Assembly (NCBI GenBank): GCA_040757115.1
Contig: JBFLYA010000003.1
Location: forward strand, 1 to 58,260
Reading direction: 5' to 3'
DNA from: a bacterium
GTDB lineage: Bacteria; UBA9089; CG2-30-40-21; SBAY01
DNA length: 58,260 nt
In this document: piece after piece, positions 1-58,260 of the stretch
How the letters are laid out: every line of letters starts with the position of its first letter
Numbering within the stretch: position 1 is the first letter of the stretch
Notes under the pieces: generated by a model
Database searches by the model: none
Told to the model about the DNA's origin: nothing
The model's input: only the letters and a program-made list of their open reading frames with translations
Made by a program: the position numbers and the translations under genes

Positions 1-127
1 ACCCTGCGTTGCAGTTGACGGCGGGGGACTGTGCCGTGGTCAGAGTTTTGTGGTCTCTCAAAGTTTTATCTTGCTATCAAACTTTTGTGGTAATTCTCCC
101 CGCCGCACCTGAACTTTATCGTTAGCT
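1..127 (+). repeat. attC-like site, 5' end cut by the window
   Basis: The left arm (gcagttgacggcggggg) and the right arm (ctccccgccgcacctgaac) pair imperfectly around a variable centre, and the right end closes with GTTAGCT, close to the integron core site GTTRRRY (the sixth base is C rather than a purine). The same architecture recurs at 672-802, where both core sites fit. The 5' core site lies outside the window. It immediately precedes a promoterless toxin-antitoxin pair, as expected in a cassette array. Confidence 0.6.
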
Positions 128-159
128 AATATAAAAGAAACTCAACGGGAGGTGACAAT

Positions 160-378
160 ATGGTAATTACTATTCCATTAGATCAAATGACTACAGCAGA
201 AAAACTTCTATCAATGGAGAACATATGGGATGATCTATGCCGAAGGGCAGATGAAATCTCTTCTCCGCCCTGGCATGGGGAGGTTCTCCAGCAAAGGGAA
301 GAAAAAGTAAAGAAAGGGGTAGAGGAATTTACTGATTGGGAGAATGCCAAAGGGAAAATAAAAGAGTCTGTTTCATGA
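160..378 (+). CDS. Addiction-module antitoxin component (small TA antitoxin)
   Basis: This 72-aa acidic protein has the layout of the 'putative addiction module component' family: a short N-terminal strand (VITIPLDQM), then a helix starting TAEKLLSMENIWDDL, the typical beginning of these antitoxins, and a Pro-Trp stretch (SSPPWHGEVL). It should neutralise the toxin encoded next and may autorepress. The start has a ribosome site (gggaggtgac). Its stop overlaps the next gene's start (ATGA at 375-378), which indicates translational coupling. It sits between two attC-like sites, so it is probably an integron cassette. Confidence 0.8.
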   Translation: MVITIPLDQMTTAEKLLSMENIWDDLCRRADEISSPPWHGEVLQQREEKVKKGVEEFTDWENAKGKIKESVS

Positions 379-677
379 AAATCAAAATTCTTGAATCGGC
401 ATCCCAGGATTTAATCGAAGGCTACTGGTTCTACGAAAAACAGCAAGAAGGTCTTGGTAGTTACTTTCTCGATACATTGTTTTCGGATATTGATTCACTA
501 CAGATTTATGCTGGCATTCATCCCATATATTTTGAACGATATTATCGTTCACTATCTAAACGTTTTCCCTTTGCTATTTATTATCGTATTGAACAAAGAA
601 CAGTACTGGTATATGCAGTGCTTGATTGTCGTCGAAATCCAGCATGGATAAAAGACAGATTAAAATTAAGAATCTAA
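375..677 (+). CDS. ParE/RelE-type toxin
   Basis: This 100-aa protein has the RelE/ParE toxin fold pattern: an N-terminal strand plus helix (ILESASQDLIEGYWFYEKQ), the central HPIYFERYYRSLSKRFPFAIYYRIE segment (split here across strands 2 and 3), and a C-terminal strand (VLVYAVLDCRRNPAWIKDRL). In the family these inhibit gyrase or cleave mRNA; which one cannot be told here. I chose the ATG at 375 rather than an upstream in-frame start because it overlaps the antitoxin stop. The stop codon is part of the 5' core site of the following attC. Confidence 0.85.
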   Translation: MKIKILESASQDLIEGYWFYEKQQEGLGSYFLDTLFSDIDSLQIYAGIHPIYFERYYRSLSKRFPFAIYYRIEQRTVLVYAVLDCRRNPAWIKDRLKLRI

Positions 678-802
678 CCAGTCGTTGCAGCGGACGGCGG
701 GGAGCTAACTGCTTTTCAAAAGTTTGTGGTTTATCAAAGTTTTGTCTTGCTTATAAAGTTTGGTGGCGATTCTCCCCGCCGCCGCTGAACTCAGTGTTAG
801 AT
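672..802 (+). repeat. attC-like integron recombination site
   Basis: This 131-bp site has ATCTAAC (672-678; fits RYYYAAC) at its left end and GTTAGAT (796-802; fits GTTRRRY) at its right end. The arms are imperfectly complementary: gcagcggacggcgggga on the left against tccccgccgccgctgaac on the right, leaving unpaired bases of the type that mark the recombined strand in attC sites. It separates the parE-type cassette from the hicBA-type cassette. No integrase gene is in the window. Confidence 0.7.
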
Positions 803-849
803 GTAATCAAAATGCGTCATGGCGTAGAATTGCAAGGGAGGTAGATAAT

Positions 850-1060
850 ATGAAGACTTTTCCAGCGGTTGTTGAAAAGTGTCGTGAATCTGGTTTATAC
901 ATTGGCTATGTGCCAGGCTTCCCAGGTGCTTACACACAAAGCAGAAACACTGGATGAATTACAAAGAAACCTTCGCGAAGTTATTGAAATGCTGTTTGAG
1001 GACGGTGAGCCAGTAATTGAAACCAAATTTATCGGTACACAAATGGTGGCGGTTGCCTAA
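850..1060 (+). pseudogene. HicB-like antitoxin, frameshifted
   Basis: Frame 1 gives MKTFPAVVEKCRES... VPGFPGAYTQ and then stops. The next frame continues with AETLDELQRNLREVIEMLFEDG, the usual HicB helix. Removing one A from the run at 938-940 joins the two (PGAYTQ-AETLDEL), giving a full HicB of about 69 aa. The ribosome site (gggaggtagat) is intact. The gene ends TAATG, overlapping the hicA-like start. The shift may be real decay or a homopolymer error. Confidence 0.75.
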
Positions 1061-1194
1061 TGAGCAAGTATCCCATTCTTAAACCTCATGAAGTAGTATC
1101 GCTCTTGGAAACCATTGGCTTTGTGGAAGTGCGTCAAAGAGAAGAGGTTCGCATAAGCAGTATCGACATCCAGAGGGGCGGACTACAACCGTTC
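1060..1194 (+). pseudogene. HicA-like toxin, disrupted and 3'-truncated
   Basis: MSKYPILKPHEVVSLLETIGFVEVRQR is a standard HicA N-terminus (double-stranded RNA-binding-like mRNA interferase). After it, 5 extra bases (gaaga, a local duplication in agagaagag) break the frame. Dropping them restores GSHKQYRHPEGRTTTVP, including the catalytic-type His (GSHxxY). At 1195 the coding sequence stops and joins a dispersed repeat, so the last ~20 residues and the expected downstream attC are missing. The toxin is almost certainly dead. Confidence 0.75.
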
Positions 1195-1250
1195 TTCTCT
1201 GCAAACTCTTGCGTCTCTGCGGTAAATTACCATCTGAACAGTTACCGGAT
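1195..1250 (+). repeat. Dispersed 'ctgcgtctctgcggt' repeat, copy 1
   Basis: Shares the core tgcgtctctgcggtaaa...atctgaacagttac with copies at about 23766-23811, 49487-49530 and 51625-51675, and an inverted fragment at 48993-49023. Here it replaces the 3' end of the hicA-like gene. Confidence 0.7.
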
Positions 1251-1279
1251 TCTATAATACAAGGGAAGAAATGAACATG

Positions 1280-1382
1280 CAGAAATATTTCAATACTCAT
1301 AAGATTCAAGCAGTAGAGAGAGGCAGGTCTAAAATAAAAACCTGCCTCTCCCAACAATAAAGGGGTGAGAAAAAGGATATAT
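1280..1382 (+). repeat. ~100-bp hairpin repeat, copy 1
   Basis: Nearly identical to 16771-16870 and similar to 36690-36796. It contains an 11-bp stem (GAGAGGCAGGT 1318-1328 / ACCTGCCTCTC 1340-1350). The other two copies lie immediately 3' of the two surface-protein gene copies, so this one may be a stray 3' flank. No T-run follows on either strand. Confidence 0.7.
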
Positions 1383-1539
1383 TTTCCACCTGTGCAATTA
1401 GAAATAAAGGGATAATATTTTGGGGACGCTGTCCCCAAACCCCTGCTGGGGGATTGCAATCCTAAAGTCCCCCTTTATACTGTTTGCCATAGAAGCTTAT
1501 TTGGGTTATTCTATAAGGTAGTATTGAGGGATACCTCCT

Positions 1540-1584
1540 AATCATTCTCTTCTGGGGGATTTTACCCCCCAGAAGAGAATGATT
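1540..1584. repeat. Long perfect inverted repeat (19-bp arms)
   Basis: AATCATTCTCTTCTGGGGG (1540-1558) is mirrored exactly at 1566-1584 with a 7-base loop. It would form a very stable hairpin. No gene ends directly next to it and no T-tract follows, so it is more likely a mobile-element end or MITE than a terminator. Confidence 0.7.
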
Positions 1585-1788
1585 AAAAAGCATTCTTTCA
1601 GTATAACCTTGCAGGAATAATCAACTAAGCCTGTAGAGCAGATAGTGTATAGGGGGTTTGGGGGATGGGGCATCCCCATTGGGAAAGGGAGTTTCTCCAA
1701 TGGGGTCTGGGCAAAGCCCCAGAGCATCTTCCTTAATTTTCTACCTGCACCGGTCGAAGATTTTGGTAAAATATTCCCATAATGAGCA

Positions 1789-1868
1789 AAAGTTAATCAG
1801 ACTCATCTGTTCTGTTTTAATATCGATGCAGGTAAGAATCTTATTGTCCTTTAGACGGGACACCATAA
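1789..1868 (-). pseudogene. IS110-type transposase N-terminal fragment (copy A)
   Basis: Read on the minus strand this gives LKDNKILTCIDIKTEQMSLIN, matching the better preserved fragment at 36255-36438 (DNKILTCIDIETRQMDLIN). The match ends after about 80 bases. It is an inactive remnant. Confidence 0.5.
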
Positions 1869-1995
1869 GAACAAAAGTTGCTATTGTTGGTCTAACGCAA
1901 GATATTTCATGATGGGCTTCCTTTTATTTTAGATTTTGTTATATCAGTATAACATACCTGTCAATCTATTCAAGGGTGCCCGTCTTTACATATTA

Positions 1996-2208
1996 TCAAT
2001 TTCCTATCAGTAGAAAAAGTGTAGTAATCGGGTTCATCACTACTACGGCACTCAAAAATGGCTTCATCCAGTATGGGTCTCTTTTAATTTTCCTATAAAA
2101 AAGAACCATAGCAACAAACGAATATGTGATAATTATAAAACCAAACACTGTTTTTATACCTATTCTCCCTGATAAAATTTTCGAGCTGGACCTCGGGAAA
2201 AGGAACAC
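1996..2208 (-). CDS. Possible small membrane protein, unrecognised
   Basis: A 70-aa reading frame with a GTG start. Two hydrophobic stretches are visible (VFGFIIITYSFVAMVLFY and FLSAVVVMNPITTLFLLI), separated by a basic turn (RKIKRDPYW), giving a hairpin-like membrane topology. The ribosome site is weak (aaagag) and it lies in repeat-rich DNA, so it may be a fragment of a larger membrane protein or not a gene at all. I recognise no family. Confidence 0.25.
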   Translation of the reverse strand: MFLFPRSSSKILSGRIGIKTVFGFIIITYSFVAMVLFYRKIKRDPYWMKPFLSAVVVMNPITTLFLLIGN

Positions 2209-2409
2209 TCTTTATAACTCTTTATTATAGTATTTCTTTTAAATCATTCCTGTCTGTGTGTTAGCACGGCAGAACTGTAGTCTAATCAGCCTGTTATAGA
2301 AAGTTACCCCTCTGTCTCTTAGGTGATTCTTCTATTCTTTAAGACTTTTTGCCGCACCATCTTTATGTACAAGTTAGTAATATAACGACCTCTTTTGTCT
2401 CCGCAAAAG
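2209..2409. other. Short spacer downstream of the ubiquitin-like operon
   Basis: No gene and no clear terminator hairpin visible on the minus strand after the last operon gene. Confidence 0.4.
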
Positions 2410-2646
2410 TTACCCACATGGACTGAGATAGGAAGTATTCAATATTAAACCATTGGAAGCACATATTTGTAAAAATTCTTCAATCTCCCTTTGTTCACCC
2501 CATAAATTAACCTGTCCATTAGAACTTACACTTACAGTGAGAATTCTTTTACCATACCTGCGCAAACAATGATTATGATTAAAGTTTTCACCCGATAATA
2601 TGTTTTTATCTCCTCTTTTTTGCTGAAAAGATTTCTGTTTTTCCAT
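2410..2646 (-). CDS. 78-aa protein, last gene of the ubiquitin-like operon, C-terminal Cys-Gly
   Basis: No family recognised. The ATG at 2646 is chosen because GGAGAG lies 7 bases upstream; longer starts leave no room for it. It begins 50 bases after the VWA stop on the same strand, so it probably belongs to the operon. The first half is polar and basic. The second half (RILTVSVSSNGQVNLWGEQREIEEFLQIC) looks like strand-turn-strand-helix. The protein ends SYLSPCG, so a C-terminal glycine is exposed without processing; modifiers and CBASS synthases conjugated by E1/E2 enzymes often end in Gly. That link is only a hypothesis. Confidence 0.55.
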   Translation of the reverse strand: MEKQKSFQQKRGDKNILSGENFNHNHCLRRYGKRILTVSVSSNGQVNLWGEQREIEEFLQICASNGLILNTSYLSPCG

Positions 2647-2696
2647 TGTCATTCTCTCCAAAGTTAATCATCTTTCAAAAATAGGTATTTCCGAAT

Positions 2697-4535
2697 TTAC
2701 TTTGTTTGAATATCTTCATCATCCTCAAGTAAAAGCAACTCATGGTCTTCTTTGGAATAATTATCTTCTTCAGATGGTTGTTGAGATAGATTCAATTTAT
2801 CTGGAGAAGAAGGTGGCTGTTCCCATTGTGGAGGAACCCCACCTATCCCTGGTGGATATTGACCTGGTTGTTGCGGATAATTTACTCCCCCTATTGGTTG
2901 CTGAGGGGGCGGAGGCGGATAATATCCACCTGCTCCTGATGGAGGTGGATATTGACCTGGTTGTTGTGACCAACCTCTTCCTCGAGTTGGCTGTTGAGGT
3001 GATGAAGGATGGGAGCGGATTCCTTTAATACGAAGTCCAGAACCACTATCCTGTGGTGGAGCTATAGGTGGTTGTTGTGGTGATGGAGGTGGATAAGGGG
3101 GCCATGGATGAGGGCCACCGTATTGTGGTGGATACTGACCCGGTGGAGGAGGTGGATAGTAAACTGGTTGTTGAGGTGGTTGAGGTCCATAATAAGTTCC
3201 TGAAGGCGGAGGAGGTGGACTACCCCATTGAGGAGGGCCACTATATGGCGGTGGATATTGGTCTGGTGGAGGTGGATAATTCCTTACCTGTGGTGAGGTT
3301 GATATATAAGTAGGTTGACCATAGGATGGTCGTTCTCCGATTCCATCAGAAGAAGAAACTCCATGTCTTATAGGTCTCCGAACAGGAGGTGCTATGGGAG
3401 GTATTAATCGTTCTCTCAGTAAAGTATAGATATGGGGAAGAAAGTAAAAGAATATAATGATGCCTAACATAATTGTAAAAGTTATCAGTCTCTCAGGTAT
3501 AATTTCCTGATGAAGAATTTGCTTGCGTTTTTCAGGATCTTCTGGTAGTATTAAACCAGGAATATTAGAAAAATTAATCTTATAAGGGGCTGACTGTACA
3601 TTGTTACTAAGTTGGACCTTATATTCTACAGCATCAACCAATTTTTTCAATTCAAGATTAGTTTTAAAAACAAGTTGATACTCCTTAATAACCCCTAATT
3701 GTATATCTTGATAAATTTGAATAAGTCTATCGCTTGAAGGAGCATAGTAGTAATCACCATGAGACAAAAAAGCAAAATCTTTCAAGATATTCTCATCTAT
3801 ACCAGAATCATTTCTATATCGGGGATTTCCAAATCCTATAGTATAAATAGGAATATTTACCTCTTTAATCTTTTCACAAACTGGATTCACATCTGTCAAA
3901 CCTGTTTCCCCTTCTCTAACTCTAACATCATTCTTTCCATCAGTCAATAAAATAACTATCTGTCTCCCTCCTTGTGGTGATATAGATTCTAATGCTCTGA
4001 TTGTAGCAGAGTATAGGGCTGTGTTATAAGTTGTTGCTTGAAGAAATTCTATTTGGTTTTTCAGTTTTTCCTTATCAGAATAGAATACTATCCTAGAAAC
4101 TTCAGGTACATAACTATTAAAAGCCATTATTGCTACTTTATCGTAGTCCCGCATATTTTCAATAAAATGATAAGCTGATTCTTTAGCAGCATCTATTTTT
4201 CTCTTCCCTTGACCACTATCATTAGCCATACTTCCACTTGTATCTATTGCCAATACTGCAATCAATGGAGTATTACTTTCTCCGATAATAGTTATCTCCT
4301 CGGGAGTTCCTATGTTCTTACCATTTTCAAAAAGAGTAAAATCTTCTTTGACTAATTTTTCACTATAAGGCTTTTTCTCCTCATTAAGAACGGAGACATA
4401 AGCTTTCCCATGAGGACAGTTATCCATTTTCATTTGTCGCAAATGAACTGATGAGATTTCCTCAGCTAAACATCGATTAATCATCATAAAAAGCATCACC
4501 ATTAATATTAAACTAGTTTTCCTTCTCAAAAACAT
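2697..4535 (-). CDS. VWA-domain protein, secreted/membrane-anchored, Pro-Tyr-Gly-rich tail
   Basis: 612 aa. An N-terminal signal peptide (basic start, hydrophobic core, cleavage near CLAEE) precedes a von Willebrand A domain at about residues 85-275 with an intact MIDAS: D98-T-S-G-S102 and, later, LLTDGKND. A transmembrane helix follows at about 349-371 (ITFTIMLGIIIFFYFLP), then a long low-complexity tail (about 385-580) rich in Pro, Tyr, Gln and Gly, and an acidic end. The VWA domain should therefore face the periplasm and the tail the cytoplasm, if the signal is processed as read. The tail carries LRIKGIR at 501-507, a motif shared with other operon proteins. VWA proteins often partner with AAA+ ATPases, and one is encoded two genes upstream. 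The start has AGGAGGTG; the gene begins 6 bases after the FHA stop. Confidence 0.85.
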   Translation of the reverse strand: MFLRRKTSLILMVMLFMMINRCLAEEISSVHLRQMKMDNCPHGKAYVSVLNEEKKPYSEKLVKEDFTLFENGKNIGTPEEITIIGESNTPLIAVLAIDTSGSMANDSGQGKRKIDAAKESAYHFIENMRDYDKVAIMAFNSYVPEVSRIVFYSDKEKLKNQIEFLQATTYNTALYSATIRALESISPQGGRQIVILLTDGKNDVRVREGETGLTDVNPVCEKIKEVNIPIYTIGFGNPRYRNDSGIDENILKDFAFLSHGDYYYAPSSDRLIQIYQDIQLGVIKEYQLVFKTNLELKKLVDAVEYKVQLSNNVQSAPYKINFSNIPGLILPEDPEKRKQILHQEIIPERLITFTIMLGIIIFFYFLPHIYTLLRERLIPPIAPPVRRPIRHGVSSSDGIGERPSYGQPTYISTSPQVRNYPPPPDQYPPPYSGPPQWGSPPPPPSGTYYGPQPPQQPVYYPPPPPGQYPPQYGGPHPWPPYPPPSPQQPPIAPPQDSGSGLRIKGIRSHPSSPQQPTRGRGWSQQPGQYPPPSGAGGYYPPPPPQQPIGGVNYPQQPGQYPPGIGGVPPQWEQPPSSPDKLNLSQQPSEEDNYSKEDHELLLLEDDEDIQTK

Positions 4536-4541
4536 CTTTCT

Positions 4542-5489
4542 TCACCTCCTAATTTGTTCTCTTGGAGGAAGATTTGAAGAATCACCTGACGAACTTCTTA
4601 CTTTCAGAAATCTAAAGCAGCTACTGCCCAAACAAATAAGGTCTCCATGTTGAAGCTGTTGCTTTCTATCAATTTTATGACCATTTACATAAGTTTCCTC
4701 TCCTTGATTTGGTAGCTCATAAGGTGAGATAAAAAACTGTCTTCCTTCCCAAGAGATTGTTGCATGAAGGGAATCAATAAGTTCATCTCCGACTATTTGA
4801 ATGTTAGCCTTTGAGGAAAATCTACCTGGGTCTCCACTACCAATAATATTTCGAGCGTCACGGTAGAGAGACTTTTTATATTGCTCGCCATACTTTGATG
4901 ATTTATTCCCTTCTACCCCTTGCAAATAAGCATCTGACCCCAAGATACAAGCAAAACTTACTCCTGAAGCAATAGATGCTCCCAGAATAGTAATTCCCCA
5001 TGCCATAGAGACAGTTGGACCAAATATGGTACCCAGAAAGTGATGTATAAAACCTCCTATCAATCCTCCAATAGCTCCACCCAGAAGTCCATTAAGTGCC
5101 CGCCGCATTGACCTCCATCTTATCGCCTCTGCTATACTTACTAAAACACCTAAGGTGGACCATCCAAACATTCTTCCAAAATATGGAATTGTATCTTTGG
5201 TTGCTTCATACAGATAGAAAAATACTACTCCACCTAAACTACCACCAATGATTCCAGTTAACGCTCCCAATAGGAAATCACCAAGACAGGTAGTAATACC
5301 TGAATCCATAATTCTTTCAAGGGCACAAACAAAAGAACCAATGAATATTCCTACCAGACAACCCACAGCAACAGCGGTAATTAGTGGAGAAAATGAAAGG
5401 TCAACTATCCAACACGAGGTAAACCAGCCCAAGAGTCCTGCCAGACAACCTGTAACTCCAAAATAGTATATACTTCTAAAAAAAGTCAT
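4542..5489 (-). CDS. Polytopic membrane protein with C-terminal FHA domain
   Basis: 315 aa. Residues 1-195 contain about five or six hydrophobic Gly-rich helices (for example LLGALTGIIGGSLGGVVFFY). Residues about 225-297 form a forkhead-associated domain: SLHATISWEG (the SxxHA core), ETYVNGHKI (the NG turn), LQHGDLICLGSSCFRF. The usual GR before the core is present only as PGRF, so phosphothreonine binding may be altered. FHA domains read phosphopeptides, so this could recruit a phosphorylated partner to the membrane. No Ser/Thr kinase gene is in the window. It starts 3 bases after the AAA+ stop. Confidence 0.85.
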   Translation of the reverse strand: MTFFRSIYYFGVTGCLAGLLGWFTSCWIVDLSFSPLITAVAVGCLVGIFIGSFVCALERIMDSGITTCLGDFLLGALTGIIGGSLGGVVFFYLYEATKDTIPYFGRMFGWSTLGVLVSIAEAIRWRSMRRALNGLLGGAIGGLIGGFIHHFLGTIFGPTVSMAWGITILGASIASGVSFACILGSDAYLQGVEGNKSSKYGEQYKKSLYRDARNIIGSGDPGRFSSKANIQIVGDELIDSLHATISWEGRQFFISPYELPNQGEETYVNGHKIDRKQQLQHGDLICLGSSCFRFLKVRSSSGDSSNLPPREQIRR

Positions 5490-5492
5490 CTT

Positions 5493-7499
5493 TTATACAC
5501 CTCTTATTTGTGCTTCTAATTCCCTTATTTTTTGTCTTAAGGGAGCATTAGTCTTTGTTCTTTTGACTTCTTCTATAATTTCACTCAACCATTGAGGCAT
5601 TGTAAGAGGAAGCATACTGTAAAAATTAGTTGCCTCAAGAGCCAAAAGCGATTGATAATCATAGATAAGGGGGTCATGATTTGGTTTAAAATCAGCAATA
5701 GCATTTTTCAAATGGTCTATATTTACCTTTTTGGTCTTTGCATATTCAGCCGCGCGTCTTACAATGACCTCAATAGCGGAACCAGTCAAACCTTCTGTCT
5801 CAACGGTTACAAAATCAAAGTCAATACCATCATCATATTCTATTTTTACCTTCTTTTCCATCACTTCAAAGATACTCTTTCTATCCTCCTTATCTGGGGG
5901 TAAAAGGGGTATAACCTTATCAAATCGACGAAGCATAGCCTGGTCCAGAACATCTGGTCGATTAGTTGCGGCTACCCAAATTATCTTACCTCGATTAGAA
6001 TTATCCGACATAAATGTTAATATCTTAGCAAAAATACGCTGGCTTACTCCACTATCTCGACTATCTGTCATCCGAGAACCAAAAGCTTGATCAACTTCAT
6101 CTACAAATACTACTACTGGTGACAGTGCTAGTAAAATATCAAATACCTTAGAAAGATTCCGTTCACTTTCTCCTACCCACATACTGCGTATGTCCTTCAT
6201 TTTCACTAAGTTCATCGTTGCCTCTTTAGCCAGTGCTTCTGCCAGAATAGTTTTACCAGTCCCTGGAGGACCAACTAACAAAATTCCCTTAGGAAGTAAT
6301 TCTACTATGTCTAAAAGGATATTATCGTCTTTTATCTCTTTTTTTTGCTCAAAATATCGTTTTATATCAGCCACTTTCTCCTCAAGAAATTTCTTCACAT
6401 GGTCCAAACCACCTATCGAGTCAAAGCCATGTTTTGGCTCCATCACTTCTAACAAGTTATTACTTTCTGCTTCAATAATTTCCTTCTTCTTCTCTTTCAC
6501 TAAATCATAACTTACATTAATTCCCAGAGCTTTAGCAGAGTTAAAAAGATAATCTAAATCTTTAAGGTTAAACCCTGCGGTTATTTCAGCCAGTCCTTCC
6601 AATGTAGTCCCTTCTTCTAATTTTATTTTAGGCTTAATTTCTTCTAATGCCTTCACAACCTCTTCTAAAGTGGGAATATCTTCACCTGGCACCTTTTCCT
6701 TCTCTGATGTTGAAACTTCTTCTGAAGAGGGAGAACTTTTTTCTTCTGGCATATTTTTCTTTTCAGAGGAAAGAAATCTTAGAAATGCCAATCGTGTTTT
6801 TGCATCTGGTCGATCTATTTTAATAGCCTTACAGCCATAATGAGAATAGATGTCTGGATGGACTGCACCAAGATTTGGAGTTACTAATAGAACTATGTTA
6901 CCAGTATCCTGTCTAATCTTATAGTTCGAAGCCCACCGCTGTAATGTCTCAATCAAGATAATAGCATCTTTATCTTGAGTCCCTGCAGGCAGCAATTTAT
7001 CTACATATTCGATAACGATGGCAGTGCGATGTTCCTTTTGTAACAGAAGATGTTCAAAATTAGGAAAGACTTTCTTAGGGTCTCTGAATGTTTCATCCTG
7101 GGATTGCCTAGCTTGCCTCCCAAATCCTTCAACAACTTTGCGTGACTCTGTTGAAAGGTTTTTTAGTCTTTCTTCATCAGATTTTTCTGGTTCTTCTTCC
7201 TCACCAGCACCAAAAATAGGTAGAGCAAATCGTTTAAGTATGTCTTTTTTTGGCACTAAACCCTCTGGATAGGTAATTCCAGCTGACTGGCAATAGAATA
7301 AGATAATATCATACTTTAATGCCAGTCGCATGGTTAAAAATTCACGCAAGGATAATTTACCTTTTCCTGGCACATAGATAAAATCATTCACATTAAAGTA
7401 GAGAAGAAACATATGAGAGGCATTAGCATTATAGACATTATTAAGTTCTTCCAGCCAGGCAGGAGATTCCCAATTCTCTATAATATTAGTTTCTGACAT
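5493..7499 (-). CDS. AAA+ ATPase (CDC48/FtsH-like) with degenerate N-terminal module
   Basis: 668 aa. The C-terminal half is a classical AAA domain: GPPGTGKT Walker A at about 410-417, VVVFVDEVDQAFG Walker B at about 465-477, an N/R-rich sensor segment (AATNRPDVLDQAMLRRFD) with arginine finger near 520, and a lid after that. The first ~250 residues resemble an ATPase-like module without Walker motifs, followed by an acidic Ser/Glu linker. There is no HExxH protease motif, so it is an unfoldase/remodeller rather than FtsH. In the operon it plays the position expected of a CDC48-like segregase acting on modified proteins. The start follows the previous stop by 3 bases, inside a shared AAAGGAG site. 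Confidence 0.9.
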   Translation of the reverse strand: MSETNIIENWESPAWLEELNNVYNANASHMFLLYFNVNDFIYVPGKGKLSLREFLTMRLALKYDIILFYCQSAGITYPEGLVPKKDILKRFALPIFGAGEEEEPEKSDEERLKNLSTESRKVVEGFGRQARQSQDETFRDPKKVFPNFEHLLLQKEHRTAIVIEYVDKLLPAGTQDKDAIILIETLQRWASNYKIRQDTGNIVLLVTPNLGAVHPDIYSHYGCKAIKIDRPDAKTRLAFLRFLSSEKKNMPEEKSSPSSEEVSTSEKEKVPGEDIPTLEEVVKALEEIKPKIKLEEGTTLEGLAEITAGFNLKDLDYLFNSAKALGINVSYDLVKEKKKEIIEAESNNLLEVMEPKHGFDSIGGLDHVKKFLEEKVADIKRYFEQKKEIKDDNILLDIVELLPKGILLVGPPGTGKTILAEALAKEATMNLVKMKDIRSMWVGESERNLSKVFDILLALSPVVVFVDEVDQAFGSRMTDSRDSGVSQRIFAKILTFMSDNSNRGKIIWVAATNRPDVLDQAMLRRFDKVIPLLPPDKEDRKSIFEVMEKKVKIEYDDGIDFDFVTVETEGLTGSAIEVIVRRAAEYAKTKKVNIDHLKNAIADFKPNHDPLIYDYQSLLALEATNFYSMLPLTMPQWLSEIIEEVKRTKTNAPLRQKIRELEAQIRGV

Positions 7500-7502
7500 T
7501 AA

Positions 7503-9239
7503 TTAACTCCTTTCTTTTTCTTGAGGACTAATTTGTTTAACCATAGAGGTAGGAATAGTTTCTTCTAAAAGTTCTACAAAATGTGGGGAGATACAAACTT
7601 CACCTTGGGTATCTACCTCTACAATCCCTTTACCCTCAATCGAAAAAGTTTTGATAACCTTATTTTTACCAATAGTTTCTATTTCTATCTTATCATAGCC
7701 CATTTGGTGGAGTGATAGTAATATTCTATCTACTACTATATCTTGCAAAGTTCGCTCATCTTGAATAAGTTGTGGAATTGTTCCTGTTCCTTCTTTTACG
7801 CCAGTTACCTTATAATTTAAGTATATGCCTCGATTTTTTAACTCATCAAAAAAATGCTGTAACTCGGGTAGACAGGTAGCCTGACCTGCCTCATCGGATT
7901 TAAACCCATCGAGGTCATACAAAATTTCTCCCTCCGCGGAAACATTGACCCTAAAAATTTTCTCTCCTTTTATAGCTTTGTAATATATTCGCTCTTTTAT
8001 TTCAGACTTTTCAATTTCTGTATATTTCATTATTTGAAATACCTCTTCTATCTTTTGACTAATATGTGCCTGAAGATTTTGATTGAGGGTATTAATTGCC
8101 TTTTCTTTAATCTGATTAAATTTCTCCTGAGCATATTTTGCCTGGGACAGAGCATCATCTAATCTACCAGTGCGAAACATCTCTTGAGCTTCAGCTAAAG
8201 TCTGTTTTGCTTCCTCAAAGTTGTCTTTCAAAGTAAGTCTAACAATCTCTCTAACAGATTGAAGTGACTCTTCTTCACTCTTTTCTAACATTTCTATAAT
8301 AATCTCAGCATCTTCTACAGCTTTATCAAAATCTATTTGAATCTGGTTTGTTCTTTTTTCCCAGGTTTCTTTTTCTATCCTCAACCTATTACTTAAGTTA
8401 GACAAATGTTTAGTTATATCTTCCATGTGCTGCCAAACTATCGTGTAATTCTGGTCTTTCCAATTAGTGGTTATATCTCTAATCTCATCTTCTATTCTGC
8501 TAATCTCCTGTTGATTATTAGAAGGAAAAGAACCTGCAATTGTCTCTGTTTCTAATAAATCCAACTCCGCTTTCATTATCATTTCATGAATTTTCTCTGT
8601 CTGCTGATAGTGCTGTTCCTGAAGAACATAAGCTTTCTTCATTGTCTCTTGAAGCACACTTAAGGCTTCTTCTGCAAGACTATAAGAAGATGGAAATTCT
8701 CCTCTCTCTAAATTCTCTTTTCCTCGCTGTTCAATATTAACTATCCTATCTATTGCCTCTTTTTCTACAAATGGCAATCTCTGAACTTTTTCTAACATAA
8801 AATCCACTTCTTGCCAATTCATTGAAATTATTTGTTTAGCTGTTCTTTCCTCAGCCTCCTGGCCTAAAAATTTCAATTCTTCCCTAAATTGCTTTTCTTG
8901 CTGGAGATATTTCTGTCTTCTTTGTTCAATCTCCTGTTGCTCTTTAATAGCCTGTTTATGAGTCTGAAATCGTAATTTTTTATCTTTTCCTCGCTCTTTT
9001 TTGATAACTTCTGCTTTTTTCTGATGTTCTTTAATTAATTTAGTAACTCTCTGTTTTTCTTTCTCAAGCATCTTTTTTACTTTTTCTCTTCGTTTCTGAG
9101 CTATCTCTTGAGCGGTGTTATTAACTACTTCATATAACTTACAACCACAAAAAACCAATCCTTTGGCACCATAATAAACTCCGCTTACTGCTGCCCCTAA
9201 ACAAATTCCTATTACATCTGCTCCCCCTGCACTACTCAT
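7503..9239 (-). CDS. Long coiled-coil protein with N-terminal hydrophobic segment
   Basis: 578 aa, family not recognised. Residues 1-45 are small and hydrophobic (ADVIGICLGAAVSGVYYGAKGL) and could anchor it to the membrane. Residues about 45-400 are heptad-rich Glu/Lys/Gln coiled coil. The last ~170 residues form a compact domain with alternating strands (KGEKIFRVNVSAEGEILYDLDGF; later KTFSIEGKGIVEVDTQGEV) that looks like a duplicated beta-rich unit. It resembles architectures seen beside Ycf46-like ATPases, but I cannot name it. It directly precedes the AAA+ gene and probably works with it as adaptor or scaffold. Confidence 0.75.
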   Translation of the reverse strand: MSSAGGADVIGICLGAAVSGVYYGAKGLVFCGCKLYEVVNNTAQEIAQKRREKVKKMLEKEKQRVTKLIKEHQKKAEVIKKERGKDKKLRFQTHKQAIKEQQEIEQRRQKYLQQEKQFREELKFLGQEAEERTAKQIISMNWQEVDFMLEKVQRLPFVEKEAIDRIVNIEQRGKENLERGEFPSSYSLAEEALSVLQETMKKAYVLQEQHYQQTEKIHEMIMKAELDLLETETIAGSFPSNNQQEISRIEDEIRDITTNWKDQNYTIVWQHMEDITKHLSNLSNRLRIEKETWEKRTNQIQIDFDKAVEDAEIIIEMLEKSEEESLQSVREIVRLTLKDNFEEAKQTLAEAQEMFRTGRLDDALSQAKYAQEKFNQIKEKAINTLNQNLQAHISQKIEEVFQIMKYTEIEKSEIKERIYYKAIKGEKIFRVNVSAEGEILYDLDGFKSDEAGQATCLPELQHFFDELKNRGIYLNYKVTGVKEGTGTIPQLIQDERTLQDIVVDRILLSLHQMGYDKIEIETIGKNKVIKTFSIEGKGIVEVDTQGEVCISPHFVELLEETIPTSMVKQISPQEKERS

Positions 9240-9536
9240 TGGTATTCTCCTTTAAACTACATCTTGATTATTCAACAAATTTCGACCTGTGCGGTTAGGT
9301 TCAAATAAAATGCAAGAAGCAGATATTCAATGCTACAAACAGGTCGCTCCTACGGAGCTACAAACATATTGCTTTTGCGGAATGCTACAAACAGATTGCT
9401 CCTACGGAGCTTTATTTATATTAGCTCCAGAGGAGCGGTCTGTTTGTAGAAAGATTATATCCTTACAACATAATTAGCTCCAGAGGAGCGACCTGTGTAT
9501 TCTTTTTCTCACCCTAACCGCACAGGTGGACAAATT
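9240..9536. mobile_element. MITE-like element inside the operon
   Basis: The gap between the two coiled-coil genes holds a ~243-bp element bounded by perfect 15-bp inverted repeats: acctgtgcggttagg (9285-9299) and cctaaccgcacaggt (9513-9527). Inside are two direct and two inverted copies of a gctcctacggagct / agctccagaggagc hairpin unit. Related pieces occur at 22566-22580, 49640-49660 and 50050-50115. It has no coding capacity and does not break a gene, but it may affect read-through. Confidence 0.7.
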
Positions 9537-10127
9537 TTATAAAGCTCCTTTTGTTGCCTCTTGAGAAATCCTCATCCTGTTCTTCAAATTTTTAACTTCA
9601 TCATTTAAGTCTTTGATTTGCTTTTTCAAGTTTTCATTTTCTGTCTTCAGTTTGTTACACTCATCTACAAGTTCATTATTGACCTTCTGTAAACTCTCCT
9701 TATCTGCATTCACTTTCTTAAGTATTTCTTCTATTTCTTTTACCTTATCTGCTTTCTGGTGATTTTGTTCTTCACTTTGTTGAAGTTTTTGAGATAAGAT
9801 TTCATTCTCCTTTGCTTTTTGAGAGATTAAACCTTCCTTTTCTTTTAATCTCCGCTGAACTTCATTAAGTTCAAATTGAAGGCTATTTATTTCTTGCCTA
9901 TGTTGTGTCTGTAGTATAGTAATCTGACTATTTAAAGAACGATTTTGAGTAGTTAGATTTTTTATTTCAGCCTTATAGCGTTCTATTTCAGTATGTAATT
10001 GTCGAATCTCTTTTTCCTGTCCTCCTAATAAGAGCGATGGGGTCCTACTCATATTAGAAACAGGAGTTGGTTTTCTTTTTCTTCGTACCCGTATATCTTT
10101 TATTTTCACACTCGAACTATTTTGCAT
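9537..10127 (-). CDS. Coiled-coil protein with basic N-terminal motif
   Basis: 196 aa. Residues 1-25 are basic and carry VKIKDIR at 7-13, similar to the LRIKGIR motif in the VWA, JAMM and E2 proteins. Residues about 35-185 are almost uninterrupted coiled coil (Glu/Lys/Asn/Gln heptads) with no transmembrane segment or enzyme motif. It is probably a cytoplasmic scaffold or spacer. The start has GGAG 8 bases upstream. A MITE-like element separates it from the next operon gene. Confidence 0.75.
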   Translation of the reverse strand: MQNSSSVKIKDIRVRRKRKPTPVSNMSRTPSLLLGGQEKEIRQLHTEIERYKAEIKNLTTQNRSLNSQITILQTQHRQEINSLQFELNEVQRRLKEKEGLISQKAKENEILSQKLQQSEEQNHQKADKVKEIEEILKKVNADKESLQKVNNELVDECNKLKTENENLKKQIKDLNDEVKNLKNRMRISQEATKGAL

Positions 10128-10170
10128 GTGATTATCTCCATTAAATAGAACGGCATCGTTCCACCCACAT

Positions 10171-10305
10171 TTATCCTCCTATGAAATTATCCAATTTGGT
10201 GATTGTAACCTTAGCTACCTCACTCCACTTACCCTTTCTCTCATTATAGTCAATAGCTCTAATTCTATACTCAAGGATTTTCGTCAATCTGTTACCTCTG
10301 CCCAT
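10171..10305 (-). pseudogene. Duplicated end of an FN3 domain (44-codon remnant)
   Basis: An open frame gives KILEYRIRAIDYNERKGKW... SEVAKVTI, closely matching the end of the second FN3 domain of the JAMM gene just upstream (MYKIRTIGCNDEKGEW... SKVVKVTI). It is therefore a partial duplication in the 188-bp gap between the JAMM and coiled-coil genes. It has an ATG and ends Ile-Gly-Gly, but its FN3 homology argues against a modifier role. Confidence 0.6.
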
Positions 10306-10315
10306 TCTGCCCTAC

Positions 10316-12208
10316 TCATTTGTTTTCTTCTTTCAAACCTTCATTTCTCCTTACCCCCTCTTCACCACTATCGACATTCTGTAACGACTGGTCTTCCTTA
10401 TTTACATCTGATGGATTAGACATTTCTTCTTTTTTTACACTTGGTTGAAGTGGTTGTTGAGGTGAACCCTCATCCTTTTTTACGGTTGGACCTTTTTTTT
10501 TATCTTCCTTTTCTCTCTTTCTTGTGTTTGTATTCCAATTATTTTGCTGGCCCTTCTTTCTTTCTTCTTGGATTGTAACCTTAACCACCTTACTCCACTC
10601 CCCCTTTTCATCATTACAGCCAATAGTTCTAATTTTATACATAAGGTTTTTCTTTTGTTTTGGTGACCACTCATCGCTATATTCTTTTGAATTCCACGAA
10701 TATATATCTTTTAGTTTTTTAAAATCCTCCTCTCCCACTTTTACCTGAATTTCATAATATTTAACGGAACTATCTAAATTATCATTCCATTTCAAAATCA
10801 CAATTTTGCCATCTTTTTCCAGCTCAGCGTTGAATCCCGTAGGTGCTTCTAGTTTAGGTGGTATTGGTTCCTGTGGTATTGGTGACGAAAACTCTTTCGT
10901 ATAAGATTTATCATTTTGTAACTTGAGTGTTAAAGTATATTTGTAGTCTTTTCCCGGTAAGACATCTGTATCTTTATACTGCCCATTAATTATCTCTTGA
11001 TGACTAAGGGTTAGTGATTTATCATGCTCATTAGATGATGTTCTCTTTAAAATTCCGTCTTTGATTTCTTTTTCATCTACTCCTTTCAACTCCCATTTTA
11101 CAACTAATCCATCTTTAGATAGTTCGGGGCGCAATATATCAAATATATCATTAGAGACTGGATTACTTAGATTATCCTTTTTTTCTTGAGGGAATTCAAC
11201 AGGCCGTTCACTAGGGATTTCAACAGGTTGGAACATAAGGAAGATAAGGTAGATAAAGATGACAGCCATTACAATCATTCCACACCAAAGGATTATTTCC
11301 ATCACATCCTGGAAAGTAATTTCCTCCAGAGATTCAATAAGCTCACCCCAAATTTTTTTAATTGGATTAGGTTTTTTAGGACGGTATTGAGGTTCAGTTT
11401 TCTCATTAGATTGCCGATTTTGTCCTTTTGTAGGAATATTATTAACTCTGCGAGTTGAATAGTTATCCATGCAAGGGGAATAGTCATCCAGATAAAATTC
11501 AGCTCTACATTCTGAGTCTAACCTATCATTTTCCCAGATAAAGTATCCTGCTGTCTTCTTTTTAGGTTGAATAACCAAAGCTACATGCCAGGGCTGCATA
11601 AAATTGGTTTTCGCTAACTCTCGGTCAGGAGGAGAGAGTGAGATATCGTGACTTGGATGACTATGATACCAACCCACTTGTTTAAGATGTGAATACTTCT
11701 CTTGTTGTAGGTTTTTTACCCTATTTTTTTCTTGAGGGGTAAAGACAAAGTGGTCGTATCTGGCATTGTCATACTTCATAGGAATGGCTTCCTCAATATG
11801 AACCATATATGTTTCTCTTCCCATTTTCTTTACTGGAGGAGGCACATACCCTAACAAAATTCCTCCTGTTTCATTAGGAATTTTTTCTTGAGATTGAAAA
11901 AAGATTTTTTTGTAGACCCTCTTCACACAAAAAATTTCTACTGGAGAATTGGATACCTGCCAGGGAATCGTCTCGCCACTTATCTCTGTCTCCTTACTAT
12001 TTCGTATCCCTTTTATTCGTAGATTAGTAACATTTTGGTTCTCTTTCTCTTTACCCAATTCTTTTTCTTTCTCAGGGGGAGGTGACATAGCTGATTGAGA
12101 AGATACTTGACTCTGTCTGGGAATAGAAGGTTGTATAGATCCTATTTTATGTTCCCACTGTTCTAATCTTCTTTGTAACCAATTTTCTTCCTTTTCCTTC
12201 AAGTCCAT
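10316..12208 (-). CDS. JAMM/MPN metallopeptidase (deubiquitinase-like) with TM helix and FN3 domains
   Basis: 630 aa. Residues 1-80 are polar linker with LRIKGIR at 63-69. Residues about 90-245 are a JAB/MPN domain with the complete zinc signature: E113 (NETGG), H182-S-H184-P, S192 and D195 (HxHx7SxxD). Such enzymes cleave isopeptide or C-terminal bonds of ubiquitin-like proteins. A transmembrane helix lies at about 297-320 (VMEIILWCGMIVMAVIFIYLIF). Two fibronectin-III-like domains follow (about 345-445 and 450-550), then a charged low-complexity tail. With the peptidase in the cytoplasm, the FN3 domains would be periplasmic. The start has GAGGTG and lies 10 bases after the E2 stop. Confidence 0.9.
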   Translation of the reverse strand: MDLKEKEENWLQRRLEQWEHKIGSIQPSIPRQSQVSSQSAMSPPPEKEKELGKEKENQNVTNLRIKGIRNSKETEISGETIPWQVSNSPVEIFCVKRVYKKIFFQSQEKIPNETGGILLGYVPPPVKKMGRETYMVHIEEAIPMKYDNARYDHFVFTPQEKNRVKNLQQEKYSHLKQVGWYHSHPSHDISLSPPDRELAKTNFMQPWHVALVIQPKKKTAGYFIWENDRLDSECRAEFYLDDYSPCMDNYSTRRVNNIPTKGQNRQSNEKTEPQYRPKKPNPIKKIWGELIESLEEITFQDVMEIILWCGMIVMAVIFIYLIFLMFQPVEIPSERPVEFPQEKKDNLSNPVSNDIFDILRPELSKDGLVVKWELKGVDEKEIKDGILKRTSSNEHDKSLTLSHQEIINGQYKDTDVLPGKDYKYTLTLKLQNDKSYTKEFSSPIPQEPIPPKLEAPTGFNAELEKDGKIVILKWNDNLDSSVKYYEIQVKVGEEDFKKLKDIYSWNSKEYSDEWSPKQKKNLMYKIRTIGCNDEKGEWSKVVKVTIQEERKKGQQNNWNTNTRKREKEDKKKGPTVKKDEGSPQQPLQPSVKKEEMSNPSDVNKEDQSLQNVDSGEEGVRRNEGLKEENK

Positions 12209-12218
12209 ACTTCACCTC

Positions 12219-13079
12219 TTATATTTCAAGACTTTGCTTTTTAGTAGATTTCTCTGATGAATCCTTGTGCAATACTATTTTGACCCTTTTCTCTCCTAGT
12301 TTTAAAGGAAGTGTCAGCCCTACTCTACTTAAAGGAAAGAAGTCAGGATGTTTCTCTTTATAAGCCAAATACCATTCTTTGGCTTTAAGATTCATCCTCG
12401 GGTGGTCATCATCGAGGTTTACAGACCAATATTGTATCAATTTACAACACTGGACACAGGCATAAATCAAGTTACTGTCCAGTGGATACCATTCGAAGAA
12501 TAAGCATACATCCCTTTTCTTATCCATATTGGCATTAGGATGAAAAATATCGGTTACCGCGATTACAACTGGTCGAAGAATAGGATAATCTCGTGACAAT
12601 GTTAATCTAAGAATATGTTCATCTTCCTTTATTATTGGTTCTTTCTTATCGTCTAATCCACTAATTCCCTTTATCTTCATCAAAATAATTTCAATCTCTC
12701 CTGGAGATAGCCCCTTCACTCTTAGATGTTCAGGATTAGCCGTTGCTAACCGTAATAATCCAGCCCGGTCTTCTTGAACCCGGTTCGTGTTCTCATAGGC
12801 AGCTACTTCTGATGGGTCATATACTGAAATAACACTTCCTGGTGGGACACCCATGTTTGACAAACTATTATCAAGAAAGAGCTCCTCTTGATTCCAGAAA
12901 ACAGAGTACTGAACCTCTTGTCCCTTTTCATCATAGAGACGGATAGGATATTCTGTTCCTTGAGAGGTTCTGATAAGGTCTCTCAAGACATCTATCAAAG
13001 ATGTCTCATCATCCACTTCTACACTATACTCCTGCTGACCTTTTGGTGTAGTTACTACAAAAATAAAATTATTAATCAT
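12219..13079 (-). CDS. Ubiquitin-like domain fused to E2-like (UBC-fold) conjugating domain
   Basis: 286 aa. Residues 1-90 read as a beta-grasp Ubl: FIFVVTTPKGQQEYSVEV, helix SLIDVLRDLIRTSQ, then SLSNMGVPPGSVISVYD. A linker carries LRVKGL at 119-124. Residues about 130-250 follow the E2 plan: LRLTLSRDYPILRPVV strands, the H180-P-N turn (IFHPNAN), and catalytic-type Cys192 (KKRDVCLFFEWYP) 12 residues later, then the C-terminal helices. In the family this Cys carries the Ubl as a thioester. The Ubl does not end in Gly-Gly, so it is more likely a docking or regulatory domain than the conjugated tag. AGGAGGTG precedes the start. Confidence 0.85.
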   Translation of the reverse strand: MINNFIFVVTTPKGQQEYSVEVDDETSLIDVLRDLIRTSQGTEYPIRLYDEKGQEVQYSVFWNQEELFLDNSLSNMGVPPGSVISVYDPSEVAAYENTNRVQEDRAGLLRLATANPEHLRVKGLSPGEIEIILMKIKGISGLDDKKEPIIKEDEHILRLTLSRDYPILRPVVIAVTDIFHPNANMDKKRDVCLFFEWYPLDSNLIYACVQCCKLIQYWSVNLDDDHPRMNLKAKEWYLAYKEKHPDFFPLSRVGLTLPLKLGEKRVKIVLHKDSSEKSTKKQSLEI

Positions 13080-13110
13080 TAGTGATACACCTCCTTCAGA
13101 AGATTAGACT

Positions 13111-14226
13111 TTAACTTGACTTTTGAACGGAATAAGCAGGAAAATCCTCTTCAATCTTCCCCATTTCTCTCATTAAGAAGATTATCAAGATACCATTTGT
13201 TGGCTCCAAATCCAGAAGAGTTTCCGTTTTCTTTATGCTGAGTTTTCTTTCTGCTATTCTCTTTATCAAAGCGGGATTAATTGGTAATACGCAGTAGTTA
13301 TTGCCCACCTCTTTTATTTCAGGGATAAAAACTGGTAATAAATCTACTATTGATACATCTGCTGGCAGCCGTCCTGAATATAGTTTCAACTGAGCAAACA
13401 GAAATGAAACAGCAAATACTGTAACGATAGGTCGAAGAACTAATTCTTCACAAGGAAAGATATTCTGTTCGTAGAGTCGCTTTTCGTTGTCTATCCAAAT
13501 TCTTTTCTCTGGATGAACTAACCGATAATCTGTTATTCGAGATGCCTCTCCCTTATTCCATACTTCATTTGTTAATCTTAGGAAGTCAGGATGGTTAAAT
13601 ATTTGACTTACGGGCTGAAGACAATCTACATCAATCTCCACTCCTCCTTTTTCTCCAAATGTAGTTATCTTCATTTTAATAGACATAGGGTATGCAGTAA
13701 TACTCTCCCCTTCTTCTAAAACAAATGGAGTAGGGTCTTGTGCTTGAAGTAATTGTTTTCTACCCTTAACTAAAATGAAATTATTCCACTTAACATCTTG
13801 TTGTAGATATTGATACAGAGAATAGATAGGATACCTTCCATCCGTAGGGAAATATAATGAAAATTTTTCCCCCTGCCTATCTTTGCTAGTCCAATTAAGG
13901 ATCTCAACTACATCAGGGCTTTTAATCAATAGAAGATTTTCATGATGTCCCCTTAATTGTTCAAGAGAGAGTTTTAGATTTTTAACAATACCCCAGGAAT
14001 TACGGTTGGGAGAAAAAACAGCTACATTAGTTTGCGCTTCTCTCCACTTAATTTCAGCTAAAAGTTGTGTTTTTATGTCTTTCAAAGAGGTATTTGATGG
14101 AAACCCTCTTCTTTGTCTAAAAAGTGATGGTTGACCTTGCAACAACTCAATCCACTGGCACAGTTTATCTTCTTGTATTATCTTCCAATTACCTTCATAG
14201 GTGTATATATTAGGGAATAAATTCAT
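13111..14226 (-). CDS. Probable tandem beta-grasp (Ubl-like) protein of the conjugation operon
   Basis: 371 aa, no named family recognised. Two segments look like Ubl folds: about 125-185 (GEKFSLYFPTDGRYPIYSLY... ending VLEEGESITAYP) and about 186-270 (KMKITTFGEKGGVEIDV... YRLVHPEKRIWIDNEKRLYE... CEELVLRP). The second closely follows the ubiquitin pattern 'value-of-tag, defined, gap, early, output strand'. The first 120 residues are helical. The C-terminus (YSVQKSS) has no glycine tail, so any conjugation would need trimming. It lies between the RING and E2 genes with AGGAGG at its start. It may be the modifier precursor or an adaptor. Confidence 0.55.
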   Translation of the reverse strand: MNLFPNIYTYEGNWKIIQEDKLCQWIELLQGQPSLFRQRRGFPSNTSLKDIKTQLLAEIKWREAQTNVAVFSPNRNSWGIVKNLKLSLEQLRGHHENLLLIKSPDVVEILNWTSKDRQGEKFSLYFPTDGRYPIYSLYQYLQQDVKWNNFILVKGRKQLLQAQDPTPFVLEEGESITAYPMSIKMKITTFGEKGGVEIDVDCLQPVSQIFNHPDFLRLTNEVWNKGEASRITDYRLVHPEKRIWIDNEKRLYEQNIFPCEELVLRPIVTVFAVSFLFAQLKLYSGRLPADVSIVDLLPVFIPEIKEVGNNYCVLPINPALIKRIAERKLSIKKTETLLDLEPTNGILIIFLMREMGKIEEDFPAYSVQKSS

Positions 14227-14250
14227 TTCTTATACCTCCTCTTCTTTCCT

Positions 14251-14922
14251 TTAACTCTTCGTCTTTTTATAACTTCTGAGATTAATTTTGCACTCAGGAT
14301 TGAGGCATCTCCAGCGATTAGGTACTCCCCAACAATCTATACATAAGATAGTATCACAGTTAGGGCACTTTCTTAAGTCCAAGCTCTGTCCATCGCTTCC
14401 ACTATTTCTTCGACAGAGTGGACATATATAGTTAGGTATCAATAGAGTATTACCAAGTGCCTCTGGTATAGGTTCAAATTGAGTAGATGGAATAGCTGTT
14501 CTGACTACTTTATCTTTTTTACCATACGCTGGGAAAAATATAATCGTGAGCACCCCTATTATTACTCCTACCGCACTTGCTATTAAAATCAGAGAATGCT
14601 CATCAATGAATTTGTTTAATTCTACTTGAGAGATTTGTAGAATCAAATAAAAGAACAATAGAAAATTTCCTATTCCACAACCTATACCTTGCACTAGAAC
14701 AGTTAGAAGTCTCCACCTTTGAACCGACCTCAGTAGAAGAGCAATAACACATCCTACTACAAATTGGAGAATACCAAATACTATCCATGGAACCTTCACC
14801 CAAAAGAGTATCCCTCCTAATATTGCACCAAATAAGCTTATCACTCCTGAAACACCAAAATTTCTAATCTTATCCATATTCTGTTTTAATCTTCTCATGA
14901 ACAGATTTTTTCTCCTTTTCAT
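14251..14922 (-). CDS. Membrane protein with C-terminal RING-like zinc domain (candidate E3)
   Basis: 223 aa. Four hydrophobic helices (about 22-135) are followed by a cytoplasmic-looking linker and eight cysteines arranged in four pairs: C167/C170, C186/C189, C194/C197, C206/C211 (CPLC, CPNC, CIDC, CLNPEC). The alternation and spacing fit a RING-type or related binuclear treble-clef. RING proteins bring a charged E2 to its target, so this could be a membrane-bound E3. All ligands are Cys, so a rubredoxin-like or double zinc-ribbon fold remains possible. It overlaps the E1 stop by 4 bases (ATGA), meaning tight translational coupling. Confidence 0.75.
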   Translation of the reverse strand: MKRRKNLFMRRLKQNMDKIRNFGVSGVISLFGAILGGILFWVKVPWIVFGILQFVVGCVIALLLRSVQRWRLLTVLVQGIGCGIGNFLLFFYLILQISQVELNKFIDEHSLILIASAVGVIIGVLTIIFFPAYGKKDKVVRTAIPSTQFEPIPEALGNTLLIPNYICPLCRRNSGSDGQSLDLRKCPNCDTILCIDCWGVPNRWRCLNPECKINLRSYKKTKS

Positions 14923-16187
14923 TCAAAATTCATAACCTCCATTTCATCACCAGTCAATTCATAGAATTTACTTATACTTTTCTTTCCATCATCTATTACT
15001 GCCTCTAAGATATCCAGTTGACGCAGTCCTCCTTGTGTTAAGGTCAAATTAAGGAAATCAACATTTTCATCTAACTCACTCACAGACTTAGCTATTTCTT
15101 GAGGTGTCCCACAATGAGAGCAACTTTGATGCTCTATAAATACATACGGGGATTGATAAACCTTCTCAGTCTTTTTGCAATTAGGACAGGAGGCAGAGAT
15201 TACCAAATCATACCAAAGACTAATTCTTGCCTTCTTACCCAAATCCTTTTTAACTTTTTCAAGTAACTCGCCAATAGTGGTAGAATTAGAGTTAAACTCT
15301 TTAACCTCAATTATATCTTTTTCTGGGATAGGGGAACGAATTTGATGAATAAGACACTTTGGGTTACGGCGACGAGTAAATACTTCCATTTTATGGTCTT
15401 GTGTATCTATGTGAATAATCTTATTCAATAATGGTGTTATTTCTTCATTATTCATTAAAATTTTAAGTCCTTCTTGTACCTGAAGAGCACCAATAAGAGA
15501 AGCCATCATAGGTGTAGAAGGGACAAATCCTCTTTTTTCAGATTCTCTCTCAATTTCAGCGCAGATAACCCCTCTGCCTGTTCCTTTTTCCAGAATCTCC
15601 TTTACCATCTCTGATGATAGAGAACAAGCATAACAAGCTCCTGCAGGAACATCAAAAACTGTTACTGCTCCCCGTAAGACATTAACATCATTTAACCCGG
15701 CATCAATCCATGGTTTTTTAACCCGGATACAGGCATCGTTTAAAATAATACGGGGCAGGCGGCTGTCAAAATCACAAAAAATAAGGTCCATTCTACGCAA
15801 TACTCCTAAACCAAGTGAAGCAATATTCCCATGAAAAGTAGCTACTTTAACATCAGGATTAACTTCCTTTATTTGCTCAGCTACTACCTCTACTTTAGAA
15901 CGGCCAATATCTCTTTGGCGAAACATTATAGACCTGGTTAAATTAGAGAGCTCTATAATTTCCTTATCAACAAGTAAAATCTTACCACAGCCAATAAGAG
16001 CTAAGTTTTTAGCCACTTCATTGCCAATGGCTCCTACTCCACCTATCAGAGCCGTACTATTCTTAACCACACCTTGTTTCCACCCGTGGATAGTTTCTAA
16101 TCTAGAATATCTTTCTTTATCCTCATCCTCTTTATCTTTTTTACTGATAGAAATTTGCTTTTTGAGTGTTTTGGGTATTATATCCAT
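14919..16187 (-). CDS. E1-like ThiF/MoeB-family activating enzyme
   Basis: 422 aa. A Rossmann adenylation domain starts at GGVGAIG (G49) with the family's LVDKEIIELSNLTR segment after it. C185-Y-A-C188 is the likely catalytic or zinc Cys region. Further on are two CxxC-type pairs (CPNC and CSHC) in a C-terminal domain that resembles the E1 ubiquitin-fold domain. It should adenylate the C-terminus of a Ubl and pass it to the E2. A GTG at 16217 would lie inside the promoter, so I chose the ATG at 16187, which has GAGG upstream. It is the first gene of the operon. Confidence 0.9.
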   Translation of the reverse strand: MDIIPKTLKKQISISKKDKEDEDKERYSRLETIHGWKQGVVKNSTALIGGVGAIGNEVAKNLALIGCGKILLVDKEIIELSNLTRSIMFRQRDIGRSKVEVVAEQIKEVNPDVKVATFHGNIASLGLGVLRRMDLIFCDFDSRLPRIILNDACIRVKKPWIDAGLNDVNVLRGAVTVFDVPAGACYACSLSSEMVKEILEKGTGRGVICAEIERESEKRGFVPSTPMMASLIGALQVQEGLKILMNNEEITPLLNKIIHIDTQDHKMEVFTRRRNPKCLIHQIRSPIPEKDIIEVKEFNSNSTTIGELLEKVKKDLGKKARISLWYDLVISASCPNCKKTEKVYQSPYVFIEHQSCSHCGTPQEIAKSVSELDENVDFLNLTLTQGGLRQLDILEAVIDDGKKSISKFYELTGDEMEVMNFE

Positions 16188-16207
16188 TTGTGCCTCATTA
16201 TGAAAAT

Positions 16208-16236
16208 ATTTTACCACAAATTTTGTCCTTTGTCAA
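16208..16236 (-). promoter_or_regulatory. Sigma-70 promoter of the ubiquitin-like operon
   Basis: On the minus strand: TTGACA (16231-16236), exactly 17 bases, TAAAAT (16208-16213). Transcription should begin near 16201, leaving a leader of about 14 bases before the E1 start. A second copy of the same promoter lies at 20678-20706 on the plus strand. Confidence 0.85.
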
Positions 16237-16259
16237 CAAAAAATTCGGCTTTTTAAATC

Positions 16260-16708
16260 CAAAAATTAGTATCGAAAATCTGCTCGATTAGGACAAAATC
16301 ATAAAAATGGACATTGCCAATAGTGATTTTGGACACACTTATCCCACGGAAGGTAATTGAAAGGTCATAAAAGAAAGAACTAAAAAGCAGGTGAGAACTA
16401 CGACGGGTATCATCTTCCATGCCAGGAACCATTATAAAACCATCTCTTAGCCCCTGGCATATTCTTCAGGGCTTCCTCAATATCTTCTTTTTTGGGTGGT
16501 ATCTGAAAATAACGCTAATAGTGAAATTTATGCAGATTTGGTGTAAAAAAGAGGATAAGGAGATAAGGGCGATATGGAGATAAGATAATAGAAATAGATT
16601 GAAATTTATAGAAATAGGTAGAAATTGATTGTGGAAAACAACAAATTTCCATAAATTTCTATTAGTTTCTACTAATTTCAATTTTTTTAATAATATCTCC
16701 CTATCTCC
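16260..16708. other. Gene-free stretch with a large imperfect palindrome
   Basis: No gene seen. From about 16551 to 16733 the sequence folds back on itself: gaaatagattgaaatttata... (16591 on) mirrors aaatttctattagtttctac... (16648 on), flanked by ggagataagg / ctatctcctt arms. It looks like a MITE or a degenerate copy of the ggagata-type element also present near 22610 and 49690-49800. Confidence 0.45.
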
Positions 16709-16870
16709 TTAATCTCCACATCTCCTTTTCGGACACTATTTCAACCTTTATGCTAGATTAAGACACCACCAAATATTTCAATACTCATAAGATTCAAGCA
16801 GTAGAGAGAGGCAGGTCTAAAATAAAAACCTGCCTCTCCCAACAATAAAGGGGTGAGAAAAAGGACATAT
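16709..16870 (+). repeat. 3' flank of the duplicated surface gene with hairpin repeat, copy 2
   Basis: Matches 36629-36796 along its length, including cggacactatttcaaccttt and the hairpin arms at 16806-16816 and 16828-16838. It lies just past the stop of the truncated surface gene, so it belongs to the duplicated segment. The hairpin may stabilise or end the transcript, though no T-run follows. Confidence 0.75.
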
Positions 16871-16872
16871 TT

Positions 16873-19800
16873 TTATTCCCAGAATCTACCTGTTAGTCTT
16901 AGGTAAAATCCGCTGGCTGAATAACTATCATCAAGTATCTCACCATCTTTGTATTCGATGAGGTTATATCCTAAGACAAATTTAAAGTGGCTGTTAAATC
17001 CAAAACCTAACTCTAAGATAGGATTTAGCTTATAGTCATTGGTCAAATGTTGATGTAGAATTCTATACCCGCCGGTTATATCCAACCTTTCGTTAATATT
17101 ATAAGTTAATCTACCCATTATAAGGTCAATATGAGAAATAATATCCTCTACCTCTATCCTCCTCATCGCATACTTTCCCAAAAGGCTCCATTTATTAGTT
17201 GGAACATAGATAGATTCTAAGGAAGCAATAGCACTTTTATTACTAAACTCATATTTACTCAATAAATTGAATTTATTAGTCTGAGGAGGTCTGTAGGCTA
17301 ATGCAAGTAACAGCTTTGATTCGCAAGAATCAGTTTCTGTCCCGCTATCCTCTTTTTTACTCTTCTCATAGGTATATTTCAAGTAGGTTGTTAATCCGTT
17401 AAGGAATTTCTGTTTTAAGTCTGCAATTAGTAATGCGGTGGAATCATTAACATTTCCCTCTCTGGAGTAAGAATATTTTAGAGAAGAGGTTAAGTCATTA
17501 TTAATTTTTTGGTTAAGTTCAACTTCTCCTGAAATAGTCTCCTCTTTATCCAATTCTTTCCTAATTTCGTTTTTAGCTGACAATTTTGTTTTATCAGTTG
17601 GTGTAAAGTTCACCCCAAATGAATTAGTGGTGGAATCAGTTATCTTCCCTGCACCAATCTCTTTTTCTGCATTATTTGCCGCGGAAATGACTATCTTTGG
17701 ATGTGGTGAATAATCTATTCCAATAGTAGTAGCTATGGATTTGGTCTTCGTCCCTTCGATGTAGTCAGCCTTCCAACCAAGTGCACAGGAGGTATTTAGC
17801 GATACCAATTCAAATAGCTTAGTTATTGCTCCTATGGTAAGGTGATGTTCTCTAAGAAGATGTTTGCCATGTGCCATTTTATTAGTTAAATCATATTGGA
17901 TAGAAGGTGATACCATATCATATTCTGATGTTAATTTGAGGCTAATGTCATGAGTTATCGTATCTAAATCACGATTAATAAAATTATCAGAATCTGTAAG
18001 GCTGTATTTTAATCCAAAATCATGCCTACCTATTGAACCTCTATCTCCTAAAGTAAACATCTGTTTACGGCTCTTGTGAATTTGGTTACTCACCTTATTT
18101 TCTTCTTGAAAATTTGCAAAGAATGTAGAATTATCAAGCTCCTGTTTAAACCCCAGTCCAAATATATCAGTTTTTGTCTTATTTTTCTTGGGCTCATTAG
18201 TAGTTATCTTCTTTTGAACATATAAGGCTTTATCAGTCATTAGCTTGTAATCAACTCGTGAGCCGTATTCTCGGATATCCTTTTGAGTAGTAAGATTAGT
18301 GATGTCATAAAACTCTGGTCCATACTGGTTAAAATCGTCTCTTTCTTTATCAGCAGTAGCCTCAATTTTATTAGAGAAGTTAGCTCCAATTTGATGATAA
18401 AAGGTCTTAACCTTGCATCTATCGTTTGAGTGAGAAGATAAGGTTTCTATAAAAGAGGCAGAGTTGTTAACTTTTGGATTTAATAGTTCTAAGTCTCCAT
18501 CGGTCTGGGCATATTCACCCTTAATAGTAAATTCTTTGCAGGGATTAAAAGAACTATCTAACCCATAAAGGTGGTAGTCAGTTGGAGACTGTTCCTCTTT
18601 GATATAAGTTGTACCTACTTCTAAGCTCTTATGTGGTTTTGTTACTCCACGAAACCCATAAATGGCATGTTTGTAATCTGCACCTATGGGAATATATTCA
18701 TAAATCACTACAATATAATATCTGATTCCTCCACTTTCGATTAAAGGGACAGGCTCTTCAAATATCAACCTTCCTGTATCATAATCCAGGGAATAGTCCT
18801 TATCTTTTTCTTTCTCTATAGTGGCAAAAACTTGTAAGTTTTTCTCATCCCGGGTTTGGATTTTAATCTTTTCACTTCCATCCACAATTGGGCAATGTGT
18901 AAGATAGTAAGGGCCACAAATTCCCCTCCCAGGTATATCATCCCGAGCACTAACTTGTCTTGTAGAGGCACCAAATACAGTAATCCTGGAATTGGCGATA
19001 TGTTTTTCTATCTTTGCTCCGGTAAGACTTCTATGATATGTTGATAATTTATTTTCTCCTAATGCGGTTGAATAATCGCCATAAAGAAGCTCTAAATCCT
19101 TAGATTGTAATTTTAGAAAGATAGGGTCAGAAGATGGAGTGTTATTAACGACTTTACTATCATCACCATAGATTGGATAGTAATCATCTGGATTAGCCGG
19201 AGAGGATAATTTATCCTTGCGAGTTTTCTTAGTATCAAGTGAAGTAGTAAGTTGATATTTATCTTTTAACTTAGTTTTTAAGTAAAAGGCTAAGCATCCT
19301 TTATATCTTGCACTATTTCCATACTTTTTACGAAATGCCTTTATATTTCCAGTGACCGTATCTTCTTCCATTTCAAGCTCTGCTAATCCAATAAAAACAG
19401 GCTTATCTGTGTAAGTAGCAGAGTATCTTTTATCCGCTGCCCTTAAGATACCAAAGTCTAACTTTGCCATTCCATGAGGAGAAAGATCAATAAATTGTGG
19501 CTTAGTAGTACTTAAAGAATACTCATCAGATAAGGTATTTATGTCAATCATTAGCAGGTGACGACCTGGTTTAACCGCTGGAATTGAGTATCTACCTTCA
19601 TCATCAGTAATTACACTCATCCCATTTTCCATAAGGATGCTTACATTACCAATTCCCGCCTCTCTATCTTGCTGTATCCCATCACCATTAGTATCCTCAT
19701 ATACCTTGCCAATTATAATCCCATGCTCTCTAAATACTCCATCTTTAATCCTGACTATTGCAAATACATTAGTTACTACTTTCTCCCCTTTTTCAGCAGT

Positions 19801-20252
19801 GCCCGATACCTCTGCTAAGTTCTTTTGGTCACCAGATTCAGCATCAATCCCAACTAACACCTTGTAAGTTAGTATCTTTTCTTCATTAATTGGGAAATCG
19901 CCAATCTCCCAGGTAAAAGGATTTTTACCTATCGGGTCTTTAAAGCAGTCAGAATTTAACCTACTTGTCCCTTTGATATACTTAAAATTATATGGGAATT
20001 TATCTACTATTTTAACCTGATTTATCTTCCCATAGCCAATATTCTTAACCTTGATGGTATAAGTTATTATATCACCAATCTGAGCGGTTTTATCACTTGC
20101 CGTTTTAATAACCAATAAAGAGGTATTGTGGTCAAGATAGATATCCTTTGTAAGTGTCTGTCCTGAAATCAAATGGAAGGTAGTAGAGGTCTTTGGATAA
20201 TAATAGTCTGCCCTAACTGTAAGATAGTAATATCCTGCGGCTAAATTACTAA
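16873..20252 (-). pseudogene. 5'-truncated duplicate of the DUF11/beta-barrel surface protein
   Basis: An open frame of about 1,100 codons nearly identical to the C-terminal three quarters of the intact gene at 36959-41254. Homology stops abruptly at about 20252 inside the first carboxypeptidase-regulatory-like domain. It therefore lacks the signal peptide, FlgD-like domain and any proper start; the first in-frame start is a TTG without a ribosome site. Encoded domains: DUF11 repeat, SdrD-like repeat and the long beta-barrel ending LRLTGRFWE. Without a signal peptide it cannot be exported. It may serve as a donor for gene conversion with the full copy. Confidence 0.85.
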
Positions 20253-20640
20253 CCTGGGTGAGAGCGTTGCAAATGTCTTTTAGTTATGGTGCGGGTTTGG
20301 GGTGAGTTTTGAGTGATAAAAGATGCCAAAGCGATAAAAAAGAGATAATTTGCTTAGTTGACATCAAAAAGAGGAGGTGTTATATAGTTGTAAGTTCAAA
20401 AAAGAGAAAGCTTTTGTGTTTTCTGGTAATGTATCTATTTTTGCAACAACCAGGTAGCGGAAAGGCTCCACTGGAAGTAATTATGCCCCAGGTTAAAGAT
20501 ATGCCCTTTTATCGACTGGTTAATGACCCTCTGGGTTGTCTTTTGGGACTCCAAAATGTCAAGAGAAACAAAAAGATGGCAAGAAATGAGGTAAAGCAAT
20601 GCCTGGGACCATAGATATAGCCTTAAGTCCTACGCAACGC
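20253..20640. other. Unassigned stretch between the duplication breakpoint and promoter copy
   Basis: A 101-codon frame from 20309 to 20614 (TTG start, no ribosome site) contains APLEVIMPQVKDMPFYRLVNDPLG, which looks protein-like, but I recognise no family. It could be a remnant. Confidence 0.25.
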
Positions 20641-20775
20641 TCTCTTTGGATTTTTTTCAAAAGAGCCGAATTTTTTGTTGACAAAGGATAAAATTTGTGG
20701 TAAAATATCTTCACAATGGGCACAAATGGATATAATACCCAAAACACTCAAAAAGCAATTTCCTATCAGTAAATG
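20641..20775 (+). repeat. Inverted duplicate of the E1 promoter and first codons
   Basis: About 110 bases match 16142-16262 in inverted orientation: gccgaattttttgttgac, the whole promoter, and the start of the E1 frame (MDIIPKTLKKQ, here ending after 16 codons). It separates the surface-gene duplicate from the radical SAM gene. Confidence 0.85.
20678..20706 (+). promoter_or_regulatory. Duplicated sigma-70 promoter, now upstream of the radical SAM gene
   Basis: TTGACA (20678-20683), 17 bases, TAAAAT (20701-20706), identical in boxes and spacing to the E1 operon promoter. It points at the gene starting at 20806, with a leader of about 93 bases containing two short E1-derived frames. Confidence 0.75.
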
Positions 20776-20805
20776 AGTAGTAAATTATTGTTCTGGAGAT
20801 AATTA

Positions 20806-22014
20806 ATGAATCAAGAAACGATTTTTATACAGTTTTTACATGATAAAGCACGTAATAGCATTATTTTAAATAATGGATTTTCGAATGTTTATAATGAATG
20901 TAAAAATGCGGGAGATTTTTTTTGGAGTAAACATTACTCTGAAATTTCAGCAATGGAAAAGAATTGTTTACCGATTAAGAATGGTAAAGCATATATTAGC
21001 GCCTTTTATTATGATCATTTAATGCAGTCCTATATATGGGCCAGACAATATCCTGATATTCGGTTTATAGCAGGAGGACCGGCAGTTCGGTATGCTAATT
21101 TTACCAGTCAAAATTTACCTTACAATTTAACCTTATCAAAAGGATTAGCAGAAAAAGTGATTTTTTTAAAGGACAAACCGAACAAAACTTGGGATATAGA
21201 TATACCGGTAAATTTAATCAAAGGGAAGAATATCATTCGTTTTGCATATAATATTGATCGTCGTTGCTATTGGGGAAAATGTATTTTTTGCGATGGATAT
21301 AACAAAGATTGGGAATCGCCTTTAAATAATAATATCGATAATCTCAAAATTCCTAAATTAAACGGAAATATTAATAAAATCGTCCGTCTTAACATACCAT
21401 CAATTACACCAAAATTTTTAAAAAATGAAGTTCCAAAATTACCCCGGCGTAATGATGTGATCTTTGATTTTTTTATCCGTGCAGGAAAGGAGATTTTACC
21501 GGTGATTACTCAAGTGCTTGAAGATTGCGCTAATGGCATCGGTCCTGCACCGGAGCAATTTCGCTTTGTGATCGGTGTAGAATTCCCTTCCGATAGAATG
21601 CTGCAATACATGGGGAAAGGAACTTCCAGGGCACTCTTATTGAAATTACTTTCTTTAGCAGAGCGATATAAGATTTCAGTTGGTATTCCATTCATTTTTG
21701 GTTGGAATAATCTAACTCTCAAAGATGTCCAAGAAGCAGTTGACTTTATAAAAAAAGTTGAACAAATGGAAGCTCTGGAAACCTTTAGTACAGGTTTTAC
21801 TTTAGAAATTCATCCTAATTCACCGGTTTTTAAACAATTTAAAACAAGCGAACTGATTCCGATCAGGCGTAAGATATTTAATAATGGGGAATGTAGAATC
21901 AAGCTCAACAAAGAGCAACAAGAACTGAATGAGGCGGTCAGAAGTTTTTATTTACATAGTAAAATCAATTCGTATTTATATGATAGCGAAATTGGTAATA
22001 TCAATTATGAATAA
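20806..22014 (+). CDS. Radical SAM protein, B12-binding-like N-terminal region, function unknown
   Basis: 402 aa. The Fe-S cluster motif is R-R-C-Y-W-G-K-C-I-F-C (Cx4Cx2C) at about residues 155-165, one residue wider than the usual Cx3Cx2C; similar widened motifs occur in some maturase-type radical SAM proteins. YPDIRFIAGGPAVRY in the N-terminal part resembles the end of B12-binding domains, though the DxHxxG signature is absent. The rest follows a TIM-barrel pattern. The start has GGAG upstream. It is followed after 36 bases by an isomerase-like small subunit, so it probably belongs to the same pathway. Confidence 0.7.
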   Translation: MNQETIFIQFLHDKARNSIILNNGFSNVYNECKNAGDFFWSKHYSEISAMEKNCLPIKNGKAYISAFYYDHLMQSYIWARQYPDIRFIAGGPAVRYANFTSQNLPYNLTLSKGLAEKVIFLKDKPNKTWDIDIPVNLIKGKNIIRFAYNIDRRCYWGKCIFCDGYNKDWESPLNNNIDNLKIPKLNGNINKIVRLNIPSITPKFLKNEVPKLPRRNDVIFDFFIRAGKEILPVITQVLEDCANGIGPAPEQFRFVIGVEFPSDRMLQYMGKGTSRALLLKLLSLAERYKISVGIPFIFGWNNLTLKDVQEAVDFIKKVEQMEALETFSTGFTLEIHPNSPVFKQFKTSELIPIRRKIFNNGECRIKLNKEQQELNEAVRSFYLHSKINSYLYDSEIGNINYE

Positions 22015-22050
22015 TTTTATATATTTGATTTTTTTATATAAGGAGAATCC

Positions 22051-22547
22051 ATGCATACCGGCAGAATAATAAAACTCGGTGATGATATAGACACCGATAT
22101 TATTATTTCAGGGAAGTATATGGTTTTTAAAACCGTCGACGAAATGGCCAAATATGCATTTTCGATATTCCGACCAGAAATTCCTTCTATAATTAAACCT
22201 GGTGATATTTTTATATGTGGTAAAATTTCGGGTGTGGGTCATCACGTGAACAAGATTCTGAGATTTTTCATTCATTAGGAGTATATTGTATTATTGCTAA
22301 ATCCTTTTCCCGTTTATTTTATCGGAATTCGATAAATAATGGATTATTAGTGATTGAAAATTTAGAGTTATATGCTGAAGTTAATGTGGGTGAAAAATTA
22401 ATAATTGATTTGCCAAACTGTAAAATAATTACGGAAACGCTAAAAGAATTTCAATTTGTAAAAATCCCTGAAAAAATATTGCAAATGATACAAAATGGTG
22501 GTCTGGTGAATTTTTATAAGAGATACAATCAGGCAGGCATTCATTAG
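22051..22547 (+). pseudogene. LeuD-like isomerase small subunit, single-base frameshift
   Basis: The first frame reads GDDIDTDIIISGKYM... (the family's substrate loop), then breaks at GKI-SGVG. Adding one A to the run near 22222 restores GKNFGCGSSREQ, the swivel-domain signature, and the frame then runs on (SLGVYCIIAKSFSRLFYRNSINNGL) to 22547, giving a normal ~166-aa subunit. AAGGAG precedes the start. It would pair with one of the two large subunits downstream. It may be intact in the cell if the missing A is a sequencing error. Confidence 0.8.
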
Positions 22548-22636
22548 ATTCTTCTTACTAAAAAATTTCGACCTGTGAAAGAGGAATATTTTGATCGTGG
22601 TTAGTATAAGAAGGGGGATAAGGGGATAAAGGGGAT

Positions 22637-22854
22637 ATGGAGATATCAAAAGAATATCAAGAAAATTTACTTAATGAGATAATAATTCAATGTATTATTA
22701 AGGTACACCAGACACTGGGTCCAGGTTTTCTGGAAAGTATTTACCGCAGGGCAATGGTAATTGAACTTATAAAACAGGGATTGAGAGTTGAGACAGAGAA
22801 AGAAATACTAATCTACTACGAAGGAGAAGAAATTGGGAAACACAATTTAAAACT
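22637..22854 (+). pseudogene. GxxExxY-family protein, 5' fragment
   Basis: LLNEIIIQCIIKVHQTLGPGFLESIYRRAM is the family signature (GPGFLESIYRRA) and ETEKEILIYYEGEEIGKH follows as usual. The rest of the family domain is missing, and the frame runs directly into methyltransferase sequence. A shorter piece of the same gene start lies inverted at about 49760-49800. Confidence 0.75.
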
Positions 22855-23312
22855 TATAGGAATTGATATTTCGGATGAAGCTATTCATATTGCCCGAACT
22901 TCCTATCCGCATATTGAATTTTTAGCAGGAAATATTCTGGAGTTACCGTTTGGACAAAATTACTTTGATATTGTTTTTGGCAATTTTATTTTGCATTTAT
23001 TTTCATATGAATTAAGACATAAAATGCTTGAAGAATGCCATCGTGTTTTAAAACAGGATGGTATTGCAATATTAAGTGTAGCTTCGGTACATGATCCGGA
23101 TTACGGTATTGGCAGAGAGGTTGAAAAAAAATTACTTCGTTAATTCACGAGGAGTTACCAAGTTTTATTATTCAAAAGCAGCAGTATATGATGAATTTAA
23201 ACTGTTTAAATTGATTGATATTATGGATATTGAAGAGCATCATGAACATGATTTCCCTCATTCGCATAAAAGCTTTTTAATAATTGCTCAAAGAGAAGGT
23301 GTTAAAATATGA
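22855..23312 (+). pseudogene. Class I SAM methyltransferase, N-truncated and frameshifted
   Basis: LIGIDISDEAIHIARTSYPHIEFLAGNILELPF and the VLKQDGIAILSVAS strand are typical of a class I methyltransferase after motif I. The N-terminus with the GxGxG loop was replaced by the GxxExxY fragment. A missing A in the run at 23114-23121 then shifts the frame; the adjacent frame continues NYFVNSRGVTKFYYSKAAVYDEF... to 23312. It is unlikely to be functional. Confidence 0.75.
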
Positions 23313-23383
23313 CAATAACGATGAAATTCTCACAAAATTAAAGCCCCTGAACGAGTAGACAAAAAAACCACTATCATGTATTG

Positions 23384-23674
23384 TTTTTGATGAAGAAAAA
23401 CGATTTAATCTCTCCAATAAAGAAGAAAAAAGAATCTTTTAGGTGAAGAGAAATTAAATGCGTTGGCTGAGAACTTGGGAATAACCCAGTCGGCCGTGTT
23501 TCAACACTTAAGGGTTTTGGAAGCATCTGGGTTTGTAAAAGATGAGCGAAAGGGTTACTGGATTTATTACACCTTAAATCGTAAAGTATTAGAAAAGTGC
23601 CGACAGAGATTGAATAGAATATGTACCTGTGGTTGTTTAAACCCATTCTATTTTATCCGTGTCAATCTGTGTTA
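23384..23674 (+). pseudogene. ArsR-family regulator, start lost
   Basis: The frame reads EEKLNALAENLGITQSAVFQHLRVLEASGFV, a clear ArsR winged helix (recognition helix QSAVFQHLRVLE), then KGYWIYYTL in the wing and a C-terminal CTCGC that could bind metal. No start codon with a ribosome site exists in frame, and upstream sequence switches frames, so the 5' end is degraded. Confidence 0.65.
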
Positions 23675-23765
23675 ATCAGTGGCTGAACAGTTACTTTGAT
23701 GTCCTATGTATTCCCATGATGGCATCAATAATCTTTTCTGTGATGTGATTTATTTCCATGTCTTC

Positions 23766-23811
23766 TCTGTTCCTCTGCGTCTCTGCGGTGAATTACTATC
23801 TGAACAGTTAC
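23766..23811 (+). repeat. Dispersed 'ctgcgtctctgcggt' repeat, copy 2
   Basis: Contains ctctgcgtctctgcggtgaa and atctgaacagttac, matching copy 1 at 1195-1250. It lies just upstream of the promoter of the next gene. Confidence 0.7.
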
Positions 23812-23821
23812 AAAAAAATCC

Positions 23822-23850
23822 TTGACTTTTACGAATAGTTATGCTAATCT
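23822..23850 (+). promoter_or_regulatory. Sigma-70 promoter of the isomerase genes
   Basis: TTGACT (23822-23827), 17 bases, TAATCT (23845-23850), ending 34 bases before the large-subunit start. Confidence 0.6.
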
Positions 23851-23883
23851 TATTTAAACATTACATAAGGGAAAAAATAAGTA

Positions 23884-25127
23884 TGGGACTGACAATTGTA
23901 GAAAAAATTATTGCTAAAGCAGTTCATAAAGAAAGAGTAACTCCTGGAGAGATTGTTTCTGTGATTCCTGATCTTATTATGAGTAATGATGCTACAGCTC
24001 ATATTACCATTGATATCTTTAAGAAAAGAATGAATGGAGAAAAAGTAAAAGAGTCTTCAAAGGTTATTTTTGTAATTGACCATAATGTTCCTTCTAATTC
24101 TATTGATACTGCTATGGTTCATAAAAAGATGAGAGACTTTGCCAAAGAACAAGATATACTTATATACGATGGAGAAGGAATTTGTCATCAGCTACTTATT
24201 GAAAATCATATATTACCTAATCAATTTATTGTAGCTGCTGATTCCCACACTTGTAGTTATGGGGCATTAGGCGCCTTTGGAACAGGAATTGGTTCTACTG
24301 ATAACGCAGCAGTATGGAAGAGTGGGGATATTTGGATTAAGGTTCCCTCAACAATCAAGTTTGAGATTAACGGTCCATTACCAAACGGCGTTTATGCAAA
24401 AGATGTTATATTAAAAATAATATCAGATATAGGTGTAGATGGAGCTACCTATAAATGTATGGAATTTGGTGGCTCTACGATAGAAAACTTATCTGTAGAT
24501 TCAAGAATTACCTTATGTAATATGGCGGTAGAAGCAGGGGCTAAGACTGGTATTATAGCTGGCGATCAAAGGGTGCTGTCTTATCTCAATGATAGAGGGA
24601 TAGGTAAATTAGAGATGTTCAAAAGTGACCATGATGCAGAATATGACAAAGTTTATCAATATAATGGTGGAGATTTTGAACCGGTAGTAGCATGTCCGCA
24701 TAATGTAGGAAATGTCCGCCCCTTACGAGAAATTGAGGGGTTAAAGATAGATGAAGCTTTTATTGGTTCCTGTACCAATGGGCGGTTGGAGGATCTTATA
24801 ATAGCTGGAAGAATATTAGAAGGGACTAAAATCAATTCAGGGGTAAGACTAATAGTTTCGTCTGCTTCTAATAAAGTTTTTAAGCAAGCACTTAACGAAG
24901 GGTTAATAGAGACATTTATGAAGAGTGGAGCAATAGTGATGAATCCAAATTGCTCTGCTTGTTGGGGAGCCTGTCAGGGAGTATTAGCAGATGGACAGAG
25001 GCTGATTACAAGTGGCAATCGTAACTTTAAAGGAAGGGTTGGTAGTCCCAACTCTGAAATTTACTTGGCATCTCCAGCTACTGTAGCCATATCAGCAATA
25101 AATGGCAAAATCAGCCAATATGTTTAA
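23884..25127 (+). CDS. Aconitase-family isomerase large subunit (LeuC/homoaconitase-like) 1
   Basis: 414 aa. DSHTCSYGALGAFGTGIGSTD and GSCTNGRLEDL are family signatures; the second carries one Fe-S cluster Cys, and CSACWGACQG supplies the other two. These enzymes isomerise 2- and 3-hydroxy-acid pairs by dehydration and rehydration. The length is that of archaeal/bacterial LeuC2-type two-subunit enzymes. I chose the ATG at 23884 (MGLTIVEKI) because the family starts there; an in-frame ATG at 23841 lies in promoter DNA. The partner small subunit follows after 15 bases. Substrate cannot be told from sequence alone. Confidence 0.85.
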
Positions 25128-25142
25128 GGAGGTAGAGTAGAC

Positions 25143-25637
25143 ATGGAAAAAATTGAAGGAAGATGTTGGGTTTTCGGAGATAATATAGATACAGATGTTA
25201 TCTTTCCCACGCAATATCTCTCATTGCCAGATATTCAGAAGGCGTGTAAATATGCCTTTGAACCTATTAGACCCGAATTTTCAAAGGAAGTGAGAGAAGG
25301 AAATATTATTGTGGCCGGGAAAAATTTTGGATGTGGCTCTTCCAGAGAACAAGCTCCTGCTGTTTTGAAAGAATCAGGGATTAAAGTAATAATAGCAAGG
25401 TCTTTTGCCAGAATATTCTATCGTAATGCCATCAATTTAGGTATACCTGTGATAGAATGTGATACTATTCAGGATGTAATTAAAGAAGGGGATACATTAG
25501 AGGTTAACATTACTGATGGAGAAATAGTTCATAAAAAGACAGGTATTCTATTTAAGGCTACAAAGATTCCATCTTTTATGATAGAGATATTTAACTGTGG
25601 GGGATTGGTAGAATATATGAAACAGAGAAATAAATAA
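25143..25637 (+). CDS. Aconitase-family isomerase small subunit (LeuD-like), intact
   Basis: 164 aa. GDNIDTDVIFPTQYLSL is the substrate-recognition loop region, and GKNFGCGSSREQAP the swivel-domain signature. The variable residues of the recognition loop (PTQYLSLPD) resemble isopropylmalate-isomerase/homoaconitase types but do not fix the substrate. AAGGAGGT precedes the start. It lies between two large-subunit genes and could serve either. Confidence 0.85.
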   Translation: MEKIEGRCWVFGDNIDTDVIFPTQYLSLPDIQKACKYAFEPIRPEFSKEVREGNIIVAGKNFGCGSSREQAPAVLKESGIKVIIARSFARIFYRNAINLGIPVIECDTIQDVIKEGDTLEVNITDGEIVHKKTGILFKATKIPSFMIEIFNCGGLVEYMKQRNK

Positions 25638-25651
25638 ACCCGGAGATGAAG

Positions 25652-26899
25652 ATGAATATAATTCAGAAAATATTGGCTAAAAAAACCCAGTTAGATAAAA
25701 TTGAACCAGGGCAATTGATAAATATGTCTATAGATATGGCGATGGTTCATGATTACTTTGCCCATTTTTGTATAGATAAATTTTATGAAATGGGGTTTTC
25801 ATCAGTCGGGAATCCTAATAAAGTTGTCTTTGTAATGGATCATGAAGTTCCTTCAGCCTCAATTGAAGAATCTGAAAATAATCGAAGGATGTATGAATTT
25901 GCAACAAAACAAGGGATAAAGAGAATACATTTCTCGGATGGTGTATCTCATCAAATTATCCATGAGTTAGGTTATATCTCACCGGGAGATATAGTAGTAG
26001 GTACTGATTCCCATACAACCACATATGGTGCCTTAGGCATATTTTCGACAGGTATTGGATATACAGAAATGGCCGCAGTCTTTGGTACTGGACAACTTTG
26101 GTTTCGGGTTCCTTCCAGCCTCAAATTCATAATTAATGGCACATTATCTAAAGGGGTTTATGCAAAAGATGTTATCTTAAAGATAATAGGAGATATAGGA
26201 GTAGATGGGGCTACCTACAAAACTATGGAATTTTCAGGTTCTACAATAAGAGATTTCTCGGTAAGTTCAAGACTTACATTATGCAACATGGTTGTAGAAG
26301 CAGGGGCTAAAAATGGCATTATTGAAGTAGATGAAAAGACTATCGAGTATCTAAAGGATAAAAGAGAGAAAAGAATTGAAATAGTGAAAAGTGATTCTGA
26401 TGTAGATTATGAAAGAATTTATCAATATAATGCTGAGGAGTTTGAACCGGTAGTAGCCTGTCCGCATAGTGTAGATAATGTAAAATCTGTAAAAAAAGTT
26501 GAAGGATTAAAAATAGATGCAGCATTTATTGGTTCCTGCACAAATGGTCGCCTGGAAGATTTAAGGATAGCTGCAAATATATTAAAAGGGAATAAAGTTT
26601 CGAAATACACAAGATTAATAGTAACTCCTGCTTCTCGAAGTATTTATCTTGAATCTATAAGAGAAGGTATTATTGATGTGCTATTAGATGCAGGAGCGAT
26701 AATTACTCATCCATCCTGTAGTTTATGTGCTGGTGCAAAATGTGGTGGTATCCTTGGAGATAGAGAACGGGTAATAAGTACCAGTAATAGGAATTTTATA
26801 GCCCGCATGGGAAGTAAAGATTCTGAAGTTTACCTTACTTCTCCAGCCACGGTTGCAATGTCAGCTATAAGTGGAAGAATTACATCACCAAGTACATAG
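25652..26899 (+). CDS. Aconitase-family isomerase large subunit (LeuC/homoaconitase-like) 2
   Basis: 415 aa, a paralogue of the gene at 23884 (shared stretches such as SKGVYAKDVILKIIGDIGVD and AFIGSCTNGRLEDL). Cluster cysteines are in GSCTNGR and CSLCAGAKCG. The second ATG (25652) is preferred because GGAG lies 6 bases before it; the first abuts the ribosome site. With two large and two small subunits, two different isomerisation steps are likely. No isopropylmalate synthase or dehydrogenase gene is nearby, so leucine synthesis is unlikely. Confidence 0.85.
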   Translation: MNIIQKILAKKTQLDKIEPGQLINMSIDMAMVHDYFAHFCIDKFYEMGFSSVGNPNKVVFVMDHEVPSASIEESENNRRMYEFATKQGIKRIHFSDGVSHQIIHELGYISPGDIVVGTDSHTTTYGALGIFSTGIGYTEMAAVFGTGQLWFRVPSSLKFIINGTLSKGVYAKDVILKIIGDIGVDGATYKTMEFSGSTIRDFSVSSRLTLCNMVVEAGAKNGIIEVDEKTIEYLKDKREKRIEIVKSDSDVDYERIYQYNAEEFEPVVACPHSVDNVKSVKKVEGLKIDAAFIGSCTNGRLEDLRIAANILKGNKVSKYTRLIVTPASRSIYLESIREGIIDVLLDAGAIITHPSCSLCAGAKCGGILGDRERVISTSNRNFIARMGSKDSEVYLTSPATVAMSAISGRITSPST

Positions 26900-26938
26900 T
26901 AATTTTTTATCATATCTTTCCTACTCTAAAAAAATCCC

Positions 26939-26967
26939 TTGACTATTATTTATTGTGATTTTATGCT
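26939..26967 (+). promoter_or_regulatory. Promoter-like sequence antisense to the XRE gene
   Basis: TTGACT (26939-26944), 17 bases, TATGCT (26962-26967) on the plus strand, entering the 3' end of the minus-strand XRE gene. Could be chance or an antisense transcript. Confidence 0.3.
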
Positions 26968-27309
26968 TTGTCGATATATTCGAAAAACTCTTTGATTAGA
27001 TTGAGAATATACTTTAATTCTTTGATATTCTTTTCTTTAAGCAAATAAATAATTTCATGAATCATTAACTCTTTTTCTGGTAATTCGTTTCTCTCCTTAG
27101 TTACTTCCAAAAGATACGCAGGAGTAACCCCTAATGCCTGGCTAACCCTTTGCAAACTATCCAGAGATAGATTTCTTTCTCCCCTTTCTACTGAGCCAAT
27201 ACTTCTCCAATCCAACTCTGCTTTTTCATCCAAGTCCTCTTGAGTAAGTCCTAATTGTGTTCTTAATTGTCTAACTCTGTTCCCCAGAACACGTTTTTAA
27301 TTTTAACAT
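26961..27309 (-). pseudogene. XRE-family HTH regulator, single-base frameshift near the start
   Basis: The frame reads LGNRVRQLRTQLGLTQEDLDEKAELDWRSIGSVERGERN, a complete HTH_3 domain, then a helical tail (~115 aa in all). The natural start is ATG 27309 with AAGGGG 6-7 bases upstream, but one extra A in the run at 27292-27296 puts it out of frame; without it the protein begins MLKLKRVLGNRV. If the shift is real, only weak TTG/CTG starts remain. An inverted repeat upstream (AAAGTAAAA 27326-27334 / TTTTACTTT 27348-27356) is a candidate operator. Confidence 0.75.
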
Positions 27310-27416
27310 GTTATACCCCTTGATGAAAGTAAAAAACCTTTCCTCATTTTTACTTTGCTAATAATATACAACAAATTATTAAGGATAAATTACAGGAAAT
27401 ATATACAAAAAAATAC

Positions 27417-27445
27417 TTGACAAAATACTGCTTTAACTGTATACT
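27417..27445 (+). promoter_or_regulatory. Sigma-70 promoter of the methyltransferase/radical SAM/Phn operon
   Basis: TTGACA (27417-27422), 17 bases, TATACT (27440-27445). The next gene starts 31 bases downstream with GAGAGGAG. Gene spacing suggests the transcript may run to about 35319. Confidence 0.8.
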
Positions 27446-27476
27446 TGTAAAAAGTTGATTTTGAGAGGAGAAAAAA

Positions 27477-28136
27477 GTGGATATGCAAGGAAGAGACTAC
27501 TGGAATAAAAGATTTGAGGATGAAGAAAAGATTTGGGGAGAAACACCTTCAATTTCAGCGACTTATGCTGCAAAAATATTTAAAGAGAATGAAGCAAGGA
27601 CAATTCTTGTACCCGGCTGTGGTTATGGAAGAAATAGCCTCTTTTTGGCAAAAGAAGGATTTACCGTTACGGCGTTTGATTTCTCTTCAGTAGCATTAAA
27701 AACTGCAAGAGAAATTGCTACAAATATGCACATAGATAATGTTGAATATTATGAAGGGAATGCTTTAGATGAAAAGGGATATAAAGGAGTTTATGAAGGT
27801 ATCTATGTTTCTAATTTACTACATCTCTTTTTAAAAGATGATAGGGAAATACTGCTGAGAAATCTTGAAAAAGTCCTTTGCAGGAGAGGGATTATATCTC
27901 TAAATGTATTCTCACCTGAGGATAGCTCTTATGGAGAAGGAGAACTTGTAGAGGAAAATACTTATTACTCGAATGATGGACATTTCACCCACTATTTTAC
28001 CCAAGACTCACTTATGAAAGATTTTCTCAATTTCGAACTATTATCATGTGAAAAAATCAGAGAATTTGAAAATCACGGAGAAAAAAAAGAACATTCCCAT
28101 AATTTTTTATTTGCTGCATTTAGAAAATTAAACTAA
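27477..28136 (+). CDS. Class I SAM-dependent methyltransferase (TPMT/TehB-like)
   Basis: 219 aa. GRDYWNKRFEDEEKIWGETPS at the N-terminus is typical of the thiopurine/TehB-type group. Motif I is VPGCGYGRNSLFLA, the acidic end of strand 2 is FDFSS, and motif IV region is GIYVSNLLHLF. A GTG start at 27477 lies 6 bases after GAGAGGAG. It is the first gene of the operon. The substrate is unknown; TehB-like enzymes methylate small nucleophiles or oxyanions. Confidence 0.8.
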   Translation: MDMQGRDYWNKRFEDEEKIWGETPSISATYAAKIFKENEARTILVPGCGYGRNSLFLAKEGFTVTAFDFSSVALKTAREIATNMHIDNVEYYEGNALDEKGYKGVYEGIYVSNLLHLFLKDDREILLRNLEKVLCRRGIISLNVFSPEDSSYGEGELVEENTYYSNDGHFTHYFTQDSLMKDFLNFELLSCEKIREFENHGEKKEHSHNFLFAAFRKLN

Positions 28137-28162
28137 CATATAAAAAGAGGAGGTAGTTTAAA

Positions 28163-29251
28163 ATGTTAAGTAAAGAGAAAGGTTTTGTTCTTCAGGGATT
28201 GGACCATTTTTCAAAACAAGAAATTAAAGAGTTTTGGGAAGGATGGGAGCCTAAAAATGATAAGCCAAAAATTTTAGGTGTTGGATTAAGTTGTACCTTC
28301 AGATGTAATCTTAAGTGTGTATACTGCTATGCAGGAGATAAGGAACCACTTCCAGACGAATTGACATTAGAGGAACAAAAATCTATTATAACACAAGCTA
28401 AAAAATTAGGGGCAGAGACAGTAATAATTTGTGGAGATGCAGAGCCCTTAATGGATAAAAATCTTCTTGGAATAGTAGAACATGGGTATAGGAATGAAAT
28501 AACTTGTGTGGTTGTCTCCAATGGAATTTCACTTGGTGATGATAAATTGGCTATGAATATTCATGGGATGAAGAGTAAAGAAGTAGCTTCTACTCTTTAT
28601 AACCTTGGTTCTTCCTTGGTAATAAAAATGGAGTCCATTACTTCAGAATTGTACAATCAGATTGTAGGAGTGAAAGATGCATACCGTAAATTTATGCAGG
28701 CAGTAAATAATATAATGGAAGTAGGGTTTGGAAACGGTATAGAAAGAGAGAGTGATATTTTAACCAGAGTGTGTTTTAGTTCGGTAGTAATGGTAAACAA
28801 TATAGATGAATTGCCTGCCATGAAAGAATTTGCTAATCAAAGAAATGCTCAATATATATGCAAGTTACCGTCGTTGGTTGGACGAGCATTAGAGAACTTG
28901 GAAATGATGTTTCCAGTAAGCCGCTATGAAGAAATCAGGAGACACCTAAGCAAATTTACTGCAAAAAGAGAAACCTTGATGGTAGATACCCCTCGGTGTA
29001 TGGCTTGGCATTATGGACCGGTTATAGATATAAGAGGAGAAATAAGAGAGTGTTATACTTCTCCTTGCAATCATCAAAATAGAATAGGAAATATTAGGGA
29101 AAAATCTCTTGAGGAGTTATTAAAGAGGCGAAATACAATTTATGACATAACAATTAATGACTTTTGTCCTGTCAAAACGCGAATAAATAGGGAACTTGAA
29201 GCTAAAGGATTACATAGGATTTGGGATGTTGAATCTAAGGATCGTCTTTAA
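28163..29251 (+). CDS. Radical SAM enzyme with SPASM-like C-terminus
   Basis: 362 aa. GLSCTFRCNLKCVYCYAG carries the Cx3Cx2C cluster motif (CNLKCVYC) near residue 50. GDAEPL replaces the usual GGEP. C-terminal cysteines (TPRCMAWHYG, GEIRECYTSPCNH, NDFCPVK) fit an auxiliary Fe-S cluster region. Such enzymes modify peptides or small molecules by radical chemistry. No precursor-peptide gene is obvious nearby, so a small-molecule role is as likely. AGAGGAGG precedes the start. Confidence 0.8.
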   Translation: MLSKEKGFVLQGLDHFSKQEIKEFWEGWEPKNDKPKILGVGLSCTFRCNLKCVYCYAGDKEPLPDELTLEEQKSIITQAKKLGAETVIICGDAEPLMDKNLLGIVEHGYRNEITCVVVSNGISLGDDKLAMNIHGMKSKEVASTLYNLGSSLVIKMESITSELYNQIVGVKDAYRKFMQAVNNIMEVGFGNGIERESDILTRVCFSSVVMVNNIDELPAMKEFANQRNAQYICKLPSLVGRALENLEMMFPVSRYEEIRRHLSKFTAKRETLMVDTPRCMAWHYGPVIDIRGEIRECYTSPCNHQNRIGNIREKSLEELLKRRNTIYDITINDFCPVKTRINRELEAKGLHRIWDVESKDRL

Positions 29252-29292
29252 TGAAGGTGATTATTTACCTCTAAAGGGAGTAAATTAAAAAG

Positions 29293-29958
29293 ATGAAAAA
29301 GGTTGGATTGTTATTATCAGGTTGTGGTGTTTTGGATGGCACAGAAATACATGAAACTGTTATAACTATATTAGCCTTACAAAGTAGAGAGTGTGTGGAG
29401 GTGAAATTTTTGGCTCCTAATATAGAACAATCTGTAGTTATGAACCATAGAAATAACAATCCATTACTCCAAGAACGAAGAAATGTTCTTATCGAATCAG
29501 CGAGAATTGCAAGAGGAGATATAAAAGATATGAAGGAACTAAACATTAAAGAAATTGATGGATTAATCATTCCGGGAGGAGCAGGAGTTATATTAAATCT
29601 TTGCACATTTGCTAATGATGGAATTAAGTGTAGAGTTAATCCAGATGTAGAAGGTTTAATTGTTCAATGTCTTGAGGCAAAAAAGCCAATAGGAGTACTT
29701 TGTATCGCCCCAGTTTTAATAGCAAAGATCCTTTCTCAAAATAATAAAAGGGCGAATTTAACAATTGGAAAAGACCCCAAAATAGCAGAGGCGATTAAAA
29801 AATTAGGTTCAACCCATATTCTTTGCGAGACAACTGATATTGTGTTTGATAAAGAAAATAATATTCTTTCTACACCCGCGTATATGTTAGGAAAGGATAT
29901 TCATGAGGTTTCCAAAGGAATTACAAAGCTCATCAATAAACTTTTAGAATTATTATAG
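29293..29958 (+). CDS. elbB: ElbB-like DJ-1/PfpI-superfamily protein
   Basis: 221 aa. KKVGLLLSGCGVLDGTEIHETVITILAL matches the start of ElbB-type proteins, IIPGGAGVILNL is the conserved Gly-rich turn, and GVLCIAPVLIAKI holds the nucleophile Cys at the elbow. Known members of the superfamily are glyoxalase-like or deglycase-like; ElbB's own role is poorly defined. Its place among methyltransferase, radical SAM and transporter genes suggests detoxification of, or a step with, a reactive intermediate. GGGAG precedes the start. Confidence 0.75.
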   Translation: MKKVGLLLSGCGVLDGTEIHETVITILALQSRECVEVKFLAPNIEQSVVMNHRNNNPLLQERRNVLIESARIARGDIKDMKELNIKEIDGLIIPGGAGVILNLCTFANDGIKCRVNPDVEGLIVQCLEAKKPIGVLCIAPVLIAKILSQNNKRANLTIGKDPKIAEAIKKLGSTHILCETTDIVFDKENNILSTPAYMLGKDIHEVSKGITKLINKLLELL

Positions 29959-29969
29959 AGGATGAAAAA

Positions 29970-30599
29970 ATGGATACAATTATAGTTGAAAGATCATTTC
30001 ACTCTTTAGAAAAGATTATAGATGTTTTAGAAAGGGGAGGGGTAGTTATTCTTCCTTCTGAAAATGTCTATGGTTTTGCTGTTAAGGCCTTGTCCAAAGA
30101 GGCAGTAGATAGAGTATATGAACTTAAAGGGAGAGAGAAAAATAAACCTTTAGTATATTTTACATCTAAAAGAAAAGCAGAAGAATATGGTATCATAGAC
30201 GATAATGCAAAGAAAATAATAGACTTGTGGCCTGAAGGAGTAGGGATTATCGTTCCTAAAAAGGATAATGTACCTTCCTATGTAACTGCTGGTAAAGACT
30301 CAATTATGCTGGTTTGCGTAGATGAGTTTTTAGAATCATTAGCCGATAAAGCGAGTTTTCCAATTGCTGGAACTTCTGCAAACAAATCTGGTGAAAAAGA
30401 GAATATCAAATTTGATTCAGTGGACAAGATGTTTAATGGAAGGGTTTCGATGATAGTAAAAGGTGGTAAATGTAAAAGAGGACAGAGTGGTACTATCATT
30501 AATTTATCTGTAAAACCACCTACAGTACTTAGAGAAGGTCCATTTTCTACAGAGCGAATTAGAGAATTAATACCAAATATACTTGTAAGCCTTTTATAA
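29970..30599 (+). CDS. YrdC/Sua5-domain protein (threonylcarbamoyl-AMP synthase-like)
   Basis: 209 aa, a single YrdC domain: LERGGVVILPSENVYGFAVKALSKEAVDRVYELKGREKNKPL contains the family's T/S-x-YGLxC-like and KxR-xxxKP motifs, and PIAGTSANKSGE is the SxN signature. Normally it makes threonylcarbamoyl-AMP for t6A tRNA. Two changes are notable: SENVYG in place of the usual TDTVYG, and no second Sua5 domain. In this cluster it may be a housekeeping gene or a recruited carbamoyl-transfer enzyme. It starts 12 bases after the ElbB stop. Confidence 0.8.
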   Translation: MDTIIVERSFHSLEKIIDVLERGGVVILPSENVYGFAVKALSKEAVDRVYELKGREKNKPLVYFTSKRKAEEYGIIDDNAKKIIDLWPEGVGIIVPKKDNVPSYVTAGKDSIMLVCVDEFLESLADKASFPIAGTSANKSGEKENIKFDSVDKMFNGRVSMIVKGGKCKRGQSGTIINLSVKPPTVLREGPFSTERIRELIPNILVSLL

Positions 30600-30632
30600 A
30601 CAGTAATCTTAATGAAAAATAAGGGTGGTAAC

Positions 30633-31364
30633 ATGTTACTTAATAATAGAAAAAATGCAAGGTTGTTTTGTTTTTTTATTTGTTTGATTATCTTTACATT
30701 TATATATCCGTTATTAAGCATAGGGGAAAATCTACCACCTAAGAATATTCATAATGTTAGGCTACAATTTCGAAAAGATATTAATGGCAATAGAATTAAT
30801 AATGAAAATAATTTTCAGGTAACTTATTTTTCAAATCTATCCCATAATTTTTTTCTCTTTGCAAATACAGAGGTTATCTATGAAGGAACAGAATATTATT
30901 CGTCCAATTCTGAGTTAAATATAAGCAGACCATTTTCCCCTTATTCTGAGTGGGGAAAAAGCCTTAGCTGGATAACTCGCCTCCAAATGGAAACTCATAA
31001 ACGCCTCTTACTAAGTTTTGGAACTCAATGGTATATTACAGATATACCATTTTTTATCAATGCCGCTAAAAAATATAAAGTAAAAGTATTTTTGCAAGTT
31101 TTCCCAATTAAATCTCATAATGAAGAAGGTACGGTTGATGTTTATCTTTATTATCAATTACCTTTGAGAGATCAGTTTGCCTACATACGGGGATATGGTC
31201 GCTATTTTTCTAAAAATAAAGAGGGTGACGATTATAAATTACTCGTCCATGATATTATCTTTCCTATTAACAATACTTGGGATGTTTATGGGAGATATTC
31301 TTATTATAATAGATTGAGAAATAATGGAGTAGGGTTGGGAATCCGATATTTATTGAGGTTTTAA
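30633..31364 (+). CDS. Small outer-membrane beta-barrel protein
   Basis: 243 aa. The second ATG (30633) is chosen because AAGGGTGG lies just upstream, while the first (30612) has no ribosome site. A signal peptide (LFCFFICLIIFTFIYPLLSIGEN) is followed by alternating amphipathic strands rich in Tyr and Phe, and the protein ends YLLRF with the terminal Phe typical of barrels. It could be an outer-membrane channel for the cluster's product or substrate. No named family recognised. Confidence 0.65.
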   Translation: MLLNNRKNARLFCFFICLIIFTFIYPLLSIGENLPPKNIHNVRLQFRKDINGNRINNENNFQVTYFSNLSHNFFLFANTEVIYEGTEYYSSNSELNISRPFSPYSEWGKSLSWITRLQMETHKRLLLSFGTQWYITDIPFFINAAKKYKVKVFLQVFPIKSHNEEGTVDVYLYYQLPLRDQFAYIRGYGRYFSKNKEGDDYKLLVHDIIFPINNTWDVYGRYSYYNRLRNNGVGLGIRYLLRF

Positions 31365-31401
31365 GAAAATATCTTGCTAATATTAGAGGAGTGTTAGGAG
31401 T

Positions 31402-32565
31402 ATGATAAATCCGTTCTGGCTTTTATTATTTTTAACAGTAGTAATTAATATGGGTGTTGGTCTTATTATCCCTGTTATGCCAATATTTTTAAAAGAATTC
31501 GGGTTCTCAACAGGACATTTGTCTGTTGCCTTTTTTGCCTTGGTTTTTGCACGTTTTATAGCACAAAATGTTGGAGGACGATTAATATTGAAATTTGGAT
31601 ATTATAAGGTGTTAGGTATTTCTTTCTGCCTTTATGTAATAACGATGGGGTTATATCCTTTTGTTTTTACAAAGGACATCTTTATCTGTTTTCGGTTTTT
31701 AGAAGGAATATTTGAAGGATTTGCTGTAGTCTGCTTAACAGACTTATCAATTGAGCTCTCGAATAATAAAGACCGTGCTAAAAAGATGGGATATTTTAGT
31801 GCTGCCTTTGGGCTTGGATTCATTTTGGGTCCCAGTATAGGAGGTCTAATGTTTCAGGGTTACGGAAAGTACGGTATGTTTTGGTCAGCAGGCTTATTAG
31901 GTGCTATTGGCTTAATCGGTCTACTTATCGCCCATAAGGCTTTAAATTTAAAACATGAAGAAAAAACGACTTCAAGAAATTTCTTTGTGAATTTCAATAA
32001 AGAATCACTTTCATTGTTGCCATTTTATGGACCATATATCCTTAGAAGGGTATTATTCTTTTCGTTGCAATTACTTTTACCTTTATATCTTCATGAATAT
32101 TTCCATGTATCTCCTGGAAAGGTAGGTATCTATTTTTCTATCTCTGCTATTTTAACTACCGCATTAATGCCTTTTACAGGTCGTGTAGCGGATATCTTTT
32201 CTTGCAAAAAAATTATCATTATGTGTTTATTAATCATGGGAGGTTCAATAGCCTCTTTTGGATTTATGCCTAAACAGTCCTTCTTTCTCACAGTATTTAT
32301 TTTAGAAACCCTTGCATTTGCTTTTATGTTGCCTACGGGTATGAAAATCTTTGGAGATGTAATTTCTTCTAATTCTAACAGAGGGCAAATATTGGGATTC
32401 TTTGGAAGTCTGACGGATATTTGTACTATTATAATACCGTTTATAATACTTCCTCTTTATGACATAATGGCTAAATTACCCTGGATATTCTTAGGAGGAC
32501 TATGTGTTTTGGCAAGTATCCCGTTTTGGAAAGTCCCAGTTTTAAATTATGCTAATAATAATTAA
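31402..32565 (+). CDS. MFS transporter
   Basis: 387 aa with about 12 hydrophobic helices in two halves. GGRLILKFGYYKVLGI is the loop 2-3 signature region, and GFILGPSIGGLMF resembles the motif C of drug/proton antiporters, favouring efflux. GGAG precedes the start. It lies between the barrel gene and the ABC importer genes, so export of a cluster product is plausible. Confidence 0.85.
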   Translation: MINPFWLLLFLTVVINMGVGLIIPVMPIFLKEFGFSTGHLSVAFFALVFARFIAQNVGGRLILKFGYYKVLGISFCLYVITMGLYPFVFTKDIFICFRFLEGIFEGFAVVCLTDLSIELSNNKDRAKKMGYFSAAFGLGFILGPSIGGLMFQGYGKYGMFWSAGLLGAIGLIGLLIAHKALNLKHEEKTTSRNFFVNFNKESLSLLPFYGPYILRRVLFFSLQLLLPLYLHEYFHVSPGKVGIYFSISAILTTALMPFTGRVADIFSCKKIIIMCLLIMGGSIASFGFMPKQSFFLTVFILETLAFAFMLPTGMKIFGDVISSNSNRGQILGFFGSLTDICTIIIPFIILPLYDIMAKLPWIFLGGLCVLASIPFWKVPVLNYANNN

Positions 32566-32584
32566 GTTGATGGAGAAAAAGAAG

Positions 32585-33517
32585 ATGGAAAGAACAATAA
32601 AAAATGTGAATTTCCTTCTGGGTTGCTTTATTTTGATCACCATTTTTTTAGGTTGTTCAAATATGTCTGAAAGAAAACCCCTTGGTTCAAAATCAAATCC
32701 CATAAAATTTTATTTTACTCCATCTGGAGATGCTGAGAATATTTCACAAAATTCTATAGAGTTTGTTAAATTCTTAGAGGAGGAAACAGGATATTTTTTT
32801 AAAACCGCAGTCCCTATAAGTTATATTGCTGTAGTAGAAGCTTTCGGTACAAAAAAATGTGATATTGCCATTATTAATAGTTTTGGTTATTTGTTAGCAC
32901 ATCAACGATATGGGGTGGAAGCTTTATTAAGAATTATAAGATATGGAGAAAGTGTTTACCGTGGCCAAATTATTGCTCATGTAAATAGTGGAATTAATAA
33001 AATCAAAGATATTCATGGTAAAAAGTTTGCTTTCGTGGACCCATCTTCAACTTCTGGATACCTCTTGCCCTTAAAAATATTTAAGGAAAATCATATTCAA
33101 CCTAAGGAGACAGTATTCGCAATGAAACATGATAATGTTGTAACCATGATTTACCAGCGGCAAGTAGATGCCGGCGCTACTTTTTATAGCCCACCAACTA
33201 AAAATGGGAAGATTCGAGATGCCAGGGCACGAGTTATGACTCAATTCCCAGATGTGGCTGAAAAGATAAAAATTATTAAGATTACAGACCCTATCTCAAA
33301 TGATCCTATAGCCTTCCGAAGGGATTTACCAGAGAATATGAAACACAAGATTATCAAAGCAATATTAAAATTCATGGAAACAGAAACAGGTAAAAAAACT
33401 CTTTATAACATTTACTCAGTCGATGGTTTTATTCCAACCACAGATAAAGATTATGAAAGTCTTCGTAATTTATTAGACACTATTGGAAAGGGTGCGGAGG
33501 AATTTATTGAAAAATGA
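32585..33517 (+). CDS. phnD: PhnD-like substrate-binding lipoprotein
   Basis: 310 aa from the ATG at 32585, which has GGAG about 9 bases upstream. The signal sequence ends in a lipobox (IFLGC-S). IKFYFTPSGDAENISQN and FVDPSSTSGYLLPL match phosphonate/phosphite-type binding proteins (the S-T-S-G loop contacts the phosphono group). Being a lipoprotein is less common for PhnD. Ligand identity is inferred from family only. The MFS stop lies 20 bases upstream of this start. Confidence 0.8.
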   Translation: MERTIKNVNFLLGCFILITIFLGCSNMSERKPLGSKSNPIKFYFTPSGDAENISQNSIEFVKFLEEETGYFFKTAVPISYIAVVEAFGTKKCDIAIINSFGYLLAHQRYGVEALLRIIRYGESVYRGQIIAHVNSGINKIKDIHGKKFAFVDPSSTSGYLLPLKIFKENHIQPKETVFAMKHDNVVTMIYQRQVDAGATFYSPPTKNGKIRDARARVMTQFPDVAEKIKIIKITDPISNDPIAFRRDLPENMKHKIIKAILKFMETETGKKTLYNIYSVDGFIPTTDKDYESLRNLLDTIGKGAEEFIEK

Positions 33518-34265
33518 TAATATTTTAAAAGTAATAGATTTGCATAAAACTTATTCAAATGGAATACACGCACTTAAAGGAATAAGTTTTGAGGTAAAAA
33601 AAGGTGAATTCTTAGCTATTATAGGATTGAGTGGTTCAGGAAAATCTACACTTCTTAGATGTTTAAATCGAATTCATGAACCGACAGAAGGCAAAATTAT
33701 CTTTGATGACAAAGAGATTACTCAATTTAAAGGACAAGCACTTCGTAAGGTGCGGAGAGAGATGGGGATGATTTTTCAAGACTTCAATCTTATTGAAAGA
33801 TATTCTGTCATGACTAATGTTTTAATGGGCTATCTTGGATTTACCCAATCTTTCAAGAGTATTTTAGGAATGTGGACACCAGAAGTAAAAAAAAGAGTAA
33901 TTGAAAAATTAAAAATATTTGGTCTTGATGATAAAATTAACGATAGAGTAGATTCTCTCAGTGGAGGACAACAGCAACGAGTAGCGATAGCAAGAGCACT
34001 TATGCAAGAACCAAAGTTACTCTTAGCTGATGAACCAGTTGCCAGTTTAGACCCTGCTACATCTATCAATATTTTAGAATATATAGGAAAAATTAATAGG
34101 GAATACGGTATAACTGTTATTTGTAATATCCATTCTTTGGATCTCGTAAAATCTTATGCTTCCCGAATGATTGCTCTTAGAAAAGGTAGAATTATCTTTG
34201 AAGGGCAATCACCATTAGAAGTTGATAAGAAATGGTTTGAGGCAATTTATGGAGATAGTGGTTAA
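33507..34265 (+). CDS. phnC: PhnC-like ABC transporter ATPase
   Basis: About 252 aa. Walker A GLSGSGKST, ABC signature LSGGQQQR and Walker B LLLADEPVASLDP are all intact. The TTG at 33507 is preferred: GCGGAGG lies 7 bases before it and the frame overlaps the end of phnD by 11 bases. It energises import with the neighbouring PhnE and PhnD. Confidence 0.85.
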   Translation: MKNDNILKVIDLHKTYSNGIHALKGISFEVKKGEFLAIIGLSGSGKSTLLRCLNRIHEPTEGKIIFDDKEITQFKGQALRKVRREMGMIFQDFNLIERYSVMTNVLMGYLGFTQSFKSILGMWTPEVKKRVIEKLKIFGLDDKINDRVDSLSGGQQQRVAIARALMQEPKLLLADEPVASLDPATSINILEYIGKINREYGITVICNIHSLDLVKSYASRMIALRKGRIIFEGQSPLEVDKKWFEAIYGDSG

Positions 34266-34272
34266 AATTTAG

Positions 34273-35319
34273 ATGGTCAACGACAACACAGGAACAAAAA
34301 AATTAAAAAAAGAATATCTTAAAGCATTCCTTCTGGACTTTTTTTTGGTAACATATGGTATAATAATCAGTTATAGAATAATTTATATTAAACTAATAAA
34401 AGGGGTTCGGTTTCCCTCATTTCCAGAGGAGAATATAGTCTATTGTTGTGCTATTGGTATCTTATTAGCAGTGATGTGGTCTTTGACAAAGAATTCGTTA
34501 GGCAATAAGATTTGTGGTCTTATAAAAAATGGACAACAAGGAATATTTAGAAATTCTTGGAAATTTTTTGCCGGGTTTCTTATCATTTTAACATTTATTG
34601 CAGGGTGGGAGATTACTCAAATTTCGGTTTCTGATTTATTTAATTTTGATGGACTTCAAGGAGCTAAAAGGATCTTCCATGCACTTTTTCAACCTAATAC
34701 ATCCATCTTTGATCAAGTATTATTTGCAATAATTGAGACAATTTATATAGCCTTAATGTCAACATGTTTTGCCATCCCCATTGCTTTCATCTTAAGTTTT
34801 TTGGGTGCAAGGAACTTGATGAAGCAAAATAAGGTTACTTTCACTATCTATTGTCTAGTGCGAATTGTACTCAATTTTTGTCGTTCGATTGAACCTCTTA
34901 TTTGGGCAATTATATTCTCAGTCTGGGTGGGAATTGGACCTTTTGCTGGTATGCTTGCCCTTATGCTTCATTCTATTACTGCACTTGGAAAACTTTATTC
35001 TGAACAAATAGAAAGTGTTAGTGAAAGACTTATTGAAGCTATCACAGCCACAGGCGCTTCGTTTATACAAGTTATATGGTTTGCAGTTGTCCCTCAAATT
35101 ATTTTACCATTTTTATCATTTACTATCTACCGATGGGATATCAATGTAAGAATGGCAACTATCATTGGATTTGTGGGAGGAGGAGGTATTGGGACCTTAC
35201 TTATTCAGTATCAGGGACTGGCTAAATGGAATGAAGTGGGATTAATCATCATTATGATTGCAATTGTTGTATGGATATTGGATTATATTAGTGCAAAAAT
35301 TCGTGAGGCTATATATTAA
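34273..35319 (+). CDS. phnE: PhnE-like ABC transporter permease
   Basis: 348 aa. About seven hydrophobic helices, with an EAA-type cytoplasmic loop (EAITATGASFIQVIWFAVVPQ) that contacts the ATPase. RVRFPS-type N-terminal elongation (two extra helices, residues 15-75) makes it longer than simple PhnE proteins. It follows phnC by 7 bases with only a weak ribosome site, suggesting coupled translation. It is the last clearly linked gene of the operon. Confidence 0.85.
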   Translation: MVNDNTGTKKLKKEYLKAFLLDFFLVTYGIIISYRIIYIKLIKGVRFPSFPEENIVYCCAIGILLAVMWSLTKNSLGNKICGLIKNGQQGIFRNSWKFFAGFLIILTFIAGWEITQISVSDLFNFDGLQGAKRIFHALFQPNTSIFDQVLFAIIETIYIALMSTCFAIPIAFILSFLGARNLMKQNKVTFTIYCLVRIVLNFCRSIEPLIWAIIFSVWVGIGPFAGMLALMLHSITALGKLYSEQIESVSERLIEAITATGASFIQVIWFAVVPQIILPFLSFTIYRWDINVRMATIIGFVGGGGIGTLLIQYQGLAKWNEVGLIIIMIAIVVWILDYISAKIREAIY

Positions 35320-35418
35320 AATATTTCAGAAAGATAATCAAGGGTAATTTTTTATCTTGACTTTCAAGTAACATTAGTGTATCTTAATAGAAGCATGAAT
35401 GTTAAAAGGAGAAAGGAT

Positions 35419-36192
35419 ATGTCAAACACAACTAAGGAGGCAGTTAAATCCCAATTCTCTAAACAAGCAGAGTTTTACTCAAGAAGTACCTCTCATTCTG
35501 AAGGGGAATCTTTAGAATTAATGGTAACGTGGGCTGAGCCAAAAACTACAGATATTGTTCTTGACATAGCTACAGGGACAGGTTTTACTGCTTTTGCCTT
35601 TAGTCCTCATGTCACAAAAGTAGTAGCTACTGATATGACTCAAGCGATGCTTGAGCAAGCAGAGAAACTCTCAAAAGAAAGGAATCTTTCAAATATTGAA
35701 TTTAAACTTGCAGAAGCAGAATCTCTTCCTTTTGGTGATAACGAATTTGATATTGTCACCTGTCGAATTGCACCTCATCACTTCTCTTCGATTGAAAAAT
35801 TCTTATCTGAAGCCAAAAGAGTAGTAAAATCTACTGGTCGAATATTAATCGCAGATACTACCTGTCCTGAAAACCTTCAAGTAGCAAAATGGCAAAATGA
35901 GGTTGAGAAACTTAGAGACCCCTCTCATGTTTATAATTACTCACTTTCAAGTTGGAATGAAATGATTGGAAAAAGTGAATTAAAGTTGGAAAAATCTACT
36001 ATAATTTTGTCTCCAATAATGTCTTTCTCAGATTGGGTAGAAAGATCAGGAAGTAATAAAAATGTCATTTTGGAACTTCGCAAGAAATTTTTAGAAGCCC
36101 CTTCTAATGTGAAGGAAATCTTTGGAATTAAAGAGGAAAATGGAGAAATCTTTTTCTACTGGAAAATAATAGTATTAAAAGCAATTAAGTAA
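35419..36192 (+). CDS. Class I SAM-dependent methyltransferase (UbiE/Methyltransf_11-like)
   Basis: 257 aa from ATG 35419, which has AAAGGAGAAAGG upstream. Motif I VLDIATGTGFTAFAF, acidic motif II TDMTQAML, and LPFGDNEFDIVTCRIAPHHF place it in the UbiE/BioC-like group. It begins 100 bases after phnE in the same direction and may be the operon's last gene or have its own promoter. Confidence 0.8.
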   Translation: MSNTTKEAVKSQFSKQAEFYSRSTSHSEGESLELMVTWAEPKTTDIVLDIATGTGFTAFAFSPHVTKVVATDMTQAMLEQAEKLSKERNLSNIEFKLAEAESLPFGDNEFDIVTCRIAPHHFSSIEKFLSEAKRVVKSTGRILIADTTCPENLQVAKWQNEVEKLRDPSHVYNYSLSSWNEMIGKSELKLEKSTIILSPIMSFSDWVERSGSNKNVILELRKKFLEAPSNVKEIFGIKEENGEIFFYWKIIVLKAIK

Positions 36193-36254
36193 TTAAAGGT
36201 GAATGCGCTCTTGCCTGATAGGAATTTGATAATATGTAAAGAAGGTGTCCCGTC

Positions 36255-36438
36255 TATAGGACAATAAGATTCTTACCTGCATCGATATTGAAACAAGACA
36301 GATGGATCTGATTAATGCTATCCAAAGTGTTTCCGGGACGAAAACACTCGTAGTAGAAGAATCACCTTTAGCCCATTGGATAAGGAGAATCTTAAAACCT
36401 TATGTGAACAAACTTATTGTCGCAGAACCAAACTGATG
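36255..36438 (+). pseudogene. IS110-type transposase N-terminal fragment (copy B)
   Basis: The frame reads DNKILTCIDIETRQMDLIN... TKTLVVEESPLAHWIRRIL... VAEPN and stops. LVVEES with its Glu fits the second acidic residue of the IS110 DEDD transposase domain. A stop codon precedes the fragment and the C-terminal serine domain is absent, so it is dead. Homologous to 1789-1868. Confidence 0.6.
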
Positions 36439-36441
36439 AAG

Positions 36442-36628
36442 GTATTCGAGGAGAGTCTCACAAAAAGTATGGCCATTAAATGCCCAGAATTTGATTAGTC
36501 CTCCTTGTAAAATATACCCAAAATTAGATTAGCCCTGGAGGCTCAGATAGATGCATGGTATTTCTCATCTAATAAATATCAGTTGCGATTTTGAGAATTT
36601 TTAAAAAAGTATCTATGAGGTTTATTGC
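36442..36628. other. Spacer without recognisable features
   Basis: No frame of interest; probably degraded insertion-sequence DNA, judging by its position after the transposase fragment. Confidence 0.3.
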
Positions 36629-36796
36629 TAATCCCCATATCTCCTTTTCGGACACTATTTCAACCTTTATGCTAGATTAAGACACCACCAAATATTTCAA
36701 TAGTCATAAGATTCAAGCAGTGGGATTAGAAGAGGCAGGTCTAACATAAAAACCTGCCTCTCCCAACAATAAAGGGGTGAGAAAAAGGACATATTT
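36629..36796 (+). repeat. 3' flank of the surface gene with hairpin repeat, copy 3
   Basis: Matches 16709-16870. The hairpin arms aggcaggt / acctgcct are kept, though one arm carries an insertion (cagtgggattagaagaggc). It lies beyond the stop of the full-length surface gene, separated from it by a MITE. Confidence 0.75.
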
Positions 36797-36951
36797 GGGG
36801 GGACGGTTCACTTTTGTTTGAAATCTTGCGGTTAAAAGATGGAGTTGAAATTGGAAATTAGAAATTAGAAATTGGAGAGCGAACTGAAGACCTAATTTCC
36901 AATTTCCAATTTCTGCAAGAAATCATAGGAAACGATAAAATGAACCGTCCC
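36797..36951. mobile_element. 155-bp MITE with target-site duplication
   Basis: Perfect terminal inverted repeats gggacggttca (36800-36810) and tgaaccgtccc (36941-36951), with an internal aaattagaaattggag / aatttccaatttcc palindrome. It is flanked by CATATTT on both sides (36790-36796 and 36952-36958). The duplicate locus at about 16866-16875 has a single CATATTT and no insert, so it is the empty site. Confidence 0.8.
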
Positions 36952-36958
36952 CATATTT

Positions 36959-39900
36959 TTATTGCCAAAACCGCCCTGTTAGCCTTAGATAAACTCCTCT
37001 GGCTGAATAACTATCATCAGGTATCTCACCATCTTTGTATTCGATGAGGTTATATCCTAAGACAAATTTAAAGCGGCTGTTAAATCCAAAACCTAACTCT
37101 ACGATAGGATTTAGCTTATAGTCATTTGTCAAATGTTGATGTAGAATTCTATATCCGCCGGTTATATCAAACCTTTCGTTAATATTATAAGTTAATCTAC
37201 CCATTATAAGGTCAATATGAGAAATAATATCCTCTACCTCTATCCTCCTCATTGCATACTTTCCAAATAGACTCCATTTATTAGTAGGAACATAGATAGA
37301 TTCTAAGGAAGCAATAGCACTTTTATTACTAAACTCATATTTACTCAATAAATTGAATTTATTACTCTGAGTAGGTCTGTAGGCTAATGCAAGTAATAGC
37401 TTTGATTCACAAGAACCAGTCTGTGTACCTCTATCCTCTTTTTTATTCTTCTCATAGGTATATTTCAAGTAGGTTGTTAATCCGTTGTGGAATTTCTGTT
37501 TTAGGTCTGCAATTAGTAATGCGGTAGAATCATTAACACTTCCCTCTTTTGAGTAAGAATATTTTAGAGAAGAGGTTAAGTCATTATTAATTTTTTGGTT
37601 AAGTTCAACATCTCCTGAAATAGTCTCCTCTTTATCCAATTCTTTCCTAATTTCGTTTTTAGCTGACAATTTTGTTTTATCAGTTGGTGTAAAATTTACC
37701 CCAAATGAGTTAGTAGTGGAATCAGTTATCTTCCCTGCACCAATCTTTTTTTCTGCATTATTTGCAGCCGAAATGACTATCTTTGGATGTGGTGAATAAT
37801 CTATTCCAATGGTAGTAGCAATGGATTTGGTCTTCGTCCCTTCGATGTAGTCAGCCTTCCAACCAAGTGCACAGGAGGTATTTAGCGATACCGATTCAAA
37901 TAGCTTAGTTATTGCTCCTATGGTAAGGTGATGTTCTCTAAGAAGATGTTTGCCATGTGCCATTTTATTAGTTAAATCATATTGGATAGAAGGTGATATC
38001 ATATCATATTCTGATGTTAATTTGAGGCTAATGTCATGAGTTATCGTATCTAAATCACGATTAATAAAATTATCAGAATCTGTAAGGCTGTATTTTAATC
38101 CAAAATCATGCCTACCTATTGAACCTCTATCTCCTAAAGTAAACATCTGTTTACGGCTCTTGTGAATTTGGTTACTCACCTTATTTTCTTCTTGAAAATT
38201 TGCAAAGAATGTAGAATTATCAAGCTCCTGTTTAAACCCCAGTCCAAATATATCAGTTTTTGTCTTATTTTTCTTGGGCTCATTAGTAGTTATCTTCTTT
38301 TGAACATATAAGGCTTTATCAGTCATTAGCTTGTAATCAACTCGTGAGCCGTATTCTCGGATATCCTTTTGAGTAGTAAGATTAGTGATGTCATAAAACT
38401 CTGGTCCATACTGGTTAAAATCGTCTCTTTCTTTATCAGCAGTAGCCTCAATTTTATTAGAGAAGTTAGCTCCAATTTGATGATAAAAGGTCTTAACCTT
38501 GCATCTATCGTTTGAGTGAGAAGATAAGGTTTCTATAAAAGAGGCAGAGTTGTTAACTTTTGGATTTAATAGTTCTAAGTCTCCATCGGTCTGGGCATAT
38601 TCACCCTTAATAGTAAATTCTTTGCAGGGATTAAAAGAACTATCTAACCCATAAAGGTGGTAGTCAGTTGGAGACTGTTCCTCTTTGATATAAGTTGTAC
38701 CTACTTCTAAGCTCTTATGTGGTTTTGTTACTCCACGAAACCCATAAATGGCATGTTTGTAATCTGCACCTATGGGAATATATTCATAAATCACTACAAT
38801 ATAATATCTGATTCCTCCACTTTCGATTAAAGGGACAGGCTCTTCAAATATCAACCTTCCTGTATCATAATCCAGGGAATAGTCCTTATCTTTTTCTTTC
38901 TCTATAGTGGCAAAAACTTGTAAGTTTTTCTCATCCCGGGTTTGGATTTTAATCTTTTCACTTCCATCCACAATTGGGCAATGTGTAAGATAGTAAGGGC
39001 CACAAATTCCCCTCCCAGGTATATCATCCCGAGCACTAACTTGTCTTGTAGAGGCACCAAATACAGTAATCCTGGAATTGGCGATATGTTTTTCTATCTT
39101 TGCTCCGGTAAGACTTCTATGATATGTTGATAATTTATTTTCTCCTAATGCGGTTGAATAATCGCCATAAAGAAGCTCTAAATCCTTAGATTGTAATTTT
39201 AGAAAGATAGGGTCAGAAGATGGAGTGTTATTAACGACTTTACTATCATCACCATAGATTGGATAGTAATCATCTGGATTAGCCGGAGAGGATAATTTAT
39301 CCTTGCGAGTTTTCTTAGTATCAAGTGAAGTAGTAAGTTGATATTTATCTTTTAACTTAGTTTTTAAGTAAAAGGCTAAGCATCCTTTATATCTTGCACT
39401 ATTTCCATACTTTTTACGAAATGCCTTTATATTTCCAGTGACCGTATCTTCTTCCATTTCAAGCTCTGCTAATCCAATAAAAACAGGCTTATCTGTGTAA
39501 GTAGCAGAGTATCTTTTATCCGCTGCCCTTAAGATACCAAAGTCTAACTTTGCCATTCCATGAGGAGAAAGATCAATAAATTGTGGCTTAGTAGTACTTA
39601 AAGAATACTCATCAGATAAGGTATTTATGTCAATCATTAGCAGGTGACGACCTGGTTTAACCGCTGGAATTGAGTATCTACCTTCATCATCAGTAATTAC
39701 ACTCATCCCATTTTCCATAAGGATGCTTACATTACCAATTCCCGCCTCTCTATCTTGCTGTATCCCATCACCATTAGTATCCTCATATACCTTGCCAATT
39801 ATAATCCCATGCTCTCTAAATACTCCATCTTTAATCCTGACTATTGCAAATACATTAGTTACTACTTTCTCCCCTTTTTCAGCAGTGCCCGATACCTCTG

Positions 39901-41254
39901 CTAAGTTCTTTTGGTCACCAGATTCAGCATCAATCCCAACTAACACCTTGTAAGTTAGTATCTTTTCTTCATTAATTGGGAAATCGCCAATCTCCCAGGT
40001 AAAAGGATTTTTACCTATCGGGTCTTTAAAGCAGTCAGAATTTAACCTACTTGTCCCTTTGATATACTTAAAATTATATGGGAATTTATCTACTATTTTA
40101 ACCTGATTTATCTTCCCATAGCCAATATTCTTAACCTTGATGGTATAAGTTATTATATCACCAATCTGAGCGGTTTTATCACTTGCCGTTTTAATAACCA
40201 ATAAAGATGTATTGTGGTCAAGATAGATATCCTTTGTAAGTGTCTGTCCTGAAATCAAATGGAAGGTAGTAGAGGTCTTTGGATAATAATAGTCTGCCCT
40301 GGCGGTAAGATAGTAATATCCTGCGGCTAAATTACTAAAGCTATAATCACCTGTAGCATTTGATGTTGTCGAACCAACGAAATTGCCAGATGCTTCATAG
40401 ATAGAAACTACTGCATTAGCTATCACGGCACTATTCCCTGCGTCTTTTATCTTTCCCTGAATAGTACCTGTCCCGGTTGTAGTATTTGTATCTACAGTGA
40501 TTATTCCTGAGCCAATGGTAATAGAATTAATATCTTGAATCAAGTATTTATATTCATTATCAGATACAACAGTTCCAGAGCCATTTGTCCCATCCCAATT
40601 AACTGATAGTGCTCCAGAGGTTTGAGTAGCATTATTAAGTAAGGTTTTTATTACTGCATCTTCAATATCACGGATTGTCACTGTAATGGTATTATTAGAA
40701 TCGAGGTAATAATAGATAGTCGTAATATCATTTATCCCATCGCCATCTGGTGAGAATGGATTTGGCTGGACGAATGAACTCTCAAGGAAACCTGCGGTAA
40801 CACTGTAAGTAATAGTCCCATGATAATCGCCAGGGTAATCTGTCCAGTTAACTTGTAACTTATAGTCATAATCAAGGACACTACCTGCTGATGTAGTAGT
40901 ACCTCCTGAGGCTATTGTGCTTGATGTAGTGCTAAAGGAAGTCCAAACTGGATTTATAGAAGAATGGTCTGCCCATTGTAATTGACTTATAGAAATGGTT
41001 TTTGTAGCACCACTGGTTTTTATTAAATCGCCAGTAGCCTGGGCGGATAAACTCCAGTTCCCACCAGTAGAGACAACTACAATCTGCGTAGCATAAGGAA
41101 TTATACTTGATGAGTCTTTTGGACCAACATCACCAAAATTTACATTATTGCCTGAAGAGGTGATGGTGAGAATATATCCTGAAGTCTTACTTACATTCAC
41201 CAAAACACAAAATAAAATAACTATGAAAATCATTAGTTTATTAACCTTTTCCAT
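36959..41254 (-). CDS. Giant surface protein: FlgD-like, carboxypeptidase-regulatory, DUF11 and beta-barrel domains
   Basis: 1431 aa from ATG 41254, chosen because a ribosome site (aaggatgtg) precedes it and a clean signal peptide follows; the earlier ATG lies in repeat DNA. Domains in order: a beta-rich unit (~30-150, NFGDVGPKDSS...), a FlgD-type Ig-like unit (NPFSPDGDGINDITTIYYYL, ~165-250), a carboxypeptidase-regulatory-like unit (~265-335), DUF11 (DKTAQIGDIITYTIKVKNIGYGKIN, ~350-450), an SdrD-like unit (VYEDTNGDGIQQDREAGIGN, ~485-550) and ~750 residues of beta-strands ending LRLTGRFWQ, probably an outer-membrane barrel. It may be the outer-membrane assembly or anchor part of the adjoining secreted-protein genes. 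Confidence 0.85.
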   Translation of the reverse strand: MEKVNKLMIFIVILFCVLVNVSKTSGYILTITSSGNNVNFGDVGPKDSSSIIPYATQIVVVSTGGNWSLSAQATGDLIKTSGATKTISISQLQWADHSSINPVWTSFSTTSSTIASGGTTTSAGSVLDYDYKLQVNWTDYPGDYHGTITYSVTAGFLESSFVQPNPFSPDGDGINDITTIYYYLDSNNTITVTIRDIEDAVIKTLLNNATQTSGALSVNWDGTNGSGTVVSDNEYKYLIQDINSITIGSGIITVDTNTTTGTGTIQGKIKDAGNSAVIANAVVSIYEASGNFVGSTTSNATGDYSFSNLAAGYYYLTARADYYYPKTSTTFHLISGQTLTKDIYLDHNTSLLVIKTASDKTAQIGDIITYTIKVKNIGYGKINQVKIVDKFPYNFKYIKGTSRLNSDCFKDPIGKNPFTWEIGDFPINEEKILTYKVLVGIDAESGDQKNLAEVSGTAEKGEKVVTNVFAIVRIKDGVFREHGIIIGKVYEDTNGDGIQQDREAGIGNVSILMENGMSVITDDEGRYSIPAVKPGRHLLMIDINTLSDEYSLSTTKPQFIDLSPHGMAKLDFGILRAADKRYSATYTDKPVFIGLAELEMEEDTVTGNIKAFRKKYGNSARYKGCLAFYLKTKLKDKYQLTTSLDTKKTRKDKLSSPANPDDYYPIYGDDSKVVNNTPSSDPIFLKLQSKDLELLYGDYSTALGENKLSTYHRSLTGAKIEKHIANSRITVFGASTRQVSARDDIPGRGICGPYYLTHCPIVDGSEKIKIQTRDEKNLQVFATIEKEKDKDYSLDYDTGRLIFEEPVPLIESGGIRYYIVVIYEYIPIGADYKHAIYGFRGVTKPHKSLEVGTTYIKEEQSPTDYHLYGLDSSFNPCKEFTIKGEYAQTDGDLELLNPKVNNSASFIETLSSHSNDRCKVKTFYHQIGANFSNKIEATADKERDDFNQYGPEFYDITNLTTQKDIREYGSRVDYKLMTDKALYVQKKITTNEPKKNKTKTDIFGLGFKQELDNSTFFANFQEENKVSNQIHKSRKQMFTLGDRGSIGRHDFGLKYSLTDSDNFINRDLDTITHDISLKLTSEYDMISPSIQYDLTNKMAHGKHLLREHHLTIGAITKLFESVSLNTSCALGWKADYIEGTKTKSIATTIGIDYSPHPKIVISAANNAEKKIGAGKITDSTTNSFGVNFTPTDKTKLSAKNEIRKELDKEETISGDVELNQKINNDLTSSLKYSYSKEGSVNDSTALLIADLKQKFHNGLTTYLKYTYEKNKKEDRGTQTGSCESKLLLALAYRPTQSNKFNLLSKYEFSNKSAIASLESIYVPTNKWSLFGKYAMRRIEVEDIISHIDLIMGRLTYNINERFDITGGYRILHQHLTNDYKLNPIVELGFGFNSRFKFVLGYNLIEYKDGEIPDDSYSARGVYLRLTGRFWQ

Positions 41255-41301
41255 TTCTATCACATCCTTGTTGGGTAACTGGGTAATTAACATTCAATCA
41301 G

Positions 41302-42837
41302 TTACCTTATTACCCGAAATGAAACTTCTTGAGTAATTACCTCTTTACCTCCAATAATTAATGTTACTATTGAAAGATATTCTCCTGGCAAAAGTTTTAA
41401 TTCAGAGCTTTTACCTAAATTTTGTATCATCTCTGGTTCTAACTCTACTCGGGCAATAGGTATCTCACCTACAACATTTCTCTGGCTATCTATTATTTCA
41501 ATCATTCCCTCTACATAAATGGGAATCTTACATGTATTTTTAAATACTAATTCTGGAATAATTGGTTTGTTAGCTTGAGTAGTGGGAATATTAAACTTAA
41601 GTATCTTGCCTTCTTGAGATAGAACCTTTTTAATTACACAAAAATTCTGAGTTGCTACCTCTCTTTTGCCATCATATTCAACGCTTGCATAAGCGGTATA
41701 ACTGCCAATTGGTAGTCCTTCTTTTAACACTGCCTTTAGTTCTTTACTACTTCCTGCTGGAATAGTCTCTTTTTCGAAAAGTGTAGTTGCCATTATTTCA
41801 CCTTCTCTATTCTTAATGATTATTTCTCCAGTAGTTGTAAGATTGACATTTCCAGCATTAAACACGAACAAGGCAAAATAAATTGGTTTATTCCAAACAG
41901 CAATTGGAATAGTAAAAGAAATTATCTCAAGTTTTATTATTCCGATCTCATTTGGTCTGACTACCATAAATGGGGTGAGTAGTTCCACAGGTTCTCCATC
42001 TTCAATTTTAATATTAGATTCTGCTGTATATGTACCAACTGCTAAGTCTTTTAGTCTAAAGGGGAGTGTTATTTGATGTGAGTAATTAGGTAGGACAACT
42101 TCAGGTCTAATCTCCAGTTTAGCAATCTTCAATCCAAATGGATTTTTAATAGTTACATTTCCATGTAGTCTAAGATGTATATTACCTGTATTAACAAATC
42201 TTAGAAGGATAATAATAGGTTGCCCTGGTTTATCTTGTAGGAAACTAATATCACTAATCTTTCCTTTTCTTTTTAATTCTCCAGGAAATGTAAATGCCAA
42301 AATAACCGCACTCTTTACAGATTTATTATTTATAGGAGTAGTTTCAAAGACGATAGCTGTATAAAATCCACCTGTTATTTCTTCTGGTGTACGGAACTCT
42401 ACCTTAACTATTTTAGATTCTTTAGCATCAAGTATAAAATTAGATGGATTAACATCAATCAGTTTAGTCTCCCCCCATGGTTTGGTTATGAATAAATGAC
42501 TACCATCTAATTCCTGGCCTAATTGAGTAGGATAGACCTGAATCTGCTGAGAAAGATTAATAAGACTATAAACTCTAATAGGAAATGAATAACTCTTCCC
42601 ATAGATAGTTTTTTCGAGCATGAATGGGTCAAGTTTGATAGTTCTGGAGGCAAATTCTTGTTTTGTAGGTTGAAAGAGTCTTTCTGCAACCCTAAGAAAG
42701 ACCTCCTGAGTAGCACTTACCCCCTCGGCTATGGTAGGTTTTATAACAAGTAATAGTCCCAATATGAGGATTATAATAGGACTTTTTAGTCCTTGTTTGG
42801 ATACAATTGTATTGTTCTTCAATTTTATAATATCCAT
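41302..42837 (-). CDS. Secreted DUF916-like protein 1
   Basis: 511 aa with an N-terminal hydrophobic signal (IIILILGLLLVIKPTIAEG). It is made of repeated Ig-like beta units: an N-terminal one like DUF916/chaperone domains (FPIRVYSLINLSQQIQVYPTQL, then a GGFYTAIVFE strand) and several NEW3/CARDB-like units (FVNTGNIHLRLHGNVTI, FNAGNVNLTTTGEIII, FKNTCKIPIYVEGMIEI). A paralogue is encoded next. Such proteins in other bacteria sit beside WxL-type or fimbria-like subunits and hold them at the surface. GGGGTGAG precedes the start. Confidence 0.7.
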   Translation of the reverse strand: MDIIKLKNNTIVSKQGLKSPIIILILGLLLVIKPTIAEGVSATQEVFLRVAERLFQPTKQEFASRTIKLDPFMLEKTIYGKSYSFPIRVYSLINLSQQIQVYPTQLGQELDGSHLFITKPWGETKLIDVNPSNFILDAKESKIVKVEFRTPEEITGGFYTAIVFETTPINNKSVKSAVILAFTFPGELKRKGKISDISFLQDKPGQPIIILLRFVNTGNIHLRLHGNVTIKNPFGLKIAKLEIRPEVVLPNYSHQITLPFRLKDLAVGTYTAESNIKIEDGEPVELLTPFMVVRPNEIGIIKLEIISFTIPIAVWNKPIYFALFVFNAGNVNLTTTGEIIIKNREGEIMATTLFEKETIPAGSSKELKAVLKEGLPIGSYTAYASVEYDGKREVATQNFCVIKKVLSQEGKILKFNIPTTQANKPIIPELVFKNTCKIPIYVEGMIEIIDSQRNVVGEIPIARVELEPEMIQNLGKSSELKLLPGEYLSIVTLIIGGKEVITQEVSFRVIR

Positions 42838-42849
42838 TATTTCTCACCC

Positions 42850-42945
42850 CTATTTTGTGGTGGTAATTGGTTAAATGGTAACTGGTTAAATGGTAATTGG
42901 TTAAATGGTTACCAATCACCAGTTACCAATTACCAGTTACCAAGA
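42850..42945. repeat. Tandem and inverted 'taattggttaaatgg' repeats
   Basis: Three near-identical direct units (about 42861-42907) followed by their reverse complement (accagttaccaattaccagt). It can form a large hairpin and even supplies the C-terminal codons of the upstream gene (PFLVTGNW). Similar short units occur at 41268-41305, 44395-44455, 45432-45487 and 51560-51620. Confidence 0.65.
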
Positions 42946-44377
42946 ATGGACTTGTTTTTGTAATCATCTTTCCATCTCCAAATATCAAAGTAGCTACTGC
43001 CTTGTATAATCCTGCAGGTAACTCTCCTTGCCAGCTTGCTCCTAACCTCTGGGTCATATCTATTTCTATCGTCTTTCTATCAATAGTTATTTGCCCAACA
43101 GTCATTCCTTGACTATTTTCCAACTCAATCATTCCCTCTACCTGGAGTGGAACATTCCCGGTATTTCTAAATAGTAATTTAGGAAGAATTAATACATTTC
43201 CAGCATTGACTTTTGGTATAGTAAGTTCAATTATTTCCCCTGCCTGGATTATCTCCTTTTCAATTACATTAATGTTAGTTGTTGCAGTTACTATTTTTTC
43301 ATCTGAATACTTAATCTTTACTGTAGCAGTATAGGTACCAATTGGCAATCCTTTAGATAGAACAGTTGTTACTTCCTTACTCCCATGCGCTATCACTTCA
43401 TTTATTTTTATTGGTACTCTTTCTATTATTTCATTTTCAAAGTCTTTCACTTCTATTTCCCCACCAATAGATAGGTTAACATTTCCACTATTGTGAAAGA
43501 GTAACTTAAAGCATAGTGGTTTATGTTGGACAACCTTTATTTGCTCGAAGGAAGCTATTTCTCCTTTTAGTATAGCAATCTCATTAGTATTAATGACCTC
43601 GAAGGTCTTTTTAGCTATTAATGACTTGCCTGCAAATGTTATATTAGACTCGGCAGTATATATTCCAACTTGTAGGTTTTCTGGTTTCCATTTAGCTATT
43701 AATTGGCGGGAGTAGGAGGGGAGTATCTTCGCTGGTTTTATAAATACCTTGTCTATTTTCTCTCCAGCCTGGTTTCTAATGACCACATATCCCTCTGGTC
43801 GTAAGTAGATATTACCTGTATTGTGAAAAGTTGATAGGATATAGATTTCTTCTCCCTGTTTGTTTTGTATTATATCAACTGATGTAATGGCAGCTTCTTT
43901 GATTGATTCTCCAGGAAGTGTTAATAGGGTTATCGCGCCTACCCGAGGGAGAGAGGCAACATGTCCCTCTCCAGAAGGTGTCAGAGGTCGCGCCTCAACA
44001 TATATTATTCCATAAAGTCCACCGCCACTATCCTTTGGTATTTGAATCTCTGCCTCTACTATACTTGATTGACCACCTGCTAACTTAATTTTAGCCGGAT
44101 TAAATTTAATCCATCTGACTAATGAAAATGGTGCATCAATATCATCTAAGGATATAGCCTCACCATCTAATTTTTGACCTAAACTGCTTGCGTATACAAA
44201 ATACTCCAATGTTTCAGGTCCAGGATTTTCAATAGTAAGTGGGATGATATGGTCATCTTCAGATACACTTCTATCAATACTGGCAGGTGTAAGAGAGATA
44301 CCAAAGGCACTTATCTCGCTTTGCCAGCCCAACAATAACAATAATAGTATTAACGCTATTCCATATTTAAACTTCAT
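42923..44377 (-). CDS. Secreted DUF916-like protein 2
   Basis: 484 aa, clearly paralogous to the protein at 41302 (same order of beta units; for example FHNTGNIYLRPEGYVVI, FHNSGNVNLSIGGEIEV, FRNTGNVPLQVEGMIEL). The signal peptide is ILLLLLLGWQSEISAFG. The N-terminal domain (LTPASIDRSVSEDDHIIPLTIENPGPETLEY) is the best DUF916-like match in the window. AAAGGAGGT precedes the start. The end of the gene runs into an intergenic repeat. The pair probably arose by tandem duplication and may form a heterodimer at the cell surface. Confidence 0.75.
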   Translation of the reverse strand: MKFKYGIALILLLLLLGWQSEISAFGISLTPASIDRSVSEDDHIIPLTIENPGPETLEYFVYASSLGQKLDGEAISLDDIDAPFSLVRWIKFNPAKIKLAGGQSSIVEAEIQIPKDSGGGLYGIIYVEARPLTPSGEGHVASLPRVGAITLLTLPGESIKEAAITSVDIIQNKQGEEIYILSTFHNTGNIYLRPEGYVVIRNQAGEKIDKVFIKPAKILPSYSRQLIAKWKPENLQVGIYTAESNITFAGKSLIAKKTFEVINTNEIAILKGEIASFEQIKVVQHKPLCFKLLFHNSGNVNLSIGGEIEVKDFENEIIERVPIKINEVIAHGSKEVTTVLSKGLPIGTYTATVKIKYSDEKIVTATTNINVIEKEIIQAGEIIELTIPKVNAGNVLILPKLLFRNTGNVPLQVEGMIELENSQGMTVGQITIDRKTIEIDMTQRLGASWQGELPAGLYKAVATLIFGDGKMITKTSPFLVTGNW

Positions 44378-44722
44378 TTTCCTCTACCTCCTTTATGGTA
44401 ATTGGGTAATTGGGTAATTAGGTATCCAGTTACCTAATTACCTAATTACCCACTACTACTCTTATCTTTACCCATAAGTTTTACTGGACAATGTTACATT
44501 CATTCACAATTCGCAATTCACCATTCACAATTCACAATTTCTTCCCTAAATCTCCTTAAAATGGTGAATGGTGAATTGTCAATTGTGAATTGTGAATTAT
44601 CACTCTTCACGGTGTCCAGTAAAAATTGTGGGACATGATTAGACTACTACTCTGGGCGTACAGATGTTAACCAGAATCTGTACGCCCAATGAGTTTGTGA
44701 TACAACTAACATACACCTCCTT
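44378..44722. other. Gene-free spacer with long palindromes and a strong hairpin
   Basis: A ~146-bp imperfect inverted repeat is bounded by ttttactggaca (44479-44490) and tgtccagtaaaa (44613-44624), filled with cacaattcaccattc-type units. Next, TGGGCGTACAGAT (44653-44665) pairs perfectly with 44676-44688 across 10 bases. It lies directly after the small subunit's stop on the minus strand and could stabilise that abundant mRNA or attenuate read-through to the next genes. Confidence 0.65.
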
Positions 44723-45262
44723 TTACTCTAATGCATTTTGATAGACAGAGAAAGTGAGTACGCAGTGATGGGTTCTACCAGAGGGAAGTGCCTCGTCAGC
44801 ATAGTCAATTTGTTGCGAGTAGTCAATATAGGTTACGGTTGCCGCATTTCCGGTGTGTTCTAAATCTGAACACCCTTGTACAACAGCCTCAGTCGTCCCA
44901 ATAGTTGTAAGCACAGCCTGAGCAGTTTCTTTAGCCTTGAGCGCATACTGTAATGTTCTGGTCGTATCTGTAGCATAAGCCGCTGATGCAGTAATATACT
45001 CCTGCATAGTGGCCTTATCGCTCTTAGCCTTAATGTTGTAATCAACATTTGATTGAACAGACACCCCTTGAGCATCGTTCTTTTCGGTAGTACCAATTGG
45101 TAAAGCACCCATGTCATAACTGGCGCCTGTCAATGACATTACCAGAGTAGGAACGATTGTTGCATCAACAGTTGATGTACTGGAACCCTGAGTCGCTCCA
45201 TAGGCTATGTTAGCTATCACAAAACTTAATCCTATTGCTAATCCTATTGCTATCCGTTTCAT
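44723..45262 (-). CDS. Small secreted surface subunit (WxL/coat-like), first gene of the surface operon
   Basis: 179 aa with a signal peptide (AIGLAIGLSFVIANIAYG-A). The mature part is small, Thr/Ala-rich and beta-predicted (DATIVPTLVMSLTGASYDMGALPIG...). It contains one Cys pair in the C-terminal third (QGCSDLEH and HHCVLTF) that may form a disulfide. It resembles the small repeated subunits that accompany DUF916 proteins; the N-terminus of the giant surface protein has a similar style. AAAGGAGGTG precedes the start. No exact family recognised. Confidence 0.65.
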   Translation of the reverse strand: MKRIAIGLAIGLSFVIANIAYGATQGSSTSTVDATIVPTLVMSLTGASYDMGALPIGTTEKNDAQGVSVQSNVDYNIKAKSDKATMQEYITASAAYATDTTRTLQYALKAKETAQAVLTTIGTTEAVVQGCSDLEHTGNAATVTYIDYSQQIDYADEALPSGRTHHCVLTFSVYQNALE

Positions 45263-45291
45263 CTTTTATCACCTCCTTTGTTCTTAGAATA

Positions 45292-45398
45292 GTTAGCTTG
45301 ACTACGAAAAGCAAGCTAACGAATGTGGGATTTAGGAGTTAAGAAGAAGTGAGGATTTTTATTAAAAAATTATATCCTCATCTCTAACTCCTAAATCC
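45292..45398 (-). promoter_or_regulatory. Structured 5' leader of the subunit gene
   Basis: Two hairpins lie upstream of the start: GTTAGCTTG (45292-45300) with CAAGCTAAC (45312-45320), and a longer imperfect stem from 45328 to 45398 (ggatttaggagtta / taactcctaaatcc, with gaggat / atcctc inside). They may protect the mRNA or control translation. Confidence 0.55.
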
Positions 45399-45623
45399 AT
45401 TTTTTTAAAAAATTTAACACCTCCTTTTTTTTTGGTAATTGGTAACTGGTGAATGGTAATTAGTTACCAGTTACCATTTAACCGATTACTTACTTTATAA
45501 TTTCGTGAAGCCCTATTAAGATTTTTTATGCCCTATTTAATACTCACCATTATCATATTAAGTATTACTAAAAACATTGTTAACCTTAATAACCAAATTG
45601 CTAACCATGTGCTCATTTCTTTA
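45399..45623. other. Spacer with repeat units
   Basis: Contains a ttggtaactggtgaatgg / accagttaccatt inverted unit (45432-45480) and no visible gene. Confidence 0.4.
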
Positions 45624-45788
45624 TTATCTCCCTTGGTATATAATTGAGCGAATTTTTTCATATTGCTCAATACCACCATCTACTATTTCTCTAAATCTCC
45701 TGGCATAGTTATCAATCCAGACAAATGGATCTAAGCCAGATTCTTGAATAAGTCTAATCTGAAATGTATTTGCTTGATAAGTACTCAT
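45624..45788 (-). CDS. 54-aa protein, overlaps the preceding small gene
   Basis: The frame begins MSTYQANTFQIRLIQESGL and ends YEKIRSIIYQGR. CAGGAGATGATAACA upstream of the ATG gives a good ribosome site inside the preceding gene. It is hydrophilic with an amphipathic helical look (DNYARRFREIVDGGIEQYEKI). No family recognised. It overlaps the upstream 73-aa gene by 35 bases in another frame, which supports coupled expression. Confidence 0.5.
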   Translation of the reverse strand: MSTYQANTFQIRLIQESGLDPFVWIDNYARRFREIVDGGIEQYEKIRSIIYQGR

Positions 45789-45975
45789 TGTTATCATCTC
45801 CTGATTTATTTAGTTTCTTTGATTTAAGAGATTCAACTAATTTTGTTTTATCTGTAGATGACTCTACTACTCTCTCCGCGTCATATTCTACATAATCAAT
45901 GTAATAACATTTTCGTGGGATGCCATTAATCTTTTTTATTTTAATATTCAGGTTTATCATACAAAGCTTATCCAT
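45754..45975 (-). CDS. 73-aa protein, unrecognised
   Basis: Start ATG 45975 (MDKLCMINLNIKIKKING) chosen because AAGGGG lies 9 bases upstream; an ATG 9 bases earlier abuts the ribosome site. The N-terminal half alternates like beta-strands (PRKCYYIDYVEYDAE); the C-terminal half is Lys/Ser-rich and probably disordered. It follows the third receiver gene by 39 bases on the same strand, so it may be a small partner of the receivers. Confidence 0.5.
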   Translation of the reverse strand: MDKLCMINLNIKIKKINGIPRKCYYIDYVEYDAERVVESSTDKTKLVESLKSKKLNKSGDDNNEYLSSKYISD

Positions 45976-46014
45976 TTTAATCATCCCCTTTTGTAACAAA
46001 TATCAGGTCTCAAA

Positions 46015-46548
46015 TTATAAAGGTATTCTCATTCTCTCATTCTTCTGTGTTAATGCCTCTTTTACATTTTGTATTAGTTCATTTAAGTCAATTGGTTTAA
46101 TCATAAATGTATAGATATTTCCGAGTGCAATTTCTGGGTCTTGTTTAAATCCTCTGTATGCGGTGGAAATAATCACTGTCAAATTTTTATCTTCATTTCT
46201 TATTCGTTTAAGGAGTTCCAGTCCATTTATATCTGGCATCTTTATGTCTAAAACTACTAAGTCTGGTCGATAATTTCTAATACACTCTAAAGCCTTTTTA
46301 CCTGTCTCTGCGGAGTAAACTACATATCCTTCTCGATATAATGTTTCCATAAATGCCATACAAATATTATGCTCATCTTCAACTACTAATACTCGCTCGA
46401 CTGACTTTGTTCCACCATTTAAATTTAATGATTGAACATTAGGGAACTCAGGCATTGTAGTTCCTGGAGGTAATTTTTGCCATACCTCAGAATGTAAATA
46501 TTCATCATAATGATTTTCATATAAAGTACCATTAATTTGCGTTATCAT
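46015..46548 (-). CDS. Stand-alone response-regulator receiver protein 3
   Basis: 177 aa. A ~50-residue N-terminal extension (MITQINGTLYENHYDEYLHS...) precedes a REC domain: VLVVEDEHN acidic pocket, LVVLDIKMPDINGLE phosphoacceptor Asp, ISTAYRG with the conserved Thr/Ser, and MIKPID with the Lys. No output domain. AAGGAGGTGG precedes the start. Confidence 0.85.
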   Translation of the reverse strand: MITQINGTLYENHYDEYLHSEVWQKLPPGTTMPEFPNVQSLNLNGGTKSVERVLVVEDEHNICMAFMETLYREGYVVYSAETGKKALECIRNYRPDLVVLDIKMPDINGLELLKRIRNEDKNLTVIISTAYRGFKQDPEIALGNIYTFMIKPIDLNELIQNVKEALTQKNERMRIPL

Positions 46549-46562
46549 TTTAATCCACCTCC

Positions 46563-46955
46563 TTAATATAAATTACCCCAAACTTTTGGATTCATTCTTT
46601 CTCCTAATATCTCTGTTACCTTTGCCCTTAACACTTCAATATCAATTGGTTTAGTCATAAAAGCTGATATCTTACCTAATGTTATCTCTGGATCTTTTTC
46701 TAAGCCTTTGTATGCACTAATTATTATTATTGGTAATTCCTGATTCACTGTTCGTATCTTCTTTAATACTTCTAACCCATTTATACCCGGCATCTTTATA
46801 TCCATGATAAGTAAATCGGGCTGATACTCTTCAAATTTTTGTAAAATTTGCTTACCATTTTCTACTTCTAAGATTTCAAAGTCTTCACGATTAATGGTTT
46901 CTATTAATGCCCGTCTGATGAGTTTATTATCATCTCCAATTAATATCCTTTTCAT
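46563..46955 (-). CDS. Stand-alone response-regulator receiver protein 2
   Basis: 130 aa, REC domain only: ILIGDDNKLI (one acidic residue of the usual pair replaced by Gly-Asp-Asp order), LLIMDIKMPGINGLE phosphoacceptor, ISAYKG, and MTKPID. It overlaps the previous receiver by 4 bases (ATGA). The CheY-like size suggests it signals by protein-protein contact. Confidence 0.85.
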   Translation of the reverse strand: MKRILIGDDNKLIRRALIETINREDFEILEVENGKQILQKFEEYQPDLLIMDIKMPGINGLEVLKKIRTVNQELPIIIISAYKGLEKDPEITLGKISAFMTKPIDIEVLRAKVTEILGERMNPKVWGNLY

Positions 46956-47332
46956 TTTATCTTCACCTCCTTTACCTCTTTTAACATCTCATTTACTTTA
47001 TTTTTCAACACATTCAGGTCTATTGGTTTGACCATAAGGGTAACTATGTTTCCCATCGCTACCTCAGGATCTTTGGCTAACTCTTTATATGCTGTAACTA
47101 TCATTACGGGTACCGAATACTGTTCTGTCCTTATCCTCTTCAACAGCTCTATTCCATCTATCTTTGGCATTTTTAAATCCAGAATTAGCAGATGAGGTTT
47201 ATATATCTTAAGGTTTTCTAATGCCCTTGCCCCATCTTCTACTGTAAATGTTAGGTATCCTTCCTGATATAATGTTTCAAGTAGTGCTCTTCTAAAATGA
47301 CTATCATCTTCTGCAACTAAAATCCGTTTCAT
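46952..47332 (-). CDS. Stand-alone response-regulator receiver protein 1
   Basis: 126 aa, REC domain only: ILVAEDDSHF, LLILDLKMPKIDGIE phosphoacceptor, VTAYKE, MVKPID. It is first in a set of three paralogous receivers, all sharing the unusual KDPEVAMGNI / DPEIALGNI / KDPEITLGKI segment, so they arose by tandem duplication. A sigma-54-type promoter lies 47 bases upstream. Confidence 0.85.
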   Translation of the reverse strand: MKRILVAEDDSHFRRALLETLYQEGYLTFTVEDGARALENLKIYKPHLLILDLKMPKIDGIELLKRIRTEQYSVPVMIVTAYKELAKDPEVAMGNIVTLMVKPIDLNVLKNKVNEMLKEVKEVKIK

Positions 47333-47378
47333 TTTTACCTACCTCCTATCTATTTTTTACTTTCCATTAATGTAAGAA

Positions 47379-47393
47379 GCAAAAAGCATGCCA
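47379..47393 (-). promoter_or_regulatory. Sigma-54 (-24/-12) promoter
   Basis: On the minus strand TGGCATGCTTTTTGC: GG and GC separated by exactly 10 bases, close to the consensus TGGCACG-N4-TTGC. Predicted start of transcription is near 47367, upstream of receiver gene 1. The gene just beyond it encodes an NtrC-type sigma-54 activator. Confidence 0.65.
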
Positions 47394-47652
47394 AAGTTTA
47401 AAAGAGAATAAGAATTTTTTCTTAACTAATTGACTTAACATAGGTTAGTAAGTAGGAAGGTTAATTATTTTGTAGTGGTATCAGATGGATTATTGAGGAA
47501 ATTGATACCTAGAGAGTTATTGATATAAATTAAAAATAATCTCTAAGTTATTTATTTATAGGTATTAACAAACTGGGGATTATTTTCCTCACTTTAATGT
47601 GAAAGTAGAAGGAAGAAGGCGAGAAAAAGGTTGGGGTTAAAAGTGGGGTTTG
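47394..47652. other. Spacer between activator and receiver genes
   Basis: No gene. It is where upstream activator sites for the sigma-54 promoter would be expected. A ggtatca (47479-47485) / tgatacc (47503-47509) inverted pair is visible and could be such a site. Confidence 0.3.
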
Positions 47653-48966
47653 TTACAAGCCATATTCTTTTATTTTCTTCTGTAGGGTTTTACGGTCTAC
47701 TCCAATGGCTTTGGCGGCTTTTGTCCGATTACCGCCAACTTCCTGTAGGACTTTAATCAACAATTCCCGCTCAAGTTGTGCCTTTGCTTGATATACTGAC
47801 TCTTTAAATGATAGATTCTTCTCTTTTGCCTTAATTATATTATTTGGAATATCCTCAATATCTATTTTATCACCTTTAGCCAACACTACCATTCTTTCAA
47901 CTACATTCTCAAGTTCTCGAATATTTCCAAACCAATCATATGAAGTCAATAATTCTTGTGCCTCTTTTGTAATCCCAAGTATATTTTTATTAGTCCGAAG
48001 ATTAAATATCTTTAAAAAATGCTCTAATAAAATAGGAATGTCATCCTTTCTTTCTCGCAAAGGAGGTAAAAATATTGGGACAACATTTAGTCGATAGAAC
48101 AATTCTTCTCTATATTTTCCTTCTTTAACCGCCTTTTCTAAATCACGATTAGTAGCGGCAATAACCTTGACATCTACTTTGATAGTTTTAGTGCCTCCAA
48201 CTCGTTCAAACTCCCTTTCTTGCAACACACGCAGTAACTTAATCTGCATAGGTATATCCATCTCTCCCACCTCATCTAAAAATATAGTTCCTGTATTAGC
48301 CAGTTCAAATCTACCCAGTCGTTGGTTTATTGCCCCTGTAAATGCACCCTTTTCATGTCCAAATAATTCACTCTCTAATAGATTTTCTGGTAATGCCACA
48401 CAATTAACTGGTATAAAAGGTTTATCTTGCCGCAGACTTAATCGATGTATTGCCTTTGCCACTAACTCTTTACCTGTCCCGGTCTCGCCTCTAATCAGAA
48501 CAGTAGTATCGGTTTTAGCTACCTGGTTAATTAATTCATGTATCTCTTTTATCTTTTGACTTTTGCCAATAATCTCGTCAAACTTTGCCTCTTTTTTTAT
48601 TTCTTTATGTAGTTGAAGTGCCTTTGAAACAACTATGGTTATCTCATCTAATTCAAAAGGTTTGGTGATATAATCATAAGCCCCTTGTTTCATTGCCTCA
48701 ATTGCTGTCTTAAGAGTTCCAAAGGCAGTAATCATAATCACAATTACATCCGGGGAGATTTTCTTAGCCCTTTTTAAAAGCTCTAATCCGTCCATCTGAG
48801 GCATCTTTAAATCAGTAATTATTAATGAGAACTCCTGTATTGGTTTATTTAGTGCCTCTTGCCCATTCTTAGCAGTAGTTACTAAGTAACTCTCTTTAGT
48901 AAGAATAGTAACTAATGCATTGCGAATTTTTTCCTCATCGTCTACTACTAAAATCTTCTTCTTCAT
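47653..48966 (-). CDS. NtrC-family sigma-54-dependent response regulator
   Basis: 437 aa. REC domain (1-118) with acidic pocket VVDDEEK and phosphoacceptor in LIITDLKMPQMDGLE; AAA+ domain (~135-370) with GETGTGKE Walker A, the GAFTGA loop (ESELFGHEKGAFTGA) that contacts sigma-54, and FLDEVGEM Walker B; Fis-type HTH at the end (NRTKAAKAIGVDRKTLQKKIKEYGL). All functional motifs are intact. The cognate kinase is not in the window. Its likely nearby target is the sigma-54 promoter at 47379-47393. Confidence 0.95.
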   Translation of the reverse strand: MKKKILVVDDEEKIRNALVTILTKESYLVTTAKNGQEALNKPIQEFSLIITDLKMPQMDGLELLKRAKKISPDVIVIMITAFGTLKTAIEAMKQGAYDYITKPFELDEITIVVSKALQLHKEIKKEAKFDEIIGKSQKIKEIHELINQVAKTDTTVLIRGETGTGKELVAKAIHRLSLRQDKPFIPVNCVALPENLLESELFGHEKGAFTGAINQRLGRFELANTGTIFLDEVGEMDIPMQIKLLRVLQEREFERVGGTKTIKVDVKVIAATNRDLEKAVKEGKYREELFYRLNVVPIFLPPLRERKDDIPILLEHFLKIFNLRTNKNILGITKEAQELLTSYDWFGNIRELENVVERMVVLAKGDKIDIEDIPNNIIKAKEKNLSFKESVYQAKAQLERELLIKVLQEVGGNRTKAAKAIGVDRKTLQKKIKEYGL

Positions 48967-49079
48967 CCTGGATTATCCTTAAAAAATTATAGTAACCGTT
49001 CACCGCAGAGACGCAGAGAAGAAAATTAGAATCTATTCACCAGAAACAGAAATTTCTTTTTTTGTGCATTTCGGGTCTT

Positions 49080-49379
49080 CTGGAGTTTCGTTAATTTAAG
49101 GAGCCATTGAGGCTATCTGAATCCCTATCAATCTGTTTATTTTGCTCAAAGATGGCAAAATTAGGCTCAAAAGCCTGATGATTTTTTTGCAACTTATCCT
49201 TTGAAGTTGAGTTGATAAAAAATGTTTTACCTATTTTCTTCCCTTTGTGTCCTTTGCGTTACTACTTTGTGCCCTTTGCGATTTATCCTTTTTTAACCGC
49301 AAAGAACGCAAAGAAATCGACCGCAAAGAACGCAAAGATTAAAGGAGAAAGGAATCATAGAAAATTCACGAAACTCCAG
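49080..49379. mobile_element. MITE-like element, family ctggagtttcgt
   Basis: Left end ctggagtttcgttaattt (49080-49097) and right end aaattcacgaaactccag (49362-49379) are inverted repeats with one mismatch. Inside are direct and inverted accgcaaagaacgcaaaga units. A related, shorter pair is at 52976-53082. Confidence 0.6.
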
Positions 49380-49486
49380 GTCTTTCGTTGTTTATTAATC
49401 TTTTAATACTTACTTTCGACTAACTGTTTTTAAGCCTTTTTAAACACCGAAAAACGCGATAAACACGAAAAAAAGATATTTTCCTC

Positions 49487-49530
49487 TCTGTTTCTCTGCG
49501 TCTCTGCAGTAAAGGATTACCTGAACGGTT
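49487..49530 (+). repeat. Dispersed 'ctgcgtctctgcggt' repeat, copy 3
   Basis: Contains tttctctgcgtctctgcagt and acctgaacggttac; matches the copies at 1195, 23766 and 51625. Confidence 0.65.
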
Positions 49531-49593
49531 ACAGTTTTTAAGCATAGTTGTAGGAGAACTAGGATTGGTTCAACTTCAATCCCGCGAACGGTA

Positions 49594-49878
49594 TAGTGTA
49601 GCGTTCTCTAAATACATATAATAGTTATTAACGAAAATTTCCGACCTGTACGGTTAGCAGTTCGAGAATTATCCGCAAGCGTTAGTTGGTGTAAGAAAAG
49701 GAGATAGAGAGATAGGGGAATAAGGAGATTACTACTGCCTCAGCAAGTAAATTTTCTTGATATTTTTCCATCTCCATATCCTTTATCTCCTTATCCCCCT
49801 TTCTTACACTTTTGATATATAGCCTGAACGGTTACAAAAACTTTATATTGTTATATCTACTTAGAGAACGCTACACTA
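49594..49878. mobile_element. MITE-like element with 18-bp inverted ends
   Basis: tagtgtagcgttctctaa (49594-49611) is exactly mirrored at 49861-49878. Inside are a cgacctgtacggttag fragment like the 9285 element end, and an inverted piece of a GxxExxY gene start (about 49755-49800: MEMEKYQENLL). It is thus a composite or a nest of elements. Confidence 0.6.
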
Positions 49879-50125
49879 GTACCGTGTTAGCTAAGTTCTT
49901 TCACAGTTTAAGGGATCTATCATTACAAAATGTGTTCCCTTCCCTTTCTCCATCATTAGAAAAAAGTGTGAGAAAATTTACTTAACATGGCAATAGGATG
50001 CTAATTGCTTATATGTCTTTGACCATACCTCTATCTTTTGCTTATTAAATTTGCTCCAGAGGAGCAATCTGTTTGTAGAAAAAAATGTCCTCCCATAACA
50101 TAAAGCTCCATAGGAGCGACCTAAA

Positions 50126-50265
50126 TTATTCAATCCATTCAAACAAATATCTTTCATCGTATTCAATTTTAAATTTTTTCAAAAACTCATTTTTTGTTCA
50201 CGGGCTTGAACAATACCTGTAATGTATTTCTGCCATTCTTCCCTATGTTGTTTGCGAATGAGATG
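50126..50265 (-). pseudogene. C-terminal remnant of an unknown protein
   Basis: On the minus strand: HLIRKQHREEWQKYITGIVQ... then, after a one-base slip in a T/A run, LKKFKIEYDERYLFEWIE and a stop. The composition is strongly protein-like, but both the start and the family are missing. Confidence 0.4.
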
Positions 50266-50852
50266 TTATCTGCCTTTTACAGCAAATACAATTTGAATAT
50301 AAATTTGAGAATAGGTGTTTGCCATTTTTCAGAAAGCAAAAAATGGCTTTAAGATGGTTACTTGGGCTGTTTATTCAGCTTCACCGAGAATTTCTGTGGT
50401 TGCAAAAAAAATATTGACAATATGATTATTTTAGTATAAACTATGGTTTAGAGAAGTCAGAAGATAGATAAAAATTGGTAACTAATTACCATTCACGTAA
50501 GTGTTCAGGGGGAAATGAAGGGAAAATGGAAAAAACTGGGGAAAGGGGTAAATAGGGCTTCACAAAATTAAATAAAGAGATTAGCATGGTAGAGGCGTTC
50601 TGTTTGTAGAATGTATGAGGCAGACAAAGAAGAAATGTAAGCGTTCAGCGGTCAGCCATCAGTTGTCAACATTTAGCCACCCTGCTTTCGAGGTTTGCTA
50701 CAGGTATTTCGAAACTTTAGAGGAGTTGTTTTTGGCTACATATCCAGGTTGCTTTCTTCTTGTTAGTCGGGATCCAACAAATGGCAAACCAAAGGTGCAA
50801 TTTGATAGCGCCAGTAGAAATTATGTGATTAAAGGGTTGGAAAAAGATAAAA
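50266..50852. other. Spacer; possible gene fragment
   Basis: A frame at 50615-50917 includes ATYPGCFLLVSRDPTNGKP, but has no ribosome site and its N-terminus comes from the cagcggtcagc-type intergenic repeat at 50643-50660. I cannot support a gene. Confidence 0.25.
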
Positions 50853-51551
50853 ATGAGAAAAAGGTTGTATCTAAAAAAATCGGACAGAAAGAATATAATA
50901 TCGTTTATAGCTGTTAGTTTATGTTGGCTTTATACAGGTTGTGCGGGGATACCAATAACCCCAATAGAAAATAATGAGCAAGAGATAAAATATGAGCGAT
51001 TAGGAGAACATATCATCAAGGCACATATAGATGGATATGCTAAAGATGACCTAATTATTTGTGTCCCATCTTATAATTCTAATCGTGGCAAAATTTATAT
51101 ATTTTATGGAAGAAATCTTGAGTCCAAAGGTTGTATAACATCTCCTCTCTGGGCTGATGCTACTATCGAAGGAGAAAATGAACAAGAGAGGATAGGTGAG
51201 TTTGTATTCACAGGTGACCTAAATGGAGATAAAATGGATGACTTAATTATTGGTGTCCCTTCTGCTAATTTCAATAAAGGCAAAATCTGTATATTTTATG
51301 GCGGGAATATTACTGGAAACAAGTCACTTTATTTTGCAGATACGGTTATTGAAGGTCTAAAAGAAGAGGATAGAGTAGGTGAAAATGTTACCATAGCCAA
51401 TCATCATAAGGAAAGTGACAATAATAAGAATGATTTGATAATAAGTGTACCTACTGCTGATGCTAATAAAGGTAAGATTTATATCTTTTATGGAGGAAGT
51501 ATCCCCCGATTTACAACCTCTGTATCCTCTGCTAATCTTACGATTCAATAG
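50853..51551 (+). CDS. FG-GAP repeat lipoprotein, probably truncated
   Basis: 232 aa. A lipoprotein signal ends at LYTGC-A. Three FG-GAP (integrin-alpha-like) repeats follow, each with KDDLIICVPS / KMDDLIIGVPSA / KNDLIISVPTA and a closing GKIYIFYGG strand. Full propellers have about seven repeats, so this is short and stops abruptly at SSANLTIQ before repeat DNA. The ribosome site is weak. It would lie on the outer or inner membrane, facing the periplasm or surface. Confidence 0.65.
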   Translation: MRKRLYLKKSDRKNIISFIAVSLCWLYTGCAGIPITPIENNEQEIKYERLGEHIIKAHIDGYAKDDLIICVPSYNSNRGKIYIFYGRNLESKGCITSPLWADATIEGENEQERIGEFVFTGDLNGDKMDDLIIGVPSANFNKGKICIFYGGNITGNKSLYFADTVIEGLKEEDRVGENVTIANHHKESDNNKNDLIISVPTADANKGKIYIFYGGSIPRFTTSVSSANLTIQ

Positions 51552-51624
51552 GGGAAAAGTGGAATTATAGTTATCGGTTATCAGTTATAGCATTATTACC
51601 GATTACCTGATTACCACACCACTT

Positions 51625-51675
51625 TCTCTCTCTTCCTGTGCGTCTCTGTGGTAAAGGACTATCTGAACGGTTACG
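51625..51675 (+). repeat. Dispersed 'ctgcgtctctgcggt' repeat, copy 4
   Basis: Contains tgtgcgtctctgtggtaaag and atctgaacggttac. It ends just inside the 3' end of the XRE gene on the other strand. Confidence 0.65.
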
Positions 51676-51994
51676 GAAAAATAATCCTTCCAATCTTTAT
51701 AAGTATTTCAATCTCTTGATTTGATTTATCTTTAATTATCTCAAATAACTCCTCACTTTTTACTTCTATATTTTTAACCATTCCTTCATCTACTAAAAGA
51801 GATGCTAATGGTATTTTGAAAAAGGTAGCAATTTTAGATAATGTGTCTAATGAAGGACTGCGTAATCCTCTTTCAAGCAATCCTATATAACTATTATGTA
51901 AATTAAGTTGTTCTGCCAATTCATCCTGAGTCAGGTCATGTTCTAACCTTAACTTACGAATTCTTCTTCCAACAAGTTTATTAATTGATTCCAT
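51671..51994 (-). CDS. XRE-family HTH transcriptional regulator
   Basis: 107 aa. Residues 6-65 are a standard HTH_3 domain: RRIRKLRLEHDLTQDELAEQLNLHNSYIGLLERGLRSPSLDTLSKIATFF. A ~40-residue helical tail follows (SEELFEIIKDKSNQEIEILIKI) and is likely for dimerisation. The start has CAGGAGGG. It is divergent from the promoter at 52064 and may control that promoter. Confidence 0.85.
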   Translation of the reverse strand: MESINKLVGRRIRKLRLEHDLTQDELAEQLNLHNSYIGLLERGLRSPSLDTLSKIATFFKIPLASLLVDEGMVKNIEVKSEELFEIIKDKSNQEIEILIKIGRIIFP

Positions 51995-52063
51995 AATTCC
52001 CTCCTGGTTTCAATAGTTTATCTTAAATTTAAAAAAAAGTTAAGAGACTGATAGAATTTTTTC

Positions 52064-52092
52064 TTGACTTTTAGAATTGTTTGTGGTATAAT
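52064..52092 (+). promoter_or_regulatory. Strong sigma-70 promoter
   Basis: TTGACT (52064-52069), 17 bases, TATAAT (52087-52092). It lies about 70 bases beyond the XRE start, in the opposite direction. It does not directly precede a gene; a folded region follows. Confidence 0.75.
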
Positions 52093-52109
52093 AAAATATA
52101 AAGGTCGAT

Positions 52110-52169
52110 CTACTTTTGCCTAGAGGGAATGAATCTCTTAACTATCTTTATTCCTCAATCCAAAAGTAG
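52110..52169 (+). ncRNA. Candidate structured RNA (small RNA or leader)
   Basis: CTACTTTTG (52110-52118) pairs with CAAAAGTAG (52161-52169), and gagggaat (52123-52130) with attcctc (52150-52156), giving a two-part stem around a loop. It starts ~10 bases after the expected start of transcription from 52064. A second promoter at 52240 serves the next gene, so the first transcript may be a separate RNA. No known riboswitch class recognised. Confidence 0.4.
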
Positions 52170-52239
52170 AAAAAGATATCTCTTTCCTGACTACCATGCT
52201 GAATAAGAGAGATAAACTTTCTTGTATAGCAAAAAGTTA

Positions 52240-52268
52240 TTGACAGGGAAAGAGAAAAAGATTAAAAT
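52240..52268 (+). promoter_or_regulatory. Sigma-70 promoter of the lipoprotein gene
   Basis: TTGACA (52240-52245), 17 bases, TAAAAT (52263-52268). The gene begins 18 bases downstream. Confidence 0.75.
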
Positions 52269-52286
52269 GAAAGGAAGTGAAAAAAA

Positions 52287-52742
52287 ATGAAATCCTATCG
52301 CTCAATTACAGTGTTAGCAGGGTTAGTATGTATCATTATTTTCTCTACAGGATGTGGGGAGAAAAAGAAGCCTGATTTTGCTGCTATACAACTTACTTGT
52401 TCTACAGATTTCCCTAAGATTAACGAAAACGTTACTACTTACTTAAGAGTGGAAAATGTAGGAAAGGCTGGGGGACATGGACAGGTAGCAATATACGTAA
52501 TAGACAGGACGGATGGTAGCTATTTACTGAAGGTTGAAAAAAACGTGAACCTGAACAGTGGAGAACAAACGAGATTAGAAGGAACATGGCATGCTACACA
52601 CCCATGTTCAGTTTACGTAGAGGGTAAGGCTCAAGCGAATGATGATGCGAATCCTAACAATGGTAAAATAGTGAAGACCTACGATATTGGCTGCATGTCT
52701 TCGCCTGTTGTTTTTCATTTCTCACACCCCTATCTCCGCTAG
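52287..52742 (+). CDS. Small lipoprotein with CARDB/Ig-like domain
   Basis: 151 aa. The signal peptide ends in a lipobox (IIFSTGC-G). The mature part has a CARDB-like beta pattern (PKINENVTTYLRVENVGKAGGHGQVAIYVID ... LNSGEQTRLEGTW ... DDANPNNGKIVKTYD). The last 15 residues (SSPVVFHFSHPYLR) do not look like the family, so the 3' end may be shifted or replaced. AGGAAG precedes the start. Confidence 0.75.
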   Translation: MKSYRSITVLAGLVCIIIFSTGCGEKKKPDFAAIQLTCSTDFPKINENVTTYLRVENVGKAGGHGQVAIYVIDRTDGSYLLKVEKNVNLNSGEQTRLEGTWHATHPCSVYVEGKAQANDDANPNNGKIVKTYDIGCMSSPVVFHFSHPYLR

Positions 52743-53119
52743 GAGGGATTGTTCCGTATGAGGGAGAGCTATTCACAATAGCGAATCCACCAGGAAATCA
52801 TCCCAATCCAAATCCACTTATAGGATGATGGTGTGGACTACGGTAAGTAAATGATATCAAAACAGAAATGGAGAAGAAAAGGAGAGAGGAAGAATTATAT
52901 TTTTATTTTTCCTCTCTCTTAATATTAGAGAACAAGAAAGAAAAAAGGGATGTATTAATTAATAAATTTTATCTGCTGGAGTTTCGTCAATTTATTTAAT
53001 AAAACCACATTTCGTCCTTTTCGTGCTTTCGTAGTTCTATTTTGATAAATGAGCAACTAATCTATTATAAATTCACGAAACTATACGGAAATGGAAATAA
53101 TGAAAAAGATAAAAGATAG
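52743..53119. other. Gene-free stretch with a ctggagtttcgt element fragment
   Basis: No gene. ctggagtttcgtcaattt (52976-52993) and aattcacgaaact (53070-53082) form inverted ends of a ~107-bp element of the same family as 49080-49379. Confidence 0.5.
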
Positions 53120-53230
53120 TCTTTATTTTTGAATGGTGAGATAAAATACACTTATGCTCCTATCTCAAAATGGAATGACATAGATGTAGGCGGGATAACT
53201 GTCGTTGGTGGAATTAATTATTTATTTTAA
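53120..53230 (+). pseudogene. C-terminal remnant of an outer-membrane beta-barrel protein
   Basis: An open frame gives NGEIKYTYAPISKWNDIDVG and then GGITVVGGINYLF before its stop. Two amphipathic strands and a terminal Phe are the hallmark of an outer-membrane protein's last strands. A stop just upstream and lack of a start show that the rest is lost. Confidence 0.6.
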
Positions 53231-53242
53231 GTGCGAGGGCAA

Positions 53243-54913
53243 ATGAAAAGGATAGTAATCTATGGGGGACTTATCTTATTTAGTTATATCTCCAGAGGAT
53301 ATACTGCACCAATTAACCTATATAATCTGGAATATAGAATTGATAAGGAATTTGATAATCAACTGGAACTGAAACCGTTACAGTTTGAAGAGAAAAGATT
53401 CTTTTTAAATATTCAACCTCTACAATCTAACCTCTGGAATGTAAAAATGGATTTTAAAGAGGGATTAGGAGACAAAATAAATGGTGAGATTTATGGTAAT
53501 TTAGATTCAAAGGGGCATATCTTAGAGGCTGAAGCAAAGTTGAAGATACAAAGGGAAAAGTTTACCTTATCTACCGCATTAGCTCATTTTAATCAAACTC
53601 CCATAATGAAAGAATCTCTATTTGGCAAAGTGAGTTTTATCTTTCTGCCTTCTTCAATGTTTGGCTTTATAAATCAGGAAGGTAAAATAAACATAGGTTG
53701 GTTTCACCTACCTTCTTTATATTCAAGATATACTTTTGGCAAAGATGGAACAGATTTGTTTGGAGTTGGCAGTATGTGGCGTTTCTATACCAGACCTTAT
53801 GAGATTACTCCTGATTTTTTATTCAAAACGGAATTAAAATTAGCTCCGCACTTATTCAGTGAACTACCAGGTAAAGATTATGATGAGAACATGCTATATG
53901 CTTTTTCTGATTTTCCCCTCTCTTATAGTCTAAATCTCAGCAAAAAATTCTCCCAAAAGTGTAAGGTAGAAATGGACTATCAAGGTGAGACGGATCTATC
54001 CTTCAGTCCATGGAGAGAAATCCCTTTAAGTCATGGAGTAATAAGCAAAATAGATTTAAAACCTACTGATGCTCTGCTTTTTCAATTATCAGCATCATAC
54101 CCTTTTGAAGTTAAAAAAATTTCTTATTTTAATTCAAATGCTTCGTTTATGTCTAAAGAAATATTAGGGAATTTAGAATTTAAAGAAAGAAATGGGTGGA
54201 ATTTCAAAGTGCTTTCAGATTATGATTACGAAAAAAATTGGTTTGAAGAGACAACATTTTCTATTTCCAAAAGATTTAATTCCTTAGATGGTGGAATATA
54301 TTATACCAATGAGAGACAATCCTCCCAGCATACAATTGGAATTTATCTTAGCACCAGTGGGAAAACCGGTTATTCCAGGTATAATCTTACCAGATACGAA
54401 GAATTTCCACCAAAGGTCTTACCTGTGTATCAACAGGAAAATATGCAATGGTTGAAAGGTAAAAGTTTTGAGGAAACAGTAGCGGCATTAGATACTCCAG
54501 AAAAGATTAGTTCATATATGGGTCAGTTCTTCAGCTATTATTCTGAGGGCAGAATTATTCCTCAAACTCCCAGAGAGACCTTTGAGAAAAAAAGGGGAGA
54601 TTGTGATGACCAGGCAAGATTTGCCAGTTATGTTTTAACTCAGCATGGTTATGAGGCTTATGTGTTTTGCTATGCTGGACGTAGAGTCGGACATGGCATT
54701 TCTGTTTATAAAGACTATAATGGAAAATGGAATGGTATCGAATATGGCGATATCTTTTATGCTCAAGCAGATAATCCTGAAGAACTTATCACTAAAATAG
54801 AGCCGGCGATGATTAGATATGTACTTTTTAAACCAGATGATAACTACGAAGTAAAGTCATACCTTCAAAGTCAAACCTTTGAAAGAATCATTAATTGGTT
54901 CTGGTCAGAGTAA
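53243..54913 (+). CDS. Beta-barrel-like protein with C-terminal transglutaminase-like Cys domain
   Basis: 556 aa from ATG 53243, chosen because GAGGG lies 3-4 bases upstream; a GTG 12 bases earlier would leave no ribosome site. A signal peptide (IVIYGGLILFSYISRGYTA) is followed by ~370 residues of beta-strands resembling an outer-membrane or periplasmic barrel. Residues ~420-540 match a transglutaminase-like (BTLCP-type) domain: KKRGDCDDQARFASYVL (nucleophile Cys), YAGRRVGHGISVYKD (His) and a following acidic segment (GIEYGDIFY). The pair barrel + Cys peptidase is uncommon. It begins a tight run with TolC (6-base gap). Confidence 0.7.
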   Translation: MKRIVIYGGLILFSYISRGYTAPINLYNLEYRIDKEFDNQLELKPLQFEEKRFFLNIQPLQSNLWNVKMDFKEGLGDKINGEIYGNLDSKGHILEAEAKLKIQREKFTLSTALAHFNQTPIMKESLFGKVSFIFLPSSMFGFINQEGKINIGWFHLPSLYSRYTFGKDGTDLFGVGSMWRFYTRPYEITPDFLFKTELKLAPHLFSELPGKDYDENMLYAFSDFPLSYSLNLSKKFSQKCKVEMDYQGETDLSFSPWREIPLSHGVISKIDLKPTDALLFQLSASYPFEVKKISYFNSNASFMSKEILGNLEFKERNGWNFKVLSDYDYEKNWFEETTFSISKRFNSLDGGIYYTNERQSSQHTIGIYLSTSGKTGYSRYNLTRYEEFPPKVLPVYQQENMQWLKGKSFEETVAALDTPEKISSYMGQFFSYYSEGRIIPQTPRETFEKKRGDCDDQARFASYVLTQHGYEAYVFCYAGRRVGHGISVYKDYNGKWNGIEYGDIFYAQADNPEELITKIEPAMIRYVLFKPDDNYEVKSYLQSQTFERIINWFWSE

Positions 54914-54919
54914 AAGATA

Positions 54920-56368
54920 ATGGTTAAAATTCAGGTTGTTTTAATTGTTGTAATGATTTTGATGTTCTGGCAAAAATTAGTTTTTGCCTCAGAAAATAAA
55001 AATTCTTCTACCTTAACTCTTAGCCTGAAAGACGCCATCTCTACTGCCTTACTTAATAATCAGACAATCCTTAATGATGCTAAAAGTAACTTGAAACTGG
55101 CATCTCGAAATTTAATCGCTATTCATAAACTTTATCAGCCTAAAATTAGTTTAGATATCAGCAGTCAAAGAACAACAAATGAAACAGAACTTACCTCAAC
55201 CAGACAGGATAAATATTCTACTTCATTAAACTCTACCTGGTCAAAGGTTATCTTTACCTCAGGGGTTTTAACTCTATCAGAAGGATACAATTTAAGTGAG
55301 GATAAAAACTCATCACAAAAATTCTCAACTAATCCCTATGTTTCTATAGGATTAAACCAACCACTAAGTGAAGGTGGAAAACTGCAACAAAGATTATCTC
55401 TTATAAATGCTGATGAAAATCTCAAATTAGAAAAAATGAAATATGCCTTAATAGAGGAGCAACTTACACTAAATGTTATTTGTAATTATTATCAACTCAT
55501 TAGAGCCAATCTATTGGTTAAACAAGCAGAAGAACAAGTAGCATTGTCGAAACAACTATTAAAATGGACAGAAGCAAGGTTAAAAGTAGGTCAGATTGCA
55601 GAATTAGATGTGATGAATGCTAAGGTACAATTAGCTAATGATGAAGATTTCTTAGTTCAATCTTATGAACAACGCCAAACACTACAGAGAAGTTTTCTAA
55701 GATTACTCGGATTATCTGAAGATTTGAAACTTGAACTAAGTGATGAAATAGAGGTCAAGATTTTAAATGAAAAGGTTGAGGAAAGTATTAATGCGGCGAT
55801 TGAAAATAGATTAGAGATAAAAATGGCTAAAATAAGTATTGAACAATCTAAAAGAAATATTCCTATTGCCAGAAGTACTAATAAACCTACCTTAACTATA
55901 TCAGGAAATTATAGTTGGACAAACGAATCAGAGGAATTGGAAGAAGCAATAAAAGAGCTACCTCAAAGAAATTGGCTTATCCAGACTAAATTATCATTTC
56001 CGTTTTTTGATTCAGGTTCAACTAAAAATCAGGTAAAGATAGCTGAAATAAATTACCAGAAAACTTTGAATGCCTTTGAGCAGTTAAAAAAGGATATAAT
56101 TGAAGAAATAACCCAAATACATTGGAATCTTAACAAGAATCAAAGAAGACTTGAGGTCTTAGAAGTAAATCTAAAGATTGCTCAGGATGCCAGACGGATA
56201 AGCCAATTAAAATACGAGATGGGTTTGCTTACTATTCGTGAGGTATTACAATCACAAATTACCTATTCTAATGTAAAAATTTCAATTGATGATGCCAAAA
56301 TAGATTACCTCATTAATCAAGCAAAATTATCTAAGGCAATAGGAAAACTAAAAAATGAATATCTTTAA
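54920..56368 (+). CDS. TolC-family outer-membrane efflux protein
   Basis: 482 aa with signal peptide (VVLIVVMILMFWQKLVFAS). Two OEP repeats are visible, each beginning with a SLKDAISTALLNNQTIL-type helix; the second has ESINAAIENRLEIKMAKISIEQ. Long coiled helices (RANLLVKQAEEQVALSKQLL) would form the periplasmic tunnel. The gene overlaps the next by 14 bases. It is the outer-membrane channel for the export set downstream. Confidence 0.9.
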   Translation: MVKIQVVLIVVMILMFWQKLVFASENKNSSTLTLSLKDAISTALLNNQTILNDAKSNLKLASRNLIAIHKLYQPKISLDISSQRTTNETELTSTRQDKYSTSLNSTWSKVIFTSGVLTLSEGYNLSEDKNSSQKFSTNPYVSIGLNQPLSEGGKLQQRLSLINADENLKLEKMKYALIEEQLTLNVICNYYQLIRANLLVKQAEEQVALSKQLLKWTEARLKVGQIAELDVMNAKVQLANDEDFLVQSYEQRQTLQRSFLRLLGLSEDLKLELSDEIEVKILNEKVEESINAAIENRLEIKMAKISIEQSKRNIPIARSTNKPTLTISGNYSWTNESEELEEAIKELPQRNWLIQTKLSFPFFDSGSTKNQVKIAEINYQKTLNAFEQLKKDIIEEITQIHWNLNKNQRRLEVLEVNLKIAQDARRISQLKYEMGLLTIREVLQSQITYSNVKISIDDAKIDYLINQAKLSKAIGKLKNEYL

Positions 56369-57533
56369 TTTGTTATTAAAATTAGTAAATTTGTTAATAA
56401 TAATTATTGTTATTCTTATTGGATATAAGTGGTGGAACCACTATGGACAGCAGACTTTCTTTCCTAATAACAGTGAGACTAAAGAGATAAAAGTAGCATC
56501 TGCAAAAAGAGGCAAGATAAAATATCAAATAGTTGCTTCTGGGAAGGTAAGCTCAGATAAGATAAAAAAGATACAAACTAAAACATCAGGAATTGTAAAA
56601 TTACTATCTTGTAAAGAAGGTGATAAGGTAAAAGCAGGAGATGTGCTTTGTATAATTAAAAGTCCAACTATCTTTGGAAATAGTAAAGAAATAGAAAAGG
56701 CATTATTTCATAAAAGAGTTAAAGTATTAGAAAACTATCTCCGTAAAACCTATAATAACAAATTAGAAGCATTAGAATCAGCCCAGATAAATTATCACTC
56801 TACCTTAGAAAAATATAGCCAATTAAAATTACTCTATCAGGAGAAGGCTATATCCAAACAAGAGCTCACAGAATCTGAAATAGCCTTTAAAAGAGCCGAA
56901 TTTCAATATCATTCAGCTAAGTTTGCATTTGAGCAAGAATTAGAACTATCAAGGGTTATAGCACCAGGTAGTGGAACTATTATATTAAATCGTGTAACAG
57001 AAGGTACAGAAGTAGAGACAGGAAGTGAGTTGTTTTTATTAGCAGATATGTCTTCTCTTATAGCTAAGGTAGTTGTAGATGAGGCTGATATAGAGAAGGT
57101 AAAAATTGGGCAGAAAGTAGAGATTAGTGGAGAGAGTTTTGCACCACTTATGTTATCTGGTGTAGTTGAGAAGATAGGTGCTTATGCTTATCAATCGGAA
57201 CGAGGTTTTCCAGGTATAGAAGTGATTTGTAGGATTAATCTTAATAAAGAAGTTGCTAAATTGCTTATATTAGAATCCTCTTGTATCGCTAAGATAATTA
57301 TTGAAGAAAAAGAAAATGCACTCTGCATTCCCTCAATTGCCCTTTTAGCGAATGAAAAAGAAACTCAAGTATTTGTAGTTGATAATTCACAGGTCCATTT
57401 AAAAAAAGTAAAGATTGGAATAATTACTCAAGATTTAGTAGAAATAACTGATGGATTAAAGGAAGGAGAGAAAGTAGTTACCATCGGGAGTTTAGACCTA
57501 CAACCTGGCGATTATGTAAAGATTAAAAAATGA
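56355..57533 (+). CDS. Membrane-fusion protein (HlyD/MacA-like)
   Basis: 392 aa. An N-terminal transmembrane helix (LLIIIIVILIGYKWW) anchors it. A split biotinyl-lipoyl domain (KTSGIVKLLSCKEGDKVKAGDVLCII and VIAPGSGTIILNRVTEGTEVETGSELFLLAD) flanks an alpha-helical hairpin (~105-195), followed by beta-barrel and membrane-proximal domains. This is the adaptor between TolC and the inner-membrane pump. Its stop overlaps the next start (ATGA at 57530-57533). Confidence 0.9.
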   Translation: MNIFNLLLKLVNLLIIIIVILIGYKWWNHYGQQTFFPNNSETKEIKVASAKRGKIKYQIVASGKVSSDKIKKIQTKTSGIVKLLSCKEGDKVKAGDVLCIIKSPTIFGNSKEIEKALFHKRVKVLENYLRKTYNNKLEALESAQINYHSTLEKYSQLKLLYQEKAISKQELTESEIAFKRAEFQYHSAKFAFEQELELSRVIAPGSGTIILNRVTEGTEVETGSELFLLADMSSLIAKVVVDEADIEKVKIGQKVEISGESFAPLMLSGVVEKIGAYAYQSERGFPGIEVICRINLNKEVAKLLILESSCIAKIIIEEKENALCIPSIALLANEKETQVFVVDNSQVHLKKVKIGIITQDLVEITDGLKEGEKVVTIGSLDLQPGDYVKIKK

Positions 57534-58120
57534 GCTTAATAGATACAATAGAAACAGCTATTACTAATCTCAAAATTAATAAATTTCGTTCCTTTTTAAC
57601 TATATTAGGGGTAGTAATAGGTATATCGGCAATTATAATTATTTGTGCCTTAGGTGAAGGGAATCGGATTAATGTATTAAAAGAGATGGAGAAAATTGGA
57701 GCTGATTTATTATGGATAAATATAGATTCTCTAAATACGAATTCGCCTTCTATCGTTATAGGTTTTGAAGAAGAAGATTTAAAAGCTATTTTACAATTGT
57801 GCTCTAAAATCAGAGCAGTCTCTTTTGAAGAAAGCCTACATTCAGTTCCGTTTAAATATTTAAACCGAAAAACCTACTTTACCTTAAAAGGGATAAATGC
57901 TTCTTATCAAAAAATCCATCGACTTAAACTTCTCAAAGGAAGATTTATCTCTAATATAGATGAAAAAATAAAGGCAAGGATATGTATTTTAGAAGACTCA
58001 AGACATACAAAGGAAATATTCGGAATGTCTAATCCTGTTGGTAAAGAGGTATTAATCAATCAACAACCTTTCAGAATAGTTGGTGTAGTAGCATATAACC
58101 TGAAATCGGCAAGTAGTTGA
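57530..58120 (+). pseudogene. MacB-like ABC permease, 3'-truncated
   Basis: 196 aa of a family that is normally ~400 aa. The N-terminal helix and motif (NKFRSFLTILGVVIGISAIIIICALGEG) and most of the periplasmic MacB_PCD domain are present, ending NQQPFRIVGVVA. Then the sequence changes to unrelated residues (YNLKSASS), a stop and G-rich repeat DNA; the three C-terminal membrane helices are missing. No MacB ATPase gene is seen before it. The export set is thus probably crippled unless the rest lies beyond the window. Confidence 0.75.
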
Positions 58121-58260
58121 GTAAAAAGGGGGGAGGGGGGAGTGGGGTAAAAAAGAAGGCTATTTTGACAAATTGGGGAGAGAATTAAGGAAAAGATGAA
58201 GGGAATTAGATAACAGATAGGATTAAGATGGGAGGGAGTCATAATTTGGGCACAATACGA
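58121..58260. other. G-rich repeat DNA at the end of the window
   Basis: ggggggaggggggagtgggg (58129-58148) follows the truncated gene; four G-runs could form a quadruplex. No gene visible. Confidence 0.4.

Follow-up and report, generated by a model that had tools for sequence, protein, structure and literature searches.

A membrane-linked E1/RING/E2/JAMM gene cluster with FHA and VWA membrane proteins and its relatives in other bacterial phyla

The window analyzed here (the whole 58,260-nucleotide stretch of DNA) carries a minus-strand cluster at 2410-16217 that encodes an E1, a RING protein with four transmembrane (TM) helices, a fusion of a ubiquitin-like protein (Ubl) to an E2, a membrane JAMM peptidase, a CDC48-like AAA+ ATPase, an FHA membrane protein, and a VWA protein. 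All 11 open reading frames claimed in an earlier, sequence-only reading were present (TM helices and topology are predictions throughout):

16208..16236, minus strand: promoter-like site TTGACA-17 nt-TAAAAT with a TG before the -10, upstream of the E1 gene (11/12 match)
14919..16217, minus strand: E1-like activating enzyme, ThiF fold (Pfam ThiF 4.8e-46), extra C-terminal region with CxxC pairs
14251..14922, minus strand: RING-like E3, four predicted TM helices followed by a zinc finger (Cys spacing as in Prok-RING_1 members)
13111..14226, minus strand: 371-aa protein (U371), fold unproven, possible embedded Ubl-like segments, between RING and Ubl-E2
12219..13079, minus strand: Ubl-E2 fusion, N-terminal YukD-like Ubl (about residues 1-87) plus UBC domain (alignment, AlphaFold, PDB matches)
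12534-12542, minus strand: H180-P-N of the E2
12504-12506, minus strand: C192 of the E2
10316..12208, minus strand: JAMM/JAB metallopeptidase (Pfam Prok-JAB 8e-8), then one predicted TM helix and an FN3-like region (by eye)
12002-12022, minus strand: LRIKGIR motif in the JAMM protein (motif search)
9537..10127, minus strand: 196-aa coiled-coil protein (CC196)
10089-10109, minus strand: N-terminal VKIKDIR motif of CC196 (motif search)
7503..9239, minus strand: 578-aa coiled-coil protein (CC578), function unassigned (ORF listing, Pfam search)
5493..7499, minus strand: CDC48-like AAA+ ATPase, active D2-like domain at residues 406-530 (Pfam AAA 2.5e-35)
4542..5489, minus strand: multi-TM protein with C-terminal FHA domain (Pfam FHA 3e-9)
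2697..4535, minus strand: signal peptide (SP), VWA domain (Pfam VWA 1.5e-16), TM helix at 351-369, Pro-rich tail
3015-3035, minus strand: LRIKGIR motif in the VWA tail (motif search)
2410..2661, minus strand: 78-83-aa protein (sm83) of no family, ending -CG, not counted as a Ubl

The genes of the earlier reading are thus real, but several of its details needed correction. Gaps of a few bases were described, and this fails at two of them: 188 bp separate the JAMM gene from the 196-aa gene, a gap that holds a decayed FN3 copy (10201-10282), and a stretch of 297 bp with repeats separates the latter from the 578-aa gene. The one consensus promoter is present at 16236-16208; since the region held 50 promoter-like sites against 44 expected by chance, this site, the best of them, counts only by its 11/12 match and its position.

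The E1 profile matched UBA1/UBA7 in the PDB, and the protein combines a ThiF fold with a conserved Cys, as in prokaryotic tri-ligase Ubl systems. Its reading frame opens at GTG 16217, but translation probably starts at ATG 16187, judging by the -10 overlap and an upstream GAGG. The cysteine previously singled out, C185 (C195 from the GTG), sits in an invariant CYxC pair that, with C288/H291, looks like a zinc site; the invariant C219 (GTG numbering) is a better candidate for the catalytic residue. The RING-like membrane protein was upheld by its four predicted TM helices and by a zinc finger (C167-x2-C170...C186-x2-C189...C197W, at 14329-14424) with the Cys spacing common to Prok-RING_1 members, a RING finger within the cluster being a further tri-ligase trait; its Pfam Prok-RING_1 match was weak (0.33), while that of a colinear counterpart was good (1.6e-6).

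In the Ubl-E2 fusion, H180-P-N and C192 were each invariant across 23 aligned sequences, and the best PDB matches of an AlphaFold model (mean pLDDT 78) were ubiquitin-conjugating enzymes, bearing out both the E2 assignment and a UBC fold around C192. The cluster therefore has an E2 with catalytic Cys and HPN, as tri-ligase systems do, albeit a divergent one (Pfam UQ_con E 3e-3, only 17.5 bits). U371, once taken as a probable Ubl, is unproven: it had no Pfam match, no homologue among 386 genomes, and a single-sequence AlphaFold pLDDT of 35. The Ubl that can be recognized in the operon forms the N-terminal part of the E2. The small protein sm83 was rejected as a modifier, being too short past its predicted helix, with a -CG end and no family. 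Free Ubls ended in -AG in 39 of 50 cases (controls, 10/794), and this junction was kept in 11/11 Chloroflexota Ubl-E2 fusions but lost from the window Ubl, so conjugation in cis is doubtful. No conjugable Ubl ending -AG or -GG was found in the window operon, where the only minus-strand frame of at least 40 aa with an AG/GG end was a decayed FN3 fragment, and the proposal that all conjugation steps are represented there does not hold. The only other Ubl detected in the genome, free and ending -AG with a tail that reads ...VVVAG, belongs to a second, compact system on contig 55, whose operon does include a YukD-like Ubl with a conjugable C-terminal Gly; supply of the modifier in trans is proposed on these grounds.

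The remaining enzymes and domains mostly stood as first described. The JAMM protein has complete zinc ligands (E113, H182xH184, S192, and D195), in keeping with a JAMM fold and with the full-motif JAB peptidase of tri-ligase systems. The nearest PDB match of the AAA+ ATPase was CDC48/VCP D2, as its naming implied; its P-loop is intact and a MWVGES pore-loop segment is present, and one active AAA domain was found by Pfam, the N-terminal half appearing degenerate by eye. The VWA protein, whose MIDAS (DTSGSM) is intact, is predicted to be secreted and then anchored. The FHA membrane protein was confirmed in its domain and multiple TM helices, but it is without the usual phosphothreonine-binding Arg: Ser occupied this position in 9/9 aligned proteins, and Ser-x-x-His was altered in homologues, so that the default reading as a phosphothreonine reader was rejected. 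Could the window system be a degenerate paralogue that no longer conjugates, with Ubl-E2 and E1 as remnants or scaffolds? The very long E1 branch (3.61 in the E1 tree), the divergent E2, the lack of an -AG Ubl tail in cis, and gaps that hold repeats and a decayed FN3 copy would all fit, yet every reading frame is open and the E2 HPN/Cys, JAMM ligands, most conserved E1 residues (C219 included), AAA P-loop, and VWA MIDAS are intact; we consider this reading very unlikely.

Related loci were found in other phyla. The core order E1-RING(TM)-UblE2-JAB-FHA(TM)-VWA(TM) recurs, colinear, in Chloroflexota, in some loci with an extra Ubl (E1-RING-UblE2-(Ubl)-JAB-FHA-VWA), and the predicted TM layouts of RING, FHA, and VWA proteins there are those of the window. 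In Bacteroidota and Acidobacteriota, the VWA domain is joined with RING and/or FHA in single polypeptides: SP-VWA-TM-RING-TM-FHA-like (Bacteroidota L109), VWA-TM-RING-like-TM-FHA (Bacteroidota L106), and VWA-TM-RING (Acidobacteriota L101). At least three RING TM helices were predicted in 11/11 FHA/VWA loci versus none in 15/16 compact Chloroflexota RINGs, and the E1s of Chloroflexota and Bacteroidota FHA/VWA systems grouped together (support 98/91). We define a membrane VWA-RING-FHA group by the presence of TM-RING, FHA-TM, and SP-VWA-TM in an E1/E2/JAB operon; the window belongs to it. A membrane-linked E1/RING/E2/JAMM system, as first suggested, is thus strongly supported by gene order, fusions, and TM layouts. 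With AAA and coiled coils counted in, the full gene set of the window operon was seen at no other locus examined: AAA, CC578, CC196, U371, and sm83 had no counterpart in the FHA/VWA loci, and the neighborhoods of four E2 matches (G117, G154, G309, and G015) held no second AAA/FHA/VWA operon like that of the window. The Chloroflexota FHA protein had Yop-YscD_cpl as its best match (4.8e-13), the Ubl matched YukD of type VII secretion (4.3e-11), and the Acidobacteriota locus runs on into a type II/IV secretion ATPase. These observations would fit a role in building a surface or secretion machine, in which VWA, YscD-like FHA, and YukD-like Ubls would form an envelope scaffold with assembly regulated by conjugation; against this, no secretion channel or ATPase was recognized in the Chloroflexota or window operons and the link to secretion was seen at one locus only, making such a role quite unlikely.

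The FHA/VWA operons also share a short tail motif, RVKL/RIKL (LRIKGIR in the window), in their E1, E2, JAB, and VWA proteins (63 copies versus 3.5 expected); compact Chloroflexota systems lacked it in their E1, E2, and JAB tails. The VWA tail motif of the related operons aligns with the window LRIKGIR, R502 being invariant, and the window E2 tail reads RVKI. A shared 7-mer arose by chance in 17/500 plain shuffles and 5/500 segment shuffles, so the sharing of LRIKGIR alone is only moderately improbable; the basic-hydrophobic motif on several components, typical of the membrane VWA-RING-FHA group, is present in the window but statistically weaker than in Chloroflexota.

Prokaryotic tri-ligase systems with E1, E2, RING, JAB, and a YukD-like Ubl (Burroughs 2011, cited in PMC7159879) resemble the window in enzyme set and Ubl family. 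That description fits the compact contig-55 system of the same genome, whereas the window adds a TM RING, a VWA protein with signal peptide and TM helix, FHA-TM, a membrane JAMM, and a CDC48-like AAA; because its operon has no conjugable Ubl Gly, we file it as a relative of tri-ligase systems that falls short of the full standard set. The window also has vWA, an AAA protein, E1, RING, JAB, a Ubl-E2 fusion, and helical proteins in common with the FtsH ternary systems that carry a Ubl tri-ligase (Kaur et al. 2020, PMC7159879). The AAA protein of those systems pairs an inactive N-terminal AAA with an active C-terminal one, an arrangement that the window ATPase, degenerate in its N-terminal half by eye, may share. 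In contrast, the window VWA has an intact MIDAS, signal peptide, and TM helix, FHA-TM is present, and the AAA is CDC48-like by best match rather than FtsH-like. The MoxR, Ubl-borne EAD1, caspase, and beta-propeller components of FtsH ternary systems were not detected in the window operon by Pfam (bpMoxR scored 14 bits against the window AAA, cut-off 27), and membership was rejected for want of MoxR and EAD1. The Caldiarchaeum subterraneum E1/E2/srfp/Rpn11 system, shown to conjugate and deconjugate, likewise clusters E1, E2, RING, and JAMM genes; its processed ubiquitin ends GG, and no VWA, FHA, or TM parts are described in the available portion of the account (PMC5654768). Bil and Bub operons share the E1, E2, and JAB/DUB plus Ubl logic but use other Ubl types, with no RING, FHA, VWA, or AAA mentioned in the accessible parts of PMC11354881 and PMC13373217; the Bil set (BilA tandem Ubl, BilB E2, BilC DUB, BilD E1) differs from that of the window.

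Such relatives raise the possibility of anti-phage defense, with a phage-triggered envelope sensor tagging phage or membrane proteins with Ubl, as in Bil or tri-ligase conflict systems. Related Ubl systems act against viruses or are predicted to take part in conflicts (PMC7159879), and the window E1 and JAMM matched the PADLOC E1-E2 and JAB models. However, the VWA, FHA, RING, and Ubl-E2 proteins matched no PADLOC model, a search of the window operon for effector domains (caspase, EAD, CD-NTase, or other) detected none, and the Chloroflexota operons, where annotated, are flanked by ordinary genes (tRNA synthetase, SHMT, and a two-component system). The antiviral device once suggested thus gains no positive support, and we judge it unlikely. 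The window is provisionally viewed as a variant of known prokaryotic E1/E2/RING/JAB systems; no paper on the FHA/VWA set was found in the literature searched, and the novelty of this set is likewise provisional because the Burroughs 2011 survey of prokaryotic RINGs lay beyond its reach.

Sequence and models show the domains, the order and fusions of the genes, the predicted topology, the statistics of the motif, and the tails of the Ubls; from these we infer a membrane-integrated Ubl conjugation machine for envelope-triggered tagging and membrane extraction (probability roughly 0.55); hub assembly, signaling direction, substrates, and extraction step are the inferred parts. The VWA, RING, and FHA membrane proteins would form a single transmembrane E3-like receptor, with the VWA domain facing outward, its metal site binding an envelope or surface partner, and with RING and FHA in the cytosol, the latter as a scaffold independent of phosphorylation. 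This hub would recruit E1 and Ubl-E2, in related operons probably by the tail motif, which in the window is carried by the JAMM, VWA, and CC196 proteins. The RING would then discharge Ubl, supplied in trans from the contig-55 system, from the E2 onto membrane or membrane-proximal proteins, and the membrane-anchored JAMM would process the Ubl or take it off. The CDC48-like unfoldase and coiled coils, added in this genome, may extract or remodel tagged proteins; as they lack counterparts in the FHA/VWA loci, as do U371 and sm83, this step draws on one operon. Envelope quality control is a plausible leading functional reading.

Extraction would resemble ER-associated degradation (ERAD) without a 20S proteasome, none of which was found in this genome; proteasome coupling was rejected, as the sole PF00227 match reads as HslV. 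ERAD (membrane RING E3, E2, Cdc48, deubiquitinase) is not homologous to the window as a system and serves as a functional analogy: membrane RING, Cdc48-like ATPase, and isopeptidase. More tentatively, the assembly may be an outside-in receptor, in which a ligand on the extracytoplasmic VWA would activate the TM RING, the shared tail motif would keep the components assembled, and the CDC48-like ATPase would draw tagged proteins from the membrane as a prokaryotic counterpart of ERAD. The core gene order and fusions in other phyla suggest that bacteria can couple envelope events to ubiquitin-like tagging. If bacteria do own an E3-like ligase that spans the membrane and carries a sensor domain outside, prokaryotic Ubl tagging would be a signaling route across the envelope, beyond cofactor or antiviral chemistry. 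Direct, cheap tests are offered by the conserved operon, VWA-RING-FHA single chains, tail motif, and -AG Ubl ends, which also bear on the possible origin of membrane RING/Cdc48 pathways such as ERAD.

At the upstream end of the cluster, positions 16140-16257 recur in inverted orientation at 20655-20773, with 93% identity.

All eleven ORFs that the sequence-only reading had claimed for the window operon (2410-16236, minus strand) were found in the sequence of the window, which is contig 3 of a 4.3-Mb genome (completeness, 99.9%). ThiF, JAB, FHA, VWA, and AAA matches in the window proteins were over the Pfam cut-off; the UQ_con match in the E2 was weak. The HPN and Cys proposed for this E2 were invariant in an alignment with 22 homologues, its profile matched eukaryotic E2s in a search of PDB sequences, and a model of the Ubl-E2 (mean pLDDT, 78) matched E2 structures (best, CDC34 at 2.6e-5), which supports the predicted UBC fold. 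The JAMM peptidase has the full set of motif residues, and the C2...C2...CW spacing of the RING resembles that of Prok-RING_1 proteins from colinear operons. These core enzymes belong to the known tri-ligase kind, i.e., prokaryotic E1/E2/RING/JAB/YukD-like Ubl systems. The FtsH ternary systems are described as vWA/double-AAA/Ubl-E2/E1/RING/JAB sets (Kaur et al. 2020, PMC7159879); the operon falls outside them, as no MoxR gene, EAD1, or caspase-like effector was detected in it.

Scanning with the aligned E1 sequences yielded 80 loci. The expectation that the gene order would recur elsewhere held for the E1, RING, Ubl-E2, JAB, FHA, and VWA core in Chloroflexota, whereas the AAA gene had no counterpart in the FHA/VWA loci examined.

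Loci with VWA, RING, and FHA parts
Chloroflexota, e.g., L047, L049, L056, L058, L059, L061, L073, L076: E1, RING, Ubl-E2, free Ubl, one or two JABs, FHA, VWA, complete or mostly so
Bacteroidota L109: single chain, signal peptide-VWA-TM-RING-TM-FHA-like (FHA-like end assigned by eye)
Bacteroidota L106: VWA-TM-RING-like-TM-FHA (RING-like part assigned by eye)
Acidobacteriota L101: VWA-TM-RING, then an FHA-TM gene

By a simple hydropathy scan, the RINGs of the Chloroflexota FHA/VWA loci had 3 to 8 predicted TM helices (11/11), whereas 15 of the 16 RINGs from compact Chloroflexota operons had none. As in the window, Chloroflexota FHA proteins are predicted to be multi-TM with the FHA at the C-terminal end, and VWA proteins to run from signal peptide through VWA and TM to a tail. 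Fusion plus colinearity is our main argument that VWA, RING, and FHA would act as one membrane unit. In the E1 tree, the Chloroflexota FHA/VWA E1s formed one clade (support, 99/94), which the E1s of the Bacteroidota fusion loci joined (98/91); the window E1 fell near that of L101, a placement not relied on because both branches are long. In all nine FHA proteins aligned, the phosphothreonine-binding Arg is replaced by Ser (IGS); the Ser-x-x-His segment is altered in the homologues, and the best domain match of a tested Chloroflexota FHA protein was a YscD-like family. We read the FHA as a putative scaffold.

The annotated flanks of the Chloroflexota operons are ordinary genes (tRNA synthetase, SHMT, two-component system). 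Elsewhere, FHA/VWA systems adjoin genes for an ion-channel protein (L106:17471-18364), an SrfB protein (L109:11382-12761), and a type II/IV secretion ATPase (L101:10924-12093). In the E1 at L049:444-2144 and in similar Chloroflexota FHA/VWA E1s, the N-terminal part is a GntR-type winged helix (PF00392; 3.5e-20 for L049). The Ubl-activating enzyme is thus fused to a DNA-binding domain, and autoregulation of the operon is possible.

Within the last 60 residues of Chloroflexota FHA/VWA system proteins, [RK][IVL][RK][ILV] occurred 63 times versus 3.5 in composition shuffles (0/300 as high), although it was spotted by eye before testing and related sequences are not independent. Adjacent control ORFs had 3 copies versus 2.7 expected. 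The stronger point is the contrast with compact Chloroflexota operons, whose E1, E2, and JAB tails had none. Since E1, E2, JAB, and VWA all carry the motif, it is likely recognised by a single common partner. In the window, the JAMM and the VWA tail share the exact 7-mer LRIKGIR, and the 196-aa coiled-coil protein has a related VKIKDIR; a common 7-mer arose in 17/500 plain and 5/500 segment shuffles, so that this sharing is modest evidence by itself, but in the VWA tail the 7-mer lines up with the motif seen in Chloroflexota. In the Bacteroidales locus L109 (3375-4046 and 5041-7644), the E2 tail and JAB linker hold acidic alternating strands (DIDIEIEFD, NIDIDIDFD), possibly a charge-reversed counterpart of the basic motif.

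Of 50 free Ubls, 39 had -AG as their exact end, versus 10 of 794 control ORFs; several of the other free Ubls extend shortly beyond AG. TAD[VI]TAG was kept at the Ubl/E2 junction in 11/11 Chloroflexota fusions. Together, these patterns suggest that the mature Ubl ends in Ala-Gly and that the JAMM processes fused or extended forms. In the window Ubl, the -AG junction is lost (...YDPSEVAAYE), and the only operon minus-strand frame of at least 40 aa ending in AG or GG was a decayed FN3 fragment. A Ubl-E2 profile search of the genome found one other Ubl, in a compact operon on contig 55 (E1-RING[70 aa]-Ubl[89 aa, ...VVVAG]-E2-JAB) that adjoins a pdxJ-like gene and is kept across the order. The modifier is therefore probably supplied in trans, unless the window operon has changed its chemistry. 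The two E1s share ~36% identity. Searched with E1 and E2, the 18 relatives in this small phylum (19 genomes in all) gave no other system of the window type. The literature searched, with the 2011 prokaryotic RING survey outside it, held no description of the VWA-RING-FHA unit, the fusions, the tail motif, or the -AG rule.

The AAA protein had been called CDC48-like, and its closest match was indeed CDC48/VCP D2 (5e-68); a MWxGES pore-loop segment is present and the N-terminal half is degenerate. As the sole proteasome-family match in the genome reads as HslV, this naturally points to extraction instead of proteasomal degradation, a reading drawn from this single operon. Ubl systems adjoining Pup clusters have been reported, including in Thermofonsia (Kaur et al. 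2020, PMC7159879). By eye, Pup-proteasome clusters (Mpa-like AAA, Dop/PafA-like, Pup) lie beside E1, E2, Ubl, and JAB genes at L080:2338-14523 and L088:1-11078, the latter with an FHA-RING-like protein.

The window also holds several repeats. A 3.4-kb segment is duplicated at 16866-20252 and 36952-40338 (98.4% identity), its 1099-aa ORF repeating the C-terminal part of a 1444-aa surface-type protein (DUF11/SdrD_B). A decayed duplicate of an FN3-like stretch of the JAMM gene lies at 10201-10282 (KILEYRIRAIDYNERKGKWSEVAKVTI; 83% identical to 10571-10652), and intergenic repeats with GCTCCGTAGGAGC and TGTTTGTAG units lie between the two coiled-coil genes (196 and 578 aa) at 9289-9490. The E1 promoter and first codons (16140-16257) have a 93% identical inverted copy at 20655-20773, directly upstream of the plus-strand gene 20806-22014, which may reflect regulation shared with the E1 operon or a past inversion.

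Follow-up and report, generated by a model that had tools for sequence, protein, structure and literature searches.

A ubiquitin-like domain joined to the N-terminus of an active-looking E2 in a bacterial E1-RING-JAB operon

Does a ubiquitin-like (Ubl) domain that is built into a bacterial E2 still serve as a conjugatable tag, or has it become a part of the enzyme? The question is raised by a 286-aa protein encoded in the window, by which we mean the whole stretch of DNA analysed here (58,260 nucleotides at the start of contig C3, in an assembly of 4.3 Mb that is 99.87% complete). The initial annotation, made from the letters alone, had placed the gene correctly at 12219-13079 and had left out its strand, which is the minus strand. 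A strong Shine-Dalgarno site (aaggaggtgtatcactaATG) precedes the ORF, and reading of the codons for residues 81-120 revealed no ATG, GTG or TTG, so that separate production of the E2 part is not indicated. The protein is divided as follows.

12219..13079, minus: Ubl-E2 fusion protein, 286 aa (ORF, E2 alignments, AF2 models, Foldseek)
12816..13079, minus: predicted beta-grasp Ubl domain, residues 1-88, with the tail EVAAY where free Ubls end AG (AF2, Foldseek, alignment)
12738..12815, minus: predicted continuous helix, residues 89-114, leading from the Ubl into E2 helix alpha-1 (alignment, full-length AF2 model)
12333..12788, minus: UBC/E2 domain, residues ~98-250 (98-249), with HPN at 180-182, C192 and W197 (alignments, profile, AF2, Foldseek)

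The two halves were modelled separately, in a full-length AF2 model built on an E2 alignment without any Ubl sequence and in a second model of the Ubl only. Regarding the E2 half, the window protein alone gave a sub-threshold match to Pfam UQ_con (E=0.0033), and the E2s of related loci matched the same family at 2.5e-9 to 5.5e-14. The window E2 is 26-32% identical to seven E2s of the same phylum in the alignment, and an alignment of 21 E2s (that of the window and 20 others, from several phyla) shows H180, P181, N182, C192 and W197 in every sequence. The HPN...C signature noticed originally is borne out by this alignment, in which C192 also occupies the E2 active-site position within a fold that AF2 predicts to be UBC. 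In fact, the profile of the 21 sequences matches solved E2s at 1.2e-13, the ten-residue blocks of the E2 core in the full-length model (residues 101-260) have pLDDT values of roughly 73-93, and the listed PDB matches of this model in Foldseek are all structures of an E2 (UBC), alone or as part of a fusion, with E values down to 9.2e-6 and prob 1.00. With a predicted UBC fold and with HPN and the catalytic cysteine in register, the E2 looks active.

For the Ubl half, Pfam gave no match and pairwise BLASTP gave no alignment between the fused and the free Ubls, and the claim therefore rests on profile, position and fold. The hhalign profile comparison with YukD-family free Ubls reached E=0.0044 for one comparison, with an alignment that is collinear across the whole domain, and 58/16,487 scored shuffles were equally good in the control; taken alone, this similarity is marginal. 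The fold evidence is good. The full-length model, computed without N-terminal homologues, already gave a beta-beta-alpha-beta-beta arrangement for residues 1-76 at low to moderate confidence. The Ubl-only model, with nine free Ubls aligned, reached a pLDDT of 81.8 and a pTM of 0.73, values that were helped by the input alignment and are supportive rather than independent; it has strands at residues 2-11, 14-23, 59-62 and 83-87 and a helix at 28-39. Foldseek matched it to ubiquitin, SUMO, the Ubl domains of EccD (YukD-type), a bacterial Ubl in complex with its deubiquitinase (8tyx) and a TmoB-type monooxygenase subunit, and also to UBX domains, of which one comes from a structure with p97. The proposal that the N-terminal ~90 residues form a beta-grasp is thus supported, and we consider residues 1-88 a predicted beta-grasp Ubl. 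All these data confirm that the presence of a Ubl on a catalytically plausible E2 is real.

How the two halves are joined bears directly on the question of the tag. A linker had been supposed between them; however, residues 89-114 form a single helix in the full-length model and the alignments match the sequence from residue 100 on to helix 1 of ordinary E2s (R100, D104), so that this segment appears to be E2 helix alpha-1 and a free linker is absent. The relative placing of the domains in this model is unreliable, with a pTM of 0.58 and a pLDDT below 50 at residues 71-96. At the end of the Ubl, the ten aligned free Ubls finish in A-G, some of them with a few extra residues, whereas the fusion reads P-S-E-V-A-A-Y. 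A conjugatable tag would need a C-terminal glycine, free or exposable, and the window Ubl has A-A-Y in this place, in agreement with the original reading that the internal Ubl has no Gly-Gly end. Because the glycine is missing and the last strand runs directly into E2 helix alpha-1, the built-in Ubl is probably not a tag.

The gene is part of a ten-gene operon in which most genes are tightly packed and nearly all are preceded by a Shine-Dalgarno-like stretch. The other nine genes are, in the order of transcription, the following.

14919..16217, minus: E1-like ThiF-family enzyme, 432 aa, which keeps a candidate catalytic Cys and a zinc-ribbon tail (domain match, alignment)
14251..14922, minus: transmembrane protein with a C-terminal RING-like zinc finger, 8/8 ligand positions filled (weak Prok-RING_1 match, residue check)
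13111..14226, minus: 371-aa protein, possibly tandem Ubls (weak YukD-like similarity at residues ~180-270 only)
10316..12208, minus: JAB/JAMM metalloprotease with one transmembrane segment and, by reading only, an Fn3-like C-terminal part (JAMM residues intact)
9537..10127, minus: coiled-coil protein (domain annotation)
7503..9239, minus: coiled-coil-like protein, 578 aa (ORF and domain annotation)
5493..7499, minus: AAA ATPase, 668 aa (domain annotation)
4542..5489, minus: FHA protein, rich in transmembrane segments (homologue beside E1/E2/JAB genes in loci L027, L030, L033 and L041)
2697..4535, minus: vWA protein with a transmembrane segment (domain annotation)

Catalytic or zinc-ligand residues are kept in the E1, JAB and RING proteins: the E1 retains the motifs of the nucleotide site and a cysteine aligned with the conserved one of its relatives, the JAB retains the Glu and HSH-x7-S-x2-D, and in the RING-like finger one His ligand is replaced by Cys. 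The E1 lies on a long branch of the E1 tree and was not placed. It had been suggested that a Ubl on the E2 could act as an E1 docking element; as the C-terminal region with the zinc ribbon, known from its relatives, is still present in the E1, a special docking element on the E2 would be less necessary, although some room for one is left. Among 386 genomes, relatives of the AAA protein at E<=1e-60 were found only in the window, and no homologue of the 371-aa protein was found beyond it. By sequence reading only, the C-terminal GILIIFLMREMG-KIEED of this last protein could represent a final strand with glycine at its end and, behind it, a tail that can be removed. Moreover, the JAB gene and the coiled-coil gene are separated by a short ORF (window 10171-10305, minus) that is similar to the Fn3-like end of the JAB and is possibly a duplication remnant.

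The same genome contains a sister locus (C55) that offers an unfused comparison for the Ubl-E2 protein. It encodes an E1, a RING protein (70 aa), a Ubl (89 aa), an E2 (169 aa) and a JAB, and its Ubl belongs to the YukD family (Pfam, 6.7e-13) and ends in VVVAG. A Ubl profile run over the assembly found only this one free Ubl, and the window operon has no recognisable one of its own. The order at C55 is E1-RING-Ubl-E2-JAB and that of the window E1-RING-(371 aa)-Ubl.E2-JAB, which sets the fused Ubl at the equivalent place. It is mainly because of this common order that we propose a fusion of neighbouring ubl and e2 genes, with later loss of the tag glycine, as the most likely origin of the protein, and the Ubl-E2 illustrates how separate ubl and e2 genes could plausibly have given rise to a fused Ubl that is not a tag.

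No full-length orthologue of the Ubl-E2 was found in 19 genomes of the same phylum or in 386 sampled genomes, tblastn searches of phages and plasmids gave no match, and a single-protein query of a genome contig collection also gave 0 matches. An alignment-based query of the same collection retrieved 25 loci, and among them a Ubl ahead of the E2 was seen only in Actinocrispum wychmicini (L048); in three further candidates (L057-L059) no Ubl could be recognised ahead of the E2. Two longer E2 frames, of 252 aa (L034) and 235 aa (L035), were rejected as real longer E2s since they look like spurious upstream extensions. The E2 of L006 (same order) is identical to that of L028, from Candidatus Desantisbacteria CG2_30_40_21, and the phylum of the window is accordingly assumed to be Candidatus Desantisbacteria.

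The closest known systems are the bacterial E1-RING-Ubl(YukD)-E2-JAB loci (C55, which is L002, together with L004, L026, L027, L030, L033 and L041), which have their enzyme families in common with the window and, in the Desantisbacteria copies, also the gene order. In these loci, however, the Ubl is a separate protein of ~89 aa ending in AG, the E2 has about 165-212 aa without a Ubl, and neither an AAA nor a vWA gene was recognised in the stretches read, whereas the window has both. L027, L030, L033 and L041, from Armatimonadota and Bacillota, encode an E1, an E2, a JAB and a free Ubl along with a homologue of the window FHA protein (1.2e-14 to 1.2e-16); no Ubl was present on the E2s read there, and L030, L033 and L041 have two E2s and two JABs each. 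Two consecutive JAB genes downstream of the E2 were also observed in several Desantisbacteria-type loci (L004, L026, L028 and L029).

Ubl-E2 fusions do have precedents, in the Actinocrispum protein and in published polyUbl-inactive-E2 proteins. The former (L048:9341-10777) is a 478-aa protein encoded directly behind an E1 gene, in which a YukD-family Ubl (Pfam, 5.1e-7), ending in ATAG, immediately precedes an E2 that has HPN and Cys, as in the window; unlike the window protein, it also includes the JAB, keeps TAG at the Ubl end and is distant in sequence. Operon type 6e contains a polyUbl fused to an inactive E2/RWD-like domain (Iyer et al. 2006, PMC1779556), and shares with the window a Ubl placed N-terminal to an E2-fold domain and an operon with E1 and JAB. 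Its E2-like domain has no cysteine and its E1 is usually fused to the JAB, whereas the window E2 has C192 and HPN and the E1 and JAB are separate genes, which sets the window apart from this type. The Bil system (BilABCD) is likewise an operon of Ubl, E2, JAB and E1, in which BilA is a separate protein with two Ubls, BilB has a CEHH motif and BilD has one inactive and one active adenylation domain (PMC11354881). The window differs from it as well, as its 432-aa E1 has one ThiF match and its Ubl is fused to the E2.

The interpretation that we favor, and that we hold to be probable, is that of an active-looking E2 with an integral YukD-type Ubl which came from gene fusion, lost its glycine and now serves as a non-covalent docking or regulatory module and not as a tag. 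Ubl binding by the back face is conserved among E2s (PMC12687455), which makes a docking or regulatory role in cis the simplest reading. The Ubl beside the E2 could occupy a Ubl-binding site in cis, on the E2 backside or on the RING or the E1, and in this way would hold the E2 in its complex. In this scheme C192 of the E2 would accept a thioester-linked Ubl from the operon's E1, the membrane RING protein would take part in its transfer, and the JAB would process or remove it; as donor, either the free Ubl of C55 or a piece processed from the 371-aa protein might serve. The back-face contact of known E2s is non-covalent, is made with a second Ubl in trans and has a limited interface (SUMO:UBC9, ubiquitin:E2; PMC12687455), and an E2 with a built-in Ubl would make the role of this contact testable in one polypeptide. 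A further-reaching version, which we put forward only tentatively, is that an active E2 holds captive a copy of the modifier of its own system, which can no longer be conjugated and regulates the enzyme permanently in cis, for example as a Ubl fixed at the E2 backside, so that a tag would have turned into an enzyme domain by fusion of adjacent genes.

Other explanations have to be weighed against this docking or regulatory role. As already suggested in the initial annotation, the Ubl could be autoinhibitory, masking the E1/E3-binding surface of the E2 (the end of helix alpha-1) until a partner displaces it and activates the enzyme. The end of helix alpha-1 contacts E1 and RING in known E2s, the Ubl of parkin masks an E3 in a comparable way, and the Ubl of the window is predicted to be joined directly to this very helix. 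However, the predictions gave no confident interface and the searches no homologues in which co-conservation could be followed, and we regard autoinhibition as unlikely. Still less can be said for a role of the Ubl as adaptor to the AAA ATPase of the operon, by which tagging would be coupled to unfolding. UBX and Ubl domains serve p97 as such adaptors, the AAA gene is in the same operon and UBX domains, including the p97-bound one, appear among the Foldseek matches, but beta-grasp similarity is generic, and this role seems quite improbable.

The absence of a recognisable free Ubl from an operon with an intact JAB could also mean that the fusion is a tag precursor from which the JAB cuts off the Ubl, as the Actinocrispum protein could be, since it joins Ubl, E2 and JAB and keeps the internal T-A-G at the Ubl end. 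Nevertheless, the window Ubl ends in E-V-A-A-Y, without glycine, and the residues that follow are predicted to lie in a helix, and we give this explanation very little probability. Finally, a fusion that occurs once, beside an E1 on a long branch, might be a degenerating remnant, or an artefact of the assembly, in a non-functional locus; this is hardly credible for ten intact ORFs with ribosome sites and with catalytic residues conserved throughout.

A separate observation concerns the protein ends in the Ubl operons L027, L030, L032, L033 and L041, where unrelated proteins (a trypsin-like protease, E1, E2 and JAB) carry, at the N or C terminus, the short acidic-hydrophobic motif [DE][DE][LIV]x[IV]x[LFI], as in DDIDIEL or DDLEIEF. 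The motif is absent from the window's operon. It is present in 12/88 operon-region proteins and in 0/87 others, a count in which the pattern was chosen after examples were seen and homologous proteins were counted more than once; shuffling of the terminal windows gave a mean of 0.77 and a maximum of 4 in 300 trials. It is similar to SUMO-interacting motifs, and its role may be to bind the Ubl of the operon.
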